In this document: positions 1 through 55,035 of the stretch, in pieces | Numbering within the stretch: position 1 is the first letter of the stretch | Layout of the letters: each line of letters opens with the position of its first letter | DNA from: Clostridia bacterium | GTDB taxonomy: Bacteria; Bacillota; Clostridia; Oscillospirales; Acutalibacteraceae | DNA length: 55,035 bases | Direction of reading: 5' to 3' | Assembly (NCBI GenBank): GCA_017554405.1 | Contig: JAFZIK010000025.1 | Coordinates: 1-55,035, forward strand | Made by a program: the position numbers and the translations under genes | Notes under the pieces: model-generated | What the model was told of the DNA's origin: nothing | Databases searched by the model: none | Seen by the model: only the letters and a program-made list of their open reading frames with translations

Positions 1-25
1 CGTGGCGATTCCCCCCGCTTCCACC

Positions 26-66
26 AAAAAGAGAACATCGCGCCTTTTGGTGCGGTGTTCTCTTTT
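26..66 (+). terminator. Hairpin terminator, copy 1
   Basis: Stem AAAGAGAACA paired with TGTTCTCTTT, extended through GCGCC/GGTGC and closed by a TTT loop, directly after the CCACCA tail. It would end whatever RNA is transcribed into the window from the left. Confidence 0.7.
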
Positions 67-199
67 CTGTCTATACAAGTAAGGGGGGATCGAAAAGGAC
101 GGTTTGCGCAGCAAATCGCAACCTTTCGGTGAACGGTTGCGAAGTCCGCGGGCGTGTAGGCGCGACATTCGTGCCGTGGCGATTCCCCCCGCTTCCACC

Positions 200-240
200 A
201 AAAAGAGAACATCGCGCCTTTTGGTTCGGTGTTCTCTTTT
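200..240 (+). terminator. Hairpin terminator, copy 2
   Basis: Same hairpin as at 26-66 with one base change in the upper stem (GGTTCGG for GGTGCGG). It lies in the second repeat unit. Confidence 0.65.
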
Positions 241-396
241 CTGTCTATACAAGTAAGGGGAGGAATCGAAAAGGACGGTTTGCGCAACGGATATCAGATG
301 ACAGATTTCAGACATCAGACAAATGTGTGCTTTGCACATATATAATTAAACGATATGGCAAATCGTAACCTTTCGGTTAACAGTCATACAATTAAC

Positions 397-430
397 AACC
401 CCCGCCGCCTATTTTAAGGCAGCGGGGGTT
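397..430 (-). terminator. Terminator after the MgtC-family gene
   Basis: AACCCCCGC pairs with GCGGGGGTT around an A/T-rich loop, 16 bases beyond the stop of the minus-strand MgtC-family gene. A short T-rich run follows on that strand. Confidence 0.65.
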
Positions 431-445
431 AAGTATTAATCAATA

Positions 446-1159
446 TCAGTCTTCTATAGCAAATACAACGTCTTTGATCTCGCAGATCTCGTTTACGGTA
501 AGATCGCCGCGGCGCTCAATAACCACATTAAGTCCTATGTTGCCGCTTTTTTCGCTTCTTGGTGCAATTGTTCTGATTGAATGTTCGCCGACTATAAGGG
601 CGGAAATCTCATCGATAACCCGATTGGTCTGATACATATCGCCAACCTCAACGTAAAAGACCTGAGCCAGGCGTTTTCTGCGCTCAAACTTTGAAAACAG
701 CGTTATTGTTATCAGGAAAAGTGCAACGCTTATAAGCGCGCCTGTAAAGAAGCCGTAGCCGACGGCTATACCAATTACACCGGTAGCCCAAATGCCAGCC
801 GCGGTCGTAAGCCCAGTAATGACGTTATTGCTTTTAAGAATAATCATACCGGCACCGAGGAAACCGATACCCGAGATTACCTGCGCGGGTATACGGAGAA
901 CGTCAACCTGATTAAGCAGAGTATCAGCAACAAAAATACTCGTCATCGAAGTCATACAGGCGCCAAGACAAACAAGAATATGCGTGCGCATACCTGCCGC
1001 CCTGCCATGGCGCGAACGCTCACTGCCGATAACGGCGCCGCAGATAACGGCGATCATAAGCTTTAACAGGTCATATTTCAAACTGTCCCACATAAAGGTT
1101 TCCTTTATGAGCGACCAATCCAAGTTGACCTGTGATGAAAGTAATATTACACCTGACAT
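446..1159 (-). CDS. MgtC/SapB family membrane protein
   Basis: An inner-membrane protein of the MgtC/SapB family, 237 residues. The family signature GSERSRHGRAAGMRTHILV lies around residues 45-63, and several hydrophobic segments follow up to about residue 158. A soluble C-terminal part of about 75 residues ends the protein, as in the longer members with a small ACT-like tail. The start is the ATG preceded by GAGGGG, although a second ATG at residue 23 is possible. It is monocistronic, with its own promoter at 1226-1254 and a terminator at 397-430. Members are linked to Mg2+ limitation or membrane potential; the exact activity here cannot be told. Confidence 0.85.
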   Translation of the reverse strand: MSGVILLSSQVNLDWSLIKETFMWDSLKYDLLKLMIAVICGAVIGSERSRHGRAAGMRTHILVCLGACMTSMTSIFVADTLLNQVDVLRIPAQVISGIGFLGAGMIILKSNNVITGLTTAAGIWATGVIGIAVGYGFFTGALISVALFLITITLFSKFERRKRLAQVFYVEVGDMYQTNRVIDEISALIVGEHSIRTIAPRSEKSGNIGLNVVIERRGDLTVNEICEIKDVVFAIED

Positions 1160-1225
1160 ATTTACCCCTCAGATTTTCAAAGAAATTCGGTCGATATAAT
1201 CAAAGATTATTCGTTGATTTTGCCA

Positions 1226-1254
1226 ATTATACTACTATATTACCGAATTTGCAA
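1226..1254 (-). promoter_or_regulatory. Promoter of the MgtC-family gene
   Basis: Reading the minus strand: TTGCAA (1249-1254), 17-base spacer, TATAAT (1226-1231). It lies 67 bases upstream of the start codon and is divergent from the promoter at 1281-1309. Confidence 0.7.
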
Positions 1255-1280
1255 TATTTTTTTAAAATTTTGTGAAAATA

Positions 1281-1309
1281 TTGACAATCTAAAAAGTTTG
1301 TTATATAAT
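1281..1309 (+). promoter_or_regulatory. Promoter of the GlpA-like flavoprotein operon
   Basis: TTGACA (1281-1286), 17-base spacer, TATAAT (1304-1309): a full sigma-A consensus 31 bases before the start codon. The ribosome binding site AGGAGG is at 1325-1330. Confidence 0.85.
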
Positions 1310-1340
1310 TAACACAAATCTTTTAGGAGGCAATGCTATT

Positions 1341-2777
1341 ATGAAAGCAGACGTTTTGGTAATCGGCGCCGGCGCGGTCGGCACAGCGATTACGAGAGAG
1401 CTAACAAAATACCGCCTTAACGTTATTTGCGTTGATAAACGCGAAGATGTTGGCGGTGATTGCTCAAAGAGCAATTCGGCAATTATACATACCGGTTACG
1501 ACGCAAAACCGGGCACACTTGAATCCGAGCTTGTTGTTGCGGCAAACCCGCAATACGATAAGTTGACGCGTGACCTTGATATTCCCTTTAAGCGTATAGG
1601 CGCAATACTTCCGGCTATCACCGATGAACAGTTTGCCCAGCTTCCTGAAATCAAAGAAAAAGCGCTTAAAAACCGTGTTTATGACGTTCAGTATTTATCG
1701 AAAGAACAAATACTAGAAATGGAGCCGAACATCAACCCCGAGGTAAAGGGCGGTCTCTTTATTCCGCGAGAAAGCATTATCGACCCGTTTATTTACGTTG
1801 TTGCTATGGCTGAAAACGCTGTTGCAAACGGCGCTAAGTTTATGCTTGAAACCGAGGTTACCGGTATTCGCAAGGAAGGCGACCGCGTTGTAGGAGCGGA
1901 AACAACTAAGGGATATATCGAGGCGGACTACATAGTTAACGCCGCCGGACTTTTCTGCGATGAGATCGCTAATATGGTCGGCAAGTTCGATTATACTGTT
2001 GTTCCCCGCAAGGGTCAGTTTTACATACTTGACAAGAATACCGGTTGCAAGGTAAATCATATTGTTTTGCCGATACCCACAAAGATCACCAAGGGTAAGC
2101 TTATGACGCCGACAATTCACGGCAATATGCTCGTAGGTCCCACCGCCGAAGATCTTTACGACAAATATGATAAATCCACAAATACCGAAGGCCTTAACTC
2201 GATCCGCGATGACGTTACAAAGCTTATACCCGGCGTAATGCTTCAGGATACTATTACACAGTTCTGCGGACTTCGCGCAAACCGTAATCCTGAAGGACTT
2301 AATATTGACGTATACGATGACGTTAAGCACTACGTTAATCTTTCGGGAGTTCGCTCCACCGGCCTTACAAACTCTGTTTCGGTCGGCGCATACGTTGCTA
2401 ACCTTCTTCGCGAGATCGGTCTTAAAATGGAGTTTAACGAGAACTTTATCGAAAAGCGCAAAGGAATCGTTTGTATACGTGAGCTTTCAAAAGAAGAACA
2501 GCATAAAAAGATTCTCGAAAACCCGCTTTACGGCAATATCGTTTGCCGGTGCGAGAGCGTTACCGAAGGCGAGATAGTAGACGCTATCCACTCCCCTATC
2601 CCCGCAAAGAGCGTAGATGCCATCAAACGCAGACTTCGCGCCGGTATGGGCAGATGCCAGGGCGGTTTCTGCGGACCGAAGGTAATAGAAATATTAGCGC
2701 GCGAACTCGGTTGCGAGCCTAAAGACATATGCAAGAACAACAGCAAATCTTATATGGTTTGCGGAAAGGTTAAATAA
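1341..2777 (+). CDS. GlpA-like FAD-dependent oxidoreductase with C-terminal BFD [2Fe-2S] domain
   Basis: A FAD enzyme of the DAO/anaerobic glycerol-3-phosphate dehydrogenase family, 478 residues. The dinucleotide-binding motif VIGAGAVGTA is at the N-terminus and the DAO domain runs to about residue 365. A BFD-type iron-sulfur domain follows, with C402, C404, C439 and C444. The arrangement matches the Clostridial GlpA homologue that travels with a second flavoprotein and a DUF1667 protein, as here. The likely role is oxidation of glycerol 3-phosphate or another 2-hydroxy substrate, but no glpK or glpF is nearby, so the substrate is uncertain. First gene of a three-gene operon, with AGGAGG ten bases before the ATG. 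Confidence 0.85.
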   Translation: MKADVLVIGAGAVGTAITRELTKYRLNVICVDKREDVGGDCSKSNSAIIHTGYDAKPGTLESELVVAANPQYDKLTRDLDIPFKRIGAILPAITDEQFAQLPEIKEKALKNRVYDVQYLSKEQILEMEPNINPEVKGGLFIPRESIIDPFIYVVAMAENAVANGAKFMLETEVTGIRKEGDRVVGAETTKGYIEADYIVNAAGLFCDEIANMVGKFDYTVVPRKGQFYILDKNTGCKVNHIVLPIPTKITKGKLMTPTIHGNMLVGPTAEDLYDKYDKSTNTEGLNSIRDDVTKLIPGVMLQDTITQFCGLRANRNPEGLNIDVYDDVKHYVNLSGVRSTGLTNSVSVGAYVANLLREIGLKMEFNENFIEKRKGIVCIRELSKEEQHKKILENPLYGNIVCRCESVTEGEIVDAIHSPIPAKSVDAIKRRLRAGMGRCQGGFCGPKVIEILARELGCEPKDICKNNSKSYMVCGKVK

Positions 2778-2788
2778 GGTGACGCAAT

Positions 2789-4027
2789 ATGAACAAGATA
2801 ACTTGTGACGTTTGTATCGTAGGCGGCGGTCCCGCCGGATTATCTGCCGCCGTTGCCGCTAAAAAAGCCGGTGCCAAGGACGTTCTGATAGTAGAGCGTG
2901 ACGAGGCGCTCGGCGGCATTCTTCAGCAGTGCATTCACCCCGGTTTCGGTCTTAAGCTTTTTAAGGAAGAACTGACCGGTCCCGAGTATTTCGGCAGATT
3001 TGTTGACGAAGCGAATGAACTTGGAGTTAAAGCGCTTCTTAACAGCATGGTCCTTGAGGTAACCGCAGATACTGTAACCTGCATAAACGGTGAACTCGGC
3101 GTTTGCGAAATAAGCGCAAAGGCCATCGTTCTTGCAATGGGATGCAGAGAAAGAACCAGAGCAAATATAGTTATACCCGGCACCCGTCCCGCCGGCGTTT
3201 ATACGGCGGGAACCGCCCAGCGCCTTATTAACCGCCAAAACGAAATGGTAGGTAAAAAGGTCGTAATACTCGGCTCCGGCGATATCGGTATGATAATGGC
3301 GCGCCGCATGACGCTTGAAGGCGCAAAGGTCGAGGCAGTTGTTGAAATCATGGATTTCCTTGCCGGTCTTACACGAAACCGCGTTCAGTGCCTTGACGAT
3401 TTCGGCATTCCGCTTTTGCTTTCACATACAATTATAGATATCAAAGGTAACGACCGCGTTGAAAGCGTTGTAATAGCACAGGTCGATGAAAACAAGAAAC
3501 CGATCATGTCAACTGCCCGTGAGATCGAATGCGATACCCTGCTTCTCTCTGTCGGTCTTATACCCGAAAACGAGCTTACAAGCAATGCAAAAATTGAGAT
3601 CAGCCCGATAACAAAGGGACCGAAGGTAAATCAGTATATGCAGACCTCTATAAAGAGCGTATTTGCCTGCGGTAACGTTGTTCACGTTAACGATCTTGTT
3701 GATAACGTTTCCGCAGAAAGCGCAAAGGCAGGCGAAAGCGCGGCAAAATTTGCCGCCGGAAAACTTGAGGATAGCACAGCCGTTACGGTCGAGACCGGCG
3801 ATAACGTTCGCTACGTTTGCCCGCAGTCGGTTATACCTGCCGACGAGAAAGTAGACCTTTATTTCCGCGTTATGAAGCCGCAAAAAGGCGTTGTAATAAC
3901 GGTTACCGACGGTGATAACGTATTGTTTACGAGAAAAGCCATTAAGGTAAACCCCGGCGAAATGGAAAAAGCCACTGTGAGCGTTAAAGATATCACTTCA
4001 CTTATGGTATCGGTTAAGGAGGCTTAA
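2789..4027 (+). CDS. NAD(P)/FAD-dependent oxidoreductase, second subunit of the GlpA-like module
   Basis: A 412-residue pyridine nucleotide-disulfide type flavoprotein. The FAD motif CIVGGGPAGLSAA is at about residue 9 and a second Rossmann motif, VVILGSGDIGM, near residue 155. An extra domain of about 80 residues follows from residue 335 and is rich in beta-strand-like sequence. The gene starts 11 bases after the GlpA-like gene, with AAGGTG as ribosome binding site, and is followed 2 bases later by the DUF1667 gene. It probably passes electrons between the GlpA-like subunit and a nicotinamide or quinone acceptor. Such proteins are sometimes annotated as HcnB-like. Confidence 0.8.
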   Translation: MNKITCDVCIVGGGPAGLSAAVAAKKAGAKDVLIVERDEALGGILQQCIHPGFGLKLFKEELTGPEYFGRFVDEANELGVKALLNSMVLEVTADTVTCINGELGVCEISAKAIVLAMGCRERTRANIVIPGTRPAGVYTAGTAQRLINRQNEMVGKKVVILGSGDIGMIMARRMTLEGAKVEAVVEIMDFLAGLTRNRVQCLDDFGIPLLLSHTIIDIKGNDRVESVVIAQVDENKKPIMSTAREIECDTLLLSVGLIPENELTSNAKIEISPITKGPKVNQYMQTSIKSVFACGNVVHVNDLVDNVSAESAKAGESAAKFAAGKLEDSTAVTVETGDNVRYVCPQSVIPADEKVDLYFRVMKPQKGVVITVTDGDNVLFTRKAIKVNPGEMEKATVSVKDITSLMVSVKEA

Positions 4028-4029
4028 TT

Positions 4030-4386
4030 ATGACTAAAGAAATCATTTGCACCGTTTGCCCCACCGGCTGCACAATTCACGTTGAAGGTGAAAACGGTAA
4101 TATTACAAAGATCGAAGGATTCAGCTGCCCTCGCGGCAAGGTATACGCCGAGAACGAATTTACCGCGCCGGTCCGTATACTTACATCTACCGCAAAGATC
4201 AAAAACGCCAAAACCCCGCTTGTTGCGGTCAGAAGTAAGACACCCGTTCCGAAGGAGAAGCTTTTTGATTGTATGGTAGAGATCCGCAAGCTTGAACTGA
4301 CGCCCCCGGTAAACCGCGGTGACGTTTTGATCAAGAACATCTGCGACACCGGCGTTGATATTATCGCTTCCGGTGAAGTAAAATAA
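4030..4386 (+). CDS. DUF1667 cysteine-containing protein
   Basis: A 118-residue protein with CTVCPTGC at residues 7-14 and a further cysteine in GFSCPRG near residue 33. This pattern could bind an iron-sulfur cluster and matches the DUF1667 family, which regularly follows the two flavoproteins upstream. It is probably a small electron-transfer or assembly partner of that module; no direct function is established. It ends the operon, just before the terminator at 4401-4433. Confidence 0.8.
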   Translation: MTKEIICTVCPTGCTIHVEGENGNITKIEGFSCPRGKVYAENEFTAPVRILTSTAKIKNAKTPLVAVRSKTPVPKEKLFDCMVEIRKLELTPPVNRGDVLIKNICDTGVDIIASGEVK

Positions 4387-4400
4387 TCACTTAAAGATAT

Positions 4401-4433
4401 GAGCCGTTTGGGTTTCCAAGCGGCTCTCTTTTT
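4401..4433 (+). terminator. Terminator between the flavoprotein operon and sigG
   Basis: GAGCCGTTTGG pairs with CCAAGCGGCTC and is followed by TCTTTTTG. It lies between the convergent DUF1667 and sigG genes, and could serve both directions. Confidence 0.8.
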
Positions 4434-4436
4434 GTG

Positions 4437-5198
4437 TCAACTCTTGATTTTTTCAATGGCATTTTTTTCCAGGCGTGAAACCTGGGCTTGAGATATACCA
4501 ATCTCGTTTGATACCTCCATTTGTGTTTTGCCCTGCATAAACCTTAATGAGAGTATAAGCTTTTCACGATCACTAAGGTTTTTTATAGCCTCTTTGATGC
4601 ATATTTCGTCAAGCCAGTTTTTATCGTCGTTACTGTCGCCGATCTGGTCAAGCACATAAACAGTATCACCCGTATCGGAATACACGGGATCATAGATTGA
4701 TATTGGCTCTACGATGCTTTCAAGCGCAATTACAACCTCCTCGCGTTCTACGCCAAGTTCTTTTGCAATCTCCGTAACGGTAGGTTCTCTTTTAAGTGTG
4801 CCAATAAGTTGTTCTTTGACCTGCATAGCGCGATACGCTGTATCTTTGATAGAACGGCTAACCCGGACAGGGCTGTTATCACGAAGATGACGCCTTATCT
4901 CACCTATAATCATAGGCACGGCGTATGTTGAAAACCGGACGTTTTGATTTATATCAAAATTATCGACCGACTTTATAAGCCCGATACAGCCGATCTGAAA
5001 TAGGTCGTCCGGGTTTTCGCCCCTGCCGGTAAACCTTTTTACTACACTTAAAACAAGGCGCAAATTGCCGTTTATTATCTGCTCACGCGCCGCCATATCG
5101 CCGGTAGCCGCCTTTTTCAGCATAATCTTTATATCGGCATCCTTGATGACCGGCAGTTTAGAAGTATCAACACCGCAGATAGTAACCTTGTTTTTCAA
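4437..5198 (-). CDS. sigG: Forespore sigma factor SigG
   Basis: An RNA polymerase sporulation sigma factor of 253 residues. The N-terminus KNKVTICGVDTSKLPV is the SigG hallmark. Region 2 (NPDDLFQIGCIGLIKSV, then RFSTYAVPMIIGEIRR), region 3 and the region 4 helix-turn-helix (TQMEVSNEIGISQAQVSRLE) are all intact. I place the start at TTG 5196-5198. It lies nine bases after GGAGG and aligns with the Bacillus SigG N-terminus, whereas the upstream GTG sits inside the ribosome binding site. SigG runs late forespore gene expression, so the host is a spore-former. The gene is alone here, not next to sigE/spoIIGA as in Bacillus. A perfect inverted repeat stands directly before the ribosome binding site. 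Confidence 0.93.
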   Translation of the reverse strand: MKNKVTICGVDTSKLPVIKDADIKIMLKKAATGDMAAREQIINGNLRLVLSVVKRFTGRGENPDDLFQIGCIGLIKSVDNFDINQNVRFSTYAVPMIIGEIRRHLRDNSPVRVSRSIKDTAYRAMQVKEQLIGTLKREPTVTEIAKELGVEREEVVIALESIVEPISIYDPVYSDTGDTVYVLDQIGDSNDDKNWLDEICIKEAIKNLSDREKLILSLRFMQGKTQMEVSNEIGISQAQVSRLEKNAIEKIKS

Positions 5199-5211
5199 AA
5201 AAAGCACCTCC

Positions 5212-5238
5212 GGTAATAATTACAATAGAATTATTACC
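5212..5238 (-). promoter_or_regulatory. Inverted repeat abutting the sigG ribosome binding site
   Basis: GGTAATAATT (5212-5221) and AATTATTACC (5229-5238) form a 10-bp perfect stem with a 7-base loop. In the mRNA the stem ends immediately before GGAGG. It could limit translation of sigG as an mRNA hairpin, or act as a DNA operator. Confidence 0.65.
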
Positions 5239-5307
5239 ACAGGCGCTTTATATTAAACCAAAATTATTTATTTTGTTTTCGACGGGATTCACTTGTATTT
5301 TTATGAA

Positions 5308-6114
5308 TCAAAGTTTGTAGACCTTAATTGCATTCTGCGAGAATATTTTTTTATAGTCTTCCTCGCCGAATCCGAGCGAGGTAAGAATTTGCATTTCGTT
5401 CTGAGGCGAGTGTAGCGGATAATCGGTTCCAAATAGCACGCGATCAGTGCCATATCTTTTGATTATCTCAGTAGCAGTTTCGGGTTTAATATAGGATAAA
5501 CTGGATGAGCAATCAACATAAAGATTCGGTATATCCGCCAACTGACGGGACGCATCCTCCCAGATCGACCATCCGCCGAAATGTGCGCCAATGACCGTAA
5601 GCCCGGTATAGATTTTAAGGATCGGTATAAGTCTGTTGGGATTTGAAAAATCATATCTGTAATCCCCCGCATGCAAAAGTAACGGCAGGCCGTCACGCTC
5701 ACAAAGCTCATAAATTTTAAGACAGCGGTAATCGTCTATCTTAAAACCCTGGATATCCGGATGAAGCTTTATGCCTTTTAAACCGAGCGATTTTAGATGC
5801 TCAAAATCGCCGGGGATATCGTCAGACTCCGGGTGCATTGTGCCAAGCCCGTAGAGGGTATCACTGTTTTCAGAAACCTCACGCGCTATGAATTCGTTAA
5901 TCTTGCGCACCTGGGCTTTTGTAGTGGCGACCGATTGAACGATAAACCTGTCTACACCCGCCTTTTTACCGTTTTCTATAAGGTCGGCAACTGTCCCTTT
6001 GCCGTAAGGCATTTCACCGTAAAAATTGCCGGTTGCCTTTGCCGCCTTTTCTGCTATTGCCTCAGGGTAAACGTGGCAATGTGCATCAATAACGTAAAAC
6101 TTATTATCTACCAT
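5308..6114 (-). CDS. Amidohydrolase family 2 (TIM-barrel metal hydrolase)
   Basis: A 268-residue metal-dependent hydrolase of the amidohydrolase_2 family, which also includes decarboxylases. DAHCHVYP at residues 10-17 gives the HxH metal ligands. KLHPD, LLHAGDYR, GAHFGG and the terminal FGTDYP supply the later histidines and the aspartate. Its ATG overlaps the stop of the upstream ligase fusion (TAATG), so the two are translationally coupled. It is the last gene of the operon led by the T-box at 10015-10287. The substrate is unknown; the context suggests a small acid or acyl derivative. Confidence 0.8.
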   Translation of the reverse strand: MVDNKFYVIDAHCHVYPEAIAEKAAKATGNFYGEMPYGKGTVADLIENGKKAGVDRFIVQSVATTKAQVRKINEFIAREVSENSDTLYGLGTMHPESDDIPGDFEHLKSLGLKGIKLHPDIQGFKIDDYRCLKIYELCERDGLPLLLHAGDYRYDFSNPNRLIPILKIYTGLTVIGAHFGGWSIWEDASRQLADIPNLYVDCSSSLSYIKPETATEIIKRYGTDRVLFGTDYPLHSPQNEMQILTSLGFGEEDYKKIFSQNAIKVYKL

Positions 6115-8627
6115 TACGCAGTCTCCGTGCTGTTTGCTTTTTCAAGATGCAGTTTTTTAATAGCATCCTCACGCATTTTGTATTTAAGTATCTTGCCCGC
6201 AACGTTCATCGGGAACTCTTTCACAAAATCAATGTAACGCGGGACCTTATGCTTTGCCATATGCGACATAACATACTGCTTTAATTCATCCTCGGTCATA
6301 GTTTCGCCGTCCTTTAAGATAACCGCGGCAAAAATCTCTTCACCGTATTGCTCATCGGGCACGCCGATAACCTGAACGTCCTTGACCTTTTCGTTGGTAT
6401 AAATAAATTCCTCTATTTCTTTCGGATAAATATTTTCACCGCCGCGGATAATCATATCCTTAAGGCGACCTGTGATCTTGTAATTGCCTTCAGGCGTTCT
6501 GCAGGCAAGATCACCGGTATGTAACCAGCCATCCTTATCGATGGCGGCGGCGGTAGCCTTCGGCATTTTATAATAGCCCTTCATAATATTATAGCCGCGG
6601 GCAACAAATTCACCGGTTACCTCATCGGGGCAATCCTCGCCGGTTTCGGGGTCAACGATTTTGCATTCGATTTCCGGCATGGGACCGCCAACCGTTGTAA
6701 CGCGAACCTCGAGCGGGTCATCGGTAGAGCTCATAGTGCAGCCGGGTGAAGCTTCGGTTTGTCCGTAAACAATAACGATCTCACGCATATTCATCTTATC
6801 AACAACATCGCGCATAACCGATATTGGACACGGGCTGCCCGCCATAATACCGGTTCTTATATACGAGAAATCGGTTTTTGCAAAATCGGGATGTTCAAGC
6901 AGGGCGATAAACATTGTCGGAACGCCGTGGAATGCGGTTATATGTTCGTTATTTATGCAGGCAAGCGCCGGCTTTGGCGAAAAATAAGGGAGCGGACAAA
7001 GGGTTGCGCCATGAGTCATTGAAGCCGTCATTGCAAGAACCATACCGAAGCAATGGAACATCGGGACCTGGATCATCATTCGGTCGGCGGTAGAAAGATC
7101 CATTCTGTCCCCTATGCATTTACCGTTGTTAACAACGTTATAATGTGTTAGCATTACGCCCTTGGGAAATCCGGTAGTGCCGGAGGTATACTGCATATTG
7201 CAAACGTCGTCCTTAGAGACGCTTTCCGCCATAGTATAAACCTGCTCAAGCGGAACGGAATCGGCAAGACTTACGGCGTCTTCCCATTTAATGCAACCTT
7301 TTTGCTCAAATCCTACTGTTATAATATGCCTTAAAAATGGCAGTTTGCGGCTAAATAGCGGCTCACCTTTTTTCTTGGTCTCAAGCTCCGGGCAAAGCTC
7401 CGCCATTATCCCGGAATAATCGGAATCCCTGTAACCGCTTATCATTATGAGGGTATGGGTATCAGACTGCTTTAAAAGATACTCAGCCTCGTGGATCTTA
7501 TAAGCGGTATTTACAGTAACCAAAACGGCGCCGATCTTTGTTGCCGCCCAAAAAGCGATATACCACTGCGGAATATTTGTAGCCCATACCGCAACATGGG
7601 TCCCCTTTTTAACGCCAAGCGCAATAAGCGAGCGCGCAAAGGTATCAACGTCATCCCGAAATTCGCTGTAAGTCCTTGTATAATCAAGCGTAGTATACTT
7701 AAAAGCATACTGATCCGGGAACTCCTCAACCATTTTATCAAGCACCTGCGGAAAGGTATGATCGATAAGCAGTTCCTTTTTCCAAACGTAATTACCGGTA
7801 TGAGCGCGATTGAAATAGAGATTTGATTTTGCTTTTGAAGTATCGCCGAACTGTCGCATGAAGTTAATAAAATGCGCGAAAATGACCACCATATCGTTAA
7901 GCACCGAAAGCCATTCGGGATCCCATTCAAGCGATATGAAGCCATCATAATTGATAGAACGAAGGGCGGCGATAATATCACTTATAGGGAGATCGCCCTC
8001 GCCTATAAGACAGCGTTCAAGTTTGCCGGAAATCATTCTCCCGTCACAGATATGAACGTGCTTTATATAAATACCGAGGTTCGTAATTGTCTGTTCCGGT
8101 TGCTCGCCGCCGAAAAAGCAAGTAGCGCTTATATTCCAAAGAGCCGCAACGCTATCGGTGGGAAACCAATTTAAGAATTCACATAACCGTAAAGTATCGG
8201 CAAATATTCCGCAGGTTTCAATAAGCAAAATTACCTTACCGGATTTTGCGGCGGGCAAAACGCTGTTTATGACCGCTTTTACCGCGTCCTCTTCCCCATT
8301 ATCATCGGTTTTTACACGGACGTAAGGAATATTAAGCGAAGACGCTACGGAAATACAGCGTTCGATTTCATTAACACTGTTTTCATAGTCGGCGCTATCC
8401 CCCATTTTGCATATCGAATCAACGCAGGGTATCTTAATGTTTAATTCGTGAACTCTGCGCGCGGTCGCGGCGGAGGTATAGTTATAGAACGCACCGTTCT
8501 TATCGGTAAAAAGCGAACCGTGCGTATTATGAAGCTCTATGCCCTCATATTTTAGCTCGCGCGCTATTTTACACATTTCGTCAAAACTCGCGTCGTGCCA
8601 GCCTTTGCTTGAAAAAGCAAATCTCAT
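6114..8627 (-). CDS. Fusion of a xylose isomerase-like TIM barrel and an AMP-dependent acyl-CoA synthetase
   Basis: A two-domain protein of 837 residues. Residues 1 to about 255 resemble the sugar phosphate isomerase/AP endonuclease-2 TIM barrel (MRFAFSSKGWHDASFDEM at the start, FISLEWDPEW near 238). Residues from about 275 to 825 are an acyl-CoA synthetase with TSGTTGFPKGVMLTHYN, GYNIMKGYYK, the YGQTEAS motif and the terminal catalytic lysine in VAGKILKYKM. The start follows GAGGAGG. It lies 4 bases after the LeuA-like gene in the same operon. The ligase half should make a CoA ester from a carboxylic acid. A branched short-chain acid is plausible from the neighbours but not proven. The role of the barrel is unknown. 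Confidence 0.85.
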   Translation of the reverse strand: MRFAFSSKGWHDASFDEMCKIARELKYEGIELHNTHGSLFTDKNGAFYNYTSAATARRVHELNIKIPCVDSICKMGDSADYENSVNEIERCISVASSLNIPYVRVKTDDNGEEDAVKAVINSVLPAAKSGKVILLIETCGIFADTLRLCEFLNWFPTDSVAALWNISATCFFGGEQPEQTITNLGIYIKHVHICDGRMISGKLERCLIGEGDLPISDIIAALRSINYDGFISLEWDPEWLSVLNDMVVIFAHFINFMRQFGDTSKAKSNLYFNRAHTGNYVWKKELLIDHTFPQVLDKMVEEFPDQYAFKYTTLDYTRTYSEFRDDVDTFARSLIALGVKKGTHVAVWATNIPQWYIAFWAATKIGAVLVTVNTAYKIHEAEYLLKQSDTHTLIMISGYRDSDYSGIMAELCPELETKKKGEPLFSRKLPFLRHIITVGFEQKGCIKWEDAVSLADSVPLEQVYTMAESVSKDDVCNMQYTSGTTGFPKGVMLTHYNVVNNGKCIGDRMDLSTADRMMIQVPMFHCFGMVLAMTASMTHGATLCPLPYFSPKPALACINNEHITAFHGVPTMFIALLEHPDFAKTDFSYIRTGIMAGSPCPISVMRDVVDKMNMREIVIVYGQTEASPGCTMSSTDDPLEVRVTTVGGPMPEIECKIVDPETGEDCPDEVTGEFVARGYNIMKGYYKMPKATAAAIDKDGWLHTGDLACRTPEGNYKITGRLKDMIIRGGENIYPKEIEEFIYTNEKVKDVQVIGVPDEQYGEEIFAAVILKDGETMTEDELKQYVMSHMAKHKVPRYIDFVKEFPMNVAGKILKYKMREDAIKKLHLEKANSTETA

Positions 8628-8631
8628 AAGG

Positions 8632-10014
8632 TTATGCCTCCTCGTAGAGAATCTTATTGAGCGCGCTTATGTATGCGCGGATGCTTGCGCCGATTATATC
8701 GGTTGAAAGCCCTTTTCCGGAGTATAGTTTGCCGCCTGAGCGAAGTTTAACAAGCGCACTGCCCATCGCCTCGTGACCCTCAGTGATAGACTGTATCTGA
8801 AAATCATCAAGCTCAAAGTGGCGACCGGTTATCTGTTCTATCGTGCGGAAAGCGGCATCGATAGGACCGTCACCCACCGAAATGCCGGTATACGTAACGC
8901 CATCCTTGATCATATTGATCTGGGCGGATGACGTCATAACGTTTCCGGACTGAATGGAATACTGATCGAGCGTATAGACGGGTTCGACCTGCAGAGCCGT
9001 TGAAGCGATGATTGCTTCCATTTCCTTAAGTGATACGTTCTTTTTATTAGCAATACGCTTAAATTCGGAGTAAACCTTTTTAATATCCTCATCACTGAGA
9101 TCGTAACCGATTTTAAGCGCCGCCGCGCGGACCGCATCAATATCATCGTCAACATCAAGCGATATTTCGCCGGCATCTGCCTTTGTATCAGCTTCGTTTT
9201 CATCTTTATCGCCGGATATTATCCATTCAATACGCGAAAGTATTGTATTTGACGAAGTAAAATCAATATTTGTGGTAAGACCGGCGTGGAATTTTGATGT
9301 TCGGAAAATCTCGATAGCCGTCATAAGTCCTGTAATATCACCGCCTACGCAGGTTTTTACGATATCAGCACCTTTTCTTAAAACAGCAAATGATGATGCG
9401 GCTGCCATACCGGTCGCATCGGAACAGCAAATACCGAATAAAATACCGTCGACGCCTTGAACACCTGTGCGAACGTTAGATACAAAGTCAGCCATTTCAT
9501 CCGGAAACAGCATACCCTCGTTATCATAAAGCGTTACCGCTTTGGCACCGGCATCTACCGCGGCGTTAAGTATATCTGTAAGCGTTTTTATATCTGCTCT
9601 TGTTGCGTCCAGCGCGCAAAACTCAATATCGCCGCATTTTGCTGCGGCATACTTCACAAGTTCACCGGCAAGTTTTGTCATTGCCGGACCTTTTTTATGA
9701 AAACCGTATTCCATGCCAACGTCGGAAACGGGCAATGAAATGCGTATTCTCGGGCATTTTGCCGAAGCGAGTGCCGCGGCGACTAAATCTATTTCACCCT
9801 CGGAGGTTCCGCCCTCAACAGATAATACAGTAGATTTTACTGAGGAAGCGATCGTTTTTATAAGTAAAACGTCCTTTGCCTCACTCGCTATTTTCGGCAG
9901 TTCGATAATATCGACCTTTAGTTTTTCAAGCTGTCTTGCAATTTCGATAGATTCTTTAAACCCGAATACTTTGCTCCTGTTAAGCGTTGTGTCGGCAACA
10001 AAAATTGTTTTCAT
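8632..10014 (-). CDS. LeuA-like protein with degenerate catalytic barrel and intact LeuA regulatory domain
   Basis: A 460-residue homologue of 2-isopropylmalate/citramalate synthases. The C-terminal LeuA dimer (allosteric) domain, about 370-455, is well kept (YTGISVGDGPIDAAFRTIEQ). The barrel has lost the usual active-site residues. The canonical DTTLRDGEQ reads DTTLNRSKV (8-16), the EDATR glutamate reads LDATR (135-139), and the HxHND metal site reads GICCSDATG (194-202). The protein is therefore probably not a working synthase. It may bind leucine or a 2-oxoacid as a sensor or partner, or catalyse a different reaction. It is the first gene of the operon behind the T-box at 10015-10287, with ribosome binding site GAGGT. 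Confidence 0.8.
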   Translation of the reverse strand: MKTIFVADTTLNRSKVFGFKESIEIARQLEKLKVDIIELPKIASEAKDVLLIKTIASSVKSTVLSVEGGTSEGEIDLVAAALASAKCPRIRISLPVSDVGMEYGFHKKGPAMTKLAGELVKYAAAKCGDIEFCALDATRADIKTLTDILNAAVDAGAKAVTLYDNEGMLFPDEMADFVSNVRTGVQGVDGILFGICCSDATGMAAASSFAVLRKGADIVKTCVGGDITGLMTAIEIFRTSKFHAGLTTNIDFTSSNTILSRIEWIISGDKDENEADTKADAGEISLDVDDDIDAVRAAALKIGYDLSDEDIKKVYSEFKRIANKKNVSLKEMEAIIASTALQVEPVYTLDQYSIQSGNVMTSSAQINMIKDGVTYTGISVGDGPIDAAFRTIEQITGRHFELDDFQIQSITEGHEAMGSALVKLRSGGKLYSGKGLSTDIIGASIRAYISALNKILYEEA

Positions 10015-10287
10015 ATTTTTACCTCACATAAAAGAATAGTCCCCGAAGCCAAACGGCTTCGGGGACGAATAAAATTCGCGGTACCACCCCGATTGCAGAA
10101 ATATCTGCCACTCGGAAGGCTCATACAAGCCCTTTGCTATGATAACGGTGCATGCCGTAACCTCTTACTCAGTTCGGAAGTTCTGCTCGGGAATGAGACT
10201 TTTTTGAAACTCTGCTATCGGCTTGCACCAAACGCCGACTCTCTGAAGCGATCGTTACAAAAAATAGTTCCTTCAACGCATTTAACA
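10015..10287 (-). promoter_or_regulatory. T-box leader 1, upstream of the LeuA-like/ligase-fusion operon
   Basis: Stem I has AGAGAG followed by a TCGGC...GCCGA hairpin with the GTTTGGTGCAA loop. The T-box GGGGTGGTACCGCG is at 10077-10090 and the terminator hairpin at 10039-10066. The UGGU bulge would pair with a tRNA ending ACCA. By the same alignment that gives AUC and GUA in the other two leaders, the specifier position (10182-10184) reads AGA. That is not a branched-chain codon, so the cognate tRNA is unresolved. Confidence 0.9.
10032..10066 (-). terminator. Intrinsic terminator of T-box leader 1
   Basis: GTCCCCGAAGCC pairs with GGCTTCGGGGAC around GTTT, followed by TATTCTTTT on the minus strand. 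It competes with the antiterminator containing the T-box. Confidence 0.85.
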
Positions 10288-10293
10288 AATGGT

Positions 10294-10322
10294 AGTATAG
10301 CACATAGATTCTAATATTGCAA
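10294..10322 (-). promoter_or_regulatory. Promoter of T-box leader 1
   Basis: TTGCAA (10317-10322), 17-base spacer, TATACT (10294-10299) on the minus strand. It starts just after the ilvE stop, so this operon can be transcribed independently of ilvE. Confidence 0.7.
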
Positions 10323-10330
10323 GTATTATT

Positions 10331-11395
10331 TTAACCGATCATGTAGGTCCAGCCGAATTTATCCTCGGTTTTGCCCCACTGAATACCGGTAAGGGTATCG
10401 TAAAGATGCTGGGTGACCTCGCCGATCTTACCTTTATTTATGATAAACTTGTTATCCTTATAGTTAAGCTCGCCGATCGGAGAAACAACTGCGGCTGTTC
10501 CGCAACCCCATGCCTCTTCAAGCTTGCCGCTTTCAAGCGCCTCTTCAAGCTCATCAACGCTGATCCTGCGCTCTTCAACCTTATAACCCTCGCTCTTTAA
10601 CACCTCAATGCAGGATTTGCGGGTTATGCCGGGTAGAATTGAACCAAGCAAAGCGGGCGTTACTATAACGCCGTCAATCTTGAACATAACGTTCATAGCG
10701 CCGACTTCTTCAATGTATTTACGCTCAACACCGTCAAGCCAAAGGACCTGCGAATAGCCCTTATCCTCGGCGCGTTTACCCGCTCGGTTGCTCGCGGCAT
10801 AGTTACCGCCGCATTTTGCCTCGCCGGTTCCGCCGCGAACTGCGCGGACGTCCTCCGATTCAATCATAATGCGGACCGGATTTATACCCTCTTTATAGTA
10901 ACTGCCAACAGGTGAAGCGATGATGATATAAGTAACGTTCTTGACCGAGTGAACGCCGAGCGTTTCATCATTACCGAACATAAAGGGGCGCAGATAAAGG
11001 GACGTGCCGGGCGCGGAGGGTGTCCAATCCTTTTCCACCTCAACAAATTTTGTAAGCGCTTCAAGAGCGTCATCCTCCGGTATCTGCGGCAGGCACATAC
11101 GGTCGGCGGATCTGTTCATTCTGCGGATGTTTTCCATAGGTCTGAAGAGCTGAACCTTACCGTCGGCACGGCGATAAGCCTTTAAGCCCTCAAATATTTC
11201 GGAACCGTAGTGAAGCACCGTAGACGCAGGATGCAAAGTAATGTTTGAAAACGGCACTATGCGTGCATCTTTCCAGCCTTCGCCCTCAACGTAATCCATA
11301 ATAAACATATGGTCAGTGAAGTATTTGCCGAATCCTAAAGCCGAAACGTCCGGCTTCTGCTTCGGGCTATTTGTGAGTTTAACTGTAATATTCAT
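10331..11395 (-). CDS. ilvE: Branched-chain amino acid aminotransferase
   Basis: A class IV PLP aminotransferase of 354 residues, long type II form. The PLP lysine is K194 in GTGEAKCGGNYAAS. FEGLKAYR (68-75) and the C-terminal GCGTAAVVSPIGEL, which binds PLP phosphate, are present. It interconverts Val, Leu and Ile with their 2-oxoacids using glutamate/2-oxoglutarate. It lies 12 bases downstream of the 2-oxoacid oxidoreductase genes, with AAGGAGG before the ATG. It would aminate the oxoacids made by that complex, or supply oxoacids if the flux runs the other way. It is the last gene of the operon led by T-box 2. Confidence 0.93.
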   Translation of the reverse strand: MNITVKLTNSPKQKPDVSALGFGKYFTDHMFIMDYVEGEGWKDARIVPFSNITLHPASTVLHYGSEIFEGLKAYRRADGKVQLFRPMENIRRMNRSADRMCLPQIPEDDALEALTKFVEVEKDWTPSAPGTSLYLRPFMFGNDETLGVHSVKNVTYIIIASPVGSYYKEGINPVRIMIESEDVRAVRGGTGEAKCGGNYAASNRAGKRAEDKGYSQVLWLDGVERKYIEEVGAMNVMFKIDGVIVTPALLGSILPGITRKSCIEVLKSEGYKVEERRISVDELEEALESGKLEEAWGCGTAAVVSPIGELNYKDNKFIINKGKIGEVTQHLYDTLTGIQWGKTEDKFGWTYMIG

Positions 11396-11407
11396 AAAAC
11401 TGCCTCC

Positions 11408-11941
11408 TTAATTCTCATAGCCGATTTTAATGGCTTTAAGATTGATATCAAGCATATCGGGATGTTTTGCGGAAACGACCTTTTTAAGCGCCGCAATAAC
11501 CGTTTCTTCATCATATTCGCCGGTTTCTTTGAGTATCTTACCGATAATTATCATATTGGCAAGTTTGCCAACGCCGTTTTCATCGGCAAGCTTGGTCGCG
11601 GGTATGTAAAACACCTTAACGTCGCTTCTCGTTACTTTGCGCTCAATGAGCGAGGAATCGGCAAAAATAATGCCACCCGGGACAACGCTGTTTTCATATC
11701 TGTCAAGAGAAGGTAAATTCATCGCGATAAGAACGTCCGGCGTTGAAACGATTGGCGAACCGACCGGCTCATCGCCGATAATAACGCTGCAGCTTGCGGT
11801 GCCGCCGCGCATTTCAGGACCGTAGGAAGGAAGCCAGCTTACCTGCTTATCCTCAATAAGGCCCTTATATGCGGCAAATTTTCCGGCAAAGAGTATACCC
11901 TGACCGCCGAACCCGGCAAATAAATACTGAGTTGTTTTCAT
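11408..11941 (-). CDS. 2-oxoacid:ferredoxin oxidoreductase, gamma subunit
   Basis: A 177-residue protein of the POR/KOR gamma family. The start, [16 protein letters not shown], and [18 protein letters not shown] (39-56) are typical. It is one subunit of a complex that interconverts a 2-oxoacid and CoA with an acyl-CoA, CO2 and reduced ferredoxin. Its ATG overlaps the stop of the beta-subunit gene (ATGA), as expected for equal subunit synthesis. Subunit sizes and order match the 3-methyl-2-oxobutanoate (VOR) type. The neighbouring ilvE supports branched-chain substrates, although aromatic or pyruvate use is not excluded from sequence alone. Confidence 0.88.
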
Positions 11942-12693
11942 ACAAGTCTCTCCCCCTTTGCCGAACGGTCCTTATAAACGCCGAGCGGATAATAAGGTAT
12001 CATTTTCTCATCTATCCATTTAAGAGCATTTTGCGGAGTAAGACCCCAGTTGGTAGGACAGCTTGAGATGACCTCAATAAGAGAAAAGCCTTTGTTTTCG
12101 ATCTGATTCTGAAAAGCCTTTTTGATAGCTTTTTTTGCGGCGTTAATATTCTTAATGTTATTAACGGCAACGCGCTCGATATATTCAGCGCCGTCAAGCT
12201 CGGAAAGCATTTCACAGACCTTTACCGGAAAACCGCAGAGCTTAACGTCCCTGCCGTATGGGGAAGTCTGCGTTACCTGACCGGGAAGCGAAGTTGGTGC
12301 CATCTGACCGCCGGTCATGCCGTAAATGGCATTGTTAATGAATATAACAGTAATATTTTCATTGCGCGCCGCCGCGTGAACGGTTTCAGCCATACCGATA
12401 GACGCAAGGTCTCCGTCACCCTGATAGGTAAACACGATCTTGCTCGGATCGGCGCGTTTAACGCCTGTAGCGACCGCGGGCGCACGGCCGTGAGCTGCCT
12501 CGATCATATCGCAGTTAAAATAATCGTATGCCATAACCGAGCAACCGACCGGAGCGATACCGATAGTTTTGCCCTCGATACCGAATTCATCGATAGCTTC
12601 GGCAACAAGGCGGTGAACTATGCCGTGGGTGCAACCCGGGCAATAGTGGAGCGGAACGTCCGCCAGCGCTTTTGGTTTATCGAATACTACCAT
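11938..12693 (-). CDS. 2-oxoacid:ferredoxin oxidoreductase, thiamine diphosphate-binding beta subunit
   Basis: A 251-residue TPP-binding subunit. The motif runs from GDGDLASIG near residue 96 to the NNAIYGMTGGQ segment near 123. The entry LHYCPGCTHGIVHRL is typical of VOR/KOR beta chains. It binds thiamine diphosphate and carries out decarboxylation, or carboxylation in reverse. The start overlaps the alpha-subunit stop by one base (TAATG). It lacks the C-terminal extension of pyruvate-specific enzymes, in line with a four-subunit VOR-type complex. Confidence 0.88.
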   Translation of the reverse strand: MVVFDKPKALADVPLHYCPGCTHGIVHRLVAEAIDEFGIEGKTIGIAPVGCSVMAYDYFNCDMIEAAHGRAPAVATGVKRADPSKIVFTYQGDGDLASIGMAETVHAAARNENITVIFINNAIYGMTGGQMAPTSLPGQVTQTSPYGRDVKLCGFPVKVCEMLSELDGAEYIERVAVNNIKNINAAKKAIKKAFQNQIENKGFSLIEVISSCPTNWGLTPQNALKWIDEKMIPYYPLGVYKDRSAKGERLV

Positions 12694-13760
12694 TATTTCT
12701 CGCCTCCATTTGCTGCTTCTTCAATGCTTGCAAGAACCTGATCCGGAAGAGGTATCATACCGCCAACACGGTTGCAAAGCATATATTTTGCTTTGCATTC
12801 GGTTGCAAGCTTAACGTCCTCTATCATCTGACCCATAGAAAGCTCAACACTGATAAAGGCATGAATCTTCTCCGCCGCCTTTTTGAATACGTCCTTCGGG
12901 AACGGCCAAAGAGTTATAGGTCTTATCATACCTGCCTTAATACCATTAGCGCGTGCGGCGTTGATTGCGTTTTTGGATACGCGCGCGGCGATACCGAAGG
13001 CTGCAACGCATATCTCGGCATCATCCATAAGGTATTCTTCAAACATTACCTCGTTTGCTTCGACCTGTTCGTATCTCTTAAAGCGATCAAAGTTTACCTG
13101 TTCAAGCTGTTCGGGTTTAAGATATAAAGAGTTGATTATATTATGCTCGCGCTTGTTATCGGTTCCTGTAGTTGCCCATGGCTTTTCAGGCGCCGGCTCG
13201 ACCTTTAATGATTCAAGGTCAACCGGTTCCATCATCTGACCCATTGTTCCGTCGGCTAAAATCATTGCCGTCATCCGGTATTTATCGGCTGTATCAAATG
13301 CCTTGACCGTAAGTGAAGCCATTTCCTGAACCGAAGCCGGAGCGTAAACCACCATATGGTAATCGCCGTGACCGCCGCCGCGGGTAGCCTGAAAATAATC
13401 CGACTGCGAAGGCTGAATACCGCCAAGACCCGGACCGCCGCGCTGAACGTTAACAACGAACGCCGGAAGGTCGGCGCCGGCAAGATAAGATAAGCCCTCA
13501 CTTTTAAGCGAAATTCCCGGGCTTGAAGATGAAGTCATAACGCGTTTACCCGCACTTGATACGCCATAAACCATATTTATTGCGGCGATCTCACTTTCGG
13601 CCTGCAAAAAGGTGCCGCCGATTTTTGGCATTTTTTTTGCCATATATGCCGCGACCTCTGTTTGAGGGGTTATAGGATATCCGAAATAATGGCGACAGCC
13701 GGCAATAATTGCCGCCTCGGCTATTGCTTCGTTACCCTTCATCAAAACTTTATCAGCCAT
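12693..13760 (-). CDS. vorB: 2-oxoacid:ferredoxin oxidoreductase, alpha subunit (VorB-like)
   Basis: A 355-residue alpha subunit. KGNEAIAEAAIIAGCRHYFGYPITPQTE near the start, FLQAESEIAAINMVYG and GGPGLGGIQPSQSDYFQA place it in the VorB/KorA group. Such chains are usually named 3-methyl-2-oxobutanoate dehydrogenase subunit VorB. It lies 8 bases after the ferredoxin-like delta subunit and overlaps the beta subunit. With the other subunits it would link branched-chain 2-oxoacids and acyl-CoA esters through ferredoxin. Naming of VOR subunits differs between databases, so only this chain is given a symbol. Confidence 0.88.
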   Translation of the reverse strand: MADKVLMKGNEAIAEAAIIAGCRHYFGYPITPQTEVAAYMAKKMPKIGGTFLQAESEIAAINMVYGVSSAGKRVMTSSSSPGISLKSEGLSYLAGADLPAFVVNVQRGGPGLGGIQPSQSDYFQATRGGGHGDYHMVVYAPASVQEMASLTVKAFDTADKYRMTAMILADGTMGQMMEPVDLESLKVEPAPEKPWATTGTDNKREHNIINSLYLKPEQLEQVNFDRFKRYEQVEANEVMFEEYLMDDAEICVAAFGIAARVSKNAINAARANGIKAGMIRPITLWPFPKDVFKKAAEKIHAFISVELSMGQMIEDVKLATECKAKYMLCNRVGGMIPLPDQVLASIEEAANGGEK

Positions 13761-13768
13761 ATTACACC

Positions 13769-13984
13769 CTACCTTTCTACCTTAATAATGCAATCGGGAC
13801 ACATGGTTGCGCAAAAAGCGCACCCGATACAATCTTCCGGGTTCACAGCCTCTACCGGGTGGTGACCCTTTTTATTGATCTTTTCGGCAGATAACGTAAG
13901 GACCTTTTTAGGGCAAACGTCAACGCATAGCCCGCAACCCTTGCAGTTATCGGTTTTAAAGGTTAATTTCGGCATATTCAGCAC
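13769..13984 (-). CDS. 2x[4Fe-4S] ferredoxin-type delta subunit of the 2-oxoacid oxidoreductase
   Basis: A 71-residue protein with two classical cluster motifs, CKGCGLCVDVCP and CIGCAFCATMCP. It is the delta subunit that carries electrons between the TPP centre and soluble ferredoxin. It overlaps the end of the P-loop ATPase gene by 7 bases and precedes the alpha subunit. Confidence 0.9.
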   Translation of the reverse strand: MLNMPKLTFKTDNCKGCGLCVDVCPKKVLTLSAEKINKKGHHPVEAVNPEDCIGCAFCATMCPDCIIKVER

Positions 13985-14652
13985 TCCTTTTTTAAAAGTG
14001 ATTTTTGCATTTTAAGTTTAAATCCGTTATCGATTTTACCGGAAAGTTCCGTAGAAAGCCTTTCATCATACGAAGTAAACGCGATCGGTATTTTCATAAT
14101 ATCCGATATGCTCTTTGCATATGCAAGCGAGTCAATAACAGTGTTTGAATCGGTATCATCGCCTAAATTTGAGTTATTAACTATCGCGGTAAACGGAATA
14201 CCGCCGGCGAATTCGATCTCACGTAGGACCTCTACTGTAGAATCGGTATCCCTGGTGAGCGGTCTGTATTTGTTGATCACGGCAAGCATCTCATAGTTAT
14301 TCTCTTTAATTATGGCAGGCGCCAGTCTGCCAAGTGCTAGTGCGCCGCGATCATCGCCGCCTATATCAAGGACAAAATTACTTGATCTATCATCGGTTAT
14401 CGCATACATACGGTCTGGCAACGCCGGAATATCAAGATTTGATCCTGCATAATCTGAACAGATCAGTTCGATCCCCATAGCTTTTAACTCGTCTACACTG
14501 TCCTTTGTTCTGAAATAAGGATTAACGATATCGAGGTCGGCTATCGAGACCTTTTTGCCCTGAGCCTTTAAGTTGTATGCAATATTAAGAGCTACGTTTG
14601 TTTTACCGCTGCCGTAATGACCGCAAACTATTGTAATCCGTTTAAACTCCAT
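13978..14652 (-). CDS. MinD/ParA-like P-loop ATPase within the 2-oxoacid oxidoreductase operon
   Basis: A 224-residue deviant Walker-A ATPase. CGHYGSGKTNVALNIAYNL near the N-terminus is the P-loop, DLDIVNPYFRTKD follows it, and VLDIGGDDRGA near residue 95 is the Walker B-like segment. Start chosen at the ATG preceded by GGTGAG; a GTG three codons upstream is the alternative. The gene is embedded between the ligase and the ferredoxin subunit and overlaps the latter. Relatives in this superfamily load iron-sulfur clusters or metals (NBP35/CooC-like) or position proteins. A maturation role for the iron-sulfur enzyme is a reasonable guess. There is no CxxC cluster-binding motif. Confidence 0.75.
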   Translation of the reverse strand: MEFKRITIVCGHYGSGKTNVALNIAYNLKAQGKKVSIADLDIVNPYFRTKDSVDELKAMGIELICSDYAGSNLDIPALPDRMYAITDDRSSNFVLDIGGDDRGALALGRLAPAIIKENNYEMLAVINKYRPLTRDTDSTVEVLREIEFAGGIPFTAIVNNSNLGDDTDSNTVIDSLAYAKSISDIMKIPIAFTSYDERLSTELSGKIDNGFKLKMQKSLLKKEC

Positions 14653-14665
14653 AAAACTCACCGTA

Positions 14666-16951
14666 TCACAGTTTGTTTCGCTGTATTTTACCGCTTATGG
14701 TCTTCGGCAGTTCATCCCTAAACACAACGATTCTCGGATACTTGTAGGGCGCAGTCTTTGATTTAACGTAATCCTGGATCTCTTTCTTTAATTCCTCGGT
14801 CGGCTCCTTACCCTTTACAAGAACAATACTCGCCTTTACAACCTGACCGCGTATCGGGTCGGGAGAGGCTGAAACGCCGCATTCAAGAACGTAAGGAAGT
14901 TCCATAATAACGCTTTCGATCTCAAACGGCCCTATGCGGTAGCCGGAAGATTTTATAACGTCATCAACACGACCGACATACCAGTAGAAGCCGTCCTCAT
15001 CGCGCCAGGCGGTATCGCCGGTGTGATAGTAGCCGTCGCGCCAGGTCTCATCGGTCTTTTCCTTATCACCGTAATAACCGACCGCAAGACCGCAAGGCAG
15101 GTCGTTTTTGATATTTATAACAATTTCGCCGGTCTCGCCGGTGGGAACTGAATTACCGTCCGGATCAACTATATCAACGTCATAGATCGGAGCAGGTTTG
15201 CCCATTGAACCGATCTTATGCGGCGCACCGCGCAGATTGCCTATTATCATTGTGCTCTCTGTTTGACCGAAGCCCTCGAGTATGCTTAAACCGGTCGCTT
15301 TTTTAAACTGGCGGTAAACCTCGGGATTAAGCGCTTCGCCCGCCGTAGTCATATGCTTTATCGAGGAAAGATCGTATTTTGAAATATCCTGCTTAACCAT
15401 CATACGAAGCATTGTAGGCGGCGCGCAGAAGGTTGTAATATTATATTTTTTGAACATTGGGAGAATATCCGCCGCGTCAAAACGGTCAAAATCATAAACG
15501 AAGGTTGCCGCCTCACACAGCCACTGGCCGTAAAGCTTGCCCCACATCGCCTTTGCCCATCCGGTATCCGAAATGGTAAAATGCAGACCGTCAGGATCAA
15601 CGTTATGCCAATACTTTGCCGTATGGAAATGACCGAGCGGATATTTATGGTTATGGGTAGCGATTTTAGGATAACCGCTTGTGCCGGAGGTAAAATACAT
15701 AAGCATCAGATCATCACCGCAAGGCGAATCTTCTGTGCGTTCATAATGCGAACGGTAAACCTCAAACTCTTCGTTAAAGTTGCGCCAGCCCTCACGGGTG
15801 CCGTTAACTATAAGCTTATGTTCAAGCTGCGGACACTTTGCCGCGGCAATATCGACCTGATGAGCGGTATCGCCGTCCGCGGTGCAGACTATCGCTTTAA
15901 CGCCGGCGGCGTTGAATCTGTATTCAAAATCGTGTTCCTGGAGCTGATTTGTTGCAGGTATGGCAATAGCACCGAGCTTATTAAGCGCCAGCATACAAAA
16001 CCAAAACTGATAGTGGCGTTTAAGCACCAGCATTACCTTATCTCCCTTGGTGATACCAAGCGATTTGAAATAGTTGGCGCAGCGCGCCGATGACCTTTTC
16101 ATATCGCCGAAGGTGAATCTGTGCTCGCTTTTATCCTTGCCAATATAAAGCATGGCAAGTTTATCGCGCTGTTTTTCGCCGAGGACATCAACAATATCAA
16201 AAGCAAAATTGAATTTTTCGGTGTTTTTAAACTTAATTGAAACAGGCGTGCCGTTCTCATTCTTCTCAACGTCGATAAACTGATGATACAAGCGTTTCTT
16301 TGTATCAAATTTAACAGGCGTGGCGGCAGTCAGTTCACTGCCTGTAAGCTCCGGTATAGGATCACCGGTTGGATTGAGGACAATGGCATAAAACAAGCAA
16401 TCCTCACCGCCTACGGCTATCATACCGTGCGGAGTGGAGCTATCGTAATAGATAGTATCCCCTGCCGATAATACCTCGGTGTGATCGCCGACCTGGACCT
16501 TTAACATACCGGAAATAACTATATCGCACTCCTGACCCTTGTGGGTAGTAAGTTCTATGGCGCGGTGCTGTGCCTCTTCGCTGTAAATACTCTTAACGTA
16601 AAGCGGTTCGGCAATACGCCTGCGAAACGCGGGAGCCAGATTATAATATGTCATACCGTGGGCGTTATCAATACGCTGACCGGCGCCGCGGCGGGTAAGC
16701 GTATATGAGCGGAGCGTAGGACTGTGACCTTCGATAATATCGGTAACGTCTACACCGAACGCACCGGCGCAACGGTAAATAAAGGCAAAATTAAGATCAG
16801 TTTTGCCGTTCTCCGCATCGATATACTCTTTTTCGGTAACGTCGGTCTTTTCTGCCATTTGCGCAGTTGTTAAACCGACGATCTGGCGAAGCTCTTTAAT
16901 ACGCGCCGCCATCTCGTGGATCTTATAATCAAGACCGGTCATTTTTTCCAC
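14666..16951 (-). CDS. XRE-cupin-acyl-CoA synthetase fusion (behind the Val-type T-box)
   Basis: A three-part protein of 761 residues. Residues about 15-65 form an XRE-type helix-turn-helix (RIKELRQIVGLTTAQMAEKT). Residues about 125-190 form a cupin (HKGQECDIVISG to STPHGMIAV). From about 235 to the end is an AMP-dependent acyl-CoA synthetase with YFTSGTSGYPKIATHNH, GFGQTES, YHTGDTAWRDEDG and the catalytic lysine in KTISGKIQRNKL. The start is GTG, 7 bases after GGGGG. It is the first gene after T-box 2, whose specifier reads GUA (Val), and is followed by the ATPase, the oxidoreductase and ilvE. Isobutyrate is a reasonable substrate guess. The DNA-binding and cupin parts may sense a ligand and regulate transcription. 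Confidence 0.88.
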   Translation of the reverse strand: MEKMTGLDYKIHEMAARIKELRQIVGLTTAQMAEKTDVTEKEYIDAENGKTDLNFAFIYRCAGAFGVDVTDIIEGHSPTLRSYTLTRRGAGQRIDNAHGMTYYNLAPAFRRRIAEPLYVKSIYSEEAQHRAIELTTHKGQECDIVISGMLKVQVGDHTEVLSAGDTIYYDSSTPHGMIAVGGEDCLFYAIVLNPTGDPIPELTGSELTAATPVKFDTKKRLYHQFIDVEKNENGTPVSIKFKNTEKFNFAFDIVDVLGEKQRDKLAMLYIGKDKSEHRFTFGDMKRSSARCANYFKSLGITKGDKVMLVLKRHYQFWFCMLALNKLGAIAIPATNQLQEHDFEYRFNAAGVKAIVCTADGDTAHQVDIAAAKCPQLEHKLIVNGTREGWRNFNEEFEVYRSHYERTEDSPCGDDLMLMYFTSGTSGYPKIATHNHKYPLGHFHTAKYWHNVDPDGLHFTISDTGWAKAMWGKLYGQWLCEAATFVYDFDRFDAADILPMFKKYNITTFCAPPTMLRMMVKQDISKYDLSSIKHMTTAGEALNPEVYRQFKKATGLSILEGFGQTESTMIIGNLRGAPHKIGSMGKPAPIYDVDIVDPDGNSVPTGETGEIVINIKNDLPCGLAVGYYGDKEKTDETWRDGYYHTGDTAWRDEDGFYWYVGRVDDVIKSSGYRIGPFEIESVIMELPYVLECGVSASPDPIRGQVVKASIVLVKGKEPTEELKKEIQDYVKSKTAPYKYPRIVVFRDELPKTISGKIQRNKL

Positions 16952-17242
16952 TTTAATTCCCCCTTAGGGCAAAAACAAAACTCGCCCCAAAGCTAAAATA
17001 CTTTGAGACGAGTAATAATTTACCCGCGGTACCACTCAAATTGCAAACCGAACGGTTTACCTCTTTAGGGTCCAATAACCCCTATGCATTTACGCAGCAA
17101 TCACGGGAAGGTTCTACTTATCAAAATTGACTTTCTTCCTTCCGGCTTCGAAGTTACAGCATACGGGTCGGTTATGGGCTTGCACCAAACGCCCACTCTC
17201 TTGAAACTTAAACCGGACGCCCTCTTCATCATCGCCTTTGAC
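16952..17242 (-). promoter_or_regulatory. T-box leader 2, predicted Val-responsive
   Basis: Stem I has AAGAGAG and a TGGGC...GCCCA hairpin with the GTTTGGTGCAA loop. The specifier loop reads GUA (17155-17157) followed by ACUUCGAAG. The T-box GAGTGGTACCGCGG is at 17024-17037, and the terminator follows. A basal stem CCGGTTT/AAGCCGG closes Stem I. The UGGU bulge fits a tRNA with discriminator A. Confidence 0.9.
16967..17012 (-). terminator. Intrinsic terminator of T-box leader 2
   Basis: CTCGTCTCAAAG pairs with CTTTGGGGCGAG (two G-U pairs), followed by TTTTGTTTTTG on the minus strand. Confidence 0.85.
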
Positions 17243-17248
17243 CTATGC

Positions 17249-17277
17249 ATTTTAGCACATTGAGATTAAATTGTCAA
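17249..17277 (-). promoter_or_regulatory. Promoter of T-box leader 2
   Basis: TTGACA (17272-17277), 17-base spacer, TAAAAT (17249-17254) on the minus strand. It lies only 7 bases beyond the stop of the upstream paralogue. Confidence 0.85.
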
Positions 17278-17284
17278 GAATAAA

Positions 17285-19555
17285 TCACAGTTTATTTCTC
17301 TGTATTTTTCCGCTTATGGTCTTCGGCAGTTCATCCCTGAAAACAACTATTCTCGGATACTTATAAGGCGCAGTTTTAGATTTAACGTAATCCTGGATCT
17401 CTTTTTTTAATTCCTCGGTCGGCTCCTTGCCCTTTACAAGAACAATACTCGCCTTTACTACCTGACCGCGTATCGGGTCGGGAGCGGCTGAAACGCCGCA
17501 TTCAAGAACGTAAGGAAGCTCCATAATAACGCTTTCGATCTCAAAAGGTCCTATGCGGTAGCCGGAAGATTTTATAACGTCATCAACACGACCGACATAC
17601 CAGTAGAAGCCGTCCTCATCGCGCCAGGCGGTATCGCCGGTGTGATAATATCCGTCGTGCCATACTTCCGCCGTGCTGGCGGCGTCGTTATAATAACCCA
17701 TAAACAGTCCGCAAGGAGTGCCGTTTGCTGTTTTGATAACTATCTCGCCGGTCTCGCCGGAAGGAACGCTGTTACCGTCCGGATCAAGAAGATCAACGTC
17801 ATAAAGCGGGGACGGCTTGCCCATAGAACCGATCTTATGCGGCGCACCATGCAAGTTGCCGATCGACATTGTGGTTTCGGTCTGACCGAAGCCCTCCATG
17901 ATTTTAAGACCGGTTGCCTTTTCAAACTGTTTATATACTTCGGGATTAAGGGCTTCGCCCGCCGTAGTCATATGCTTGACCGAAGAGAGATCATACTTTG
18001 AAATATCCTCTTTTATCATCATACGAAGCATTGTAGGCGGAGCGCAAAACGTTGTTATGTTATGCTCTTTAAACATCGGCAAAATATCAGCGGCGGAAAA
18101 TCTATCAAAATCATATGTAAATACCGCGCCCTCGCAAAGCCACTGACCGTATAATTTACCCCAAAGCGCCTTGCCCCAACCGGTTTCTGAAATCGTAAAG
18201 TGCAGACCGTCCGGGTCAACGCCGTGCCAATACTTAGCGGTTATGTAGTGACCAAGCGCATACTTGTAATTATGAACGGCGATCTTAGGATAACCGGTAG
18301 TGCCGGAAGTAAAGAACATTATCATGGGATCGTTACCGCAGGCGGTATCATCATCCCTGTAAAAATGCGCGCTGTAAAGCCCGAATTCCTCATCGAAATT
18401 ATGCCAGCCGTCGCGTGCACCGCCTACAATGATCTTAAGTTTAACGCCGGGGCAATGCTCGATCGCTGCTTCGGCATGAGCGGCGACCTCGCCGTCCGCC
18501 GTGCAGACTATCGCCGAAACGCCGGCGGAGTTAAAGCGATAATCAAAGTCATGCTCCTGCAAAAGGTTTGTTGCCGGTATCGCGATAGCGCCGAGTTTAT
18601 GAAGCGCGAGAATCGAAAACCAGAACTGGTAATGGCGCTTGAGCACGAGCATTACCCTATCGCCTTTTTTGATGCCGAGTGATTTGAAATAGTTGGCTGT
18701 CTGCGCTGAATAGCGCTTCATATCACGAAAGGTGAACCTGCGCTCTACTTTGTTTTTATCAATATGCAGCATTGCAAGCTTCTGCGGTTTGTTTCTACCT
18801 AACTCATCAACGATATCAAAGGCAAAATTGAACTTATCCTCATCCTTAAAGGATATCTTTTGAAGTCGGCCCTTATCATCCTCAACGGTATCGATGAACT
18901 TTGAAGAAACGTAGCCGCCCGGCTGTTTCTTATGCGGGAATATATACGGCTCAAGAATTTTATCCTTTTCGCTCTCTTCGCCGGGCATAACAATAGCCGC
19001 AAACAGGCAGTCGTTACCGTCAACAGCGATCATACCGTGCGGGGTCGAGCTGTTGTAGTAAATACTGTCGCCCTCATTCAAAAGCTCGGTATGTTCGCCG
19101 ATCTGGACCTTAAGTTTGCCTTTAAGAACTAGATCGAACTCCTGTCCGGAATGCTTTGTAAGGTGGATCGGCTTATCCTGAAGCGACGCATCATAAGAAT
19201 ACCGGACCCAATACGGCTCGGCGATCTTTTTATCAAAAAACGGTGCAAGGTTTTGAATCTCAATTCCGCTTTCCTTGGCGGTCGTTTGTCCCATACCCTT
19301 ACGGGTCACGGTATATGAGGAAAGGTGCGCGCTTTCACCCTCAAGCAGATCGGTTATACCGATACCGAAAACCTGAGAGCACTTATGAATGAATGTAAAC
19401 GGAAAATCAAGCTTACCCTGTTCATACTTAATGTACTCATACAAAGTAACCTCTGTTTTCTTTGCCATATCTTCTACTGAAATGCCCGATATTTCGCGCA
19501 TTTCCTTAATACGAAAGGCAATTTCCATAAGCTTGTTTTCGGATACAACAGCCAT
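17285..19555 (-). CDS. XRE-cupin-acyl-CoA synthetase fusion (behind the Ile-type T-box)
   Basis: Paralogue of the gene at 14666-16951 with the same three parts: helix-turn-helix (about 10-65), cupin (about 125-190) and acyl-CoA synthetase (about 230 to the end). TSGTTGYPKIAVHNY, GFGQTETT and the lysine in KTISGKIQRNKL are intact. The last 123 residues differ from the paralogue at one position, while the N-terminal 200 residues look only about half identical. That contrast points to gene conversion. I take the ATG that follows AAGGAG by 8 bases as start; an upstream GTG lies in the ribosome binding site. It is the only gene between T-box 3 and T-box 2. The Ile specifier suggests 2-methylbutyrate as substrate. 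Confidence 0.88.
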   Translation of the reverse strand: MAVVSENKLMEIAFRIKEMREISGISVEDMAKKTEVTLYEYIKYEQGKLDFPFTFIHKCSQVFGIGITDLLEGESAHLSSYTVTRKGMGQTTAKESGIEIQNLAPFFDKKIAEPYWVRYSYDASLQDKPIHLTKHSGQEFDLVLKGKLKVQIGEHTELLNEGDSIYYNSSTPHGMIAVDGNDCLFAAIVMPGEESEKDKILEPYIFPHKKQPGGYVSSKFIDTVEDDKGRLQKISFKDEDKFNFAFDIVDELGRNKPQKLAMLHIDKNKVERRFTFRDMKRYSAQTANYFKSLGIKKGDRVMLVLKRHYQFWFSILALHKLGAIAIPATNLLQEHDFDYRFNSAGVSAIVCTADGEVAAHAEAAIEHCPGVKLKIIVGGARDGWHNFDEEFGLYSAHFYRDDDTACGNDPMIMFFTSGTTGYPKIAVHNYKYALGHYITAKYWHGVDPDGLHFTISETGWGKALWGKLYGQWLCEGAVFTYDFDRFSAADILPMFKEHNITTFCAPPTMLRMMIKEDISKYDLSSVKHMTTAGEALNPEVYKQFEKATGLKIMEGFGQTETTMSIGNLHGAPHKIGSMGKPSPLYDVDLLDPDGNSVPSGETGEIVIKTANGTPCGLFMGYYNDAASTAEVWHDGYYHTGDTAWRDEDGFYWYVGRVDDVIKSSGYRIGPFEIESVIMELPYVLECGVSAAPDPIRGQVVKASIVLVKGKEPTEELKKEIQDYVKSKTAPYKYPRIVVFRDELPKTISGKIQRNKL

Positions 19556-19846
19556 ACTTTTCACTCCTTAATAAAAAACAACACCCGTCTCAAAACTTTG
19601 AGACGGGTGAAAAACATCCGCGGTACCACTCAAATTGCAAACCGAAAGGTTTGCCTCTTTAGGGTCTAATAACCCCTATGCCTTTACGCAGCAATCACGG
19701 GAAGCATCTACTTGAGGTCATACCTCTTTCGGGCAACCGGCTCGGAAGTGATTGGCAATATAGAACCGCGTTATCGGCTTGCAGCAACCGCCGACTCTCT
19801 GAAAACGCGAAAACTAAACCGTCTTCGTCACAGCCTTTAAAATTGT
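19556..19846 (-). promoter_or_regulatory. T-box leader 3, predicted Ile-responsive
   Basis: Stem I has CAGAGAG and a TCGGC...GCCGA hairpin with the GTTGCTGCAA loop. The specifier loop reads AUC (19750-19752) followed by ACUUCCGAG. The T-box GAGTGGTACCGCGG is at 19618-19631, then the terminator. From the segment CGTGATTGCTGCG onward it is nearly identical to leader 2, while Stem I differs. Confidence 0.92.
19573..19609 (-). terminator. Intrinsic terminator of T-box leader 3
   Basis: CACCCGTCTCAAAG pairs with CTTTGAGACGGGTG across a short T-rich loop, then TTGTTTTTTATT on the minus strand. Confidence 0.88.
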
Positions 19847-19852
19847 TAATTG

Positions 19853-19881
19853 ATTATAACACCGAATAACCGGTTTGTCAA
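19853..19881 (-). promoter_or_regulatory. Consensus promoter of T-box leader 3
   Basis: TTGACA (19876-19881), 17-base spacer, TATAAT (19853-19858) on the minus strand: a perfect sigma-A promoter. It starts 13 bases after the clpX stop. Confidence 0.9.
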
Positions 19882-19894
19882 GTGAAAATAAGAG

Positions 19895-21127
19895 TTAACC
19901 GGCCTCGGCAAACCTGCTTTCCACCATATCAGCGGTGATGTTAATACTCTTAACGGTCTTATCGGAAGGCGTATTGAACATAAGATCAAGCAAAACCGAT
20001 TCAATTATCGAACGCAATCCGCGAGCGCCTGTCTTTCTTGCAATGGTCAAATCAGCAATTTTTTCAAGCGCCGCATCATCAAAAGTAAGCTCAACGCCGT
20101 CAAGCCGGAAAAGCTCGGTATACTGCTTAATAATCGAGTTTTTAGGCTCGGTCATAATACGCACAAGTGTATCTTTATCCATTGGCGCCAGCGCGGTAAT
20201 GACCGGAAGTCTGCCTACAAGCTCGGGGATCAAGCCGAATTTAACAAGGTCCTGATGAGTTGCCATCGCCGCGAGCGATTCGGCTTCAATACTTTTAGGC
20301 GACTTAACGTCGGCGCCGAAGCCCAAACTGCTTCCGCCGATTCTGCGCTCAATGACCTTGTCTATACCGTCAAAGGCACCAGCACAAATAAACAGTATAT
20401 TCGTTGTATCTATCTGAATAAACTCCTGCTGCGGGTGCTTTCTGCCGCCCTGCGGCGGAACGTTTGAAACGGTGCCTTCAAGTATTTTAAGCAACGCCTG
20501 CTGAACGCCTTCACCGCTCACGTCGCGTGTGATTGAAGCGTTCTCGGATTTACGCGCTATCTTATCGATCTCATCAACGTAGATAATACCGTGCTCCGCT
20601 TTATCAATATCGTAATCAGCTGCCTGGATAAGGCGAAGAAGAATATTTTCAACGTCCTCGCCAACGTAACCTGCCTCGGTAAGGGTTGTTGCATCGGTGA
20701 TCGCTATCGGAACGTCAATGATCTTGGCAAGTGTTTGTGCAAGAAGCGTTTTGCCAACACCGGTAGGGCCGAGCATAAGAACGTTGCTCTTTGAAATCTC
20801 AACGTCGCTGTCTCTACCCGCGTAAACGCGCTTATAATGATTATAGACTGCAACGGCAAGCGTTTTCTTGGCTTCATCCTGACCGATCACGTATTCATCG
20901 AGCTTTTCTTTTATCTCGGCGGGCGTAGGAAGAACGCTGTTTTCTTTTTTATCGGCCTTTTTGTTTGCCGTGCGGTAGGCGTTTTCATCCTCAAAGAGCA
21001 ATGAATTGCAGTAGCTTATGCAACTGTCGCAAATATAAACGCCCGGGCCTTCAACAAGCCGCGTTACCTCATCCTGTGTTTTACCGCAAAAGGAACACTT
21101 TATATCATCTTTTATATCTTTAGGCAT
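19895..21127 (-). CDS. clpX: ATP-dependent Clp protease ATP-binding subunit ClpX
   Basis: The AAA+ unfoldase that feeds substrates to ClpP, 410 residues and full length. The zinc-binding N-domain has C11, C14, C33 and C36. Walker A is GPTGVGKT near residue 118, the pore loop GYVGED lies near 154, Walker B is YVDEIDKI, and the C-terminal arginine-sensor segment KTGARGLRS is present. It starts 4 bases after clpP, and the pair is the usual Firmicutes tig-clpP-clpX order. No terminator is visible after it, so read-through into T-box 3 is possible. Confidence 0.97.
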
Positions 21128-21131
21128 AAAA

Positions 21132-21719
21132 TTACCTCTTGACGATAACCTTATCGATAAGTCCGTATGTGGCTGCCTCGTCAGCGGTCATAAAATTATC
21201 ACGCTCGGTATCACGCTCAATAACTTCAAGCGGTTTACCTGTTTCTTCAGATAAAATCTTATTTATCGTGCTTCGGATATGCTTAATATGGTTTGCGTGG
21301 ATCAGAATATCGGTTGCCTGACCTTCTGCGGAACCGAGCGGCTGATGGATCATAATCTCGCTGTTGGGAAGCGCATAACGCTTACCCTTTGCGCCGGCTG
21401 CCAGTAAAAACGCGCCCATACTTGCCGCCATACCTATGCAGATAGTGCTTACGTCGCACTTGATATACTGCATCGTATCATAGATAGCCATTCCCGCGGA
21501 AACAGAACCGCCGGGGCTGTTGATATAAAAGTTGATATCCTTATCGGGATCCTGACCTTCAAGATAGAGCATCTGCGCTATAACAACGCTGGCGGAGGCG
21601 TTATCCACCTGATCGTTGAGCATAATAATACGGTCGTTGAGCAAGCGGGAGAAAATATCGTAAGAGCGCTCTCCCCTGCTTGTTTGTTCAATTACATAAG
21701 GAACTAAACTCATATCCAT
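21132..21719 (-). CDS. clpP: ATP-dependent Clp protease proteolytic subunit ClpP
   Basis: Serine protease subunit, 195 residues. The catalytic triad is S100 (GMAASMGAF), H125 (IMIHQPLG) and D174 (RDTERDNF). I use the ATG giving MDMSLVPYV because GGAGG lies 7 bases before it; a TTG six codons upstream overlaps that site and is unlikely. It forms the tetradecameric chamber that works with ClpX. It sits between tig and clpX. Confidence 0.96.
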
Positions 21720-21773
21720 TGTAAAACCTCCGATCAAATTTCATTTTTGGCAAAACATGCGAAAAATAAACAA

Positions 21774-23189
21774 TTATTTCTTTTTGCTATCGGTTTTCTT
21801 CGCCGCGGGCTTCTTTTCAGCCGGCTTTTTTGCCGGTGCTTTCTTTGCGGGAGCTTTTGTTGTTGCGGGCTTCTTTTCGGGTTTTGATTCACCGGCCGCC
21901 TTGGGCTCTGCAACAATGGCGTTTGCCTTAACCAAGTCTATCGCGAGACCTACGGCAACGTCCTTAACTAATTCACTTTGCGGGACTGCCGCCTTGACCT
22001 TATCAACATCTACGCCGTAGTTTTCGGCAAGCTTTTTATATTCAGCTTCAATCGCTTCGTCGTCGGGTTTGATGTTTTCAAGTTCGGCGATCTTTTCAAG
22101 AGCCAAACGGTATTTGACCTGCATTTCGGCCTGCGGGCGGAAGTTCTTTTTAAAATCGTCAAGCGTGCCGCCGGTGTATTTAAGATATGTATTGAAATCC
22201 ATGCCCTGTGACTGCAAACGGTATGCAAACTCCTCTACCGACTGATTAAGGCGCTTTTCATACATTGCCTCGGGGATATCACCCTCGATACCGTCAACGA
22301 TCTGTTGAACGAGATCATTTTCAAAGGCTTCCTCAGCTGCCTTGTTTTTACGCTCGAGCGCCTTTTTCTTAAGGTCTGCTTTGAAATCCTTAAGGGTATC
22401 GAACTCGCTTACGTCCTTCGCGAACTCATCATCTATCTCGGGAAGTTCACGGATTTTGATTTCATGGAGTTTTACCTTAAAAACAGCGGGCTTGCCGGCA
22501 AGCTCTTTGGCGCCGTAATCCTCCGGGAATGTAACGTTAACGTCGAACTGATCGTCAATAGCGTGACCGATTATCTGATTCTCAAAGCCGGGGATAAACT
22601 GACCCGAGCCAAGTTCAAGAGAATGACCCTCGGCCTTGCCGCCGTCAAACGCCTTGCCGTCAACAAATCCCTCAAAGTCAATAACAACTGTATCGCCTTT
22701 TTTGGCAGCTCTGTCTTCAACCGATATCATCCGGGCGTTACGCTCTGCAAGGGTCTTAAGCTCGGCGGTGATCTCGCTTGCTTCGACCTTTACTTCCTGC
22801 TTTTCAGCCTTTAGGCCTTTATACTTTTTTAGTTTGATTTCAGGATAAGTTGTAAGGGAAACCTTAAAGTCAACGCCATCCTCTTTGGAAATCGAAACGA
22901 GGTCAAAATCCATTTTATCGTCGATAACTTTAAGTCCGGATTCGGTTATTGCCTCATCAACGGCATCGTTATAAAGAAGATTCAAAGCATCCTCAAAGAA
23001 TACTTCGGTGCCGTAATAGGTTTCAATTATATGCAACGGCGCCTTGCCTTTGCGGAAACCGGGAACGTTGACCTTCTTACCGTTCTTTTTATAGGCCTCT
23101 TTAATGGCATCACGGAATTTTTCACCGTCGATCAGTATTTCAAGCTGATAACGGTTTGTTTCAAGTTTTTTTGTTTCTTTAAGACTCAT
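21774..23189 (-). CDS. tig: Trigger factor with a lysine/alanine/proline-rich tail
   Basis: The ribosome-associated chaperone, 471 residues. The N-terminal ribosome-binding domain includes VPGFRKGKAPLHIIE (38-52), the FKBP-type PPIase domain covers about 150-245, and the C-terminal chaperone arms run to about 425. Unlike typical trigger factors it ends with about 40 residues built from repeats such as KKAPAKKPAEKKPAAKK, resembling a histone H1-like tail. The start is the ATG after AGGAGG. A TATAAT box (23218-23223) lies upstream. First gene of tig-clpP-clpX. Confidence 0.95.
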   Translation of the reverse strand: MSLKETKKLETNRYQLEILIDGEKFRDAIKEAYKKNGKKVNVPGFRKGKAPLHIIETYYGTEVFFEDALNLLYNDAVDEAITESGLKVIDDKMDFDLVSISKEDGVDFKVSLTTYPEIKLKKYKGLKAEKQEVKVEASEITAELKTLAERNARMISVEDRAAKKGDTVVIDFEGFVDGKAFDGGKAEGHSLELGSGQFIPGFENQIIGHAIDDQFDVNVTFPEDYGAKELAGKPAVFKVKLHEIKIRELPEIDDEFAKDVSEFDTLKDFKADLKKKALERKNKAAEEAFENDLVQQIVDGIEGDIPEAMYEKRLNQSVEEFAYRLQSQGMDFNTYLKYTGGTLDDFKKNFRPQAEMQVKYRLALEKIAELENIKPDDEAIEAEYKKLAENYGVDVDKVKAAVPQSELVKDVAVGLAIDLVKANAIVAEPKAAGESKPEKKPATTKAPAKKAPAKKPAEKKPAAKKTDSKKK

Positions 23190-23284
23190 TTTTTATACCT
23201 CCGCACAAATTAGTGCTATTATAACACATACTTCGGAAAATTTCCATACATTTTTAATTATTTAAAGAAATATTCAAAAAAGCG

Positions 23285-23971
23285 CTACTTTTGTATCAAA
23301 ACCGGAGTAAAAGATACCCTGTCGGCTGAAAGGTTTTTGAGAACGATGCCGTTGTATTGAGGAAGCGTTTTGTAAATTGAGCCGCCGTGAATATGCCCGT
23401 AATACAAGCTATCGATACCGTATTTTTTTAAAATCTCAACTATCTCTTTGCAAACGTAATCGCCGTATACAGGCGGATAATGCAAAAATACTATCGGTTT
23501 TTTGTTTAATTCCAAAGCGGCGACGATGGAACGCTCTAATCTGCCGCATTCGCGGTTTATCACTTTTATATCTTTTTCACCCGTGCCGTCATATACCCAA
23601 CCGCGGGTGCCGCATATCGCCGATTCTTCGATGGGATAGCAGCTGTTATGGAGCACGTCAAGTGTATCAAGTGCGTTTTCCTTAAAAAACGTGCGAATCT
23701 TTGAAACGGTAGACCACCAGTAATCATGATTGCCTTTAATAATAATTTTCTTGCCGTTCAAACTGTTTAAAAACTTAAAATCCGCAAGCGATTCTTCAAG
23801 TGAAATTCCCCATGAAACGTCGCCGGCGATAACAACGGTATCATTAGCGGAAACTATTTTTTGCCAATTTTCATATAAACGATCCTGGTAGTTTTCCCAG
23901 CCGGCAAAAATATCCATTGGTTTATTCGAAGTAAAAGACAGATGCAAATCGGATATTGCAAATAACCGCAC
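23285..23971 (-). CDS. Metallophosphoesterase
   Basis: A calcineurin-like phosphoesterase of 228 residues. AISDLHLS at the N-terminus, AGDVSWG, IKGNHDYWW, FLHYPP and GHIHGGS give the five metal-binding blocks in order. I place the start at GTG 23969-23971, 7 bases after GGGGG. It begins VRLFAISDLHLS like its relatives, and a longer reading upstream has no family similarity. It is monocistronic and divergent from the DUF1540 gene. The physiological substrate is unknown; such proteins hydrolyse phosphodiesters or phosphomonoesters. Confidence 0.88.
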   Translation of the reverse strand: MRLFAISDLHLSFTSNKPMDIFAGWENYQDRLYENWQKIVSANDTVVIAGDVSWGISLEESLADFKFLNSLNGKKIIIKGNHDYWWSTVSKIRTFFKENALDTLDVLHNSCYPIEESAICGTRGWVYDGTGEKDIKVINRECGRLERSIVAALELNKKPIVFLHYPPVYGDYVCKEIVEILKKYGIDSLYYGHIHGGSIYKTLPQYNGIVLKNLSADRVSFTPVLIQK

Positions 23972-24044
23972 GGAAAGACCCCCAATCATTTTTTTGAAAT
24001 TTTGGACATAATAATACTGGCTTAAGCCGGAAAGGATGATATAA

Positions 24045-24212
24045 ATGTTTGACTGTAAAACAGAACAATGCATTAACTGCACGGTTAAAAACTGCGAGTA
24101 TCACACCGATAGCAACAAATGCGCCGCCGGAAAAATCGAAGTTGGAAACAGCACGGCAAAAACGCATAGCGAGACATGCTGCGATACCTTCAAATGCAAG
24201 AATAACTGCTGA
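24045..24212 (+). CDS. DUF1540 small cysteine-rich protein
   Basis: A 55-residue protein, MFDCKTEQC then INCTVKNCEYH, SNKCAAG, SETCCDTF and KCKNNC. The spacing of the cysteines, the IEVGNSTAKTHSETCCDTF segment and the small size match DUF1540 proteins of Clostridia, which probably bind a metal and are often tied to sporulation. The ribosome binding site is AAAGGAT, a few bases before the ATG. It is transcribed opposite to the phosphoesterase on its left and converges on thrC, sharing the hairpin at 24216-24251. Confidence 0.9.
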   Translation: MFDCKTEQCINCTVKNCEYHTDSNKCAAGKIEVGNSTAKTHSETCCDTFKCKNNC

Positions 24213-24215
24213 CCA

Positions 24216-24251
24216 AAGAAATATCCGAGCCGGACGGCCCGGATATTTCTT
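24216..24251. terminator. Shared terminator of DUF1540 and thrC
   Basis: AAGAAATATCCG pairs with CGGATATTTCTT, with an inner GCC/GGC. It lies between two convergent genes and touches the thrC stop codon, so it can act on both strands. Confidence 0.8.
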
Positions 24252-25731
24252 ATAGACCAAGTGTTTTAAAAACAGCGTTTTTAAGTTCGGTTTTATCTAT
24301 GACCGAACTGAATCTGATTTTTTTGTTTCGAAGCTGTGCAATAGGCGTCGGAACACTTGTGTTTGTAACATTATGAAGCGCATCGATCGCGTAAAACTCA
24401 TCCTCAGGCACATCCTTTGAAACCGCCGAAAGCACGTTCTTTGAGAATTTATAAGGTGATGCGGTAGAAGCGATAACTGCGGGGCGCAGATCGCCGGTAT
24501 CATTAACGTATTTATTATAGACGCCAACGGCAACGGCGGTATGGGTATCGCACAAATAGCCGTATTTTTTATAAGTTTCGGCAATTGTATCAATCGTTTC
24601 TTCATCGGTGCAGCAGTTACCGTAAAACAGTTCCTGCATTTTTGATTTCAAGCAGTCGTTAACCTCAAATTTTCCCGATCCGGAAAGCGAATCCTCTAAC
24701 AGTTTAACATAATTTGTATCGCCTGAAAGAAAATACAGCATACGTTCAAGGTTGCTTGAAATCAGTATATCCATAGATGGTGAGATCGTTGTGTAAAAAC
24801 TGCGGTTTTTATCGTAAATACCTGTATTTATAAAATCGGTGAGAACGTTATTTGAGTTAGAAGCGCAAATAAGCTTATTTATCGGCGTTCCCATTGCCAT
24901 TGCGATATAGGCGGCAAGAATGTTTCCGAAGTTACCTGTGGGAACAGTAACGTTAAACCCGCCCGAGAGGTCTTTGCCGGAATTGAGCATATCGCAGTAT
25001 GCCGAAATATAATATACGATCTGCGGAGCAAGGCGTCCCCAGTTAATCGAATTTGCCGAAGAAAACGCCATTTTGTTTTCCGCCAGTTTTTTTATAACGG
25101 AAGTATCGGTAAAAATCTTTTTAACACCGCTTTGCGCATCGTCAAAATTACCTTTAATGCCGAATACGTGAACGTTACTTCCCTCTTGCGAAGCCATTTG
25201 AAGCTTTTGGGTAGCGCTTACGCCTTCGCTCGGATAGAAAACGATTATATCGGTGTTCGGAACATCCTTAAAGCCCTCAAGAGCAGCCTTTCCGGTATCG
25301 CCGGAGGTAGCAACAAGTATTACGATCTTTTTGCCGCCGGATATCTTCTTTTCGGCTGTGGTAACAAAATAAGGCAAGATCTGCAGCGCAAGATCCTTAA
25401 AAGCACAGGTGGGTCCGTGCCAAAGCTCAAGAATGCCTACGTTCTCGTTTAAGTTAAAAAGCGGCGCGGGATCATCGTTATCGAAGGTCCCGGCATAGGC
25501 GCCGTTAACGCAGTATCTTATCTCTTCATCGGAAAAGTCCGTAAGGAATCTTTTAAGGATAAAAGCGGCGCGGTCGATATACTTCATTGAGCACAGAGCA
25601 CCGAAATCTTCGGCGGAAAGCACAGGTATATTTTCGGGCACAAAAAGTCCGCCTTCCTCGGAAATGCCTTGTGCGATAACATACGCGGAAGAAAACCTTA
25701 AATCACCGTTTCTCGTACTTAAATATTCCAT
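24250..25731 (-). CDS. thrC: Threonine synthase
   Basis: A PLP enzyme converting O-phosphohomoserine to threonine, 493 residues. It begins MEYLSTRNGDLRFS as expected. GPTCAFKDLALQ near residue 105 contains the PLP lysine, and ATSGDTGKAALEGF and VPTGNFGNILAAYIA are the phosphate- and cofactor-binding loops. I use the second ATG (family N-terminus); an ATG five codons upstream is possible. No homoserine genes are adjacent. A single gene ended by the shared hairpin. Confidence 0.95.
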   Translation of the reverse strand: MEYLSTRNGDLRFSSAYVIAQGISEEGGLFVPENIPVLSAEDFGALCSMKYIDRAAFILKRFLTDFSDEEIRYCVNGAYAGTFDNDDPAPLFNLNENVGILELWHGPTCAFKDLALQILPYFVTTAEKKISGGKKIVILVATSGDTGKAALEGFKDVPNTDIIVFYPSEGVSATQKLQMASQEGSNVHVFGIKGNFDDAQSGVKKIFTDTSVIKKLAENKMAFSSANSINWGRLAPQIVYYISAYCDMLNSGKDLSGGFNVTVPTGNFGNILAAYIAMAMGTPINKLICASNSNNVLTDFINTGIYDKNRSFYTTISPSMDILISSNLERMLYFLSGDTNYVKLLEDSLSGSGKFEVNDCLKSKMQELFYGNCCTDEETIDTIAETYKKYGYLCDTHTAVAVGVYNKYVNDTGDLRPAVIASTASPYKFSKNVLSAVSKDVPEDEFYAIDALHNVTNTSVPTPIAQLRNKKIRFSSVIDKTELKNAVFKTLGL

Positions 25732-25785
25732 TTTAACACATCCCATTCAATATCCTAGATATTATATTACAACAATGGATATTTG

Positions 25786-26631
25786 TCAAAACTTTTCAAA
25801 AAAACTGTCAGCGTTGTTATAGAATAAGTCATCTAATATGCATTTGTTAATGCCGCGCTCAAAGAGGTAGCGATAAAGTTTCGGTATATCGCGAACGCCT
25901 TGAAGCTGACCGGCCATATCGGCACCGTCAAAATCCGAGCCGATCGCAATATTCTTTTCAAGACCGATGTTCAGCAAATGGTTTAGGTGGCGCCAGACGC
26001 CTTCAAACGGATACTTTGTTCCCAAAAACTCCGGATAAAAGCAAACGCCGATAACGCCACCGCGCTCCGCGATATATTTTAACTGATTGTCCGCAAGATT
26101 TCTCGGATGATTATGCGTTTTAGCACAGCAAGAATGACTTGCAAATATTATCTCGGCGCATTCACCGGCTTCAAAAAAGCTTTTGCGGTTAAGATGAGAA
26201 AGATCAACGGCTATATGATTAGCGTTTAATGACTTTATAACTTTCCTGCCGAACGCCGTAAGTCCGGCGCTTGAATATGCTCCGCCCGCAATTCGGTTTT
26301 CACCGTTCCAGGTAAGAGTTACCGCTCTAATACCGTCGTTTTTAAGGATTTGAACAAATTCTACCGAATCGACCGGAAGCGCGTTTTCAAGAGTGAGTAT
26401 TGCATTTGGCTTTTTAAAGCGACTGATTTTGGCTTTAAAATCCGTTATAGTATCACTGTAAAGCTTTTTTGGATAACTGCATTTTTCATCGATATAAACG
26501 GCGTAGCACTGGGTCCACTCTTCAAAAAACGATGTATATGCAGTTGATACCGAAAGCGAAGGGTCATCCGGTAAAATTTTATTTTTAAAGCAAACACCGG
26601 CAGTATCGCAATGCAGATCGAAATAGCGCAA
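25786..26631 (-). CDS. Membrane dipeptidase (peptidase M19)
   Basis: A zinc dipeptidase of the renal dipeptidase family, 281 residues. YFDLHCDTAG at the N-terminus holds the HxD metal ligands, LTLEN the bridging glutamate, FASHSCCAKTHNHPRNL the next histidines, and IGSDFDG the aspartate near residue 230. It is on the short side for the family but the motifs are complete. The start is TTG, with GGTGAT before it. It lies 9 bases after yraN and may be the last gene of the rbgA-rnhB-yraN transcript. The likely role is dipeptide or D-amino acid dipeptide cleavage. Confidence 0.87.
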   Translation of the reverse strand: MRYFDLHCDTAGVCFKNKILPDDPSLSVSTAYTSFFEEWTQCYAVYIDEKCSYPKKLYSDTITDFKAKISRFKKPNAILTLENALPVDSVEFVQILKNDGIRAVTLTWNGENRIAGGAYSSAGLTAFGRKVIKSLNANHIAVDLSHLNRKSFFEAGECAEIIFASHSCCAKTHNHPRNLADNQLKYIAERGGVIGVCFYPEFLGTKYPFEGVWRHLNHLLNIGLEKNIAIGSDFDGADMAGQLQGVRDIPKLYRYLFERGINKCILDDLFYNNADSFFEKF

Positions 26632-26640
26632 AATATCACC

Positions 26641-27021
26641 CTAAAACGCAGACTTTATGTAGTTTAACTTCCATAGTCTTTTGCCGTTTTCATCTGTAAA
26701 TACGGTGACCTCGGCAACGTCTATACGCGGCTCGAGAGTTGTATTGAGTTTTTGCGTGAAAAACAGGGCGGCGTTGCGGGTTCTTCTTGCCTTGTTTTCA
26801 TCGATAGCTTCAAGACCGGAGACCAAATGATCCGCGCTTCTTGTTTTAACCTCAACAAAAACGATATTTTCCCGGCTTTCAGCAATTATATCTATTTCAC
26901 CAAAGCGGCTGTCACGCCAGTTCCGCCTTAGAATTATATACCCTTTTTTTCTTAAATATTCCGCGACTCTGCGCTCGCCTTCGCGGCCAAGCTCTGCCGC
27001 CAGTTTCTTATCAGATAACAT
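26641..27021 (-). CDS. YraN family (UPF0102) endonuclease-like protein
   Basis: A 126-residue protein. GREGERRVAEYLRKKGYIIL, GEIDIIAES and VFVEVKTR form the E-D-ExK core of the restriction endonuclease-like fold typical of YraN. It overlaps rnhB by 11 bases, the usual pairing in Firmicutes. The function is not settled; a role in DNA or RNA processing is suspected. Confidence 0.9.
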   Translation of the reverse strand: MLSDKKLAAELGREGERRVAEYLRKKGYIILRRNWRDSRFGEIDIIAESRENIVFVEVKTRSADHLVSGLEAIDENKARRTRNAALFFTQKLNTTLEPRIDVAEVTVFTDENGKRLWKLNYIKSAF

Positions 27022-27628
27022 TTTTTAAAAACGATAGGCGGTGAACTTCGCACACGCCGTATTTTTTGATAGCATCATAATGCTCCTTTGTGCCGTAACC
27101 CTTGTGCTTTTTAAAATTATACTCCGGATACTTTTTATCGTATTCTATCAGTAATCGGTCACGCGTAACCTTTGCAAGTATAGAAGCCGCGGCAATGCTT
27201 GAGGATTTTGAATCACCCTTTACAACGGTCTCGCACGGTATTTTAATGTTTTTAGGTATGCGGTTGCCGTCAATCAACGCAAAATCAGCCGGAACGCTTA
27301 AACCTTCAATAGCGCGGTTCATAGCGAGAAAGGTCGCGTTCAGTATGTTATATTCTTCAATTTCTTCAAGTGTGCCGAACGAAACACAGTAAGAAACTGC
27401 GTTGTTAATAATTACATCAAATAACTCTTCGCGCTTTTTCTCGGTCAGTTTTTTTGAATCGTTAAGCCCATCAATAATAAGCCCGGGCGGCAGAATAACA
27501 GCCGCCGCGCAAACCGGACCGGCAAGCGGACCGCGACCCGCCTCATCAACGCCGCATACGCATTTATATCCTTTGCTGTTTGCGGCTGTCTCATACGAAT
27601 AATCAGGCAGAAAAATCAATCCCTTCAA
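27011..27628 (-). CDS. rnhB: Ribonuclease HII
   Basis: Removes ribonucleotides from DNA-RNA hybrids; 205 residues. CGVDEAGRGPLAGPVCAAAV (24-43) carries the catalytic Asp and Glu, with the later DGN and KVTRDR elements also present. The assigned TTG start overlaps the rbgA end by 26 bases; a TTG three codons downstream is an alternative, so the first residues are uncertain. It lies between rbgA and yraN as in Bacillus. Confidence 0.93.
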   Translation of the reverse strand: MKGLIFLPDYSYETAANSKGYKCVCGVDEAGRGPLAGPVCAAAVILPPGLIIDGLNDSKKLTEKKREELFDVIINNAVSYCVSFGTLEEIEEYNILNATFLAMNRAIEGLSVPADFALIDGNRIPKNIKIPCETVVKGDSKSSSIAAASILAKVTRDRLLIEYDKKYPEYNFKKHKGYGTKEHYDAIKKYGVCEVHRLSFLKNVI

Positions 27629-28472
27629 GTGTAATACGCCCTATTTTGCAATTCCGGAATTCCTCAAGCAGCATATTTGCGGTGCGGAGGGTATCAGTCT
27701 CGCCGCCGCGGATTACCATACCGCGTTTTTTACCTATAAGGCAAAGCGCTTCGTAATCATCCTCCGGCAAATTATCAACGCCGTATCGCGCTGTCAGCAG
27801 AGATGAATACTTAACTTTCAGTATATTTAAAAGCCGCATTGCGAGAAGCTCGGTATCAAGTATTCTATCGGTAACGGCGCCGGTCATTGCAAGATGTTCG
27901 CCAACGGCTTGCGCTCCAAATTTTGGCCAAAGCACGCCGGGAGTATCAAGAAGCTCCAGATGCTTATCGACCGCAAACCACTGGTTTCCCCTTGTAACGC
28001 CTGGTCGGTTCTCAACTTTTGCCATACTTTTACCGGCGATCCTGTTGATAAAAGATGATTTACCAACGTTAGGTATACCTACGATCATTACTCGTATCGG
28101 CTTACCGGACATACCTTTTGCCTCATATTTTTTTATAAGATTGCCAAGGGCTGACATAGCGGCGCCTTTGAACTCGCCAACGCCCTTGCCGCTTTTTGAA
28201 TCGACCGCAATCGCGATAGCGCCGGTATCCTTGAAATACTTTATCCATAGCGCTGTTTGAGCGTCATCAGCCATATCGCATTTGTTAAGCAAAACTATAT
28301 GCGGTTTTTTACCGATAAGCTCGGGAATATCAGGATTTCTACTGCTAAACGGTATTCTCGCGTCAACTATTTCGGCTACGGCGTCAACCAGGCTAATCTG
28401 CTCGGCGATTTTCCGTTTCGCCTTGGTCATATGCCCCGGGAACCAGTTTATGGTCGATTTGTTTTCATTCAT
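27603..28472 (-). CDS. rbgA: Ribosome biogenesis GTPase RbgA (YlqF)
   Basis: A circularly permuted GTPase needed for 50S subunit assembly, 289 residues. The N-terminal NWFPGHMTKAKRKI is diagnostic. The G4 motif NKCDMAD precedes the G1 motif GIPNVGKSS and the G3 DTPG, which is the permuted order. Start chosen at the ATG after AGGTGG; an upstream GTG overlaps that site. It lies between the TfoX-like gene and rnhB. Confidence 0.94.
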   Translation of the reverse strand: MNENKSTINWFPGHMTKAKRKIAEQISLVDAVAEIVDARIPFSSRNPDIPELIGKKPHIVLLNKCDMADDAQTALWIKYFKDTGAIAIAVDSKSGKGVGEFKGAAMSALGNLIKKYEAKGMSGKPIRVMIVGIPNVGKSSFINRIAGKSMAKVENRPGVTRGNQWFAVDKHLELLDTPGVLWPKFGAQAVGEHLAMTGAVTDRILDTELLAMRLLNILKVKYSSLLTARYGVDNLPEDDYEALCLIGKKRGMVIRGGETDTLRTANMLLEEFRNCKIGRITLEGIDFSA

Positions 28473-28481
28473 ATTATCCAC

Positions 28482-28778
28482 CTATTTTTTGTAAAGATCC
28501 TTACAGGTATCAAAAACAATATTGTTAAGCCTTTCGCGATTATCGATATCATCAACCAGATACATCGGTTTTGCACCCGGATAAGGGATTATTTCCTGCA
28601 TACCGTATTTCCTATTGCTTTCAACACGTTTAACTAAAAGATTATCATCGTAAACGCCGCCGAAGAGTATACCATTACAGTAAAGCAAATACTCACCCAT
28701 CATTGGTCTAACGGTAATACCGTCAACACCGGATAGCTGTTCTAAAACAAAATCTCTGTATTCTTTACTTGAAGACAC
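28482..28778 (-). CDS. TfoX/Sxy N-terminal domain protein
   Basis: A 98-residue protein matching the TfoX N-terminal domain alone: RPMMGEYLLYCNGILFGG near residue 25, LLVKRV, and PYPGAKPMYLVDD. In Proteobacteria the full TfoX controls competence. Stand-alone N-domains in Clostridia have no known role. The ribosome binding site is GAGGTGAT directly before the ATG. It lies between the HAD gene and rbgA. Confidence 0.85.
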   Translation of the reverse strand: MSSSKEYRDFVLEQLSGVDGITVRPMMGEYLLYCNGILFGGVYDDNLLVKRVESNRKYGMQEIIPYPGAKPMYLVDDIDNRERLNNIVFDTCKDLYKK

Positions 28779-28795
28779 ATTATCACCTCAGGTTT

Positions 28796-29452
28796 TTATT
28801 GGCCAAAAACGCCCATTAGAATTTGCGGCAATTCACAAATACTGTCGATCCGGTATTTTGCGCCTTTAACCTCACCGAAACCGTAGCCGGCAAAAACAAA
28901 TGTAACGCCGCCCTCGTTCGCCGCGGCAAAATCCAACTCGGTATCCCCAACGTATACCGCCTGCGTATAATTGTTATCACTTACTACTTTAGCTATTGAC
29001 TCACCCTTTGTAAGGCGCAATTCGCCAACCGAATAGAAGCCCTTAAACAAATCGGCTGTGCCGGAAAAATCAATAAATGACTTAACGTACTCTGCCTGAG
29101 GCGAATTGCTGATTATGTATAAATCGTAATCGCCATTTAGCACTTTAAGGGTATCGATCAGGTCGGCATACAGTTTACCGCCCTTTGATAATACGTCCTT
29201 TGCGGTTTGTGAAATTATTTCATCGATAAGCGGTAACGAATCTTTAAGCGGTAAATGAGGAAAATATAAAACTGCCGAACCCTCCCGCCGCTGACCGAAG
29301 GCTTTTTTAACAGTGGCTTTAGATATCTCAGGCAAGCCGTGTTTTGCGGCAACGGTGTTGGCGGTAAAGGTAGCAGTATCGCTTATATCCCAAAGGGTTC
29401 CGTCTAAATCAAAGATAACTGCGTATTCTTTCAAAAAAGCACCCCGAATCAT
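28796..29452 (-). CDS. HAD-superfamily hydrolase (phosphoglycolate phosphatase-like)
   Basis: A 218-residue phosphatase. IFDLDGTLWD at the N-terminus is motif I (nucleophile Asp), IISNSPQ motif II, a lysine in LRLTKGES motif III and VGDTELDFAAA motif IV. The cap-like insert lies between motifs I and II. The start used is the ATG overlapping the stop of the upstream gene (ATGA). A TTG six codons later, preceded by GGGGTG, would give a family-like MKEYAVIFDLDG and is a real alternative. The substrate is unknown. Confidence 0.85.
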   Translation of the reverse strand: MIRGAFLKEYAVIFDLDGTLWDISDTATFTANTVAAKHGLPEISKATVKKAFGQRREGSAVLYFPHLPLKDSLPLIDEIISQTAKDVLSKGGKLYADLIDTLKVLNGDYDLYIISNSPQAEYVKSFIDFSGTADLFKGFYSVGELRLTKGESIAKVVSDNNYTQAVYVGDTELDFAAANEGGVTFVFAGYGFGEVKGAKYRIDSICELPQILMGVFGQ

Positions 29453-29730
29453 TCGCAATCGAAAATAGCTTTCTTTTCTATATACTCGCCGAAACGGTCT
29501 TTCCATTCCTTGTGCGGCGCGGATATATCGTAATCAGCAAGTGCGCGAGCATCCATATCAATCTCTATCATTATATCGTAACGGTTCGACCGGTCGCTGT
29601 TTGATTTTCGTATATTAACAGCGTTAATACCGCTTATTTCAAGTGTTCGGTTAAAGATACCGCCTATTTCATCAAGTAGGCTCAAATAATCAAAGCCCTC
29701 GGTAAATTTTACAATAATATAGTGTTTCAT
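29449..29730 (-). CDS. Dabb-like small alpha/beta barrel protein
   Basis: A 93-residue protein, MKHYIIVKFTEGFDYLSLL at the start and YDISAPHKEWKDRFGEYIEK near the end. Size and pattern suit the stress-responsive A/B barrel (Dabb) family. No active-site residues are identifiable. It is coupled to the HAD gene by a 4-base overlap. The function is unknown. Confidence 0.7.
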   Translation of the reverse strand: MKHYIIVKFTEGFDYLSLLDEIGGIFNRTLEISGINAVNIRKSNSDRSNRYDIMIEIDMDARALADYDISAPHKEWKDRFGEYIEKKAIFDCE

Positions 29731-29775
29731 TGCACAAGCCGCCTTAAATCTTATTTACAAATTTAATAATAACAT

Positions 29776-29804
29776 AAAAACAAGCGGTTTTCAACAACCG
29801 CTTG
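29776..29804 (-). terminator. Terminator after lepB
   Basis: GCAAGCGGTT pairs with AACCGCTTG, followed by TTTTTATG on the minus strand. It separates rplS-lepB from the Dabb/HAD/TfoX/rbgA group. Confidence 0.85.
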
Positions 29805-29833
29805 CCATAATAATTAAGTATTCACGCAAATAA

Positions 29834-30493
29834 TCACTTGATCGGTCCGAATTTGCTTGAGGGCGATACGCGAAGAAAAGCTTTACCGAGAATATACCGC
29901 TTATCTATCATACCGATTGAGGGAACGCGGCTATCCGATGAATTGCCGCGATTATCACCGAGAACGAACACGCAGTTATCAGGCACAGTTACCGGGAAAC
30001 TCATACCGCCCTTTTCTTCGGTAGGTCCCGTGGTATATGAGGATTCCTCGAGTTCATCATCGTTAACGTAAACTTTCCCGTTTTTAATATCGACTGTTTG
30101 ACCCTCGGTGGCAATAACGCGCTTAATAAGCGGCATAGCAGATCGCTCACCGTTATCGGTATCATTGGTATAATTGCGCGAAATAACGACTATATCGCCG
30201 TATTTCGGCTCATAAAAGAGATTACTGATAACAACGCGCTCGCCGTTAAAGAGTGTATTGTTCATAGAATCGCCTTCGATCGTAGGGACCTTAAACACAA
30301 AAACAAACACAATTATGACAGCGACCATAGCCGTCACAAGAACGTCGACACCTTCAAAGAGGAGAGAAAACACGTTGTTCTTTTTATTACTACAAAACTC
30401 GGGGAAAGAAACGGTATCAGCCGATGTTTGTTCTGTTTTTTCTACCGGTTCAGTCTCTTCTGTCTCACTTAAACCGTTATAATCTTCGTCCAA
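29834..30493 (-). CDS. lepB: Signal peptidase I
   Basis: Membrane-bound leader peptidase that cleaves secretory signal peptides, 219 residues. A cytoplasmic acidic N-terminus of about 40 residues precedes one membrane segment (about 47-68). The catalytic dyad is S76 (EGDSMNNT) and K124 (LIKRVIA), and VLGDNRGNSSDSR is the last conserved box. The start is TTG, with AGGGAGG 7 bases before it. It follows rplS, as commonly seen in Clostridia. Confidence 0.94.
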   Translation of the reverse strand: MDEDYNGLSETEETEPVEKTEQTSADTVSFPEFCSNKKNNVFSLLFEGVDVLVTAMVAVIIVFVFVFKVPTIEGDSMNNTLFNGERVVISNLFYEPKYGDIVVISRNYTNDTDNGERSAMPLIKRVIATEGQTVDIKNGKVYVNDDELEESSYTTGPTEEKGGMSFPVTVPDNCVFVLGDNRGNSSDSRVPSIGMIDKRYILGKAFLRVSPSSKFGPIK

Positions 30494-30521
30494 AGTGATC
30501 CCTCCCTAAAACCATAATAAA

Positions 30522-30552
30522 AAGAAGGAACAGGCGCTAACCCGTTCCTTTT
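30522..30552 (-). terminator. Hairpin between rplS and lepB
   Basis: AAGGAAC pairs with GTTCCTT, with CTTTTTATT after it on the minus strand. It may attenuate transcription from rplS into lepB. Confidence 0.65.
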
Positions 30553-30562
30553 GTGATACGCA

Positions 30563-30907
30563 TTAGCCGATAAGCTCTTTAACTTTTGCGGCTTTACCAA
30601 CTCTATCGCGCAAATAATAAAGCTTAGCTCTGCGAACTCTACCTTTACGCACAAGCTCAACCTTTGCAACGATGGGCGAATGGAGCGGGAAAACACGCTC
30701 AACGCCAACACCGTAAGAAATGCGGCGAACGGTAAAAGTTTCCGAAATGCCGGAATTGTTCTTGGCAATAACGGTGCCCTCAAAAATCTGAATGCGTTCC
30801 TTTTCGCCTTCTTTAATGCGAACGTGCACCTTTACGGTGCTGCCGATAATAATTTCAGGCGCATCCTCTTTGATCTGAGAGGCTGTAAGCTCTTTTACAA
30901 CATCCAT
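30563..30907 (-). CDS. rplS: 50S ribosomal protein L19
   Basis: A 114-residue ribosomal protein. [49 protein letters not shown] and [13 protein letters not shown] match L19 throughout. The ribosome binding site is AAGGAGG. It has its own promoter at 31030-31058 and a leader of about 110 bases. First gene of the rplS-lepB unit. Confidence 0.97.
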
Positions 30908-31023
30908 TAAAAGTTCCTCCTTAATTTTTTCAAGCGTTCATAAGCAACTGCCAGAGGACCGCCCGCTTCAATGTCGAAATTTCGGCACAGAACCCACCTT
31001 TAAGGAAAGGTGAAATCAAATGC
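30908..31023 (-). promoter_or_regulatory. Possible structured leader of rplS
   Basis: The untranslated leader holds two inverted repeats: CACCTTT/AAAGGTG (30995-31012) and the palindrome CGAAATTTCG (30975-30984). L19 mRNAs of Firmicutes can carry an autoregulatory leader, but I cannot match this one to that family by eye. Confidence 0.35.
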
Positions 31024-31029
31024 TTTAGT

Positions 31030-31058
31030 ATAATATCACAGGCAGACGTAAAAATCAA
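31030..31058 (-). promoter_or_regulatory. Promoter of rplS
   Basis: TTGATT (31053-31058), 17-base spacer, TATTAT (31030-31035) on the minus strand. Confidence 0.65.
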
Positions 31059-31108
31059 GCATTTTTTTAAAAATATGCCTATCGCCCGATCAATCGGGAA
31101 AATAACTG

Positions 31109-31142
31109 TTGACAAATCGCTCATTTGGTGTAATACTATAAT
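31109..31142 (+). promoter_or_regulatory. Promoter of rsmD-coaD
   Basis: TTGACA at 31109-31114. A TAATAC box follows after 16 bases (31131-31136) and a perfect TATAAT after 22 (31137-31142). The first has better spacing. Confidence 0.55.
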
Positions 31143-31205
31143 AGATAATTTATACATAAATCGCCTTTGAAATTCCCTTTCTTCGGTCGATTTGGGGTGG
31201 TATTT

Positions 31206-31748
31206 ATGCGCGTGATAACCGGTATTGCCTGCGGCAGAAGATTGCTGACGTTGCCGGGTGAGGATATTGTCCGCCCGACCGCCGATAGGGTCAAAGAAGC
31301 AATATTCAGCGCGATCCAGTTTGATGTTGAAGGCAGGCGCGTTCTTGACCTATTTTCGGGTTCCGGTCAGCTTGGTATCGAGGCGTTAAGCCGCGGCGCC
31401 GCGTCGGCGGTTTTTGTTGATAACTCCCCTGCTTCGATCGATGTTACGAAAAAAAATCTTGTTTCTACCGATCTTTTGAGTAATGCGCAGATAATAAACA
31501 GCGATTATTCTTCTTTTCTCTTAAGAACTCAGGAAACTTTTGATATTGCTTTTCTTGATCCGCCGTATAATTCCGGTATTTTAGCCGAAGCGCTCAGTAT
31601 GGTCATACCTCATATGAGCGATTATGGCACGGTTATATGTGAGCATTCGGCAAACACAGTGCTTCCAAGCACTGTTTCAGAATTTAAAGCCTTGCGCACC
31701 TACAGATTCGGCACCGTTTTTGTTACAATGTTTAAAAAGGAAGTTTAA
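31206..31748 (+). CDS. rsmD: 16S rRNA (guanine966-N2)-methyltransferase RsmD
   Basis: A class I SAM-dependent methyltransferase of 180 residues. MRVITGIACGRRLLTLPG at the start, RPTADRVKEAIFSAIQ, VLDLFSGSGQLGIEALSRGA (SAM site) and FLDPPYNSG (catalytic DPPY) are all present. It methylates G966 of 16S rRNA. The ATG follows GGGGTGG; a longer reading from 31167 has no family similarity. It is followed 4 bases later by coaD, a frequent bacterial pairing. Confidence 0.95.
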   Translation: MRVITGIACGRRLLTLPGEDIVRPTADRVKEAIFSAIQFDVEGRRVLDLFSGSGQLGIEALSRGAASAVFVDNSPASIDVTKKNLVSTDLLSNAQIINSDYSSFLLRTQETFDIAFLDPPYNSGILAEALSMVIPHMSDYGTVICEHSANTVLPSTVSEFKALRTYRFGTVFVTMFKKEV

Positions 31749-31752
31749 TACG

Positions 31753-32253
31753 ATGAAAAAGCGTATTGCAATTTGTCCAGGCAGTTTTGACTGTATAACA
31801 ATGGGACATCTTGATATAATTACCCGCGCGGCTTTGATGTTTGATGAAATCATAGTAGTTGCTATGAATAATGCGGAAAAGCATTATACCTTCTCGCCCG
31901 AAGAGCGCATAGAAATGATCAAAAAATCAACTGCAGGTATCAAAAACGTAACCGTAGAGTTGTTTGATGGTCTGCTTGCCGACTATGCGGCAAAGAAAAA
32001 CGCCTGCGCAATAATCAAGGGTTTACGCGCCATGTCAGACTTTGAATACGAGTTTCAGATGGCGCTTACCAATAAAAAGCTCAACCCGGCGGTTGAAACT
32101 CTGTTCCTGACCACAAGCGCCCAGAATATGTATCTGAGTTCAAGTATGGTCAAGCAGATTGCAAGTTTAGGCGGCGATATTTCCGATTTTGTGCCGCCGG
32201 TAATCTTAGGCGATATACTAAAAAAACTATCGCCGAAATCTCAAAATTTATAA
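31753..32253 (+). CDS. coaD: Phosphopantetheine adenylyltransferase
   Basis: The penultimate step of CoA synthesis, joining 4'-phosphopantetheine and ATP; 166 residues. RIAICPGSFDCITMGHLDII holds the nucleotidyltransferase HxGH-type motif (MGHL). KGLRAMSDFEYEFQMALTN and YLSSSMVKQIASLGGD are diagnostic for CoaD. The start is the ATG 4 bases after rsmD, preceded by GGAAG. Confidence 0.96.
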   Translation: MKKRIAICPGSFDCITMGHLDIITRAALMFDEIIVVAMNNAEKHYTFSPEERIEMIKKSTAGIKNVTVELFDGLLADYAAKKNACAIIKGLRAMSDFEYEFQMALTNKKLNPAVETLFLTTSAQNMYLSSSMVKQIASLGGDISDFVPPVILGDILKKLSPKSQNL

Positions 32254-32283
32254 TCAGTCAATTATTTACGGAGGATGAGTAAA

Positions 32284-32751
32284 ATGAACATTGAAGAATT
32301 ACTTGAACAGTTTGATGAGGTGCTTGACAGCGGCATTAAGATCCCCGGCAGAAAAACGCTTGTTGATGTTGAAAAGCTCCGCGCGGTTATCGATGATATC
32401 CGTCTCAATATTCCGAACGAGATCAAGCAGGCGCGCGGTATCGTTGCGGATAGGACCGATATAATCACTACCGCAAAGCGCGAGGCGGACGGTATCATCC
32501 GCAACGCCGAAGACCGCGCAAAAGCGCTCGTCGCTCAGGAGGAGATCGTCAAGATGTCCCAAGAAAAGGCGGCGGAGATCATATCCAACGCGCAGGCAAA
32601 AAGCAAGGAAATGCGCCGTGCCGCGCAGGATTTTGTTGATGATATTATGCGCCGTGCCGATGAGGGTCTAACAGCCAATCTCGGCGAAGTTCGTAAAACA
32701 AGAGCCGCGCTTAAACAGCAGATCCCCTCTTCGGCGGCAAATAAAGAATAA
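32284..32751 (+). CDS. Coiled-coil protein of unknown function downstream of coaD
   Basis: A 155-residue protein with no membrane segment. After a short N-terminal part (MNIEELLEQFDEVLDSG) it is almost entirely charged helix with heptad-like alanine/leucine spacing (residues 35-140), resembling the stalk of ATP synthase subunit b. It follows coaD by 30 bases, as a conserved hypothetical gene often does in Clostridia. The ATG used lies 9 bases after GGAGG; the ATG three codons before it overlaps the site. I do not recognise a function. Confidence 0.8.
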   Translation: MNIEELLEQFDEVLDSGIKIPGRKTLVDVEKLRAVIDDIRLNIPNEIKQARGIVADRTDIITTAKREADGIIRNAEDRAKALVAQEEIVKMSQEKAAEIISNAQAKSKEMRRAAQDFVDDIMRRADEGLTANLGEVRKTRAALKQQIPSSAANKE

Positions 32752-32825
32752 ACTAACGCCCGGGATTTTCCCGGGCAGATTTTTTACTTGACAAACATAC
32801 CTACTTAATATATTATATTCTATGC

Positions 32826-32912
32826 GCCGCTGTGGCGGAATAGGCAGACGCAAGGGACTTAAAATCCCTCGGTAGCAATACCGTACCGGTTCAAGTCCGG
32901 TCAGCGGCACCA
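32826..32912 (+). tRNA. tRNA-Leu (anticodon UAA)
   Basis: The acceptor arm GCCGCTG pairs with CAGCGGC, followed by A and the encoded CCA. The anticodon loop CTTAAAA in the arm GGGA...TCCC gives UAA. The long variable arm (CGGTAGCAATACCG) and T-arm (CCGGTTCAAGTCCGG) are complete. A terminator follows immediately. Confidence 0.97.
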
Positions 32913-32913
32913 G

Positions 32914-32952
32914 AAAAGACTCATCTTTTGTCTACCAAAAGATGAGTCTTTT
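32914..32952 (+). terminator. Terminator of tRNA-Leu
   Basis: AAAAGACTCATCTTTTG pairs perfectly with CAAAAGATGAGTCTTTT around TCTAC, one base after the tRNA. Confidence 0.9.
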
Positions 32953-32957
32953 CAACT

Positions 32958-33135
32958 AAATCCACCCTATCGGGTGGGTGAAATATTACTTCGCAATGTG
33001 AAATTCACTTCGTGAGTGAAATCCGCCTCGACGGCGGATGGGTGGATTTAATTTCACCGAGCGTGAAGCGCTCGATTTCATCCGAGGACTTTCGTCCGAG
33101 GATTTCACCGCGGCTTGCCGCGATTTCACTAAATA
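32958..33135 (+). repeat. Hairpin array with recurring GTGAAAT/ATTTCAC linkers
   Basis: About seven small GC-rich hairpins stand in a row, separated by GTGAAAT in the left half and GATTTCAC or GATTTCAT in the right half. Examples are CCACCC-tatc-GGGTGG (32962-32977), ATCCGCC-tcgac-GGCGGAT (33021-33039), CGAGCG-tgaag-CGCTCG (33058-33074) and CGCGGC-tt-GCCGCG (33109-33122). The first arm, AAATCCACCC (32958-32967), can instead pair with GGGTGGATTT (33040-33049) and enclose the left half. A reading frame crossing it only follows the hairpins and is not a gene. Such an array could be a structured RNA or a repeat element. Confidence 0.75.
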
Positions 33136-33138
33136 CTC

Positions 33139-33167
33139 AATCGGGCACACGCCCGATTATTTTTTTA
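33139..33167 (+). terminator. Terminator closing the hairpin array
   Basis: AATCGGGC pairs with GCCCGATT, followed by ATTTTTTTA. A rightward transcript through the array would end here. Confidence 0.8.
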
Positions 33168-33175
33168 TAAAGCAA

Positions 33176-33202
33176 GATCCCGCGGCAAAATGCCGCGGGA
33201 TC
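33176..33202 (-). terminator. Terminator of the zinc-ribbon gene cluster
   Basis: GATCCCGCGGCA pairs perfectly with TGCCGCGGGATC, 42 bases beyond the stop of the last minus-strand zinc-ribbon gene. 33203-33244 holds nothing else recognisable. Confidence 0.75.
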
Positions 33203-33244
33203 GTTTGCAATAAGATTAAGTAAATGAGTCCCTGTTAATCAAAA

Positions 33245-33847
33245 TCAAAGCGGACTGTAAACGCGCCAACCCTTTTTCTCCTTGGTCATAATAAAGGAAT
33301 CGTAATCATACATCGACGCGCCGTTATTCTTCCTCTTGATTTTAACGATCACTTCACGAACCTTAGAAACTTCACCCTTGCTGAGGTCATTTTCTTCAAG
33401 GAATTTTTTATACTCCGCATCATTATAATCATGGGTTTCGATCACTTTAACGCTGGCTATTTCATACTTGCGATCGTCATAACGATCCTCAAAGTATTCT
33501 TCCCAATCACGGTCTTCATTTTTATCTTTCAATACCTGACTGTATATTTTTGCCAGAGCTTTGCCGTCGCCTTTCTTATAAGCGTTGATCATTTTTCTCT
33601 GAACGCCGTTAGCGCCGGTGAAGCTTGAAATTATGATTATCAAAACGATCAGAACCGCGATACCCGCAAGAGCAATACCGCCGATCTTAAGGCGAGCGGG
33701 AGTTAAGAACGCCTTGATGCCGCCAACTGCCGAGCCGCCGACAGCCGCCGGAGCGTTATTATCGGATTCAAGCGGTGCGCCGCAGATGCCGCAAACCTGA
33801 GCGCTGTCATCAAGCTGAGCGCCGCATTTATTACAGAATTTTGCCAT
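33245..33847 (-). CDS. Zinc-ribbon membrane-anchored protein, paralogue A
   Basis: A 200-residue protein. An N-terminal zinc ribbon (MAKFCNKCG, then VCGICGAPLE) is followed by an Ala/Gly linker. One membrane segment (about 55-75, IGGIALAGIAVLIVLIIII) precedes an extracytoplasmic domain of about 120 charged residues of no recognised family. The layout suggests the ribbon faces the cytoplasm. It looks like a tandem duplicate of the neighbour at 33890-34534: same ribbon, linker and membrane segment, diverged outer domain. Last gene of the cluster, closed by a strong hairpin. Function unknown. Confidence 0.82.
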   Translation of the reverse strand: MAKFCNKCGAQLDDSAQVCGICGAPLESDNNAPAAVGGSAVGGIKAFLTPARLKIGGIALAGIAVLIVLIIIISSFTGANGVQRKMINAYKKGDGKALAKIYSQVLKDKNEDRDWEEYFEDRYDDRKYEIASVKVIETHDYNDAEYKKFLEENDLSKGEVSKVREVIVKIKRKNNGASMYDYDSFIMTKEKKGWRVYSPL

Positions 33848-33889
33848 ATTATTCTCTCCTTAAATTTAATAAAAAACTCTTAAACAAAA

Positions 33890-34534
33890 TTACGGCAGAC
33901 TAACTGATCCTAAAGACCACTTGCCGTCTTCTTTATACATAACGTAATAACCGTAATACGTCATTGTTTTACCGTTGCCTTTAACGGTGAACTTAAGCAT
34001 TCCTTGACGCGCCTTCGACCAATCATAATCCTCGTCTGAATCATAAAACTTATTGGCATCTTTTGCGGAAATTGACATTGTATCAATGATTTTTACGGAA
34101 TATTTATAATCACTGCCGCAAGCGTCCTTAAATTTAGATTTCATCGATTTGAGCTCGGATTTAATATATTCCTTTGCCGAACTCTGACTGTCATCCTTTA
34201 CAAGTTCAACAATTGCGTCGGGATCATCCTTCTTAATTGCCCTGACCAGTTTGTTCTCAATCGATTTCGGCGGGAACAATCCCGGAATGATCGAGATCAG
34301 AATAATCAGAACAACCAGCGCAGCCGCCGCGATCGCCCCGATCTTTACCGCGGGTTTTTCAATAAGACCCTTAATGCCGCCAAGTGCAGCGGCACCTTTT
34401 GCTGCGAAAGCGTTGCCGCCGGCGTTAGCATTAGCGTTAGTATTCGCATCAATTTCAAGCGCCGTACCGCAGTTTCCGCAAACTCGCGCGGCGTCATCAC
34501 ACTGAGCGCCGCAATTACCACAGAATTTTGCCAT
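33890..34534 (-). CDS. Zinc-ribbon membrane-anchored protein, paralogue B
   Basis: A 214-residue protein of the same build as its neighbour: zinc ribbon MAKFCGNCG...VCGNCGTALE, an Asn/Ala/Gly linker, a membrane segment around 70-92, then an outer domain of about 120 residues. In that domain DPDAIVELVKDD and YYGYYVMYKEDGKWSL suggest an NTF2-like or DUF4878-like fold, but this is a guess. The ribosome binding site is AAGGAG. It lies 42 bases upstream of paralogue A. Confidence 0.82.
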   Translation of the reverse strand: MAKFCGNCGAQCDDAARVCGNCGTALEIDANTNANANAGGNAFAAKGAAALGGIKGLIEKPAVKIGAIAAAALVVLIILISIIPGLFPPKSIENKLVRAIKKDDPDAIVELVKDDSQSSAKEYIKSELKSMKSKFKDACGSDYKYSVKIIDTMSISAKDANKFYDSDEDYDWSKARQGMLKFTVKGNGKTMTYYGYYVMYKEDGKWSLGSVSLP

Positions 34535-34665
34535 AATTTTTTCTCCTTATCCTTTTTTATTATTCAAAACGCAAAAGCGTATTGAGTATGAATTTAATGT
34601 GCCGATATCAATAACCGTTATCGCTATGATATCCGCCATATGAAGAAACGCTTAAAAACATCGAA

Positions 34666-37002
34666 TCAAACTACCGGCTGACACCGGAATATGTCTTTGC
34701 GCTTTTTGGAAATCAAAACAAGAGCAACAATACACGCGATAATAAGAACGCCGATCACGCCTAACACAATGTAAAGTGTCCAGGATTTTTTAACCAGCTT
34801 GCCTTTACCGTTTCTGCCGGCTTCATAAACGAGATCGTATTTACCGTCTCCATCCTCATCAACGTTAAGAACGGTCTTTTCAGCTTCGGTGGCTACGGTA
34901 TATATAACGGTGTCTTTTGTGATCTTGATATTTGAGAACGTGCGCATATCGCTATACTCGCCGTTATCATCCATAAAACCGATAGTATAATTCATGCGAC
35001 CGCGACCGGTCCCCTTTATAGATATATCATAATCGGCGCCGTTTTTCAAGCGCAGAATTTTGACTGTATCGATTTCGCCGTTTTTATCTGCCCCGTATCG
35101 GTCTTCATCTTCGGTGTTTTCTTCCAAAGTAAGTGAACCGAATGAAGTCCGTTTATTAAGTATGGATTCTTTTGAAGACAAAGTTTCGCCGTTATGTTTT
35201 ACGGTAACGTCCACCGGGCAGGCGATCTTAATATAGATATATTTCTGACCGCTTATCTGATCAGCAATATCGCCGAAGAAATATACGATATTATCAACAT
35301 CGTCAATATCGAAATAGAATGATTCATCACCGGCAATCTGTTTCATAAGATCCTGGGAATATGCCCTATTGCTACTATACAGGCTGCTGAAGAAACCAAG
35401 CGTGTATATGTATATACCCTTATTCCTGAGCGATTCTGCATAATCGATAAGATCTTGACCAAGTTTGCCATCATTTGGCTGACCGTCACTCATCAGCACT
35501 ATGATCTTTTTCTTGGCGCTGCTTTTATCAAGCATATCATCCGCTTGCTTTAAGCCCGATTCAATATTAGTTCCGCCATAGGCGTTAAGCTTTGAGAAGC
35601 TATCAATCAAATGCTTTTTATTTTTGCAGAAATTGCATATTGTTAAACTGCTATTGTCATAGGCGACAACACCAATGCTCGCCTCTTCTTTAAGAACCGT
35701 ATTAACGAATTTTTCGGAAGCCTTAACAACCTCCTCGATCGGCTTGCCGCCCATACTGCCGGAAGTATCAAGCACAAGAACAACATCGCGCTCATCAGAG
35801 CTCGTCATATCCGGCCATTCGCTCTTGCCGCCATCTTTCTCGATTGAATCGATTTTGTCTTGAACACACTTCGCATATGCCGCCGCACCATATTTATTGG
35901 GATGCATGGAATAATCGCTAGTGGGTATAATTTTAAGAATATCTAATTCTTGAAAATGATCGAGCAAGCGGAGATGACCAGTTGGTAACCGCAACGTATG
36001 ATAGAATTCAATGCTATTGATCCATGCATTGTCTGAATATGCTTCATGACCGGCAAATTCTTCCTCAACCGAAACAAAAGCAATACGCATATTTTCCGCT
36101 TTACAAGAATTAACAATAGCGCGAATCTCTTTGTTGAATCTCGAGACCGAATCGTTAATTAAAGCAATTTCGGAAGACCTGATAACAGTAACTTTTGTAG
36201 GTTTAATTACTGTAGCGCCATCTTTAAATAATTTTGGATAACCAGCAACAATAATCTTTGTTGCATCACCGGCTTCCTCTTGAATGCGTTTGTAGGCATT
36301 TTTAATGCGGTCTCTAATACTTATGTCGTCTTCTGTTTCATTATAAAAACTATACCAAATATCTTGTAGTTTATCATTTAACCCGCCGGGATTAAAACAT
36401 CCACCGACTGCATTAGCGGCATCGGAAACTATACCGCCGAAATTTGCATCGTTACCGCCAATAGTAAGGGTAATGTAATCTATATCTTTTCCTTGTTTTT
36501 TTAATTCTTTTATAATGTTAATTTGCGGATCTATATCATGTGTTCCAAAATACGGAACATCTTCTCTACGGCATTTCTTTTCTTGTGAATTATCCATATG
36601 GGACGTAAGCGCACCGGATGACGCAACAAAATACCAATTAGCATCATCATAGTTTTGCTCAGAGTATTCAAACTTATGCTTAGATAATGTACCGGAAATA
36701 CCATTAAGAGTCAAGCGACCTGCCCAGCATTCGACAGATCTGTGGGCAAGCCAATCCTGCTCTTTAACGCGGTTGTAGAAAAAGTCGTCTTGATGGTAGA
36801 ATTTTTCTATACCTTCGCCTGCAGAATAAGAATCACCCATTGAAACAACTATTCTACTCTTATTATTAACGTTTTTACTATCAGTATCAGCATAAACGTC
36901 CACAGACGTTACACAGTCGCAATAAAACAAAGATAAAACGAGAGAAACAGAAAAGAATAACAAAATTAACTTTATCAAGAATTGATATCTATTAGTTTTC
37001 AT
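34666..37002 (-). CDS. Secreted, membrane-tethered SGNH hydrolase-von Willebrand A fusion
   Basis: A 778-residue surface protein. A signal-like hydrophobic segment (about 8-28) precedes an SGNH/GDSL esterase domain (about 48-395) with S58 in MGDSYSAGEG, TIGGNDANFG near 180, and a late histidine in SMHPNKYG. A vWA domain (about 408-585) has a complete MIDAS: DTSGSM (412-417), GGTN (T478) and SDG (D506). A beta-rich stretch follows, then a C-terminal membrane segment (about 741-764) and a basic tail. The SGNH part could remove acyl groups from cell-wall or host glycans while the vWA part binds a partner. It overlaps the upstream zinc-ribbon gene by 4 bases. The SGNH half looks more AT-rich than its surroundings. 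Confidence 0.85.
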   Translation of the reverse strand: MKTNRYQFLIKLILLFFSVSLVLSLFYCDCVTSVDVYADTDSKNVNNKSRIVVSMGDSYSAGEGIEKFYHQDDFFYNRVKEQDWLAHRSVECWAGRLTLNGISGTLSKHKFEYSEQNYDDANWYFVASSGALTSHMDNSQEKKCRREDVPYFGTHDIDPQINIIKELKKQGKDIDYITLTIGGNDANFGGIVSDAANAVGGCFNPGGLNDKLQDIWYSFYNETEDDISIRDRIKNAYKRIQEEAGDATKIIVAGYPKLFKDGATVIKPTKVTVIRSSEIALINDSVSRFNKEIRAIVNSCKAENMRIAFVSVEEEFAGHEAYSDNAWINSIEFYHTLRLPTGHLRLLDHFQELDILKIIPTSDYSMHPNKYGAAAYAKCVQDKIDSIEKDGGKSEWPDMTSSDERDVVLVLDTSGSMGGKPIEEVVKASEKFVNTVLKEEASIGVVAYDNSSLTICNFCKNKKHLIDSFSKLNAYGGTNIESGLKQADDMLDKSSAKKKIIVLMSDGQPNDGKLGQDLIDYAESLRNKGIYIYTLGFFSSLYSSNRAYSQDLMKQIAGDESFYFDIDDVDNIVYFFGDIADQISGQKYIYIKIACPVDVTVKHNGETLSSKESILNKRTSFGSLTLEENTEDEDRYGADKNGEIDTVKILRLKNGADYDISIKGTGRGRMNYTIGFMDDNGEYSDMRTFSNIKITKDTVIYTVATEAEKTVLNVDEDGDGKYDLVYEAGRNGKGKLVKKSWTLYIVLGVIGVLIIACIVALVLISKKRKDIFRCQPVV

Positions 37003-37823
37003 AATCCAGCAATTCCCTCCACCGTAAGACCGTTAAGCAATTCAGCCGTGATTTTAGCAACATTTATAATTCTTAAATCGCTGTCTGTAGGAACGTTGAT
37101 GTAAAACTTGTTCGTTGCTCTATCAAAACTTGTGATCGTGTCAGTCTCGGAAAGAATAACGCTTGCTTCTGATTCATCAGAATAATTATAAAACATAGGA
37201 ACAGCAAAAATCGAGTCATTTACAACAAGAATTTGCCAGTCGCCGTTATCCGCAGCGTATAAACACTGATACATTGGATGAACATCAGATGAATACGACG
37301 ATACCTCTTGTTCACCGATATAATTGCCGTTTATATCATACTCGCATATAACTGAAATATCTGAAAACCCGCGCGAATACAGAAAATCGTAAACATCGGA
37401 TTCAGTCAATAAATCAGGTGCGTTTTGGACATCAATAACGGAATGTAAAGTAGTATTATCGTTAAAATACGTCTCTGCGTCAAAATCGGGGACTTCGTAA
37501 TTTGTGCTCAAATCCGGATCATCCTCATCGTCGACCGTGTCGGCATTACCGGTGTTTTCATCGGCTGTATCGGTGCTATCGGAAACAGATTCTGTCGTTT
37601 TTTTATCAGAACTTTTACCCGATGATTTCGGCCAGAAAACCACAAGGCATATAATGATTGCAGTAACGATCAAAACCGACAGAAACGACCACAGACATGT
37701 GACAATTATCTTATAGGTTTTCGGGTCGAGTGGCGCCTTTGAAGTGGTTTTTACAGCATCACACTTAGGGCATTTGCCTTTATTATCGAGCGGGGTGCCG
37801 CACTTGCCGCAGAATTTACCCAT
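36999..37823 (-). CDS. Zinc-ribbon membrane protein coupled to the SGNH-vWA gene
   Basis: A 274-residue protein. The zinc ribbon MGKFCGKCG...KCPKC at the N-terminus is followed by one membrane segment (about 38-60) and an acidic Ser/Thr/Asp-rich linker (about 65-105). An outer domain of about 165 residues follows with no recognised family. The ATG follows GGGGAG, and its stop overlaps the start of the SGNH-vWA gene (ATGA), so the two are likely made together and may act together. Function unknown. Confidence 0.8.
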   Translation of the reverse strand: MGKFCGKCGTPLDNKGKCPKCDAVKTTSKAPLDPKTYKIIVTCLWSFLSVLIVTAIIICLVVFWPKSSGKSSDKKTTESVSDSTDTADENTGNADTVDDEDDPDLSTNYEVPDFDAETYFNDNTTLHSVIDVQNAPDLLTESDVYDFLYSRGFSDISVICEYDINGNYIGEQEVSSYSSDVHPMYQCLYAADNGDWQILVVNDSIFAVPMFYNYSDESEASVILSETDTITSFDRATNKFYINVPTDSDLRIINVAKITAELLNGLTVEGIAGL

Positions 37824-37848
37824 AAACTACTCCCCTATTATTGATTTT

Positions 37849-37877
37849 CCGAATACCGGTTTTTGCCCGGTATTCGG
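37849..37877. terminator. Hairpin between zinc-ribbon genes
   Basis: CCGAATACCGG pairs perfectly with CCGGTATTCGG. No clear T-run follows on either strand, so it may be an attenuator or processing hairpin rather than a full terminator. Confidence 0.5.
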
Positions 37878-37890
37878 ATATGTTTATGTA

Positions 37891-38697
37891 TTATTTAAGC
37901 TTAAAACCGCAACCGGTGCAAAAAGCAGAATCAGCGTCCACCTCAGCGCCGCAGCCGGGGCATTTGTTTAAAAACGGCTGAACGGTTTTTGCGGGAGCCG
38001 CGGGGGCTGCAACCGGAGAACCGCATCCTGTGCAAAAAACCGCGCCCTGTTCTATAGCAGTGCCGCAAATTGCGCATACTGCCGGCGCCGCAGGTGCAGA
38101 AACAACAGGCGCCTCGGGTTGCGGAGCAACGACCGGAGCAGGAGCGGGTGCGGGTTCCACGGGCGCTACCGGCTCAACCGGCGCCACAGGCGCTACCGGC
38201 GCTGCAGGAGCAACGGGGGTCACAGGCTGAGCGACCGGTGCCGGTGCCGCTACGGGCATAGGACTTCCGCAGGTGGTGCAAAAACGCATATTTTTATCAA
38301 CCATAGCACCGCAAGCCGGGCATTTTACCGCATCCGGATTCACAGTAACATTGGCATTTTTCATCGGTTTGCCGCAAGCGCTGCAAAACGCCGTATTGTT
38401 GGGGACCTCGGCACCGCAGTTTTCGCAAACGGCAATTCCTTTGATATCATTGATCTGCTGTTTATAATCGGCGATCTTTTTCTCTGAATCGGCAAGCGTC
38501 GCAAACATACCGCCGAAATCTGTTTCATAATCGTTCAAGTGCTTCGAATAATAAAGCTTACCGATTTGAAAATAAGTGTTATTGATGCGCTTTTCCTCTT
38601 CGGATATAGAACCGTTAAGACGGGATAATGCCGCCATGTTCTGCATTTTTTGACCGGCAGCCTGACCGGCGTTTGATATTTTATCCAAGAATGCCAT
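37891..38697 (-). CDS. Protein with four zinc ribbons and a Pro/Ala/Val linker
   Basis: A 268-residue soluble protein. The N-terminal helical part (about 1-80, MAFLDKISNAGQAAGQKMQN then KIADYKQQINDIKG) resembles a coiled coil. Four double-CxxC ribbons follow: CENCG/CSACG, CPACG/CTTCG, CAICG/CTGCG and CPGCG/CTGCG. Ribbons two and three are joined by about 55 residues of almost only P, A, V and E (PVAPVEPVAPVEPAPAPAPV). I use the ATG after TTGGAGG; a longer reading lacks a ribosome binding site. No membrane segment. It is probably a scaffold or metal-binding protein; function unknown. Confidence 0.82.
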   Translation of the reverse strand: MAFLDKISNAGQAAGQKMQNMAALSRLNGSISEEEKRINNTYFQIGKLYYSKHLNDYETDFGGMFATLADSEKKIADYKQQINDIKGIAVCENCGAEVPNNTAFCSACGKPMKNANVTVNPDAVKCPACGAMVDKNMRFCTTCGSPMPVAAPAPVAQPVTPVAPAAPVAPVAPVEPVAPVEPAPAPAPVVAPQPEAPVVSAPAAPAVCAICGTAIEQGAVFCTGCGSPVAAPAAPAKTVQPFLNKCPGCGAEVDADSAFCTGCGFKLK

Positions 38698-38726
38698 AAA
38701 CTTTTCCTCCAAATAATATAATAACC

Positions 38727-38770
38727 GCAATATATACAGTTTTACAGTATGATATTACCATATATATTGC
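38727..38770. promoter_or_regulatory. Inverted repeat upstream of the zinc-ribbon cluster
   Basis: GCAATATATA (38727-38736) and TATATATTGC (38761-38770) are inverted copies 24 bases apart, around a direct repeat ACAGT...ACAGT. The position before the first gene of the cluster suits an operator, but no regulator is identified. Confidence 0.35.
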
Positions 38771-38791
38771 GAAAAAGCAAGTGTTTTCGGC

Positions 38792-38819
38792 AAAAAATGC
38801 GCCCTTGGGCGCATTTTTT
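38792..38819. terminator. Terminator of the ten-gene catabolic operon
   Basis: AAAAAATGCGCCC pairs perfectly over 13 bases with GGGCGCATTTTTT, giving a T-run on either strand. It follows the stop of the Ldh-family gene. Confidence 0.88.
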
Positions 38820-38839
38820 CATAAGGCAAAATTTAAAAG

Positions 38840-39961
38840 TTATTTATATGAGCTTTGCTTTGCCGAAGACAGATCGACGTCGCCTAAATATTTTACGCTG
38901 TCAAGTCCCAAATAATCACAAAGATTTTTCATTTCGGCAACGGTATTGATATTTACGTTGATACCGTTTTTCATCCTGTCGGAAAAAGCGAAAACCTCTT
39001 TTTCGCCGTGAGTATAAATACGCGGCTGGCCTTCAGCTTTGGGTGCATCGCGAAGCTCCTGCAAAAAGGTGGAAAAGCGTTCTTTCATACCGGCGCTGTC
39101 ACCGAATATATCGGGATTTATAGCCATAAAGCCGTGACAGGTGCCTCCCTTGCCGCCGGTATGTGTATGATTGGAAGTAAGACCGCCGGAGAAAATCGAG
39201 CAGAAAATCTCGCATAGCATACCGTAGCCATAGCCCTTATGCCCGCCGAGAGTTTCGGTATTACCGCCAAGCGGCATTATTCCGCCGCCCGCCTTACCTA
39301 CTATGTTTTTAAGCACTCTTTCAGCATCGGTGCAGGCGTTGCCGTTTTCATCAAGCGCCCAACCCTCGGGTAAGGGTTTTGAAAGCTTATTGTAGATTTC
39401 GAGTTTTCCTCTTGTAACAACGGTCGTTGAAGAGTCAAAGAAAAACGGATACGGCTCGGCAGGCATTGATATTGCGATAGGATTTGAACCTAACATTGCA
39501 AGCCGCGAATAGGTCGGAACCATAATTGCCTCGCTGTTGGTCATAGCAAATCCGATAAGACCCGCGTCGCAAGCCATTTTCGCATAATAACCGGCAATAC
39601 CGAAGTGATTGGAGTTGCGAACCGAAACTACCGCTATACCACTCTTTTTGGCTTTTTCTATTGCAATATTCATGGCGTGAATTGATATAAGCTGACCCAT
39701 ACCGTCATGGCCGTCTATAACGGCGGATACCGGTGTTTCAAACACCGTTTCCGGCTTGGCGTCCACCTTTATCAGACCTTTTTCTATACCCTTGTGATAA
39801 CGCACAAGTCTTTGCATACCGTGTGATTCAATACCGTAAAGATCGCTAAGGAGCAAAACGTCGGTGATCTTGAGGGCGTCCTCTTCGCTGAAGCCGAATT
39901 TTAAAAAGGCATCGCGGCAAAAGGTTTTAAGGCTTTCATAGGAATAGTTAACGTAGCTCAT
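38840..39961 (-). CDS. Ldh-family (malate/L-lactate/ureidoglycolate type) NAD(P)-dependent dehydrogenase
   Basis: A 373-residue member of the malate/L-sulfolactate/ureidoglycolate dehydrogenase family, distinct from classical LDH. YGIESHGMQRLVRY (42-55), VRNSNHFGIAGYYA (near 118, catalytic His) and GGHKGYGYGMLCEIFCSIF are family hallmarks. It oxidises a 2-hydroxyacid or reduces a 2-oxoacid with NAD(P). The ribosome binding site is GGAGG. It is the last gene of the ten-gene operon. The substrate is not predictable from sequence. Confidence 0.9.
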   Translation of the reverse strand: MSYVNYSYESLKTFCRDAFLKFGFSEEDALKITDVLLLSDLYGIESHGMQRLVRYHKGIEKGLIKVDAKPETVFETPVSAVIDGHDGMGQLISIHAMNIAIEKAKKSGIAVVSVRNSNHFGIAGYYAKMACDAGLIGFAMTNSEAIMVPTYSRLAMLGSNPIAISMPAEPYPFFFDSSTTVVTRGKLEIYNKLSKPLPEGWALDENGNACTDAERVLKNIVGKAGGGIMPLGGNTETLGGHKGYGYGMLCEIFCSIFSGGLTSNHTHTGGKGGTCHGFMAINPDIFGDSAGMKERFSTFLQELRDAPKAEGQPRIYTHGEKEVFAFSDRMKNGINVNINTVAEMKNLCDYLGLDSVKYLGDVDLSSAKQSSYK

Positions 39962-41351
39962 TTTTTACCTCCAAAAAATTATTATTAAAATCGGATATTA
40001 TGCCGTAATCGGCATAATCGAATATCGGGGCGTTTTTATCGGGATTTATCGCTATGATGACACCGGACTTATCCATACCGGCTATATGGTGCACCGCACC
40101 CGAAACGCCGATCGCTATGTAAACCGCCGGTGATACCGTTTTCCCGGTAAGCCCGATCTGCAGATCATAAGGCAAAATACCGTTATCTACGGCTTTGCGG
40201 GTTGCGCCAAGGGTGGCGTTGATGCTATCGGCAAAGGATCTTACTGTATCAAGCTTATCGGCAACGCCGAATCCGGCGGTAACAACGATATCGGAACTTG
40301 AAACGGCAGTGCGCACGGTGGCCATTGCCGGCTTGACTCGACTTACGATCTTTGCCATAACGCTGCCCGAGAGCGCAGGACGGATCATATACAGATTCTC
40401 GCCGTCGGTATCAAGCGCCGTGCAATCGGCGCAAAGCCCGAGATCGAGCCGAGCGGCGACCAGTGCTGAAACGCGCTTGCTTAAATAGTCACTGCCAAAT
40501 AGGACCGCATCCGGCTTTTCGGCTTTGATTTTTGAAATTACTACATCAGCGTTGACTTCATCAAAGACAATAATATTATCCGAAACAGATTTTGCATAAT
40601 CAAGCACCGCCGCGGTTACTGCGATAACCTTGCCGATCCTTTTTTCGGATTTTTCAGTAAAGTTCGGCTGACGCGTCCGTTTAAGCGCATTGCTTATAAT
40701 ACCTCGCAGATCGGCAGGTTCTATATAAACGCATTTTCGCCTGCCGGAAGTATTCTCCTTTGTTTCAATAACCCGTGTAGGCGAGCCGGAAAACCCGCAT
40801 TTTTCTATATCGGCGCCGATATCGGTCGCCGAAAGCGTAACAACTTCGCCGGTCTTTGAACGGATAGAAGGAAATCTTAAGGTATTGATACGTTCAACCG
40901 TTATAAGCGCCGGGCTATCGGCTTTGACAGAATCGCTTTCACGCGTTTTGCAGGAAATCTGTTTATCGGTGATATCTAAAAGTCCCATAACGTTCGTTAT
41001 AAGATCAAAGCCCGTTTTTTGTGATAGCATGATAGCCGTCTGCCCGGTATCGCCAACAAGCGTTTGCCTGCCGCAAAAGACATAGTCCGGAGCAAGTTTT
41101 TTAACAGCGAGCGAAAGCGTATACGCCGTTGCAAGCGTATCCGCGCCGGCAAATTGGCTATCGGTCAAAAGATATGCGGTTTTTGCGCCAAGCCGGGTCA
41201 GCGACAGTAATGCCGCCTCTGATGATAACGGTCCCATGCTCAAAAGCGATACTTCGGCGCCGGGCACCGATAGCGCAAGCTCATAGGCGCAAGCGTCAAA
41301 CGGGTTTATTTCGCCGTCCGGCTGGATACGTGCACATACAAGTATCTTCAT
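39948..41351 (-). CDS. Electron transfer flavoprotein, EtfB-EtfA fused in one chain
   Basis: A 467-residue protein joining both Etf subunits. Residues 1 to about 235 are EtfB-like (FDACAYELAL, CGRQTLVGDTGQ near 95). Residues from about 240 on are EtfA-like, ending with the FAD signature LPYDLQIGLTGKTVSPAVY and INPDKNAPIFDYADYGI. A full FAD site is therefore present. The start is the ATG after AAGGTG. The gene overlaps the Ldh-family gene downstream. With the GlcD-like and iron-sulfur proteins of the operon it could form a dehydrogenase-Etf complex like Clostridial lactate dehydrogenase/Etf systems, where Etf is two chains. Whether it bifurcates electrons cannot be told. Confidence 0.9.
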   Translation of the reverse strand: MKILVCARIQPDGEINPFDACAYELALSVPGAEVSLLSMGPLSSEAALLSLTRLGAKTAYLLTDSQFAGADTLATAYTLSLAVKKLAPDYVFCGRQTLVGDTGQTAIMLSQKTGFDLITNVMGLLDITDKQISCKTRESDSVKADSPALITVERINTLRFPSIRSKTGEVVTLSATDIGADIEKCGFSGSPTRVIETKENTSGRRKCVYIEPADLRGIISNALKRTRQPNFTEKSEKRIGKVIAVTAAVLDYAKSVSDNIIVFDEVNADVVISKIKAEKPDAVLFGSDYLSKRVSALVAARLDLGLCADCTALDTDGENLYMIRPALSGSVMAKIVSRVKPAMATVRTAVSSSDIVVTAGFGVADKLDTVRSFADSINATLGATRKAVDNGILPYDLQIGLTGKTVSPAVYIAIGVSGAVHHIAGMDKSGVIIAINPDKNAPIFDYADYGIISDFNNNFLEVKNELR

Positions 41352-41356
41352 TCTGT

Positions 41357-42826
41357 TCACCTTGCATTATAAACGGGCGCAAGAGCATCGTGAATAATTT
41401 TGTATTCTTTGAAAACTTCACGGTATTTTGCCGTGTTGGCGGGATCGGGATACGTGATATCTTTTTGCTTGACGCATTTTTTCACCGCGTCGGAAGGATC
41501 GGCAAAAACACCGGAGGCAACGCCCGCAAGCATTGCAGAACCCAGCGAGGAATCACTGCTTTCAGTCGTTATCATTGTCAGCCCCAGAACATCGGAAAGT
41601 ATCTGGCGCCAAAGCTGACCTTTAGTTCCGCCGCCAATAGCCGTTACGGTGGTATTATACGGGATGTTAAGACTGTCTAAATATAGTTTAGAATCAAGCA
41701 TCGAATATGCAACGCCCTCAAGCACCGCGCGCGTAAAGTGCGCCTTTGTGTGAGTGGCGCGAATGCCCGTAAAACTGCCGCAAAGCGTTGGATCGGCGTA
41801 AGGAGTGAGTTCCCCGTTTAGATACGGATGAAAAACAAGCCCCTCGGAACCGATCGGGATGTTCGCCGCCGCTAAGTCAAGTTCTTTATAACCGCCGCCG
41901 AAGGTATCGCGATACCAGCGGTAGGAAGCCGCGCAGGATTTTGTTGCGGTGCCGGGATACCACAGTCCCTTAACGATATGAGAATAGTTTACAAGATGCC
42001 TGTCAGGATAGGGTTTATCGGTTATAACGCAGATCCTGCCTGCAGTTGCGAGTTTAACAGTTACGTCGCCTTTTTTAACGGCTCCCGATGCAAAAACCTC
42101 CATAACCGTATCGGTAGTGCCGCAAATCACCGGAGTATTCGGTTTCAGCCCGGTCGCCTTCGCCGCGGCTTCGGTAACGCCGCCGATTACGTCGGTAGGC
42201 GCTACTACAGGCGGAAGCATATCTACGGTTATATCGGCGATTCCGCAAAGATCGGGATCCCAACGCATACCGTTGCAGTTAAATAGCATACTTCCCTGCG
42301 CCTCGATATAATCGGTGCAGAACACACCGGTCAAAAAGTAACGTATATAATCCTTTTCAAAAAAGATATAACTGATCTTCTTAAACAGTTCGGGTTTATG
42401 GTTTTTTATCCAAACAAGCACCGGCAGGGTCCAGATCGTATCCGGCTTATGGAACGTTTTCGCAAATATATCATCGCCGGTATCGTTACGCAGATCATCC
42501 GCCTCTTTGCGACTGCGTGAATCGGTCCAGTGGATGGCGTTGCATAGCGGGTTGAAATCACGATCGCAAAGCAGTGAGGTATGGGTAGCGGAATCAATGG
42601 CAACTGCGATAATATCGCCGCTATTTATACCCGCTTTGCTTATTGTTGCTTTGCAGTTTTCGCAAAGCGCAGAGATCCAGTCTGCCGGGTCCTGTTCGCA
42701 GGCGCCGGCAAACTGATAAAGCGTTGGATATTCAACCGTATTCTCGGCTTCGATCTTACCGTTAGTATCAACAAGCGTAGCCTTTGACGCGCCGCCGCCG
42801 AAATCTATACCTAAAAGATATTTCAT
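41357..42826 (-). CDS. FGGY-family carbohydrate kinase
   Basis: A sugar kinase of 489 residues, xylulokinase-like. LLGIDFGGGASKATLVD at the N-terminus is the first phosphate loop, and WTDSRS, CGTTDTVMEVFASG and GGGTKGQLWRQILSD (adenosine site) follow in order. It phosphorylates a free sugar, polyol or sugar acid. It lies 61 bases after iolB in the operon. The specific sugar is unknown. Confidence 0.9.
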   Translation of the reverse strand: MKYLLGIDFGGGASKATLVDTNGKIEAENTVEYPTLYQFAGACEQDPADWISALCENCKATISKAGINSGDIIAVAIDSATHTSLLCDRDFNPLCNAIHWTDSRSRKEADDLRNDTGDDIFAKTFHKPDTIWTLPVLVWIKNHKPELFKKISYIFFEKDYIRYFLTGVFCTDYIEAQGSMLFNCNGMRWDPDLCGIADITVDMLPPVVAPTDVIGGVTEAAAKATGLKPNTPVICGTTDTVMEVFASGAVKKGDVTVKLATAGRICVITDKPYPDRHLVNYSHIVKGLWYPGTATKSCAASYRWYRDTFGGGYKELDLAAANIPIGSEGLVFHPYLNGELTPYADPTLCGSFTGIRATHTKAHFTRAVLEGVAYSMLDSKLYLDSLNIPYNTTVTAIGGGTKGQLWRQILSDVLGLTMITTESSDSSLGSAMLAGVASGVFADPSDAVKKCVKQKDITYPDPANTAKYREVFKEYKIIHDALAPVYNAR

Positions 42827-42887
42827 AAACTCACCTGTTAAACTTCAAATGGTTATAAGCTGTTATCATTATGCAAAAGCGACAAAA

Positions 42888-43682
42888 TCATCTCTTCTCG
42901 ATCCAGGCGTGTTCGGGGTCGCTGCTGCGGTTAAAGCCCTGATAATCGCCCGCCATAAGCCACAGGAAATAGGTTTGATAACCTGGAGTTGAAACAGTGG
43001 TATGATAGCCAAACGGGAACTCAACGAGCTCATCGTTTTTAACGCGGTAAGCTTCATCGGTAGTGCCGTCTGAAGTATATAGGCACTGGACTGCAAAGCC
43101 CTGTTTCGGTTCAAATAGGAAGTAATATATCTCTTCGGCGATGCACTCGTTCGGCATATCGTTTACGTCGTGCTTATGGGGCGGGAATCCTGCCCAGTTG
43201 CCTTCGGTGCAATATGCTTCACCGATGGTAAGCACTTTGGCGTTTGTATTCTGGTCGATAATAAAACTTGTTTCGCGCTGATATGGCACTTCGCCGAGAA
43301 GTTTGAGCACTACGTCTTTTTCCCTTATCACCTGCGGCTCGGTCTTAACAGAAACCGGAGTTGCACAGACCGCGATCTTGATTTTATCGATCGCCTCGAT
43401 GGTAAGTTTCTGCTCGCGCGGCATATAAAAACTCTCTGCTCTGCGGTTTTCAAATACGTTTGCGCGGTTGCCTATGTTCTCGAAAACAGCGCCGGCGGTC
43501 ATAACGTTGCAATGACCTTCAAGCATAATAAAAGCCGTTTCTTTATCTTCGGTGTAAAAATCGAGCTTTTGACCGGGTTCAAGTTCAATTATGCCGAATT
43601 CCAATTTTTTAAGCGAGCACTCGCCTATCTTGCAAACCGGCGTGTAACCGTTTGCACTCTTATACGCCTTTTTATAATTCAT
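42888..43682 (-). CDS. iolB: 5-deoxy-glucuronate isomerase
   Basis: A bicupin isomerase of 264 residues. NWAGFPPHKHDVNDMPNECI supplies metal-binding histidines, EEIYYFLFEPKQGFAVQCLY the glutamate, and GYHTTVSTPGYQTYFLWLMAGD the C-terminal IolB signature. In myo-inositol breakdown it converts 5-deoxy-D-glucuronate to 5-dehydro-2-deoxygluconate. IolG, IolE and IolD are not in the window, so the pathway may start from a different compound. It overlaps the PfkB kinase gene by 11 bases. Confidence 0.88.
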   Translation of the reverse strand: MNYKKAYKSANGYTPVCKIGECSLKKLEFGIIELEPGQKLDFYTEDKETAFIMLEGHCNVMTAGAVFENIGNRANVFENRRAESFYMPREQKLTIEAIDKIKIAVCATPVSVKTEPQVIREKDVVLKLLGEVPYQRETSFIIDQNTNAKVLTIGEAYCTEGNWAGFPPHKHDVNDMPNECIAEEIYYFLFEPKQGFAVQCLYTSDGTTDEAYRVKNDELVEFPFGYHTTVSTPGYQTYFLWLMAGDYQGFNRSSDPEHAWIEKR

Positions 43683-44583
43683 AACCGTTCTCCTTTAAAA
43701 AATTACTTACAGTTTTAAAATCGGGAACACTTTTGCGGGCACCGATACCGGTGCACTTAAGCGCCGATACAGCACTTGCAAAATGGCAGCATTTTAGCCA
43801 ATCAAATCCAAACGTTACCGCCGCCGCAAAAGCACCGTGAAATACGTCGCCCGAGCCGTTGGAATCAACTACCTTTACAGGATATACGGGATATTTGTTT
43901 ATCTCGCCGCCGCTGAAAATGATGCCGCCGCGGCTGCCCTGAGTTATAACAAGCACTTTCGGCAAATATGCGGTATAAAGCGCTTTTGCCGCCTCTTCTG
44001 CGGTTTGGCACCCGGTTATACCGAGAGCAAACTCCTCGGACGGTATCATTATATCCGTAAGCTTTAAAAGGTTCTCAACGCCCTCATAAAGCCCGCCGCA
44101 ATCGTATAAAACAAGTGTTCCGTTTGCACGGGCGATCTTCGCCGCCTCAATTGCCGCGTTCATTTCATTTCCGTCGATCATAAGTATCTCGGCATTTTTT
44201 AAGGCTTCGATCTGTTTATCATCAAGCTCAAGTGGGGGCAGATCACCCTTATCAAAGACGCAGGTCCTTGTAGCCGTATCCTCGCATAGCCAAAGGACCG
44301 ACGCAAACGAACGGTAACCGTGCTTGACCTCAATAAGAGTAGTATCAACACCGAATCTTTCAAAATCGGCTTTAAGATATTTGCCGCCGTTATCATCGGA
44401 TAGAACGCCGATATACGCCGCATCCGCGCCCAGTTTACGAGCGGCAACAAGACCGGTAGCTACCGGACCGCCGCCGGCGCAAACGGACGCCGTTGCGCGC
44501 ATTTTGGTATCCTCTTTCGGATAGGTTGGTATGTTGTAGAGCGTATCGAATACGTTAGCACCGATACCGACTATTTTTGCCAT
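43672..44583 (-). CDS. PfkB-family sugar kinase
   Basis: A 303-residue ribokinase-family kinase. GGGPVATGLVAARKLGADAAYIGV near residue 32 and DSNGSGDVFHGAFAAAVTFG near 240 (catalytic Asp and anion hole) are the two PfkB signatures. Next to iolB and a class II aldolase it may act as the 5-dehydro-2-deoxygluconokinase (IolC) step. Closer relatives could also be ribokinase- or ketohexokinase-like. It lies 2 bases after the aldolase gene. Confidence 0.88.
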   Translation of the reverse strand: MAKIVGIGANVFDTLYNIPTYPKEDTKMRATASVCAGGGPVATGLVAARKLGADAAYIGVLSDDNGGKYLKADFERFGVDTTLIEVKHGYRSFASVLWLCEDTATRTCVFDKGDLPPLELDDKQIEALKNAEILMIDGNEMNAAIEAAKIARANGTLVLYDCGGLYEGVENLLKLTDIMIPSEEFALGITGCQTAEEAAKALYTAYLPKVLVITQGSRGGIIFSGGEINKYPVYPVKVVDSNGSGDVFHGAFAAAVTFGFDWLKCCHFASAVSALKCTGIGARKSVPDFKTVSNFLKENGYEL

Positions 44584-44585
44584 AT

Positions 44586-45425
44586 TTACGCCTTTCCGTC
44601 CGCACCGACAAGTTTTATCTTACTGATCGCCAAAGCCTTAACGCCATCAATGGCTTTTTTCATAAACAGGTCAACGGCAAGACTTCTGCACGGATCGTTA
44701 AGAGATTCGAGCGTGCCTTCGGCAAAAGCACAGCAAACGTCCGTTCCTATGTTCATTTTGCGAACGCCCGCCTTTATTGCAGCCTTTACCTGATCATCAG
44801 GTATACCGGAACCGCCGTGAAGCACCAGCGGTGTATCACCGGTAGACTTTCTTATTGCTTTGACCCTTTCAATATCGAGTTTAGGCGGTTTTTTATAATG
44901 ACCGTGAGCGTTACCTATAAGCACCGCAAGGCAGGTCACGCCGGTTTTCTTAACAAACTCCGCCGCCTGATCCGGATCGGTAAACTCATCCATAGCGTCG
45001 TCGTTAACGCTTCCGATATGACCAAGCTCACCCTCAACGCCTATACCGATAGCGTTACAGATATCAACTATATGCCTGGTCGTTGCAATGTTCTCTTCAA
45101 ACGGATGAACAGAACCGTCATACATTATGCCGGTAGCGCCCCAATATAATATGCGCTGAACCTCGGTTTCACTCGGTCCGTGGTCAAGGTGGAAGCATAC
45201 CGGAACGGTCGCTTTCTTTGCCGCCGCTAAGATCACTGGCGCAAGATAGTAACCGACTTCCTCATTGATAAGGCGCGGATAAACCTGCATAATAACCGGC
45301 GCACGCTGTTCCTCGGCAGCCTTTATAACACCCATAGCGGTTTCAATGTTATAAACGTTGAATGCGGGGATACAGTATCCGCCCTCTTCCGCCATAGCAA
45401 TGATCTGTTTTAAGTTTACTAACAT
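44586..45425 (-). CDS. Class II fructose-bisphosphate/ketose aldolase
   Basis: A zinc aldolase of 279 residues. CFHLDHGPSE (zinc His and catalytic Asp, near 79), GVEGELGHIG (Glu and zinc ligands, near 132), LIGNAHGHYK and VLHGGSGIPD match the GatY/KbaY/IolJ group. It would split a phosphorylated ketose or deoxy-keto acid into DHAP and an aldehyde. With IolB and the PfkB kinase this fits an IolJ-type reaction (DHAP plus malonate semialdehyde), an inference from the order of genes. Confidence 0.88.
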   Translation of the reverse strand: MLVNLKQIIAMAEEGGYCIPAFNVYNIETAMGVIKAAEEQRAPVIMQVYPRLINEEVGYYLAPVILAAAKKATVPVCFHLDHGPSETEVQRILYWGATGIMYDGSVHPFEENIATTRHIVDICNAIGIGVEGELGHIGSVNDDAMDEFTDPDQAAEFVKKTGVTCLAVLIGNAHGHYKKPPKLDIERVKAIRKSTGDTPLVLHGGSGIPDDQVKAAIKAGVRKMNIGTDVCCAFAEGTLESLNDPCRSLAVDLFMKKAIDGVKALAISKIKLVGADGKA

Positions 45426-45437
45426 TATTATTACCTC

Positions 45438-46523
45438 TTATCCCAAAATCAGGTCTTCAATCGATAAAACTTCAACCTTATCCTGCTTAACGTTTTTAAG
45501 AGCGGCGTATTCTGAAACGCTAGCGGTAACTATGGCCGATTCACCGATGCTTGTTACGTTAAACAGGCGTCGTGCCGATACCTCGGCAATAACATCAGGC
45601 AAATACTCTGCCATAAGTATATTGCCCGCCCAAACAGTTTCTCCGCGATTTAAAAGCATTTCATGCAGCTCGGCAAAAGCGGAAATGACCTTTCTCGCCT
45701 CTTCGGTTTCCTCAAGATCGCGAGAAAGCTGATAAGGATCCTGGAAAACAACGGTTTTGCCGCCGTTTTGTGCCTTAAGCTTGTCATCATCGATAAGCTT
45801 TGCAAGATATGCGGTATAGGTTATAACGTTAGCCGAAGTCTCAACTCCGTATTCCTTATAAGTGCGTCTTATTGCCTTTGCATCATTTGGGTCATAGACA
45901 ATAACGGTTTTATAACCATCAAGAATCTTAGCATTTGCCGCCATTTGCTCTTTGGTTTCATTTGCCGCACCGATAAGAAAATCAAGCTGAGCGCCCGAAG
46001 CCGGCTCGTTTTGGAGCACTGTAAACGAAACGCCCGCTTTTTCAAGCACTTTTATCGCTTTTACCGCCTGCTTGCAGACCATATAGCGTGCGTCAACACC
46101 AAGATAAAGCAAAAGGTCGGTTTTATCGGCGTGCGCCTTTATAGCGGCGGTCAAATCATCGCAAAGCTCGGTTTTGCCGTATGCGTTACCGTATTCAATG
46201 CAATTATCAACAAGCTTATTTATATAATCGGGAAGCTTGCCTTCAAGAGCCGCCTGGAGGCGTACCTCTTTAGTAAACATAACCGGGTCCCAACCGGTTG
46301 TGCAATCGTGAACGCAGGCGCCGCAGGTGCAGCATTCGTAAATGTTATCCATTATTTCATCAAGTTCAATAGCACCGCGGTTTACAAGGGATATACCGAG
46401 GGCTCTTGCCCGTGCCGTTGAACGCTCGTGACCGGTAGCGTTACCTATCGGACAAATATGGTGGCACATCCAGCAAAAACGGCAGGAATCAACATGTTGT
46501 TTGCATTTTTCCGACATATTCAT
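45438..46523 (-). CDS. GlpC/HdrD-like iron-sulfur protein with degenerate CCG domain
   Basis: A 361-residue protein. Two [4Fe-4S] motifs, CRFCWMCHHICP near residue 15 and CCTCGACVHDC near 60, are intact. The following part aligns with the cysteine-rich CCG domain of GlpC, LutA and HdrB, but the usual cysteines are gone: DPYQLSR replaces DPCHLGR and YLGVDARY replaces the first CCG. It probably carries electrons from the GlcD-like flavoprotein without binding the special CCG cluster. Start at the ATG after AAGGAGG. It lies 18 bases after the GlcD-like gene. Confidence 0.85.
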   Translation of the reverse strand: MNMSEKCKQHVDSCRFCWMCHHICPIGNATGHERSTARARALGISLVNRGAIELDEIMDNIYECCTCGACVHDCTTGWDPVMFTKEVRLQAALEGKLPDYINKLVDNCIEYGNAYGKTELCDDLTAAIKAHADKTDLLLYLGVDARYMVCKQAVKAIKVLEKAGVSFTVLQNEPASGAQLDFLIGAANETKEQMAANAKILDGYKTVIVYDPNDAKAIRRTYKEYGVETSANVITYTAYLAKLIDDDKLKAQNGGKTVVFQDPYQLSRDLEETEEARKVISAFAELHEMLLNRGETVWAGNILMAEYLPDVIAEVSARRLFNVTSIGESAIVTASVSEYAALKNVKQDKVEVLSIEDLILG

Positions 46524-46541
46524 ATCATTCACCCTCCTTAA

Positions 46542-47978
46542 TTACAGACCGAGTTTGAACGGATTCATTATACCGTTCGGATCAAGCGACTTTTTAAGAG
46601 CCTCAAACACCTGCATAGCAGGTCCGTATTGTTCTTTCATAAGTCTGCCGAGCTTTATACCTACGCCATGGTGGTCGTTAACAACGCCGCCGTTGGCAAG
46701 AGCTGCGCGAACGCCGCAGGTCCATACCGCCTGATGCAAACGCAGAGCTTCTACCGGATCCTCCGGAACGTCCTTGCCCTCTATAATAAAGCGATCGTAT
46801 ACCATCGCGCCCCACTCATACCAGTGTGAGAAATGGGCGATAAACTTCGCCTGCGGGAAGTTTGTTTCGATTGCTTTCTTCATAGCCCAGTATATCTTTT
46901 CGATCTTATCGTAAGGGGCTATCGTATCCATAGTGCCGAACATCTGCGGGATATCCATCATATGGCCGGGATAGAAGAACGTGATTTTCTCTTTCCACCA
47001 CTTTTCGCCGTATTCACTGCCAAGATCTTCGGCGCCGTATTTCTTGAAGGTATCGAGTAAGATCTTCTCTTCGACCTCAACCATTTCGCGTGCGCCTTCG
47101 TAGGCGATATTCATAAACGCGCCCTTGCGCTCAACGCCGACAATTTTTTTGATAAGAGACGCGGTTTCCGCCTCATCGTAGAGACGCATTACCGAAGGTT
47201 TAAACTTCTGTAAAAGCTCACGGCTCGCCTTGAACGCGCCGGTCATATCCTGGAAGAGAAATCCGCGGAAGCGGCGCTCTTCGGGCTGATCGAATATTCG
47301 AATTTGCGCCTTTGTTATTATACCGAGTGTGCCTTCGGAACCGATAAATATCTGATTAAGATCAGGTCCCGCAGCGTGTTTTGGCGCGGGCGAAGTATAA
47401 ATGATGTCACCGTTGGGAAGGACAACCTCCATTTGAAGCACCATATCGTCGATCTTACCGTATTTGGTAGAGCAAACGCCGATACCGCGGTGAGCAAGAA
47501 AGCCGCCGACCGTTGAGCAGGTAAGCGATGAGGGATAGTGCATCGTTGCCTTGCCGACCTCGTTTGCCGCCCACTCGATATGCTTATATATGGCGCCGGT
47601 GCCACACTCGATATACATTCCTTCGGTATTGACCTCATAGATTTTATTCATCCTTTTGGTATCAAGGATAATACCGCCGGCAACCGGGATAGCGCCGCCC
47701 TGCGTTCCGCCGCCGGCGCCCCAGGTTGTAACGGGTATTTTATAATAGTTGGCAATCTTTACCACCTTAGAAACTTCGGTCGCATCCTTAGGGCAAACAA
47801 CAAAGTCCGCCTCAGGCATACGGCAACCCCTGTCCGCCCACATACGGGACAGCCAATAATAGTCAACACTGTGCGTGACCTTATCGATAGCACGTGTTGA
47901 ACAATTCTCCTTGCCTACCGCGTCTTCCAGCTCGGTAAGGATCATTGCAAACAAGAATTCGTTCATTTGATACTGCAT
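46542..47978 (-). CDS. FAD-linked oxidase of the GlcD/D-lactate dehydrogenase family
   Basis: A 478-residue flavoprotein. An FAD-binding PCMH domain (about 55-235) has TTWGAGGGTQGGAIPVAGG and HYPSSLTCSTVGGFLAHRG. The C-terminal FAD-oxidase domain ends with the conserved VNDHHGVGIKLGRL and SLDPNGIMNPFKLGL. Some features, notably the HHG segment, resemble alkyl-DHAP synthase-like members. It should oxidise a D-2-hydroxyacid or sugar acid and pass electrons to the iron-sulfur protein and the Etf fusion downstream. It follows the M20 gene by 37 bases. Confidence 0.9.
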   Translation of the reverse strand: MQYQMNEFLFAMILTELEDAVGKENCSTRAIDKVTHSVDYYWLSRMWADRGCRMPEADFVVCPKDATEVSKVVKIANYYKIPVTTWGAGGGTQGGAIPVAGGIILDTKRMNKIYEVNTEGMYIECGTGAIYKHIEWAANEVGKATMHYPSSLTCSTVGGFLAHRGIGVCSTKYGKIDDMVLQMEVVLPNGDIIYTSPAPKHAAGPDLNQIFIGSEGTLGIITKAQIRIFDQPEERRFRGFLFQDMTGAFKASRELLQKFKPSVMRLYDEAETASLIKKIVGVERKGAFMNIAYEGAREMVEVEEKILLDTFKKYGAEDLGSEYGEKWWKEKITFFYPGHMMDIPQMFGTMDTIAPYDKIEKIYWAMKKAIETNFPQAKFIAHFSHWYEWGAMVYDRFIIEGKDVPEDPVEALRLHQAVWTCGVRAALANGGVVNDHHGVGIKLGRLMKEQYGPAMQVFEALKKSLDPNGIMNPFKLGL

Positions 47979-48015
47979 TTTTACTGCTCCTTTATAAAAG
48001 TTTTATTGTTTATTA

Positions 48016-49413
48016 TTATGTAAAGCAAAGTGAAACGTTACCGTTATCCTCATAAATCACGGCTTCCCGCTCTAAATCGATTTCATCCGTCGCCGCCAGG
48101 AACCCTTTAATGCTCGAATATGCCGGCGAATTATTCTTAATAATTTCCTTTGCGAGAGCGGCACCGTTTTCAAGCAACATAACCGCCGCATTTACCTGGA
48201 TTTTTGCGGAATCCACACAGGCGAGGACAGGATCTGCGATTTTGTAATCCGAACCGTGGCTGATACCCGCCGCGCCGCCGATATGCGGATGAACGCCCGG
48301 CATGACCTGGGTAATATCACCGAAATCACTGCACCCGGAATCCCAGGATCGGTCCATATCAATATTATCGCTGCCCAAAACCGCCGCACCTGCCGACGAA
48401 AATACATCGATCATTTTTTGATCGTAAAGTCTTGGCGCGGAGCCGCAGATATCATTTATAATCAACCGACATCCGAGAGAAGCCGCCGCCGCCGCAAAAG
48501 CGCGGTTGATTTTTTTATTTATCTGTGAATACGCCTTAAGGCTTGCGCCTCGCACGTATGCTTCCACGGTGACCTTATCGGGTATGGCGTTCACCGCCGT
48601 TCCGCCGCTGGTAATTATCGGATGGAAACGGATAACGTCTTTTTCGGTAAATGTTTCGCGCAGGGCGTTTGCGGCGTTAATTGCAACGTTTGCTGCATAT
48701 AGGGCGTTAATACCCTCATGCGGGTCGGCCGCGTGCGAACTTTTGCCGATAAACGTGAATTTCTTTTGGATATTACCGTTCGTGCCTTTTTCGCAGAACA
48801 GACATTTTCCCTGAGCGGTATGTATCATAAATGCAAGGTCAACGTCATCCAAAAGACCGCGGAACATGAGTTCTTTTTTCCCGTGGATATAGCGAATAAC
48901 GCCTTTCTTTATCAGATCATTACGGAAATCTCTTTCTATTCCCTCTTCGGCAGGAACTACTATAAGGCGTATACTACCCGAAAGTCCGTCAAGCGCACCG
49001 GGTGCGGAAAAAGCCGCAGCTACGCCGACTATAGCGGCACACTGCGCGTGGTGACCGCAGGCGTGAACGGCGCCGGTCTTGGGATCACTTTCCGGGTGTG
49101 TTGGTATCAAAAGCCCGTCCATCTCAGCGAAAACGGCAAGGCGGGGTCCTTCGCGACCCGTATCAAAATCCACATAAAAACCGGGTATCTTTTCAAACAC
49201 GCGGTCCTTGCCGTCCTTTGCGCTTTTAATCGCAATCGAGGCGGGTATTCTATCAAAAAATTTCGGTTCAAGACCGAGTGATTTAAAAACGCCAACGAGA
49301 TAATCGTGGGTTTTCCATTCACGGTAGCCGGTTTCGGGATTTTGCCATATATGGCGCTCAACTTCGAGTATAAGTGACTTGTTTTGTTCAATTGCATTTA
49401 ATCCGATATTCAT
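48016..49413 (-). CDS. M20 family amidohydrolase/peptidase
   Basis: A zinc amidohydrolase of 465 residues, M20D-like. GAVHACGHHAQCAAIVG near 115 holds metal ligands, VPAEEGIERDF the catalytic glutamate, MIHTAQGK a later His, and HPHIGGAAGISHGSDY the terminal ligand region. Relatives hydrolyse N-acyl or aminoacyl-amide bonds, for example aminobenzoyl-glutamate or indole-acetyl-amino acids. It lies 7 bases after the CapA-like gene near the front of the operon, so it could release the compound that the rest of the pathway uses. Confidence 0.87.
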   Translation of the reverse strand: MNIGLNAIEQNKSLILEVERHIWQNPETGYREWKTHDYLVGVFKSLGLEPKFFDRIPASIAIKSAKDGKDRVFEKIPGFYVDFDTGREGPRLAVFAEMDGLLIPTHPESDPKTGAVHACGHHAQCAAIVGVAAAFSAPGALDGLSGSIRLIVVPAEEGIERDFRNDLIKKGVIRYIHGKKELMFRGLLDDVDLAFMIHTAQGKCLFCEKGTNGNIQKKFTFIGKSSHAADPHEGINALYAANVAINAANALRETFTEKDVIRFHPIITSGGTAVNAIPDKVTVEAYVRGASLKAYSQINKKINRAFAAAAASLGCRLIINDICGSAPRLYDQKMIDVFSSAGAAVLGSDNIDMDRSWDSGCSDFGDITQVMPGVHPHIGGAAGISHGSDYKIADPVLACVDSAKIQVNAAVMLLENGAALAKEIIKNNSPAYSSIKGFLAATDEIDLEREAVIYEDNGNVSLCFT

Positions 49414-49420
49414 AAATTTT

Positions 49421-50710
49421 CTACCACTCGCAAGTAAAGTATTCTTTATCTGTCGGTTTGATATCTACACCGAAAGGCTTTGACATATCGGCAAGGCCGT
49501 TCATAAACGAGGTATCCTTTGCAATTCGCGGCAACCCGATCTCTTGCTTTTTACCGTTCTTTATAAGGAAAACCGGTAAAAGTTCAAGGCGTTTAAGCTT
49601 GCGATTCTCGGTTTCCCAGAAAGGAATAACGGTTCTGAGCATCCTTTCATCTTCCATAAGACCTATTGTATAATTCCTTGAACGGGTTTTAAGCAACTCC
49701 TCAACAGAACTTTCCGAAGTAAGCCCATATTTTGCATAAAAGTCCTCAGGCGCCGAGGGAACGCTATATAGCTCAAGTATAAAATCACCGAGCGAATAGA
49801 AGATCGGAGAATCTTTATAAACCTCGATAGGACGGAGCAAGTGCGGTCCGTGACATATAAAGGCGTTTGCACCGTTATCAACGCACCAGTGGGCAAAATC
49901 CACATTAAAACGCGGCGGGTCTTCAAGCCGTTTGGAATCCATATTATGGGTATGAAATGAAATTATAGTATAATCCGCATTGGCATTCGCCTCATCAATT
50001 GTTGCTTTAACTCTGTTCAGATCTTCCTGTTTTACCGTTTCGCAGATTTCTACACGGTCCGATAGGGTAAACATATATTCGCCGAATTGAGCAACGCCTT
50101 CAGGCAGCGGCGGCAGATAACCTGCCGCCCTGCTATCATCGTCCTCTACGTTTATCAGCGAGCTTGCGGCAAGCGAGCGGATATAGTCGATATCTTCCTG
50201 CGGTGCCTTGATAACACGGTCAAGCCGTATGCCGTTTACACCCGGTCTGCCCGGATAAACACGCGATTTTTTACCGGCAAGCATTGAAGGATCAAAGGAG
50301 CTGTTAACCGAAACCAAAGCTACCCTGCCGTTATCGGTATCAAGATAGCAAGGTGCGCTCGCCTTTTCAAGATCCTCGCCAACGCCGCAGTGGGCAAACC
50401 CGCTGGCATTTAAAGACTTAAGGGTCGATAATAATCCGGCGTATGAAAAATCCATTGCATGGTTATTGTTAAAGGTCGTAAGGTTAAAACCGAACAGCTT
50501 TAGATCATCAAGCACTTCCGGGTCAGCTCTAAGATACGTGCCGCCCGAAAACTGAGAAGCAAAGCACTCGCCCTCGCGGTTTAAGGTGGTCTCAAGGTTA
50601 AAAAACCGTGCGTCACCCTGCATTATATAAGGCTTAAGTTCACTAATACCGGCATAATCAGATTGAATCCTGCACTGTATCAATGCATCACCAACGGCGG
50701 TAAATCTCAT
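49421..50710 (-). CDS. CapA-family (PGA_cap) metallophosphatase-like protein
   Basis: A 429-residue protein with the CapA domain. FTAVGDALIQ near the start, FFNLETTL, FNNNHAMDFSYAG (Asn/His metal block), SFHTHNMDSKRL and ICHGPHLLRPIEVY with YSLGDFI are its calcineurin-like motifs. No signal peptide or membrane segment is visible, so it is probably cytoplasmic, unlike capsule-linked CapA. The start is the ATG after GGGAG; a GTG three codons earlier is less likely. It is the first gene of the ten-gene operon, divergent from the RpiR regulator. The reaction is unknown. Confidence 0.85.
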   Translation of the reverse strand: MRFTAVGDALIQCRIQSDYAGISELKPYIMQGDARFFNLETTLNREGECFASQFSGGTYLRADPEVLDDLKLFGFNLTTFNNNHAMDFSYAGLLSTLKSLNASGFAHCGVGEDLEKASAPCYLDTDNGRVALVSVNSSFDPSMLAGKKSRVYPGRPGVNGIRLDRVIKAPQEDIDYIRSLAASSLINVEDDDSRAAGYLPPLPEGVAQFGEYMFTLSDRVEICETVKQEDLNRVKATIDEANANADYTIISFHTHNMDSKRLEDPPRFNVDFAHWCVDNGANAFICHGPHLLRPIEVYKDSPIFYSLGDFILELYSVPSAPEDFYAKYGLTSESSVEELLKTRSRNYTIGLMEDERMLRTVIPFWETENRKLKRLELLPVFLIKNGKKQEIGLPRIAKDTSFMNGLADMSKPFGVDIKPTDKEYFTCEW

Positions 50711-50764
50711 TAAGCACACTCCCTATTAATAAATGGTTGCAAAGCCGAACACTTGCCTACTTAC

Positions 50765-50793
50765 AGAATAACAAATCGGCGTTAAAGTTTCAA
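50765..50793 (-). promoter_or_regulatory. Promoter of the ten-gene operon
   Basis: TTGAAA (50788-50793), 17-base spacer, TATTCT (50765-50770) on the minus strand, 55 bases before the CapA-like start. Confidence 0.55.
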
Positions 50794-50799
50794 CGGTTT

Positions 50800-50816
50800 T
50801 GCAAAAATAAATTTCA
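50800..50816. promoter_or_regulatory. Candidate weaker RpiR operator
   Basis: TGCAAAAATAAATTTCA is an imperfect copy of the palindrome at 50852-50868. It lies just upstream of the -35 box of the ten-gene operon. Confidence 0.4.
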
Positions 50817-50821
50817 TTATA

Positions 50822-50850
50822 TTGATTTATGTTTAAAAATATGCTACAAT
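50822..50850 (+). promoter_or_regulatory. Promoter of the RpiR-family regulator gene
   Basis: TTGATT (50822-50827), 17-base spacer, TACAAT (50845-50850). The start codon is at 50882. Confidence 0.65.
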
Positions 50851-50851
50851 T

Positions 50852-50868
50852 ATGAAAATAATTTTCAT
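50852..50868. promoter_or_regulatory. Candidate RpiR operator
   Basis: ATGAAAAT-a-ATTTTCAT is a perfect palindrome one base after the -10 box of the regulator gene. TGAAA...TTTCA palindromes are typical MurR/RpiR-type sites. Confidence 0.6.
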
Positions 50869-50881
50869 TTGAGGTGGCAGA

Positions 50882-51724
50882 GTGGAATCAACGTTACATA
50901 AAATCAGATTCGAGTATAAGAATTTCGGTCCGAGTGAAAAGAAGGTTGCCGACTACATACTGAAAAACGAACAGGAGGTCACATCCCTATCGATAAGCGA
51001 ACTTGCGCAGCTCAGCGGTTCAACCGCGGCAACCATCGTGCGGTTTTCAAGAAAGCTCGGATTTGAAGGGTTTACAGATATGAGGATCGGTCTTGCGGGT
51101 GAAATGATTTCAACATCATCGATCAGTTCAAAAATCACAAAGGATGACAGTTGCTTCGAGATATTCAACAAGCGAATAAACGATATATCCGTATCGCTCT
51201 GGAACACCGAATCGGTGCTTGATCCTAAACAGTTAAATCTTGCCGCAAACACAATAATGAAGGCAAACAGAATCGTTATATTCGGGCTCGGAAACTCCGC
51301 GGCGATTGCGCAAGACGCGGCACACAAATTTTTAAGATTGGGCCTAAACGCCCAGGCGTGCTGCGATAATCATATGCAGGCGATCATTGCCTCACACCTT
51401 GACCGGCAGAGCGTTGCGATAGGTATTTCACACTCCGGGGCTTCAACCGATATTATCGAGGCGCTTCAGTTATCAAAGATAGGCAACGCCAAAACGATAT
51501 GCATAACAAACTTTGCAAACTCGCCGATAGTCCGTAACAGTGATATTTGCCTATTTACAAAATCGGATGAAACGAATCACTCAGTGCTTGCGATGTCCTC
51601 AAGGATCGCACAACTTGCGATATTTGACTCGATTTATACTTTCATCGTGCTAAACGCGAATAAGGCATCGATAAACGCGATATATAACACTGAAACGGCG
51701 CTTAAAAGCAAAAAATCAAACTGA
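50882..51724 (+). CDS. MurR/RpiR family transcriptional regulator
   Basis: A 280-residue regulator. The N-terminal helix-turn-helix (about 1-75) includes the family motif GPSEKKVADYIL and SISELAQLSGSTAATIVRFS. A SIS sugar-phosphate-binding domain (about 110-255) includes IVIFGLGNSAAIAQDAAHKF and IGISHSGASTDIIEAL. It starts at GTG after GAGGTGG. It is divergent from the ten-gene operon and has palindromes at both promoters, so it most likely controls that operon and itself in response to a phosphorylated intermediate. Confidence 0.92.
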   Translation: MESTLHKIRFEYKNFGPSEKKVADYILKNEQEVTSLSISELAQLSGSTAATIVRFSRKLGFEGFTDMRIGLAGEMISTSSISSKITKDDSCFEIFNKRINDISVSLWNTESVLDPKQLNLAANTIMKANRIVIFGLGNSAAIAQDAAHKFLRLGLNAQACCDNHMQAIIASHLDRQSVAIGISHSGASTDIIEALQLSKIGNAKTICITNFANSPIVRNSDICLFTKSDETNHSVLAMSSRIAQLAIFDSIYTFIVLNANKASINAIYNTETALKSKKSN

Positions 51725-51734
51725 AAAGCAACAA

Positions 51735-51762
51735 CCCTCAAATCAAACTACTGATTTGGGGG
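51735..51762. terminator. Bidirectional terminator between the regulator and EamA genes
   Basis: CCCTCAAATCA pairs with TGATTTGGGGG (one G-U pair), between convergent genes, with TAATTTT on the right side. Confidence 0.75.
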
Positions 51763-51774
51763 TAATTTTATAAA

Positions 51775-52662
51775 CTATGTTGCTTTCTTCTTGCTCTTGA
51801 GATTAACGATGACGACCGAGCCCAAAACAAGAACAATACCTATTACGCCGAAAATTGTAAGTTTTTCGCCGTAAGCAAAAAATCCTAAAACGGTTGCAAA
51901 TGCCGGTTCAACGGTTGCAATGATCGGCGCCTTTGTCGGCTCCATTGATTTAAGACCATAGGTGTATAGCAAATACGGAAGTATCGTATTGAAAATCCCC
52001 ATTAAGAACGCCCAGAGCCAAGCTTCCGCCGGATAGGTAAATATTGCGGTTTCGCGGCGTAAGAGCAACAAAACCACCGAACCGGCAAGCGCAAACAGAA
52101 ACGTATAGTATATTACCGTTAGCGTGCTATTACCGCGGATAATAAGCCGACTGCTGAATATTGTATAAAGAGAATAGCCGAAGCCCGTAAGCAAGCCGAA
52201 GCACAGCGCCGTAGGAGAGATTTTTATTGCCGTTCCGACTATTCCGGAAACAAAAGCGCAACCCACAAAGGATATAATAACGGCTATGACCTTATTGACG
52301 GTCAGTTTTTCCTTGAAAAACAAAACCGAGATTATCATAACGAATATCGGCGCGGTATACATAAGCACCGCCGCAACAGAGAGTGTTGAAAGCGCTATAG
52401 TTGTGTAATAGCAATAGGTAAACATCAGAACACTGAGTATTCCGTTTCCCGCAAGCAAAGGTAAATCACGACGGTGGATTTTGAGGTCGGCATGAAATCT
52501 GATAAGTAAAAGAACCGTAAGAATTATAACCGTGGAAAAGCAACGCAAAAAAACGATGCCGAGCGACCCTACGCCGAGACGTTCGAGATTGCGGACGGAT
52601 ATACCTATGCAACCCCACAGAACGGCGGAAAGAAAAACAGCCAATTCACCCTTGTTTTTCAT
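51775..52662 (-). CDS. EamA/DMT family transporter
   Basis: A 295-residue membrane protein with about ten hydrophobic segments and two EamA repeats. The N-terminal GELAVFLSAVLWGCIGI and the second repeat ending FNTILPYLLYTYGLKSMEPTKAPI are characteristic. A lysine-rich C-terminus faces the cytoplasm. It exports or imports a small metabolite; no specificity can be read. It lies 28 bases after the M20 peptidase gene and could be co-transcribed with it. Confidence 0.9.
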   Translation of the reverse strand: MKNKGELAVFLSAVLWGCIGISVRNLERLGVGSLGIVFLRCFSTVIILTVLLLIRFHADLKIHRRDLPLLAGNGILSVLMFTYCYYTTIALSTLSVAAVLMYTAPIFVMIISVLFFKEKLTVNKVIAVIISFVGCAFVSGIVGTAIKISPTALCFGLLTGFGYSLYTIFSSRLIIRGNSTLTVIYYTFLFALAGSVVLLLLRRETAIFTYPAEAWLWAFLMGIFNTILPYLLYTYGLKSMEPTKAPIIATVEPAFATVLGFFAYGEKLTIFGVIGIVLVLGSVVIVNLKSKKKAT

Positions 52663-52690
52663 AAAAAGACCCCATAAGCAAAAATGATTA

Positions 52691-53821
52691 TCAAAAATAC
52701 GTATTCAGCACGTCAAGAATCAACCGCATCGCCGGCAAAAGATCCTCAAGCATCAGATACTCTTCTCTTGTATGCGCACCGTGATCTTCAACGCTTCCCA
52801 TACATATTGCCGGAATACCCTTTGAAAGCGGGTAGTTTGCATCAGTGGAACTTGAATGATAATCAATCTCGCCGCCTACGGTTTCTTTGATGCAGTTTTC
52901 AATTTTTTCTTCAAGTGGACGAAGCGCTTCTTTGCTTATGTTGCCGCAGGGACGCTCACCGATAAGTTTTATTTCAACATCAAGATTCTGTGCGCGGTAG
53001 TCATTAATAACACCCAAAAAAGCATTTTTCATTATATCCAAGCACTCATAATCGTCCGAGCGGTATTCGTATAACATTTTTGCTTCCTGCGCTATCGTGT
53101 TGACCGAAGTTCCCCCGGAAATAATGCCAACGTTGTATGTTGTTTTTGTATCGGGCTTTACGGGAACTTTGATTTCATAAAGCGAACCTATCATTGCGGC
53201 AAGATACTGTATAGCGTTGCGGTTACCGAAATTACCGAAGGAATGTCCGCCCTCGGTGCGAACGGTGACCTCATACCTATGCGAGCCGACTGCGCGGGTT
53301 GTAAGTCTGTTTCTATCGGATTCAACGGTTATAAGCTCCTTTATCCGGTCGCCGTAAGTATCAACGATCGAGCGCGAGCCCTTAAGATTTCCAAGTCCTT
53401 CCTCGCATGAGTTTGCAACTATAAGTAATCCGGTTTTCGGGGATAAACCGTTTTTATAAAAATACAAAGCGCTTGTAAGTAAAACGCAAAGCGGCGCAAC
53501 GTCATCAATAATGCCCGGGCAACAGTAACGGTCATCCTTAATTACAAGCGGTAACGGTTTTGTATCGGGAAAAACAACGTCGGTATGCGACATCAAAACC
53601 GCAAGATCGTTGGTTCCTGTATCACCGAATGACCATATAACGTTTTTGGCGTCATCGGTATGAACTTTTTGAACTCCCTGGCCTTTAAGATACTTTGTTA
53701 AATACTCAACACGAAAATCCTCAAAGTGCGAAGGTGAAGGGATAACGGCAAGCTCTCTTATCAGCTTTTTAAGATCTTCGATCGATGCTGCCGCGTAGTT
53801 TTCCATTTTTTCATTTAGCAT
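52691..53821 (-). CDS. M20 family metallopeptidase (ArgE/DapE/CPG2-like)
   Basis: A 376-residue zinc peptidase. LAVLMSHTDVVFPD (metal His and Asp, near 83), PGIIDDVAPL (bridging Asp), NSCEEGLGNLKG (catalytic and metal Glu), EGGHSFGNFG in the dimerisation domain, and a terminal DHGAHTREE (metal His) are all present. It probably cleaves an amino acid amide or dipeptide. The ribosome binding site AAGGATG lies before the ATG. It sits between the DUF89 gene and the EamA transporter. Confidence 0.9.
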   Translation of the reverse strand: MLNEKMENYAAASIEDLKKLIRELAVIPSPSHFEDFRVEYLTKYLKGQGVQKVHTDDAKNVIWSFGDTGTNDLAVLMSHTDVVFPDTKPLPLVIKDDRYCCPGIIDDVAPLCVLLTSALYFYKNGLSPKTGLLIVANSCEEGLGNLKGSRSIVDTYGDRIKELITVESDRNRLTTRAVGSHRYEVTVRTEGGHSFGNFGNRNAIQYLAAMIGSLYEIKVPVKPDTKTTYNVGIISGGTSVNTIAQEAKMLYEYRSDDYECLDIMKNAFLGVINDYRAQNLDVEIKLIGERPCGNISKEALRPLEEKIENCIKETVGGEIDYHSSSTDANYPLSKGIPAICMGSVEDHGAHTREEYLMLEDLLPAMRLILDVLNTYF

Positions 53822-53836
53822 AAGTAATCATCCTTA

Positions 53837-54715
53837 TTACCGTTTAATTCGTTTTTCATTTAAAAGCATCGGGCTAAGCTTAGGAACTGAGAATTTATCG
53901 GAAAATTTCTCGCATTTACAAAGAAATAAGTAATAAACGTTTTTACCGCAGCCCATAAGGGTCTCAAAGTTGCCCTGCCCTTTTGATATTATTAAGTCTG
54001 CCCCGTCAATAGCTGCTTTTGCCCCGGCGGAGATGCGGTCAAGGCAGGTCCCGGCAACGGCGGTGCCATTAGAAACGATGTTCGCCACCTCACCCATTCC
54101 GACAGCGTAAGCGTCCTCCGCGGTGCAATCGTTAAGCACCGGCTCGCCCCTTGTGATAACCGTTACGTTTATGCCGGGATTCAGGCGCTTTATCGTTTTG
54201 ATAAAAATCTTATCAAGCACGATCTCCCCGCAGTTATCAATAAGATAAACAAGTGTATCAACTGCTTTAAGTTCTCTGCTAAGATTCTCGGTTTCAAATG
54301 CGGAAACATTCAGCGTCTGCGAATTATCAAGCAGTTCGATAAGCTGTTTTTGCTCAACTCCGTATATCGTGCCGAAATCAATGTAATTACCCGCGAAAGA
54401 ATACTTCATTGCCGATATAAACGGGTCGTTTGAGGAAAGAACGTTATTTTCGATCGTATCCTGAACACCGAGTATAAGTTCGTTATAATACTTCTTTTCA
54501 GCGGAATAATCGGGGTAAACGCCAAGGATATCGCCCTGCGCAGCGGTTATTTTTTCAACAACCTCCGGCGCGCTTGATGAATCCTCGGCGCTTGCTATGA
54601 TCGATAATACCCTCTTGATATATTTGACCTTTATTTCTTCATCATCGGTCGGGATATCGGAGGTGTATTTTTCGATAAGGCATTTTATACATTTAGAGTT
54701 AAGAAATTTTACCAT
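53837..54715 (-). CDS. DUF89 (ARMT1-like) damage-control phosphatase family protein
   Basis: A 292-residue protein. YLIDNCGEIVLDKIFIK near 157, VTVITRGEPVLNDCTAEDA, and the DLIISKGQGNFETL block near 240 are the DUF89 metal-site motifs. KCIKCLIEK at the N-terminus is also typical of bacterial members. Relatives are metal-dependent phosphatases that act on sugar phosphates such as fructose 1-phosphate or on damaged metabolites. Its ATG overlaps the stop of the GH3 glycosidase gene (TAATG). It is followed 15 bases later by the M20 peptidase gene. Confidence 0.87.
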   Translation of the reverse strand: MVKFLNSKCIKCLIEKYTSDIPTDDEEIKVKYIKRVLSIIASAEDSSSAPEVVEKITAAQGDILGVYPDYSAEKKYYNELILGVQDTIENNVLSSNDPFISAMKYSFAGNYIDFGTIYGVEQKQLIELLDNSQTLNVSAFETENLSRELKAVDTLVYLIDNCGEIVLDKIFIKTIKRLNPGINVTVITRGEPVLNDCTAEDAYAVGMGEVANIVSNGTAVAGTCLDRISAGAKAAIDGADLIISKGQGNFETLMGCGKNVYYLFLCKCEKFSDKFSVPKLSPMLLNEKRIKR

Positions 54716-55035
54716 TATTTTGTAACCAGAATATCCACGCGGTTTTCCGTAAGACAGCTTTCACCAACGTATATTTCAAAATCACCGGGTTCAACTGTAT
54801 AATCGCCGGATCCGTCGTAAAAGCCCAGCTGATCATAGCCAACAGTCAATTCTACACGCGCGGTCTCGCCTTTTTTAATAAGAATTTTTTTATAGTTTTT
54901 AAGCTCACGAATCGGTCTGATTATTGAAGCGACCTTATCGTGAATATAAAGCTGGACCGTTTCCTTACCGTCAAAATTACCGACGTTAGAAATGTTAACT
55001 GAAACCGTAAGGCGTTTTCCGGCTTTAAGTTCTTC
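54715..55035 (-). CDS. C-terminal fibronectin III-like domain of a GH3 beta-glucosidase (partial)
   Basis: The 106 residues visible before the TAA stop read VSVNISNVGNFDGKETVQLY, then RPIRELKNYKKILI, GYDQLGFYDGSGDYTVEPGD and FEIYVGESC. This is the Fn3-like domain that closes glycoside hydrolase family 3 beta-glucosidases and xylosidases. The catalytic domains lie beyond the right edge of the window, so the substrate is unknown. The stop codon overlaps the start of the DUF89 gene. Confidence 0.88.
   Translation of the reverse strand, partial: EELKAGKRLTVSVNISNVGNFDGKETVQLYIHDKVASIIRPIRELKNYKKILIKKGETARVELTVGYDQLGFYDGSGDYTVEPGDFEIYVGESCLTENRVDILVTK

Follow-up and report, generated by a model that had tools for sequence, protein, structure and literature searches.

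A tRNA-sensing locus predicted to make branched-chain amino acids from branched short-chain acids in a member of the Clostridia

What is the function of a locus in which acyl-CoA ligases, a 2-oxoacid:ferredoxin oxidoreductase and an aminotransferase occur together? We have analyzed such a locus of a Clostridia bacterium within a window of 55,035 nucleotides (the whole stretch of DNA that was analyzed, contig JAFZIK010000025.1). The original prediction read it as a route by which branched short-chain acids are salvaged to give branched-chain amino acids. The requirement of rumen bacteria for isoacids has been known since the 1960s, and Allison, Bryant, Robinson and Peel reportedly described the formation of branched-chain amino acids by isoacid carboxylation in these organisms in 1962–1971. 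No gene set or regulation for the requirement was found in the literature that we searched. The features of the locus are collected in Table 1.

Table 1. Features of the locus, in the order of transcription. T-box scores are from cmscan with RF00230, E-values for 18 kb.
Feature	Position	Strand	Basis or remark
Ile operon promoter-like site, TTGACA-17-TATAAT, TG before −10	19853..19881	−	12/12 matches
Ile leader T-box	19596-19840	−	88.0 bits, E 3e-18
Ile leader specifier codon AUC	19750-19752	−	leader reading
Ile leader intrinsic terminator	19582..19609	−	fold z-score and terminator scan
LigI, HTH_19 + Cupin_2 + AMP-binding acyl-CoA ligase fusion, 759 aa	17285..19564	−	predicted 2-methylbutyrate
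Val operon promoter-like site, TG before −10	17249..17277	−	11/12 matches
Val leader T-box	17001-17241	−	92.3 bits, E 2e-19
Val leader specifier codon GUA	17155-17157	−	leader reading
Val leader intrinsic terminator	16980..17013	−	fold z-score and terminator scan
LigV, HTH + cupin + AMP-binding ligase fusion, 761 aa	14666..16951	−	predicted isobutyrate
CbiA/ParA-like P-loop ATPase	13978..14661	−	adjoins VOR in relatives too
VorD-like ferredoxin ORF, 71 aa, two CxxCxxCxxxCP clusters	13769..13984	−	by eye; position conserved
VorB/alpha of 2-oxoisovalerate:ferredoxin oxidoreductase (VOR)	12693..13760	−	NF005507, 538 bits, cut-off 399
VOR beta subunit, TPP-binding	11938..12693	−	model match below its cut-off
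VOR gamma subunit	11408..11941	−	model match below its cut-off
IlvE branched-chain aminotransferase	10331..11395	−	NF009897, 494 bits, cut-off 307
Leu operon promoter-like site, TG before −10	10294..10322	−	9/12 matches
Leu leader T-box	10058-10285	−	122.6 bits, E 3e-27
Leu leader specifier codon CUC	10195-10197	−	leader reading
Leu leader intrinsic terminator	10039..10066	−	fold z-score and terminator scan
Pseudo-LeuA, LeuA paralogue without catalytic motifs	8632..10014	−	first gene behind Leu leader
LigL, TIM barrel (AP_endonuc_2) fused to AMP-binding ligase, 837 aa	6114..8627	−	predicted isovalerate
Amidohydro_2 protein	5308..6114	−	last gene of Leu operon

All three leaders match RF00230 over its full length (1–219, from Stem I to the antiterminator), and they lie where the original prediction had placed T-boxes. 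Only the Leu leader passes the Rfam gathering score of 93; those of Val and Ile are slightly below it and come from the E-value search. The leaders contain the T-box sequence UGGUACCGCG together with a terminator that competes. The three are T-box leaders, and would work by tRNA-dependent antitermination. Their specifier codons are different, for Ile, Val and Leu, and the operon behind each leader includes a separate acyl-CoA ligase gene. The −35 elements of the promoter-like sites start at 10322, 17277 and 19881, the ends of the three intervals in which the leaders had been predicted. Of the terminator-like sites in the list for 9900-20000, the first three are located at the 3′ ends of the leaders, and the leader terminators fold with z-scores of −7.7, −5.8 and −5.3. 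The raw scan counts are 27 promoter-like sites compared with 16.7 in shuffled sequence, and 12 terminator-like sites compared with 12.5, so that we give weight to the position and strength of the sites and not to their number. The four other readable T-boxes of the same genome, taken as controls, have codons that fit their genes, i.e. pheS UUC, asnS AAC, thrS ACC and a trpB-like gene UGG (by eye). Codons read by eye include UGG in L005 (own genome), GUA for the second ligase of L119, AUC in L077 and CUC in L206.

Each of the three ligases carries additional N-terminal domains. The original prediction did not mention these, nor the LeuA-like gene that comes first behind the Leu leader, nor the difference between the specifier codons. 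In LigI and LigV these are an HTH and a cupin domain, and the literature search gave nothing relevant on such fusions. Some relatives keep HTH-cupin and ligase as separate genes of one operon, in part of these relatives with an Ile T-box in front. In NCBIfam both LigI and LigV match the MbcS model NF047394 best, with 442 and 422 bits against a cut-off of 850. We therefore rejected their assignment as MbcS equivalogs, and describe them as MbcS/Macs-like only. The nearest solved structure is 3ETC, Macs of Methanosarcina acetivorans (626.8 bits), which shares the GWGK motif with LigI. Residue 464 is G in LigI and A in LigV. Macs is archaeal, and the match does not include the HTH-cupin half. Extracts of PMC10455477 state that the 3ETC enzyme prefers 2-methylbutyrate, and extracts of PMC10026030 that MbcS is active on 2-methylbutyrate and isobutyrate and poor on isovalerate. 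The ligase domains of LigI and LigV are thus closest to enzymes acting on 2-methylbutyrate and isobutyrate, which are their respective predicted substrates.

The association of codon and ligase can be followed in relatives, for the most part Clostridia that have not been cultured, many of which carry the title Oscillospiraceae or Ruminococcaceae; the record titles of 42 of the 80 named relatives mention a herbivorous mammal. A T-box is found within 420 upstream bases in 157 of 174 distinct fusion ligases, and there is none in the other 17. Three of these leaders are cut off, and the codon is readable in 154 (142 by script, 12 by eye), being AUC in 94 and GUA or GUC in 60. All 154 specify Ile or Val and are consistent with the clade of the ligase, although the leaders share descent and are not independent tests of the fit. 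In a ligase tree labeled with 150 codons the leader amino acid switches just once. The Ile, Val and Leu codons occur one per ligase operon, and across the readable leaders the codon tracks the ligase clade; both favor one ligase per amino acid, as originally predicted. The same prediction had counted three ligase genes; all are present, but that of LigL lies outside the interval to which it had assigned them.

The Val operon contains the VOR-type oxidoreductase and ilvE that had been noticed earlier. The alpha, beta, gamma and ferredoxin subunits of VOR are all encoded in this one operon, and from its context the enzyme would run reductively, forming branched 2-oxo acids. A role for VOR as a catabolic enzyme was rejected on the basis of the T-boxes and the absent ilv and leu genes. 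Efforts to assign a function to the CbiA-like ATPase and the amidohydrolase of the Leu operon yielded no more than a weak ParA-like match in PHROGs.

The genome (a 1.67 Mb MAG, 97.5% complete) was searched for the known biosynthetic genes. Models for ilvC, ilvD and leuC did not find these genes. The best scores for ilvB (26.5 bits, cut-off 538), cimA (49.8 bits, cut-off 450) and ilvA (17.8 bits, cut-off 379, one ilvA model) are far from acceptance. Neither leuB nor a catalytic leuA was found by the models used, and the sole PF00180 gene adjoins an aconitase. For ilvC, ilvD, leuC, cimA and ilvA the absence is backed by one genome of the same genus that is 99% complete. By these searches the canonical ilvBCD/leuABCD route is not present, and the locus appears to be the only recognizable system for branched-chain amino acid biosynthesis in the organism.

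Related genomes show where such loci are kept. The gene order is conserved across many genera. Both ilvC and leuC are absent in 29 of the 42 family genomes with a fusion ligase, and none of the 42 holds leuC while lacking ilvC. Five ilvC-positive genomes have LigI, VOR and ilvE with no adjacent LigV. Four of these (G040, G088, G108 and G138) have neither ilvA nor cimA, and the fifth (G003) has ilvA; ilvA or cimA is present in 22/22 ilvC-positive controls without the fusion. Pseudo-LeuA and LigL are confined, among these five, to the two that lack leuC. More widely, leuC is absent in 31 of 34 pseudo-LeuA genomes, and in G056, G133 and G148 pseudo-LeuA occurs alongside both ilvC and leuC. The 34 were kept from 40 matched; the other six (G043, G044, G059, G112, G119 and G126) gave weak two-piece matches of 31–46% identity and were left out as ordinary LeuA.

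Pseudo-LeuA, in the Leu operon, belongs to the sequence family of LeuA, 2-isopropylmalate synthase, and retains the LeuA_dimer regulatory domain (PF08502, 106 bits), which is better conserved in the alignment than the rest of the protein (0.80 compared with 0.61). Unlike LeuA, it has lost the DTTLRDGEQ motif, the HxH metal ligands and NGIGERAGN in 10/10 aligned proteins. We take these to be the catalytic and metal-binding motifs of LeuA, and the canonical LeuA proteins L213, L214 and L216 retain them. These three of five canonical rows were used for the comparison (L215, whose start is missing, and L217, which is in a wrong reading frame, were left out). Judged by alignment, pseudo-LeuA is thus probably catalytically dead. 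A working 2-isopropylmalate synthase was rejected, as the motifs are lost and leuB and leuC were not found. The leaders of pseudo-LeuA genes have a CUC codon in 14/14 read in a first set of genomes, and a Leu codon in 16/16 read in named loci (11 CUC, 5 CUG; by eye, from short segments). The upstream region has no T-box in 4/19 of the first set and 12/30 of the named loci. LigL comes from a different ligase family than LigI and LigV, one with no assigned substrate, and occurs also in genomes having ilvC and leuC. Its predicted role with isovalerate therefore follows from the Leu T-box. Where LigL loci lack pseudo-LeuA, a Leu T-box is found in six of 15 and none in nine.

We consider it probable, at roughly 0.86, that the locus is a tRNA-sensing regulon in which isobutyrate, 2-methylbutyrate and isovalerate are reductively carboxylated on the way to valine, isoleucine and leucine. 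The acids, excreted by neighboring organisms, would be taken up from the surroundings and converted to acyl-CoA by the dedicated ligases, with LigV serving valine, LigI isoleucine and LigL leucine. The single shared VOR, working in the reverse direction and using CO2 and reduced ferredoxin, would convert the acyl-CoA to 2-oxo acids for amination by IlvE. Each ligase operon would be read through its terminator only if the matching tRNA-Val, tRNA-Ile or tRNA-Leu is uncharged, and as genes of the Val operon VOR and IlvE would be tied in expression to the Val T-box. The salvage route of the original prediction thus agrees with the genomic data where these can address it; a complete ilvBCD pathway, which it had named as contrary evidence, was not found. 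It leaves the apparently dead LeuA paralogue unexplained.

Could only the Val and Ile arms carry out branched-acid salvage, with the Leu operon having a regulatory function or a different chemistry? The distinct family of LigL and its occurrence in leuC genomes are consistent with this, as is the lack of an obvious step for pseudo-LeuA or the amidohydrolase in carboxylation. Yet a Leu T-box precedes LigL in some loci lacking pseudo-LeuA, pseudo-LeuA has no catalytic motifs and seldom coexists with leuC, and with leuB and leuC not found leucine must come from another source. We think such a division unlikely. It is quite improbable that the ligases supply isobutyryl-, 2-methylbutyryl- and isovaleryl-CoA as primers for branched-chain fatty acids, with VOR and IlvE balancing the pools. 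MbcS, the best match of both fusions, does feed fatty acid synthesis in Staphylococcus aureus according to extracts of PMC10026030. But amino-acid-specific T-boxes head every ligase operon, ilvE and VOR are part of the Val operon, ilvB, ilvC, ilvD, leuB and leuC were not found, and LigI and VOR are retained in the four genomes lacking ilvA and cimA.

The remaining readings dispense with biosynthesis. A small genome without the canonical genes might import its branched-chain amino acids and use the locus for minor acyl-CoA recycling. This is difficult to reconcile with a gene order kept over many genera together with three matched tRNA sensors, and a transporter lies behind none of the seven T-boxes of the genome whose gene was read (an eighth, L008 at 50.8 bits, is outside these seven), so that we regard it as very improbable. 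Least credible is breakdown, in which the cell would gain energy as IlvE and VOR oxidize the three amino acids to acyl-CoA. Catabolism is the usual reading of VOR, and the family works oxidatively too. However, T-boxes turn genes on at a shortage of charged tRNA, AMP-forming ligases spend ATP to form acyl-CoA, against that flow, and the known biosynthetic genes ilvB, ilvC, ilvD, leuB and leuC were not found.

Within the carboxylation reading, a second, ligand-based control may be added by the HTH-cupin halves and by the dead LeuA, a more speculative proposal. Each arm would then have two layers, a T-box sensing tRNA and a protein sensor coupled to the ligase, which we put forward tentatively and at less than even odds. 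Through their HTH-cupin half, LigI and LigV might be BirA-like enzyme-regulators that respond to the amino acid, to the branched acid or to its adenylate, and the fusion might go back to HTH-cupin and ligase genes that stood separately within one operon. Pseudo-LeuA might be a sensor of free leucine controlling the adjoining isovalerate ligase.

The chemistry is old. Extracts of PMC7356843 report that rumen bacteria form Leu, Ile and Val from isovalerate, 2-methylbutyrate and isobutyrate respectively, the same conversions and the same herbivore gut setting as proposed here. The locus adds a proposed gene set, three dedicated ligases and control by tRNA. It differs from MbcS of S. aureus, which serves fatty acid synthesis, in that LigI and LigV are fused to HTH-cupin domains and stand behind T-boxes. 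It resembles the T-box regulons of amino acid genes (PMC2494555, in extracts), where the specifier codon fits the amino acid of the gene product; the main text of that survey has no occurrence of acyl-CoA, isobutyrate, ketoisovalerate, ferredoxin or cupin. Nothing relevant on T-boxes combined with isoacids was found in the literature searched, nor were the gene set, the logic of one ligase per tRNA, the fusions or the dead LeuA.

The locus seems to offer an explanation at the level of genes of why many rumen bacteria need branched acids for growth. The T-box codon provides a built-in label for the amino acid of each ligase, and the gene set can be tested enzyme by enzyme. A reconstruction of amino acid biosynthesis in gut genomes lists variants of the ilv/leu pathways and classes 699 genomes as auxotrophs for Leu, Ile and Val (extracts of PMC9026213). 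Carriers of the locus would fall among such auxotrophs, and these genomes could be reclassified. This bears on cross-feeding, on the feeding of isoacids to ruminants, and on the culturing of uncultured Clostridia with branched acids.

Each of the three intervals to which the original prediction had assigned a T-box gives a full-length match to RF00230, the Val and Ile leaders falling slightly under the Rfam gathering score of 93. The ends of these intervals coincide with promoter-like sites at the 5′ start of the Leu, Val and Ile leaders (9, 11 and 12 of 12 hexamer matches respectively), and a strong intrinsic terminator closes each leader, with folding z-scores of −7.7, −5.8 and −5.3 in the same order. 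With the specifier codon taken as the triplet lying one base 5′ to the 3′ strand of the lower Stem I helix, the Ile leader reads AUC, the Val leader GUA and the Leu leader CUC. As controls, four of the further T-boxes in this genome, which has eight in all, were read by eye as UUC for pheS, AAC for asnS, ACC for thrS and UGG for a trpB-like gene; the script alone read one of these correctly, one wrongly and left two unread. The UGG (Trp) T-box lies ahead of the trpB-like gene at L005 (G000:C16), and the genome is small.

Features of the window discussed in the text
Feature	Position	Strand	Remarks
Leu T-box leader	10058-10285	minus	RF00230, full length, 122.6 bits
Val T-box leader	17001-17241	minus	RF00230, full length, 92.3 bits
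Ile T-box leader	19596-19840	minus	RF00230, full length, 88.0 bits
CbiA/ParA-like P-loop ATPase	13978-14661		Adjoins VOR in compared cassette-bearing relatives
LigL	6114-8627		TIM barrel N-terminal
Amidohydrolase-2 protein	5308-6114		Last in Leu operon, as in several relatives; not called for by any step of proposed route
tRNA-Leu(UAA) gene, then Gut-1 sRNA	32826-33027		RF01706, 74 bits
FAD oxidoreductase, pyridine nucleotide oxidoreductase, DUF1667	1341-4386		In tandem; resembles glycerol-3-phosphate oxidase operon

Gene models confirm the operons of ligase, VOR and ilvE genes expected behind the leaders, and each specifier codon heads its own ligase operon, in agreement with the proposal of one ligase per amino acid. 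The Ile operon holds LigI (759 aa). The Val operon encodes LigV (761 aa), a P-loop ATPase, a ferredoxin ORF, the alpha, beta and gamma chains of VOR, and IlvE. The Leu operon encodes a LeuA-like protein, LigL (an 837-aa TIM-barrel-ligase fusion) and an amidohydrolase. In both LigI and LigV, HTH_19 and Cupin_2 domains are N-terminal to the AMP-binding domain.

A complete ilvBCD pathway, which would speak against the proposed route, was not found. The source genome gave no match to ilvC or ilvD, and its best score for acetolactate synthase was 26.5 bits against a cut-off of 538. It has no leuC apart from a 651-aa aconitase; the single PF00180 gene adjoins that aconitase and is probably isocitrate dehydrogenase. 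There is no second LeuA at 1e-20, and neither cimA nor ilvA scored over cut-off (49.8 and 17.8 bits). The weak cimA score comes from a 468-aa HMGL-type ORF, also adjoining the aconitase, that may be citrate synthase. A same-genus genome that is 99% complete agrees in lacking ilvC, ilvD, leuC, cimA and ilvA.

The comparison took in 150 family genomes evenly drawn from a larger group; the ligase matched in 91 of these genomes at E 1e-60 or better. ilvC is absent from 29 of the 42 genomes with a fusion ligase (of the LigI/LigV type) versus 36 of 108 others (p = 1e-4, descriptive since the genomes are related). The same 29 also lack leuC, and none of the 42 combines a missing ilvC with a leuC, whole or fragment. 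Unfused ligase relatives show no comparable ilvC link (34/49 versus 38/59). Among the 34 genomes with pseudo-LeuA, a LeuA paralogue without catalytic motifs, a fusion ligase is present in 33, while ilvC is missing from 29 and leuC from 31; G056, G133 and G148 have both ilvC and leuC.

Thirteen fusion genomes retain ilvC. In five of these (G003, G040, G088, G108 and G138) the ATPase, VOR and ilvE genes come directly after LigI, with LigV not adjoining. ilvA and cimA are both absent from four of the five, G003 having ilvA. Each of the remaining eight has ilvA or cimA, and so do 22/22 hand-picked control genomes with ilvC but no fusion. G003, G040 and G108 have leuC and lack pseudo-LeuA and LigL; in G088 and G138 it is the reverse, with leuC missing and both of the others present. 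In these five, an arm is therefore retained where its ordinary route is broken, except for the Ile arm of G003.

Neighbourhoods were compared for part of the 91 ligase-positive genomes, and a further 80 loci came from a scan with at least 591 confirmed relatives. Both locus samples together gave 174 distinct near-full-length fusion ligases, 157 with a T-box within 420 bases upstream and 17 with none in that span. Codons were read in 154 leaders (142 by script and 12 by eye; the other three run off the stretch), giving 94 AUC and 60 GUA or GUC (4 GUC). On a FastTree tree with 150 labelled tips, 91 of them Ile and 59 Val, the amino acid switches once, and GUA–GUC exchanges leave it unchanged. 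The Val clade holds 70 tips and the two Ile clades 93 and 11, and four codons added after labelling agree with their clades; leaders and genes are linked by descent, so that these matches are not independent tests. In the clade of 11 (L069, L071, L074, L076, L077, L081 and L083-L087) every codon read is Ile, VOR is absent from the stretch examined and some genomes retain ilvC. A T-box precedes LigV in 44 of 53 tandem LigI-LigV pairs, and every codon is Val (one by eye). None was seen in the other nine; in six of these the two genes are at most 110 bases apart and look like a single operon, and in the remaining three the gap measures 285, 338 and 364 bases.

The nearest solved structure to the Ile and Val ligases is 3ETC (626.8 bits), Macs of Methanosarcina acetivorans, whose favoured acid is 2-methylbutyrate according to excerpts of PMC10455477. 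The best NCBIfam model is MbcS, which in excerpts of PMC10026030 uses 2-methylbutyrate and isobutyrate, and isovalerate scarcely. Thirteen positions separate LigI (93 sequences) from LigV (70), each group having its own residue there in more than 85% of its members; only two of them, 464 and 479, fall in the catalytic domain, and 11 fall in residues 12-118. Residue 464 belongs to a GW(G/A)K motif. It is Gly in 98% of LigI, in the small Ile clade (11/11) and in 3ETC; it is Ala in 100% of LigV and in the 4-hydroxybutyrate ligase 8biq. We take this residue to line the acyl pocket, equivalent to Val310 of acetyl-CoA synthetase; a literature search on that role found nothing. From sequence, Ala464 in LigV would fit a smaller pocket for a C4 acid.

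In the leucine arm, pseudo-LeuA upstream regions from 19 family-sample genomes gave 14 readable leaders, all CUC; G092 has a T-box whose codon was left unread, and G022, G027, G056 and G075 show no T-box there. The second locus sample, which shares some organisms with the first, has 18 pseudo-LeuA loci with a T-box (16 read, all Leu: 11 CUC, 5 CUG), 12 showing none and two more without upstream DNA. A Leu T-box also stands at 6 of 15 LigL loci that have no pseudo-LeuA (4 CUC, 2 CUG), so the leucine link is carried by the ligase itself; the other nine show none, one covering only 281 bases upstream. In ten aligned pseudo-LeuA proteins the DTTLRDGEQ, HxH and NGIGERAGN motifs of canonical relatives are gone and the linker is partly missing, whereas the C-terminal regulatory domain is the best-conserved part (mean top-residue share 0.80 versus 0.61). 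The simplest reading of these alignments is that pseudo-LeuA would be a leucine-binding regulator. The LigL TIM barrel has lost the WDIHHP motif in this lineage; three aligned stand-alone relatives, which are without pseudo-LeuA, retain it. From the T-box alone, isovalerate would be the acid of this arm.

The fusion itself looks like a joined operon pair. At 20 loci (L218-L237), chosen because the ligase match lacked the N-terminal part or a stop lay between, the ligase is immediately preceded in 20/20 cases by an HTH-cupin match in a separate frame, at 34-49% identity, and an Ile T-box (AUC) heads six. Such separate neighbouring frames are the likely ancestor of the fusion.

Isoacid physiology is on record (excerpts of PMC7356843). 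A literature search that covered mainly non-subscription journals found no such gene set, T-box-controlled isoacid ligases or fusion, so novelty is unproven. Acyl-CoA, isobutyrate, ketoisovalerate, ferredoxin and cupin are absent from the main text of a T-box survey (PMC2494555). A gut amino acid reconstruction (PMC9026213) lists ilv/leu variants, and in its excerpts isobutyrate and carboxylation are unmentioned. The chemistry is known; it is the genetic and regulatory embodiment that appears new. We are somewhat less sure of the Leu arm than of the Ile and Val arms. Taken whole, the locus is very probably one of branched-chain amino acid biosynthesis, a reading to which we give a probability of about 0.86.
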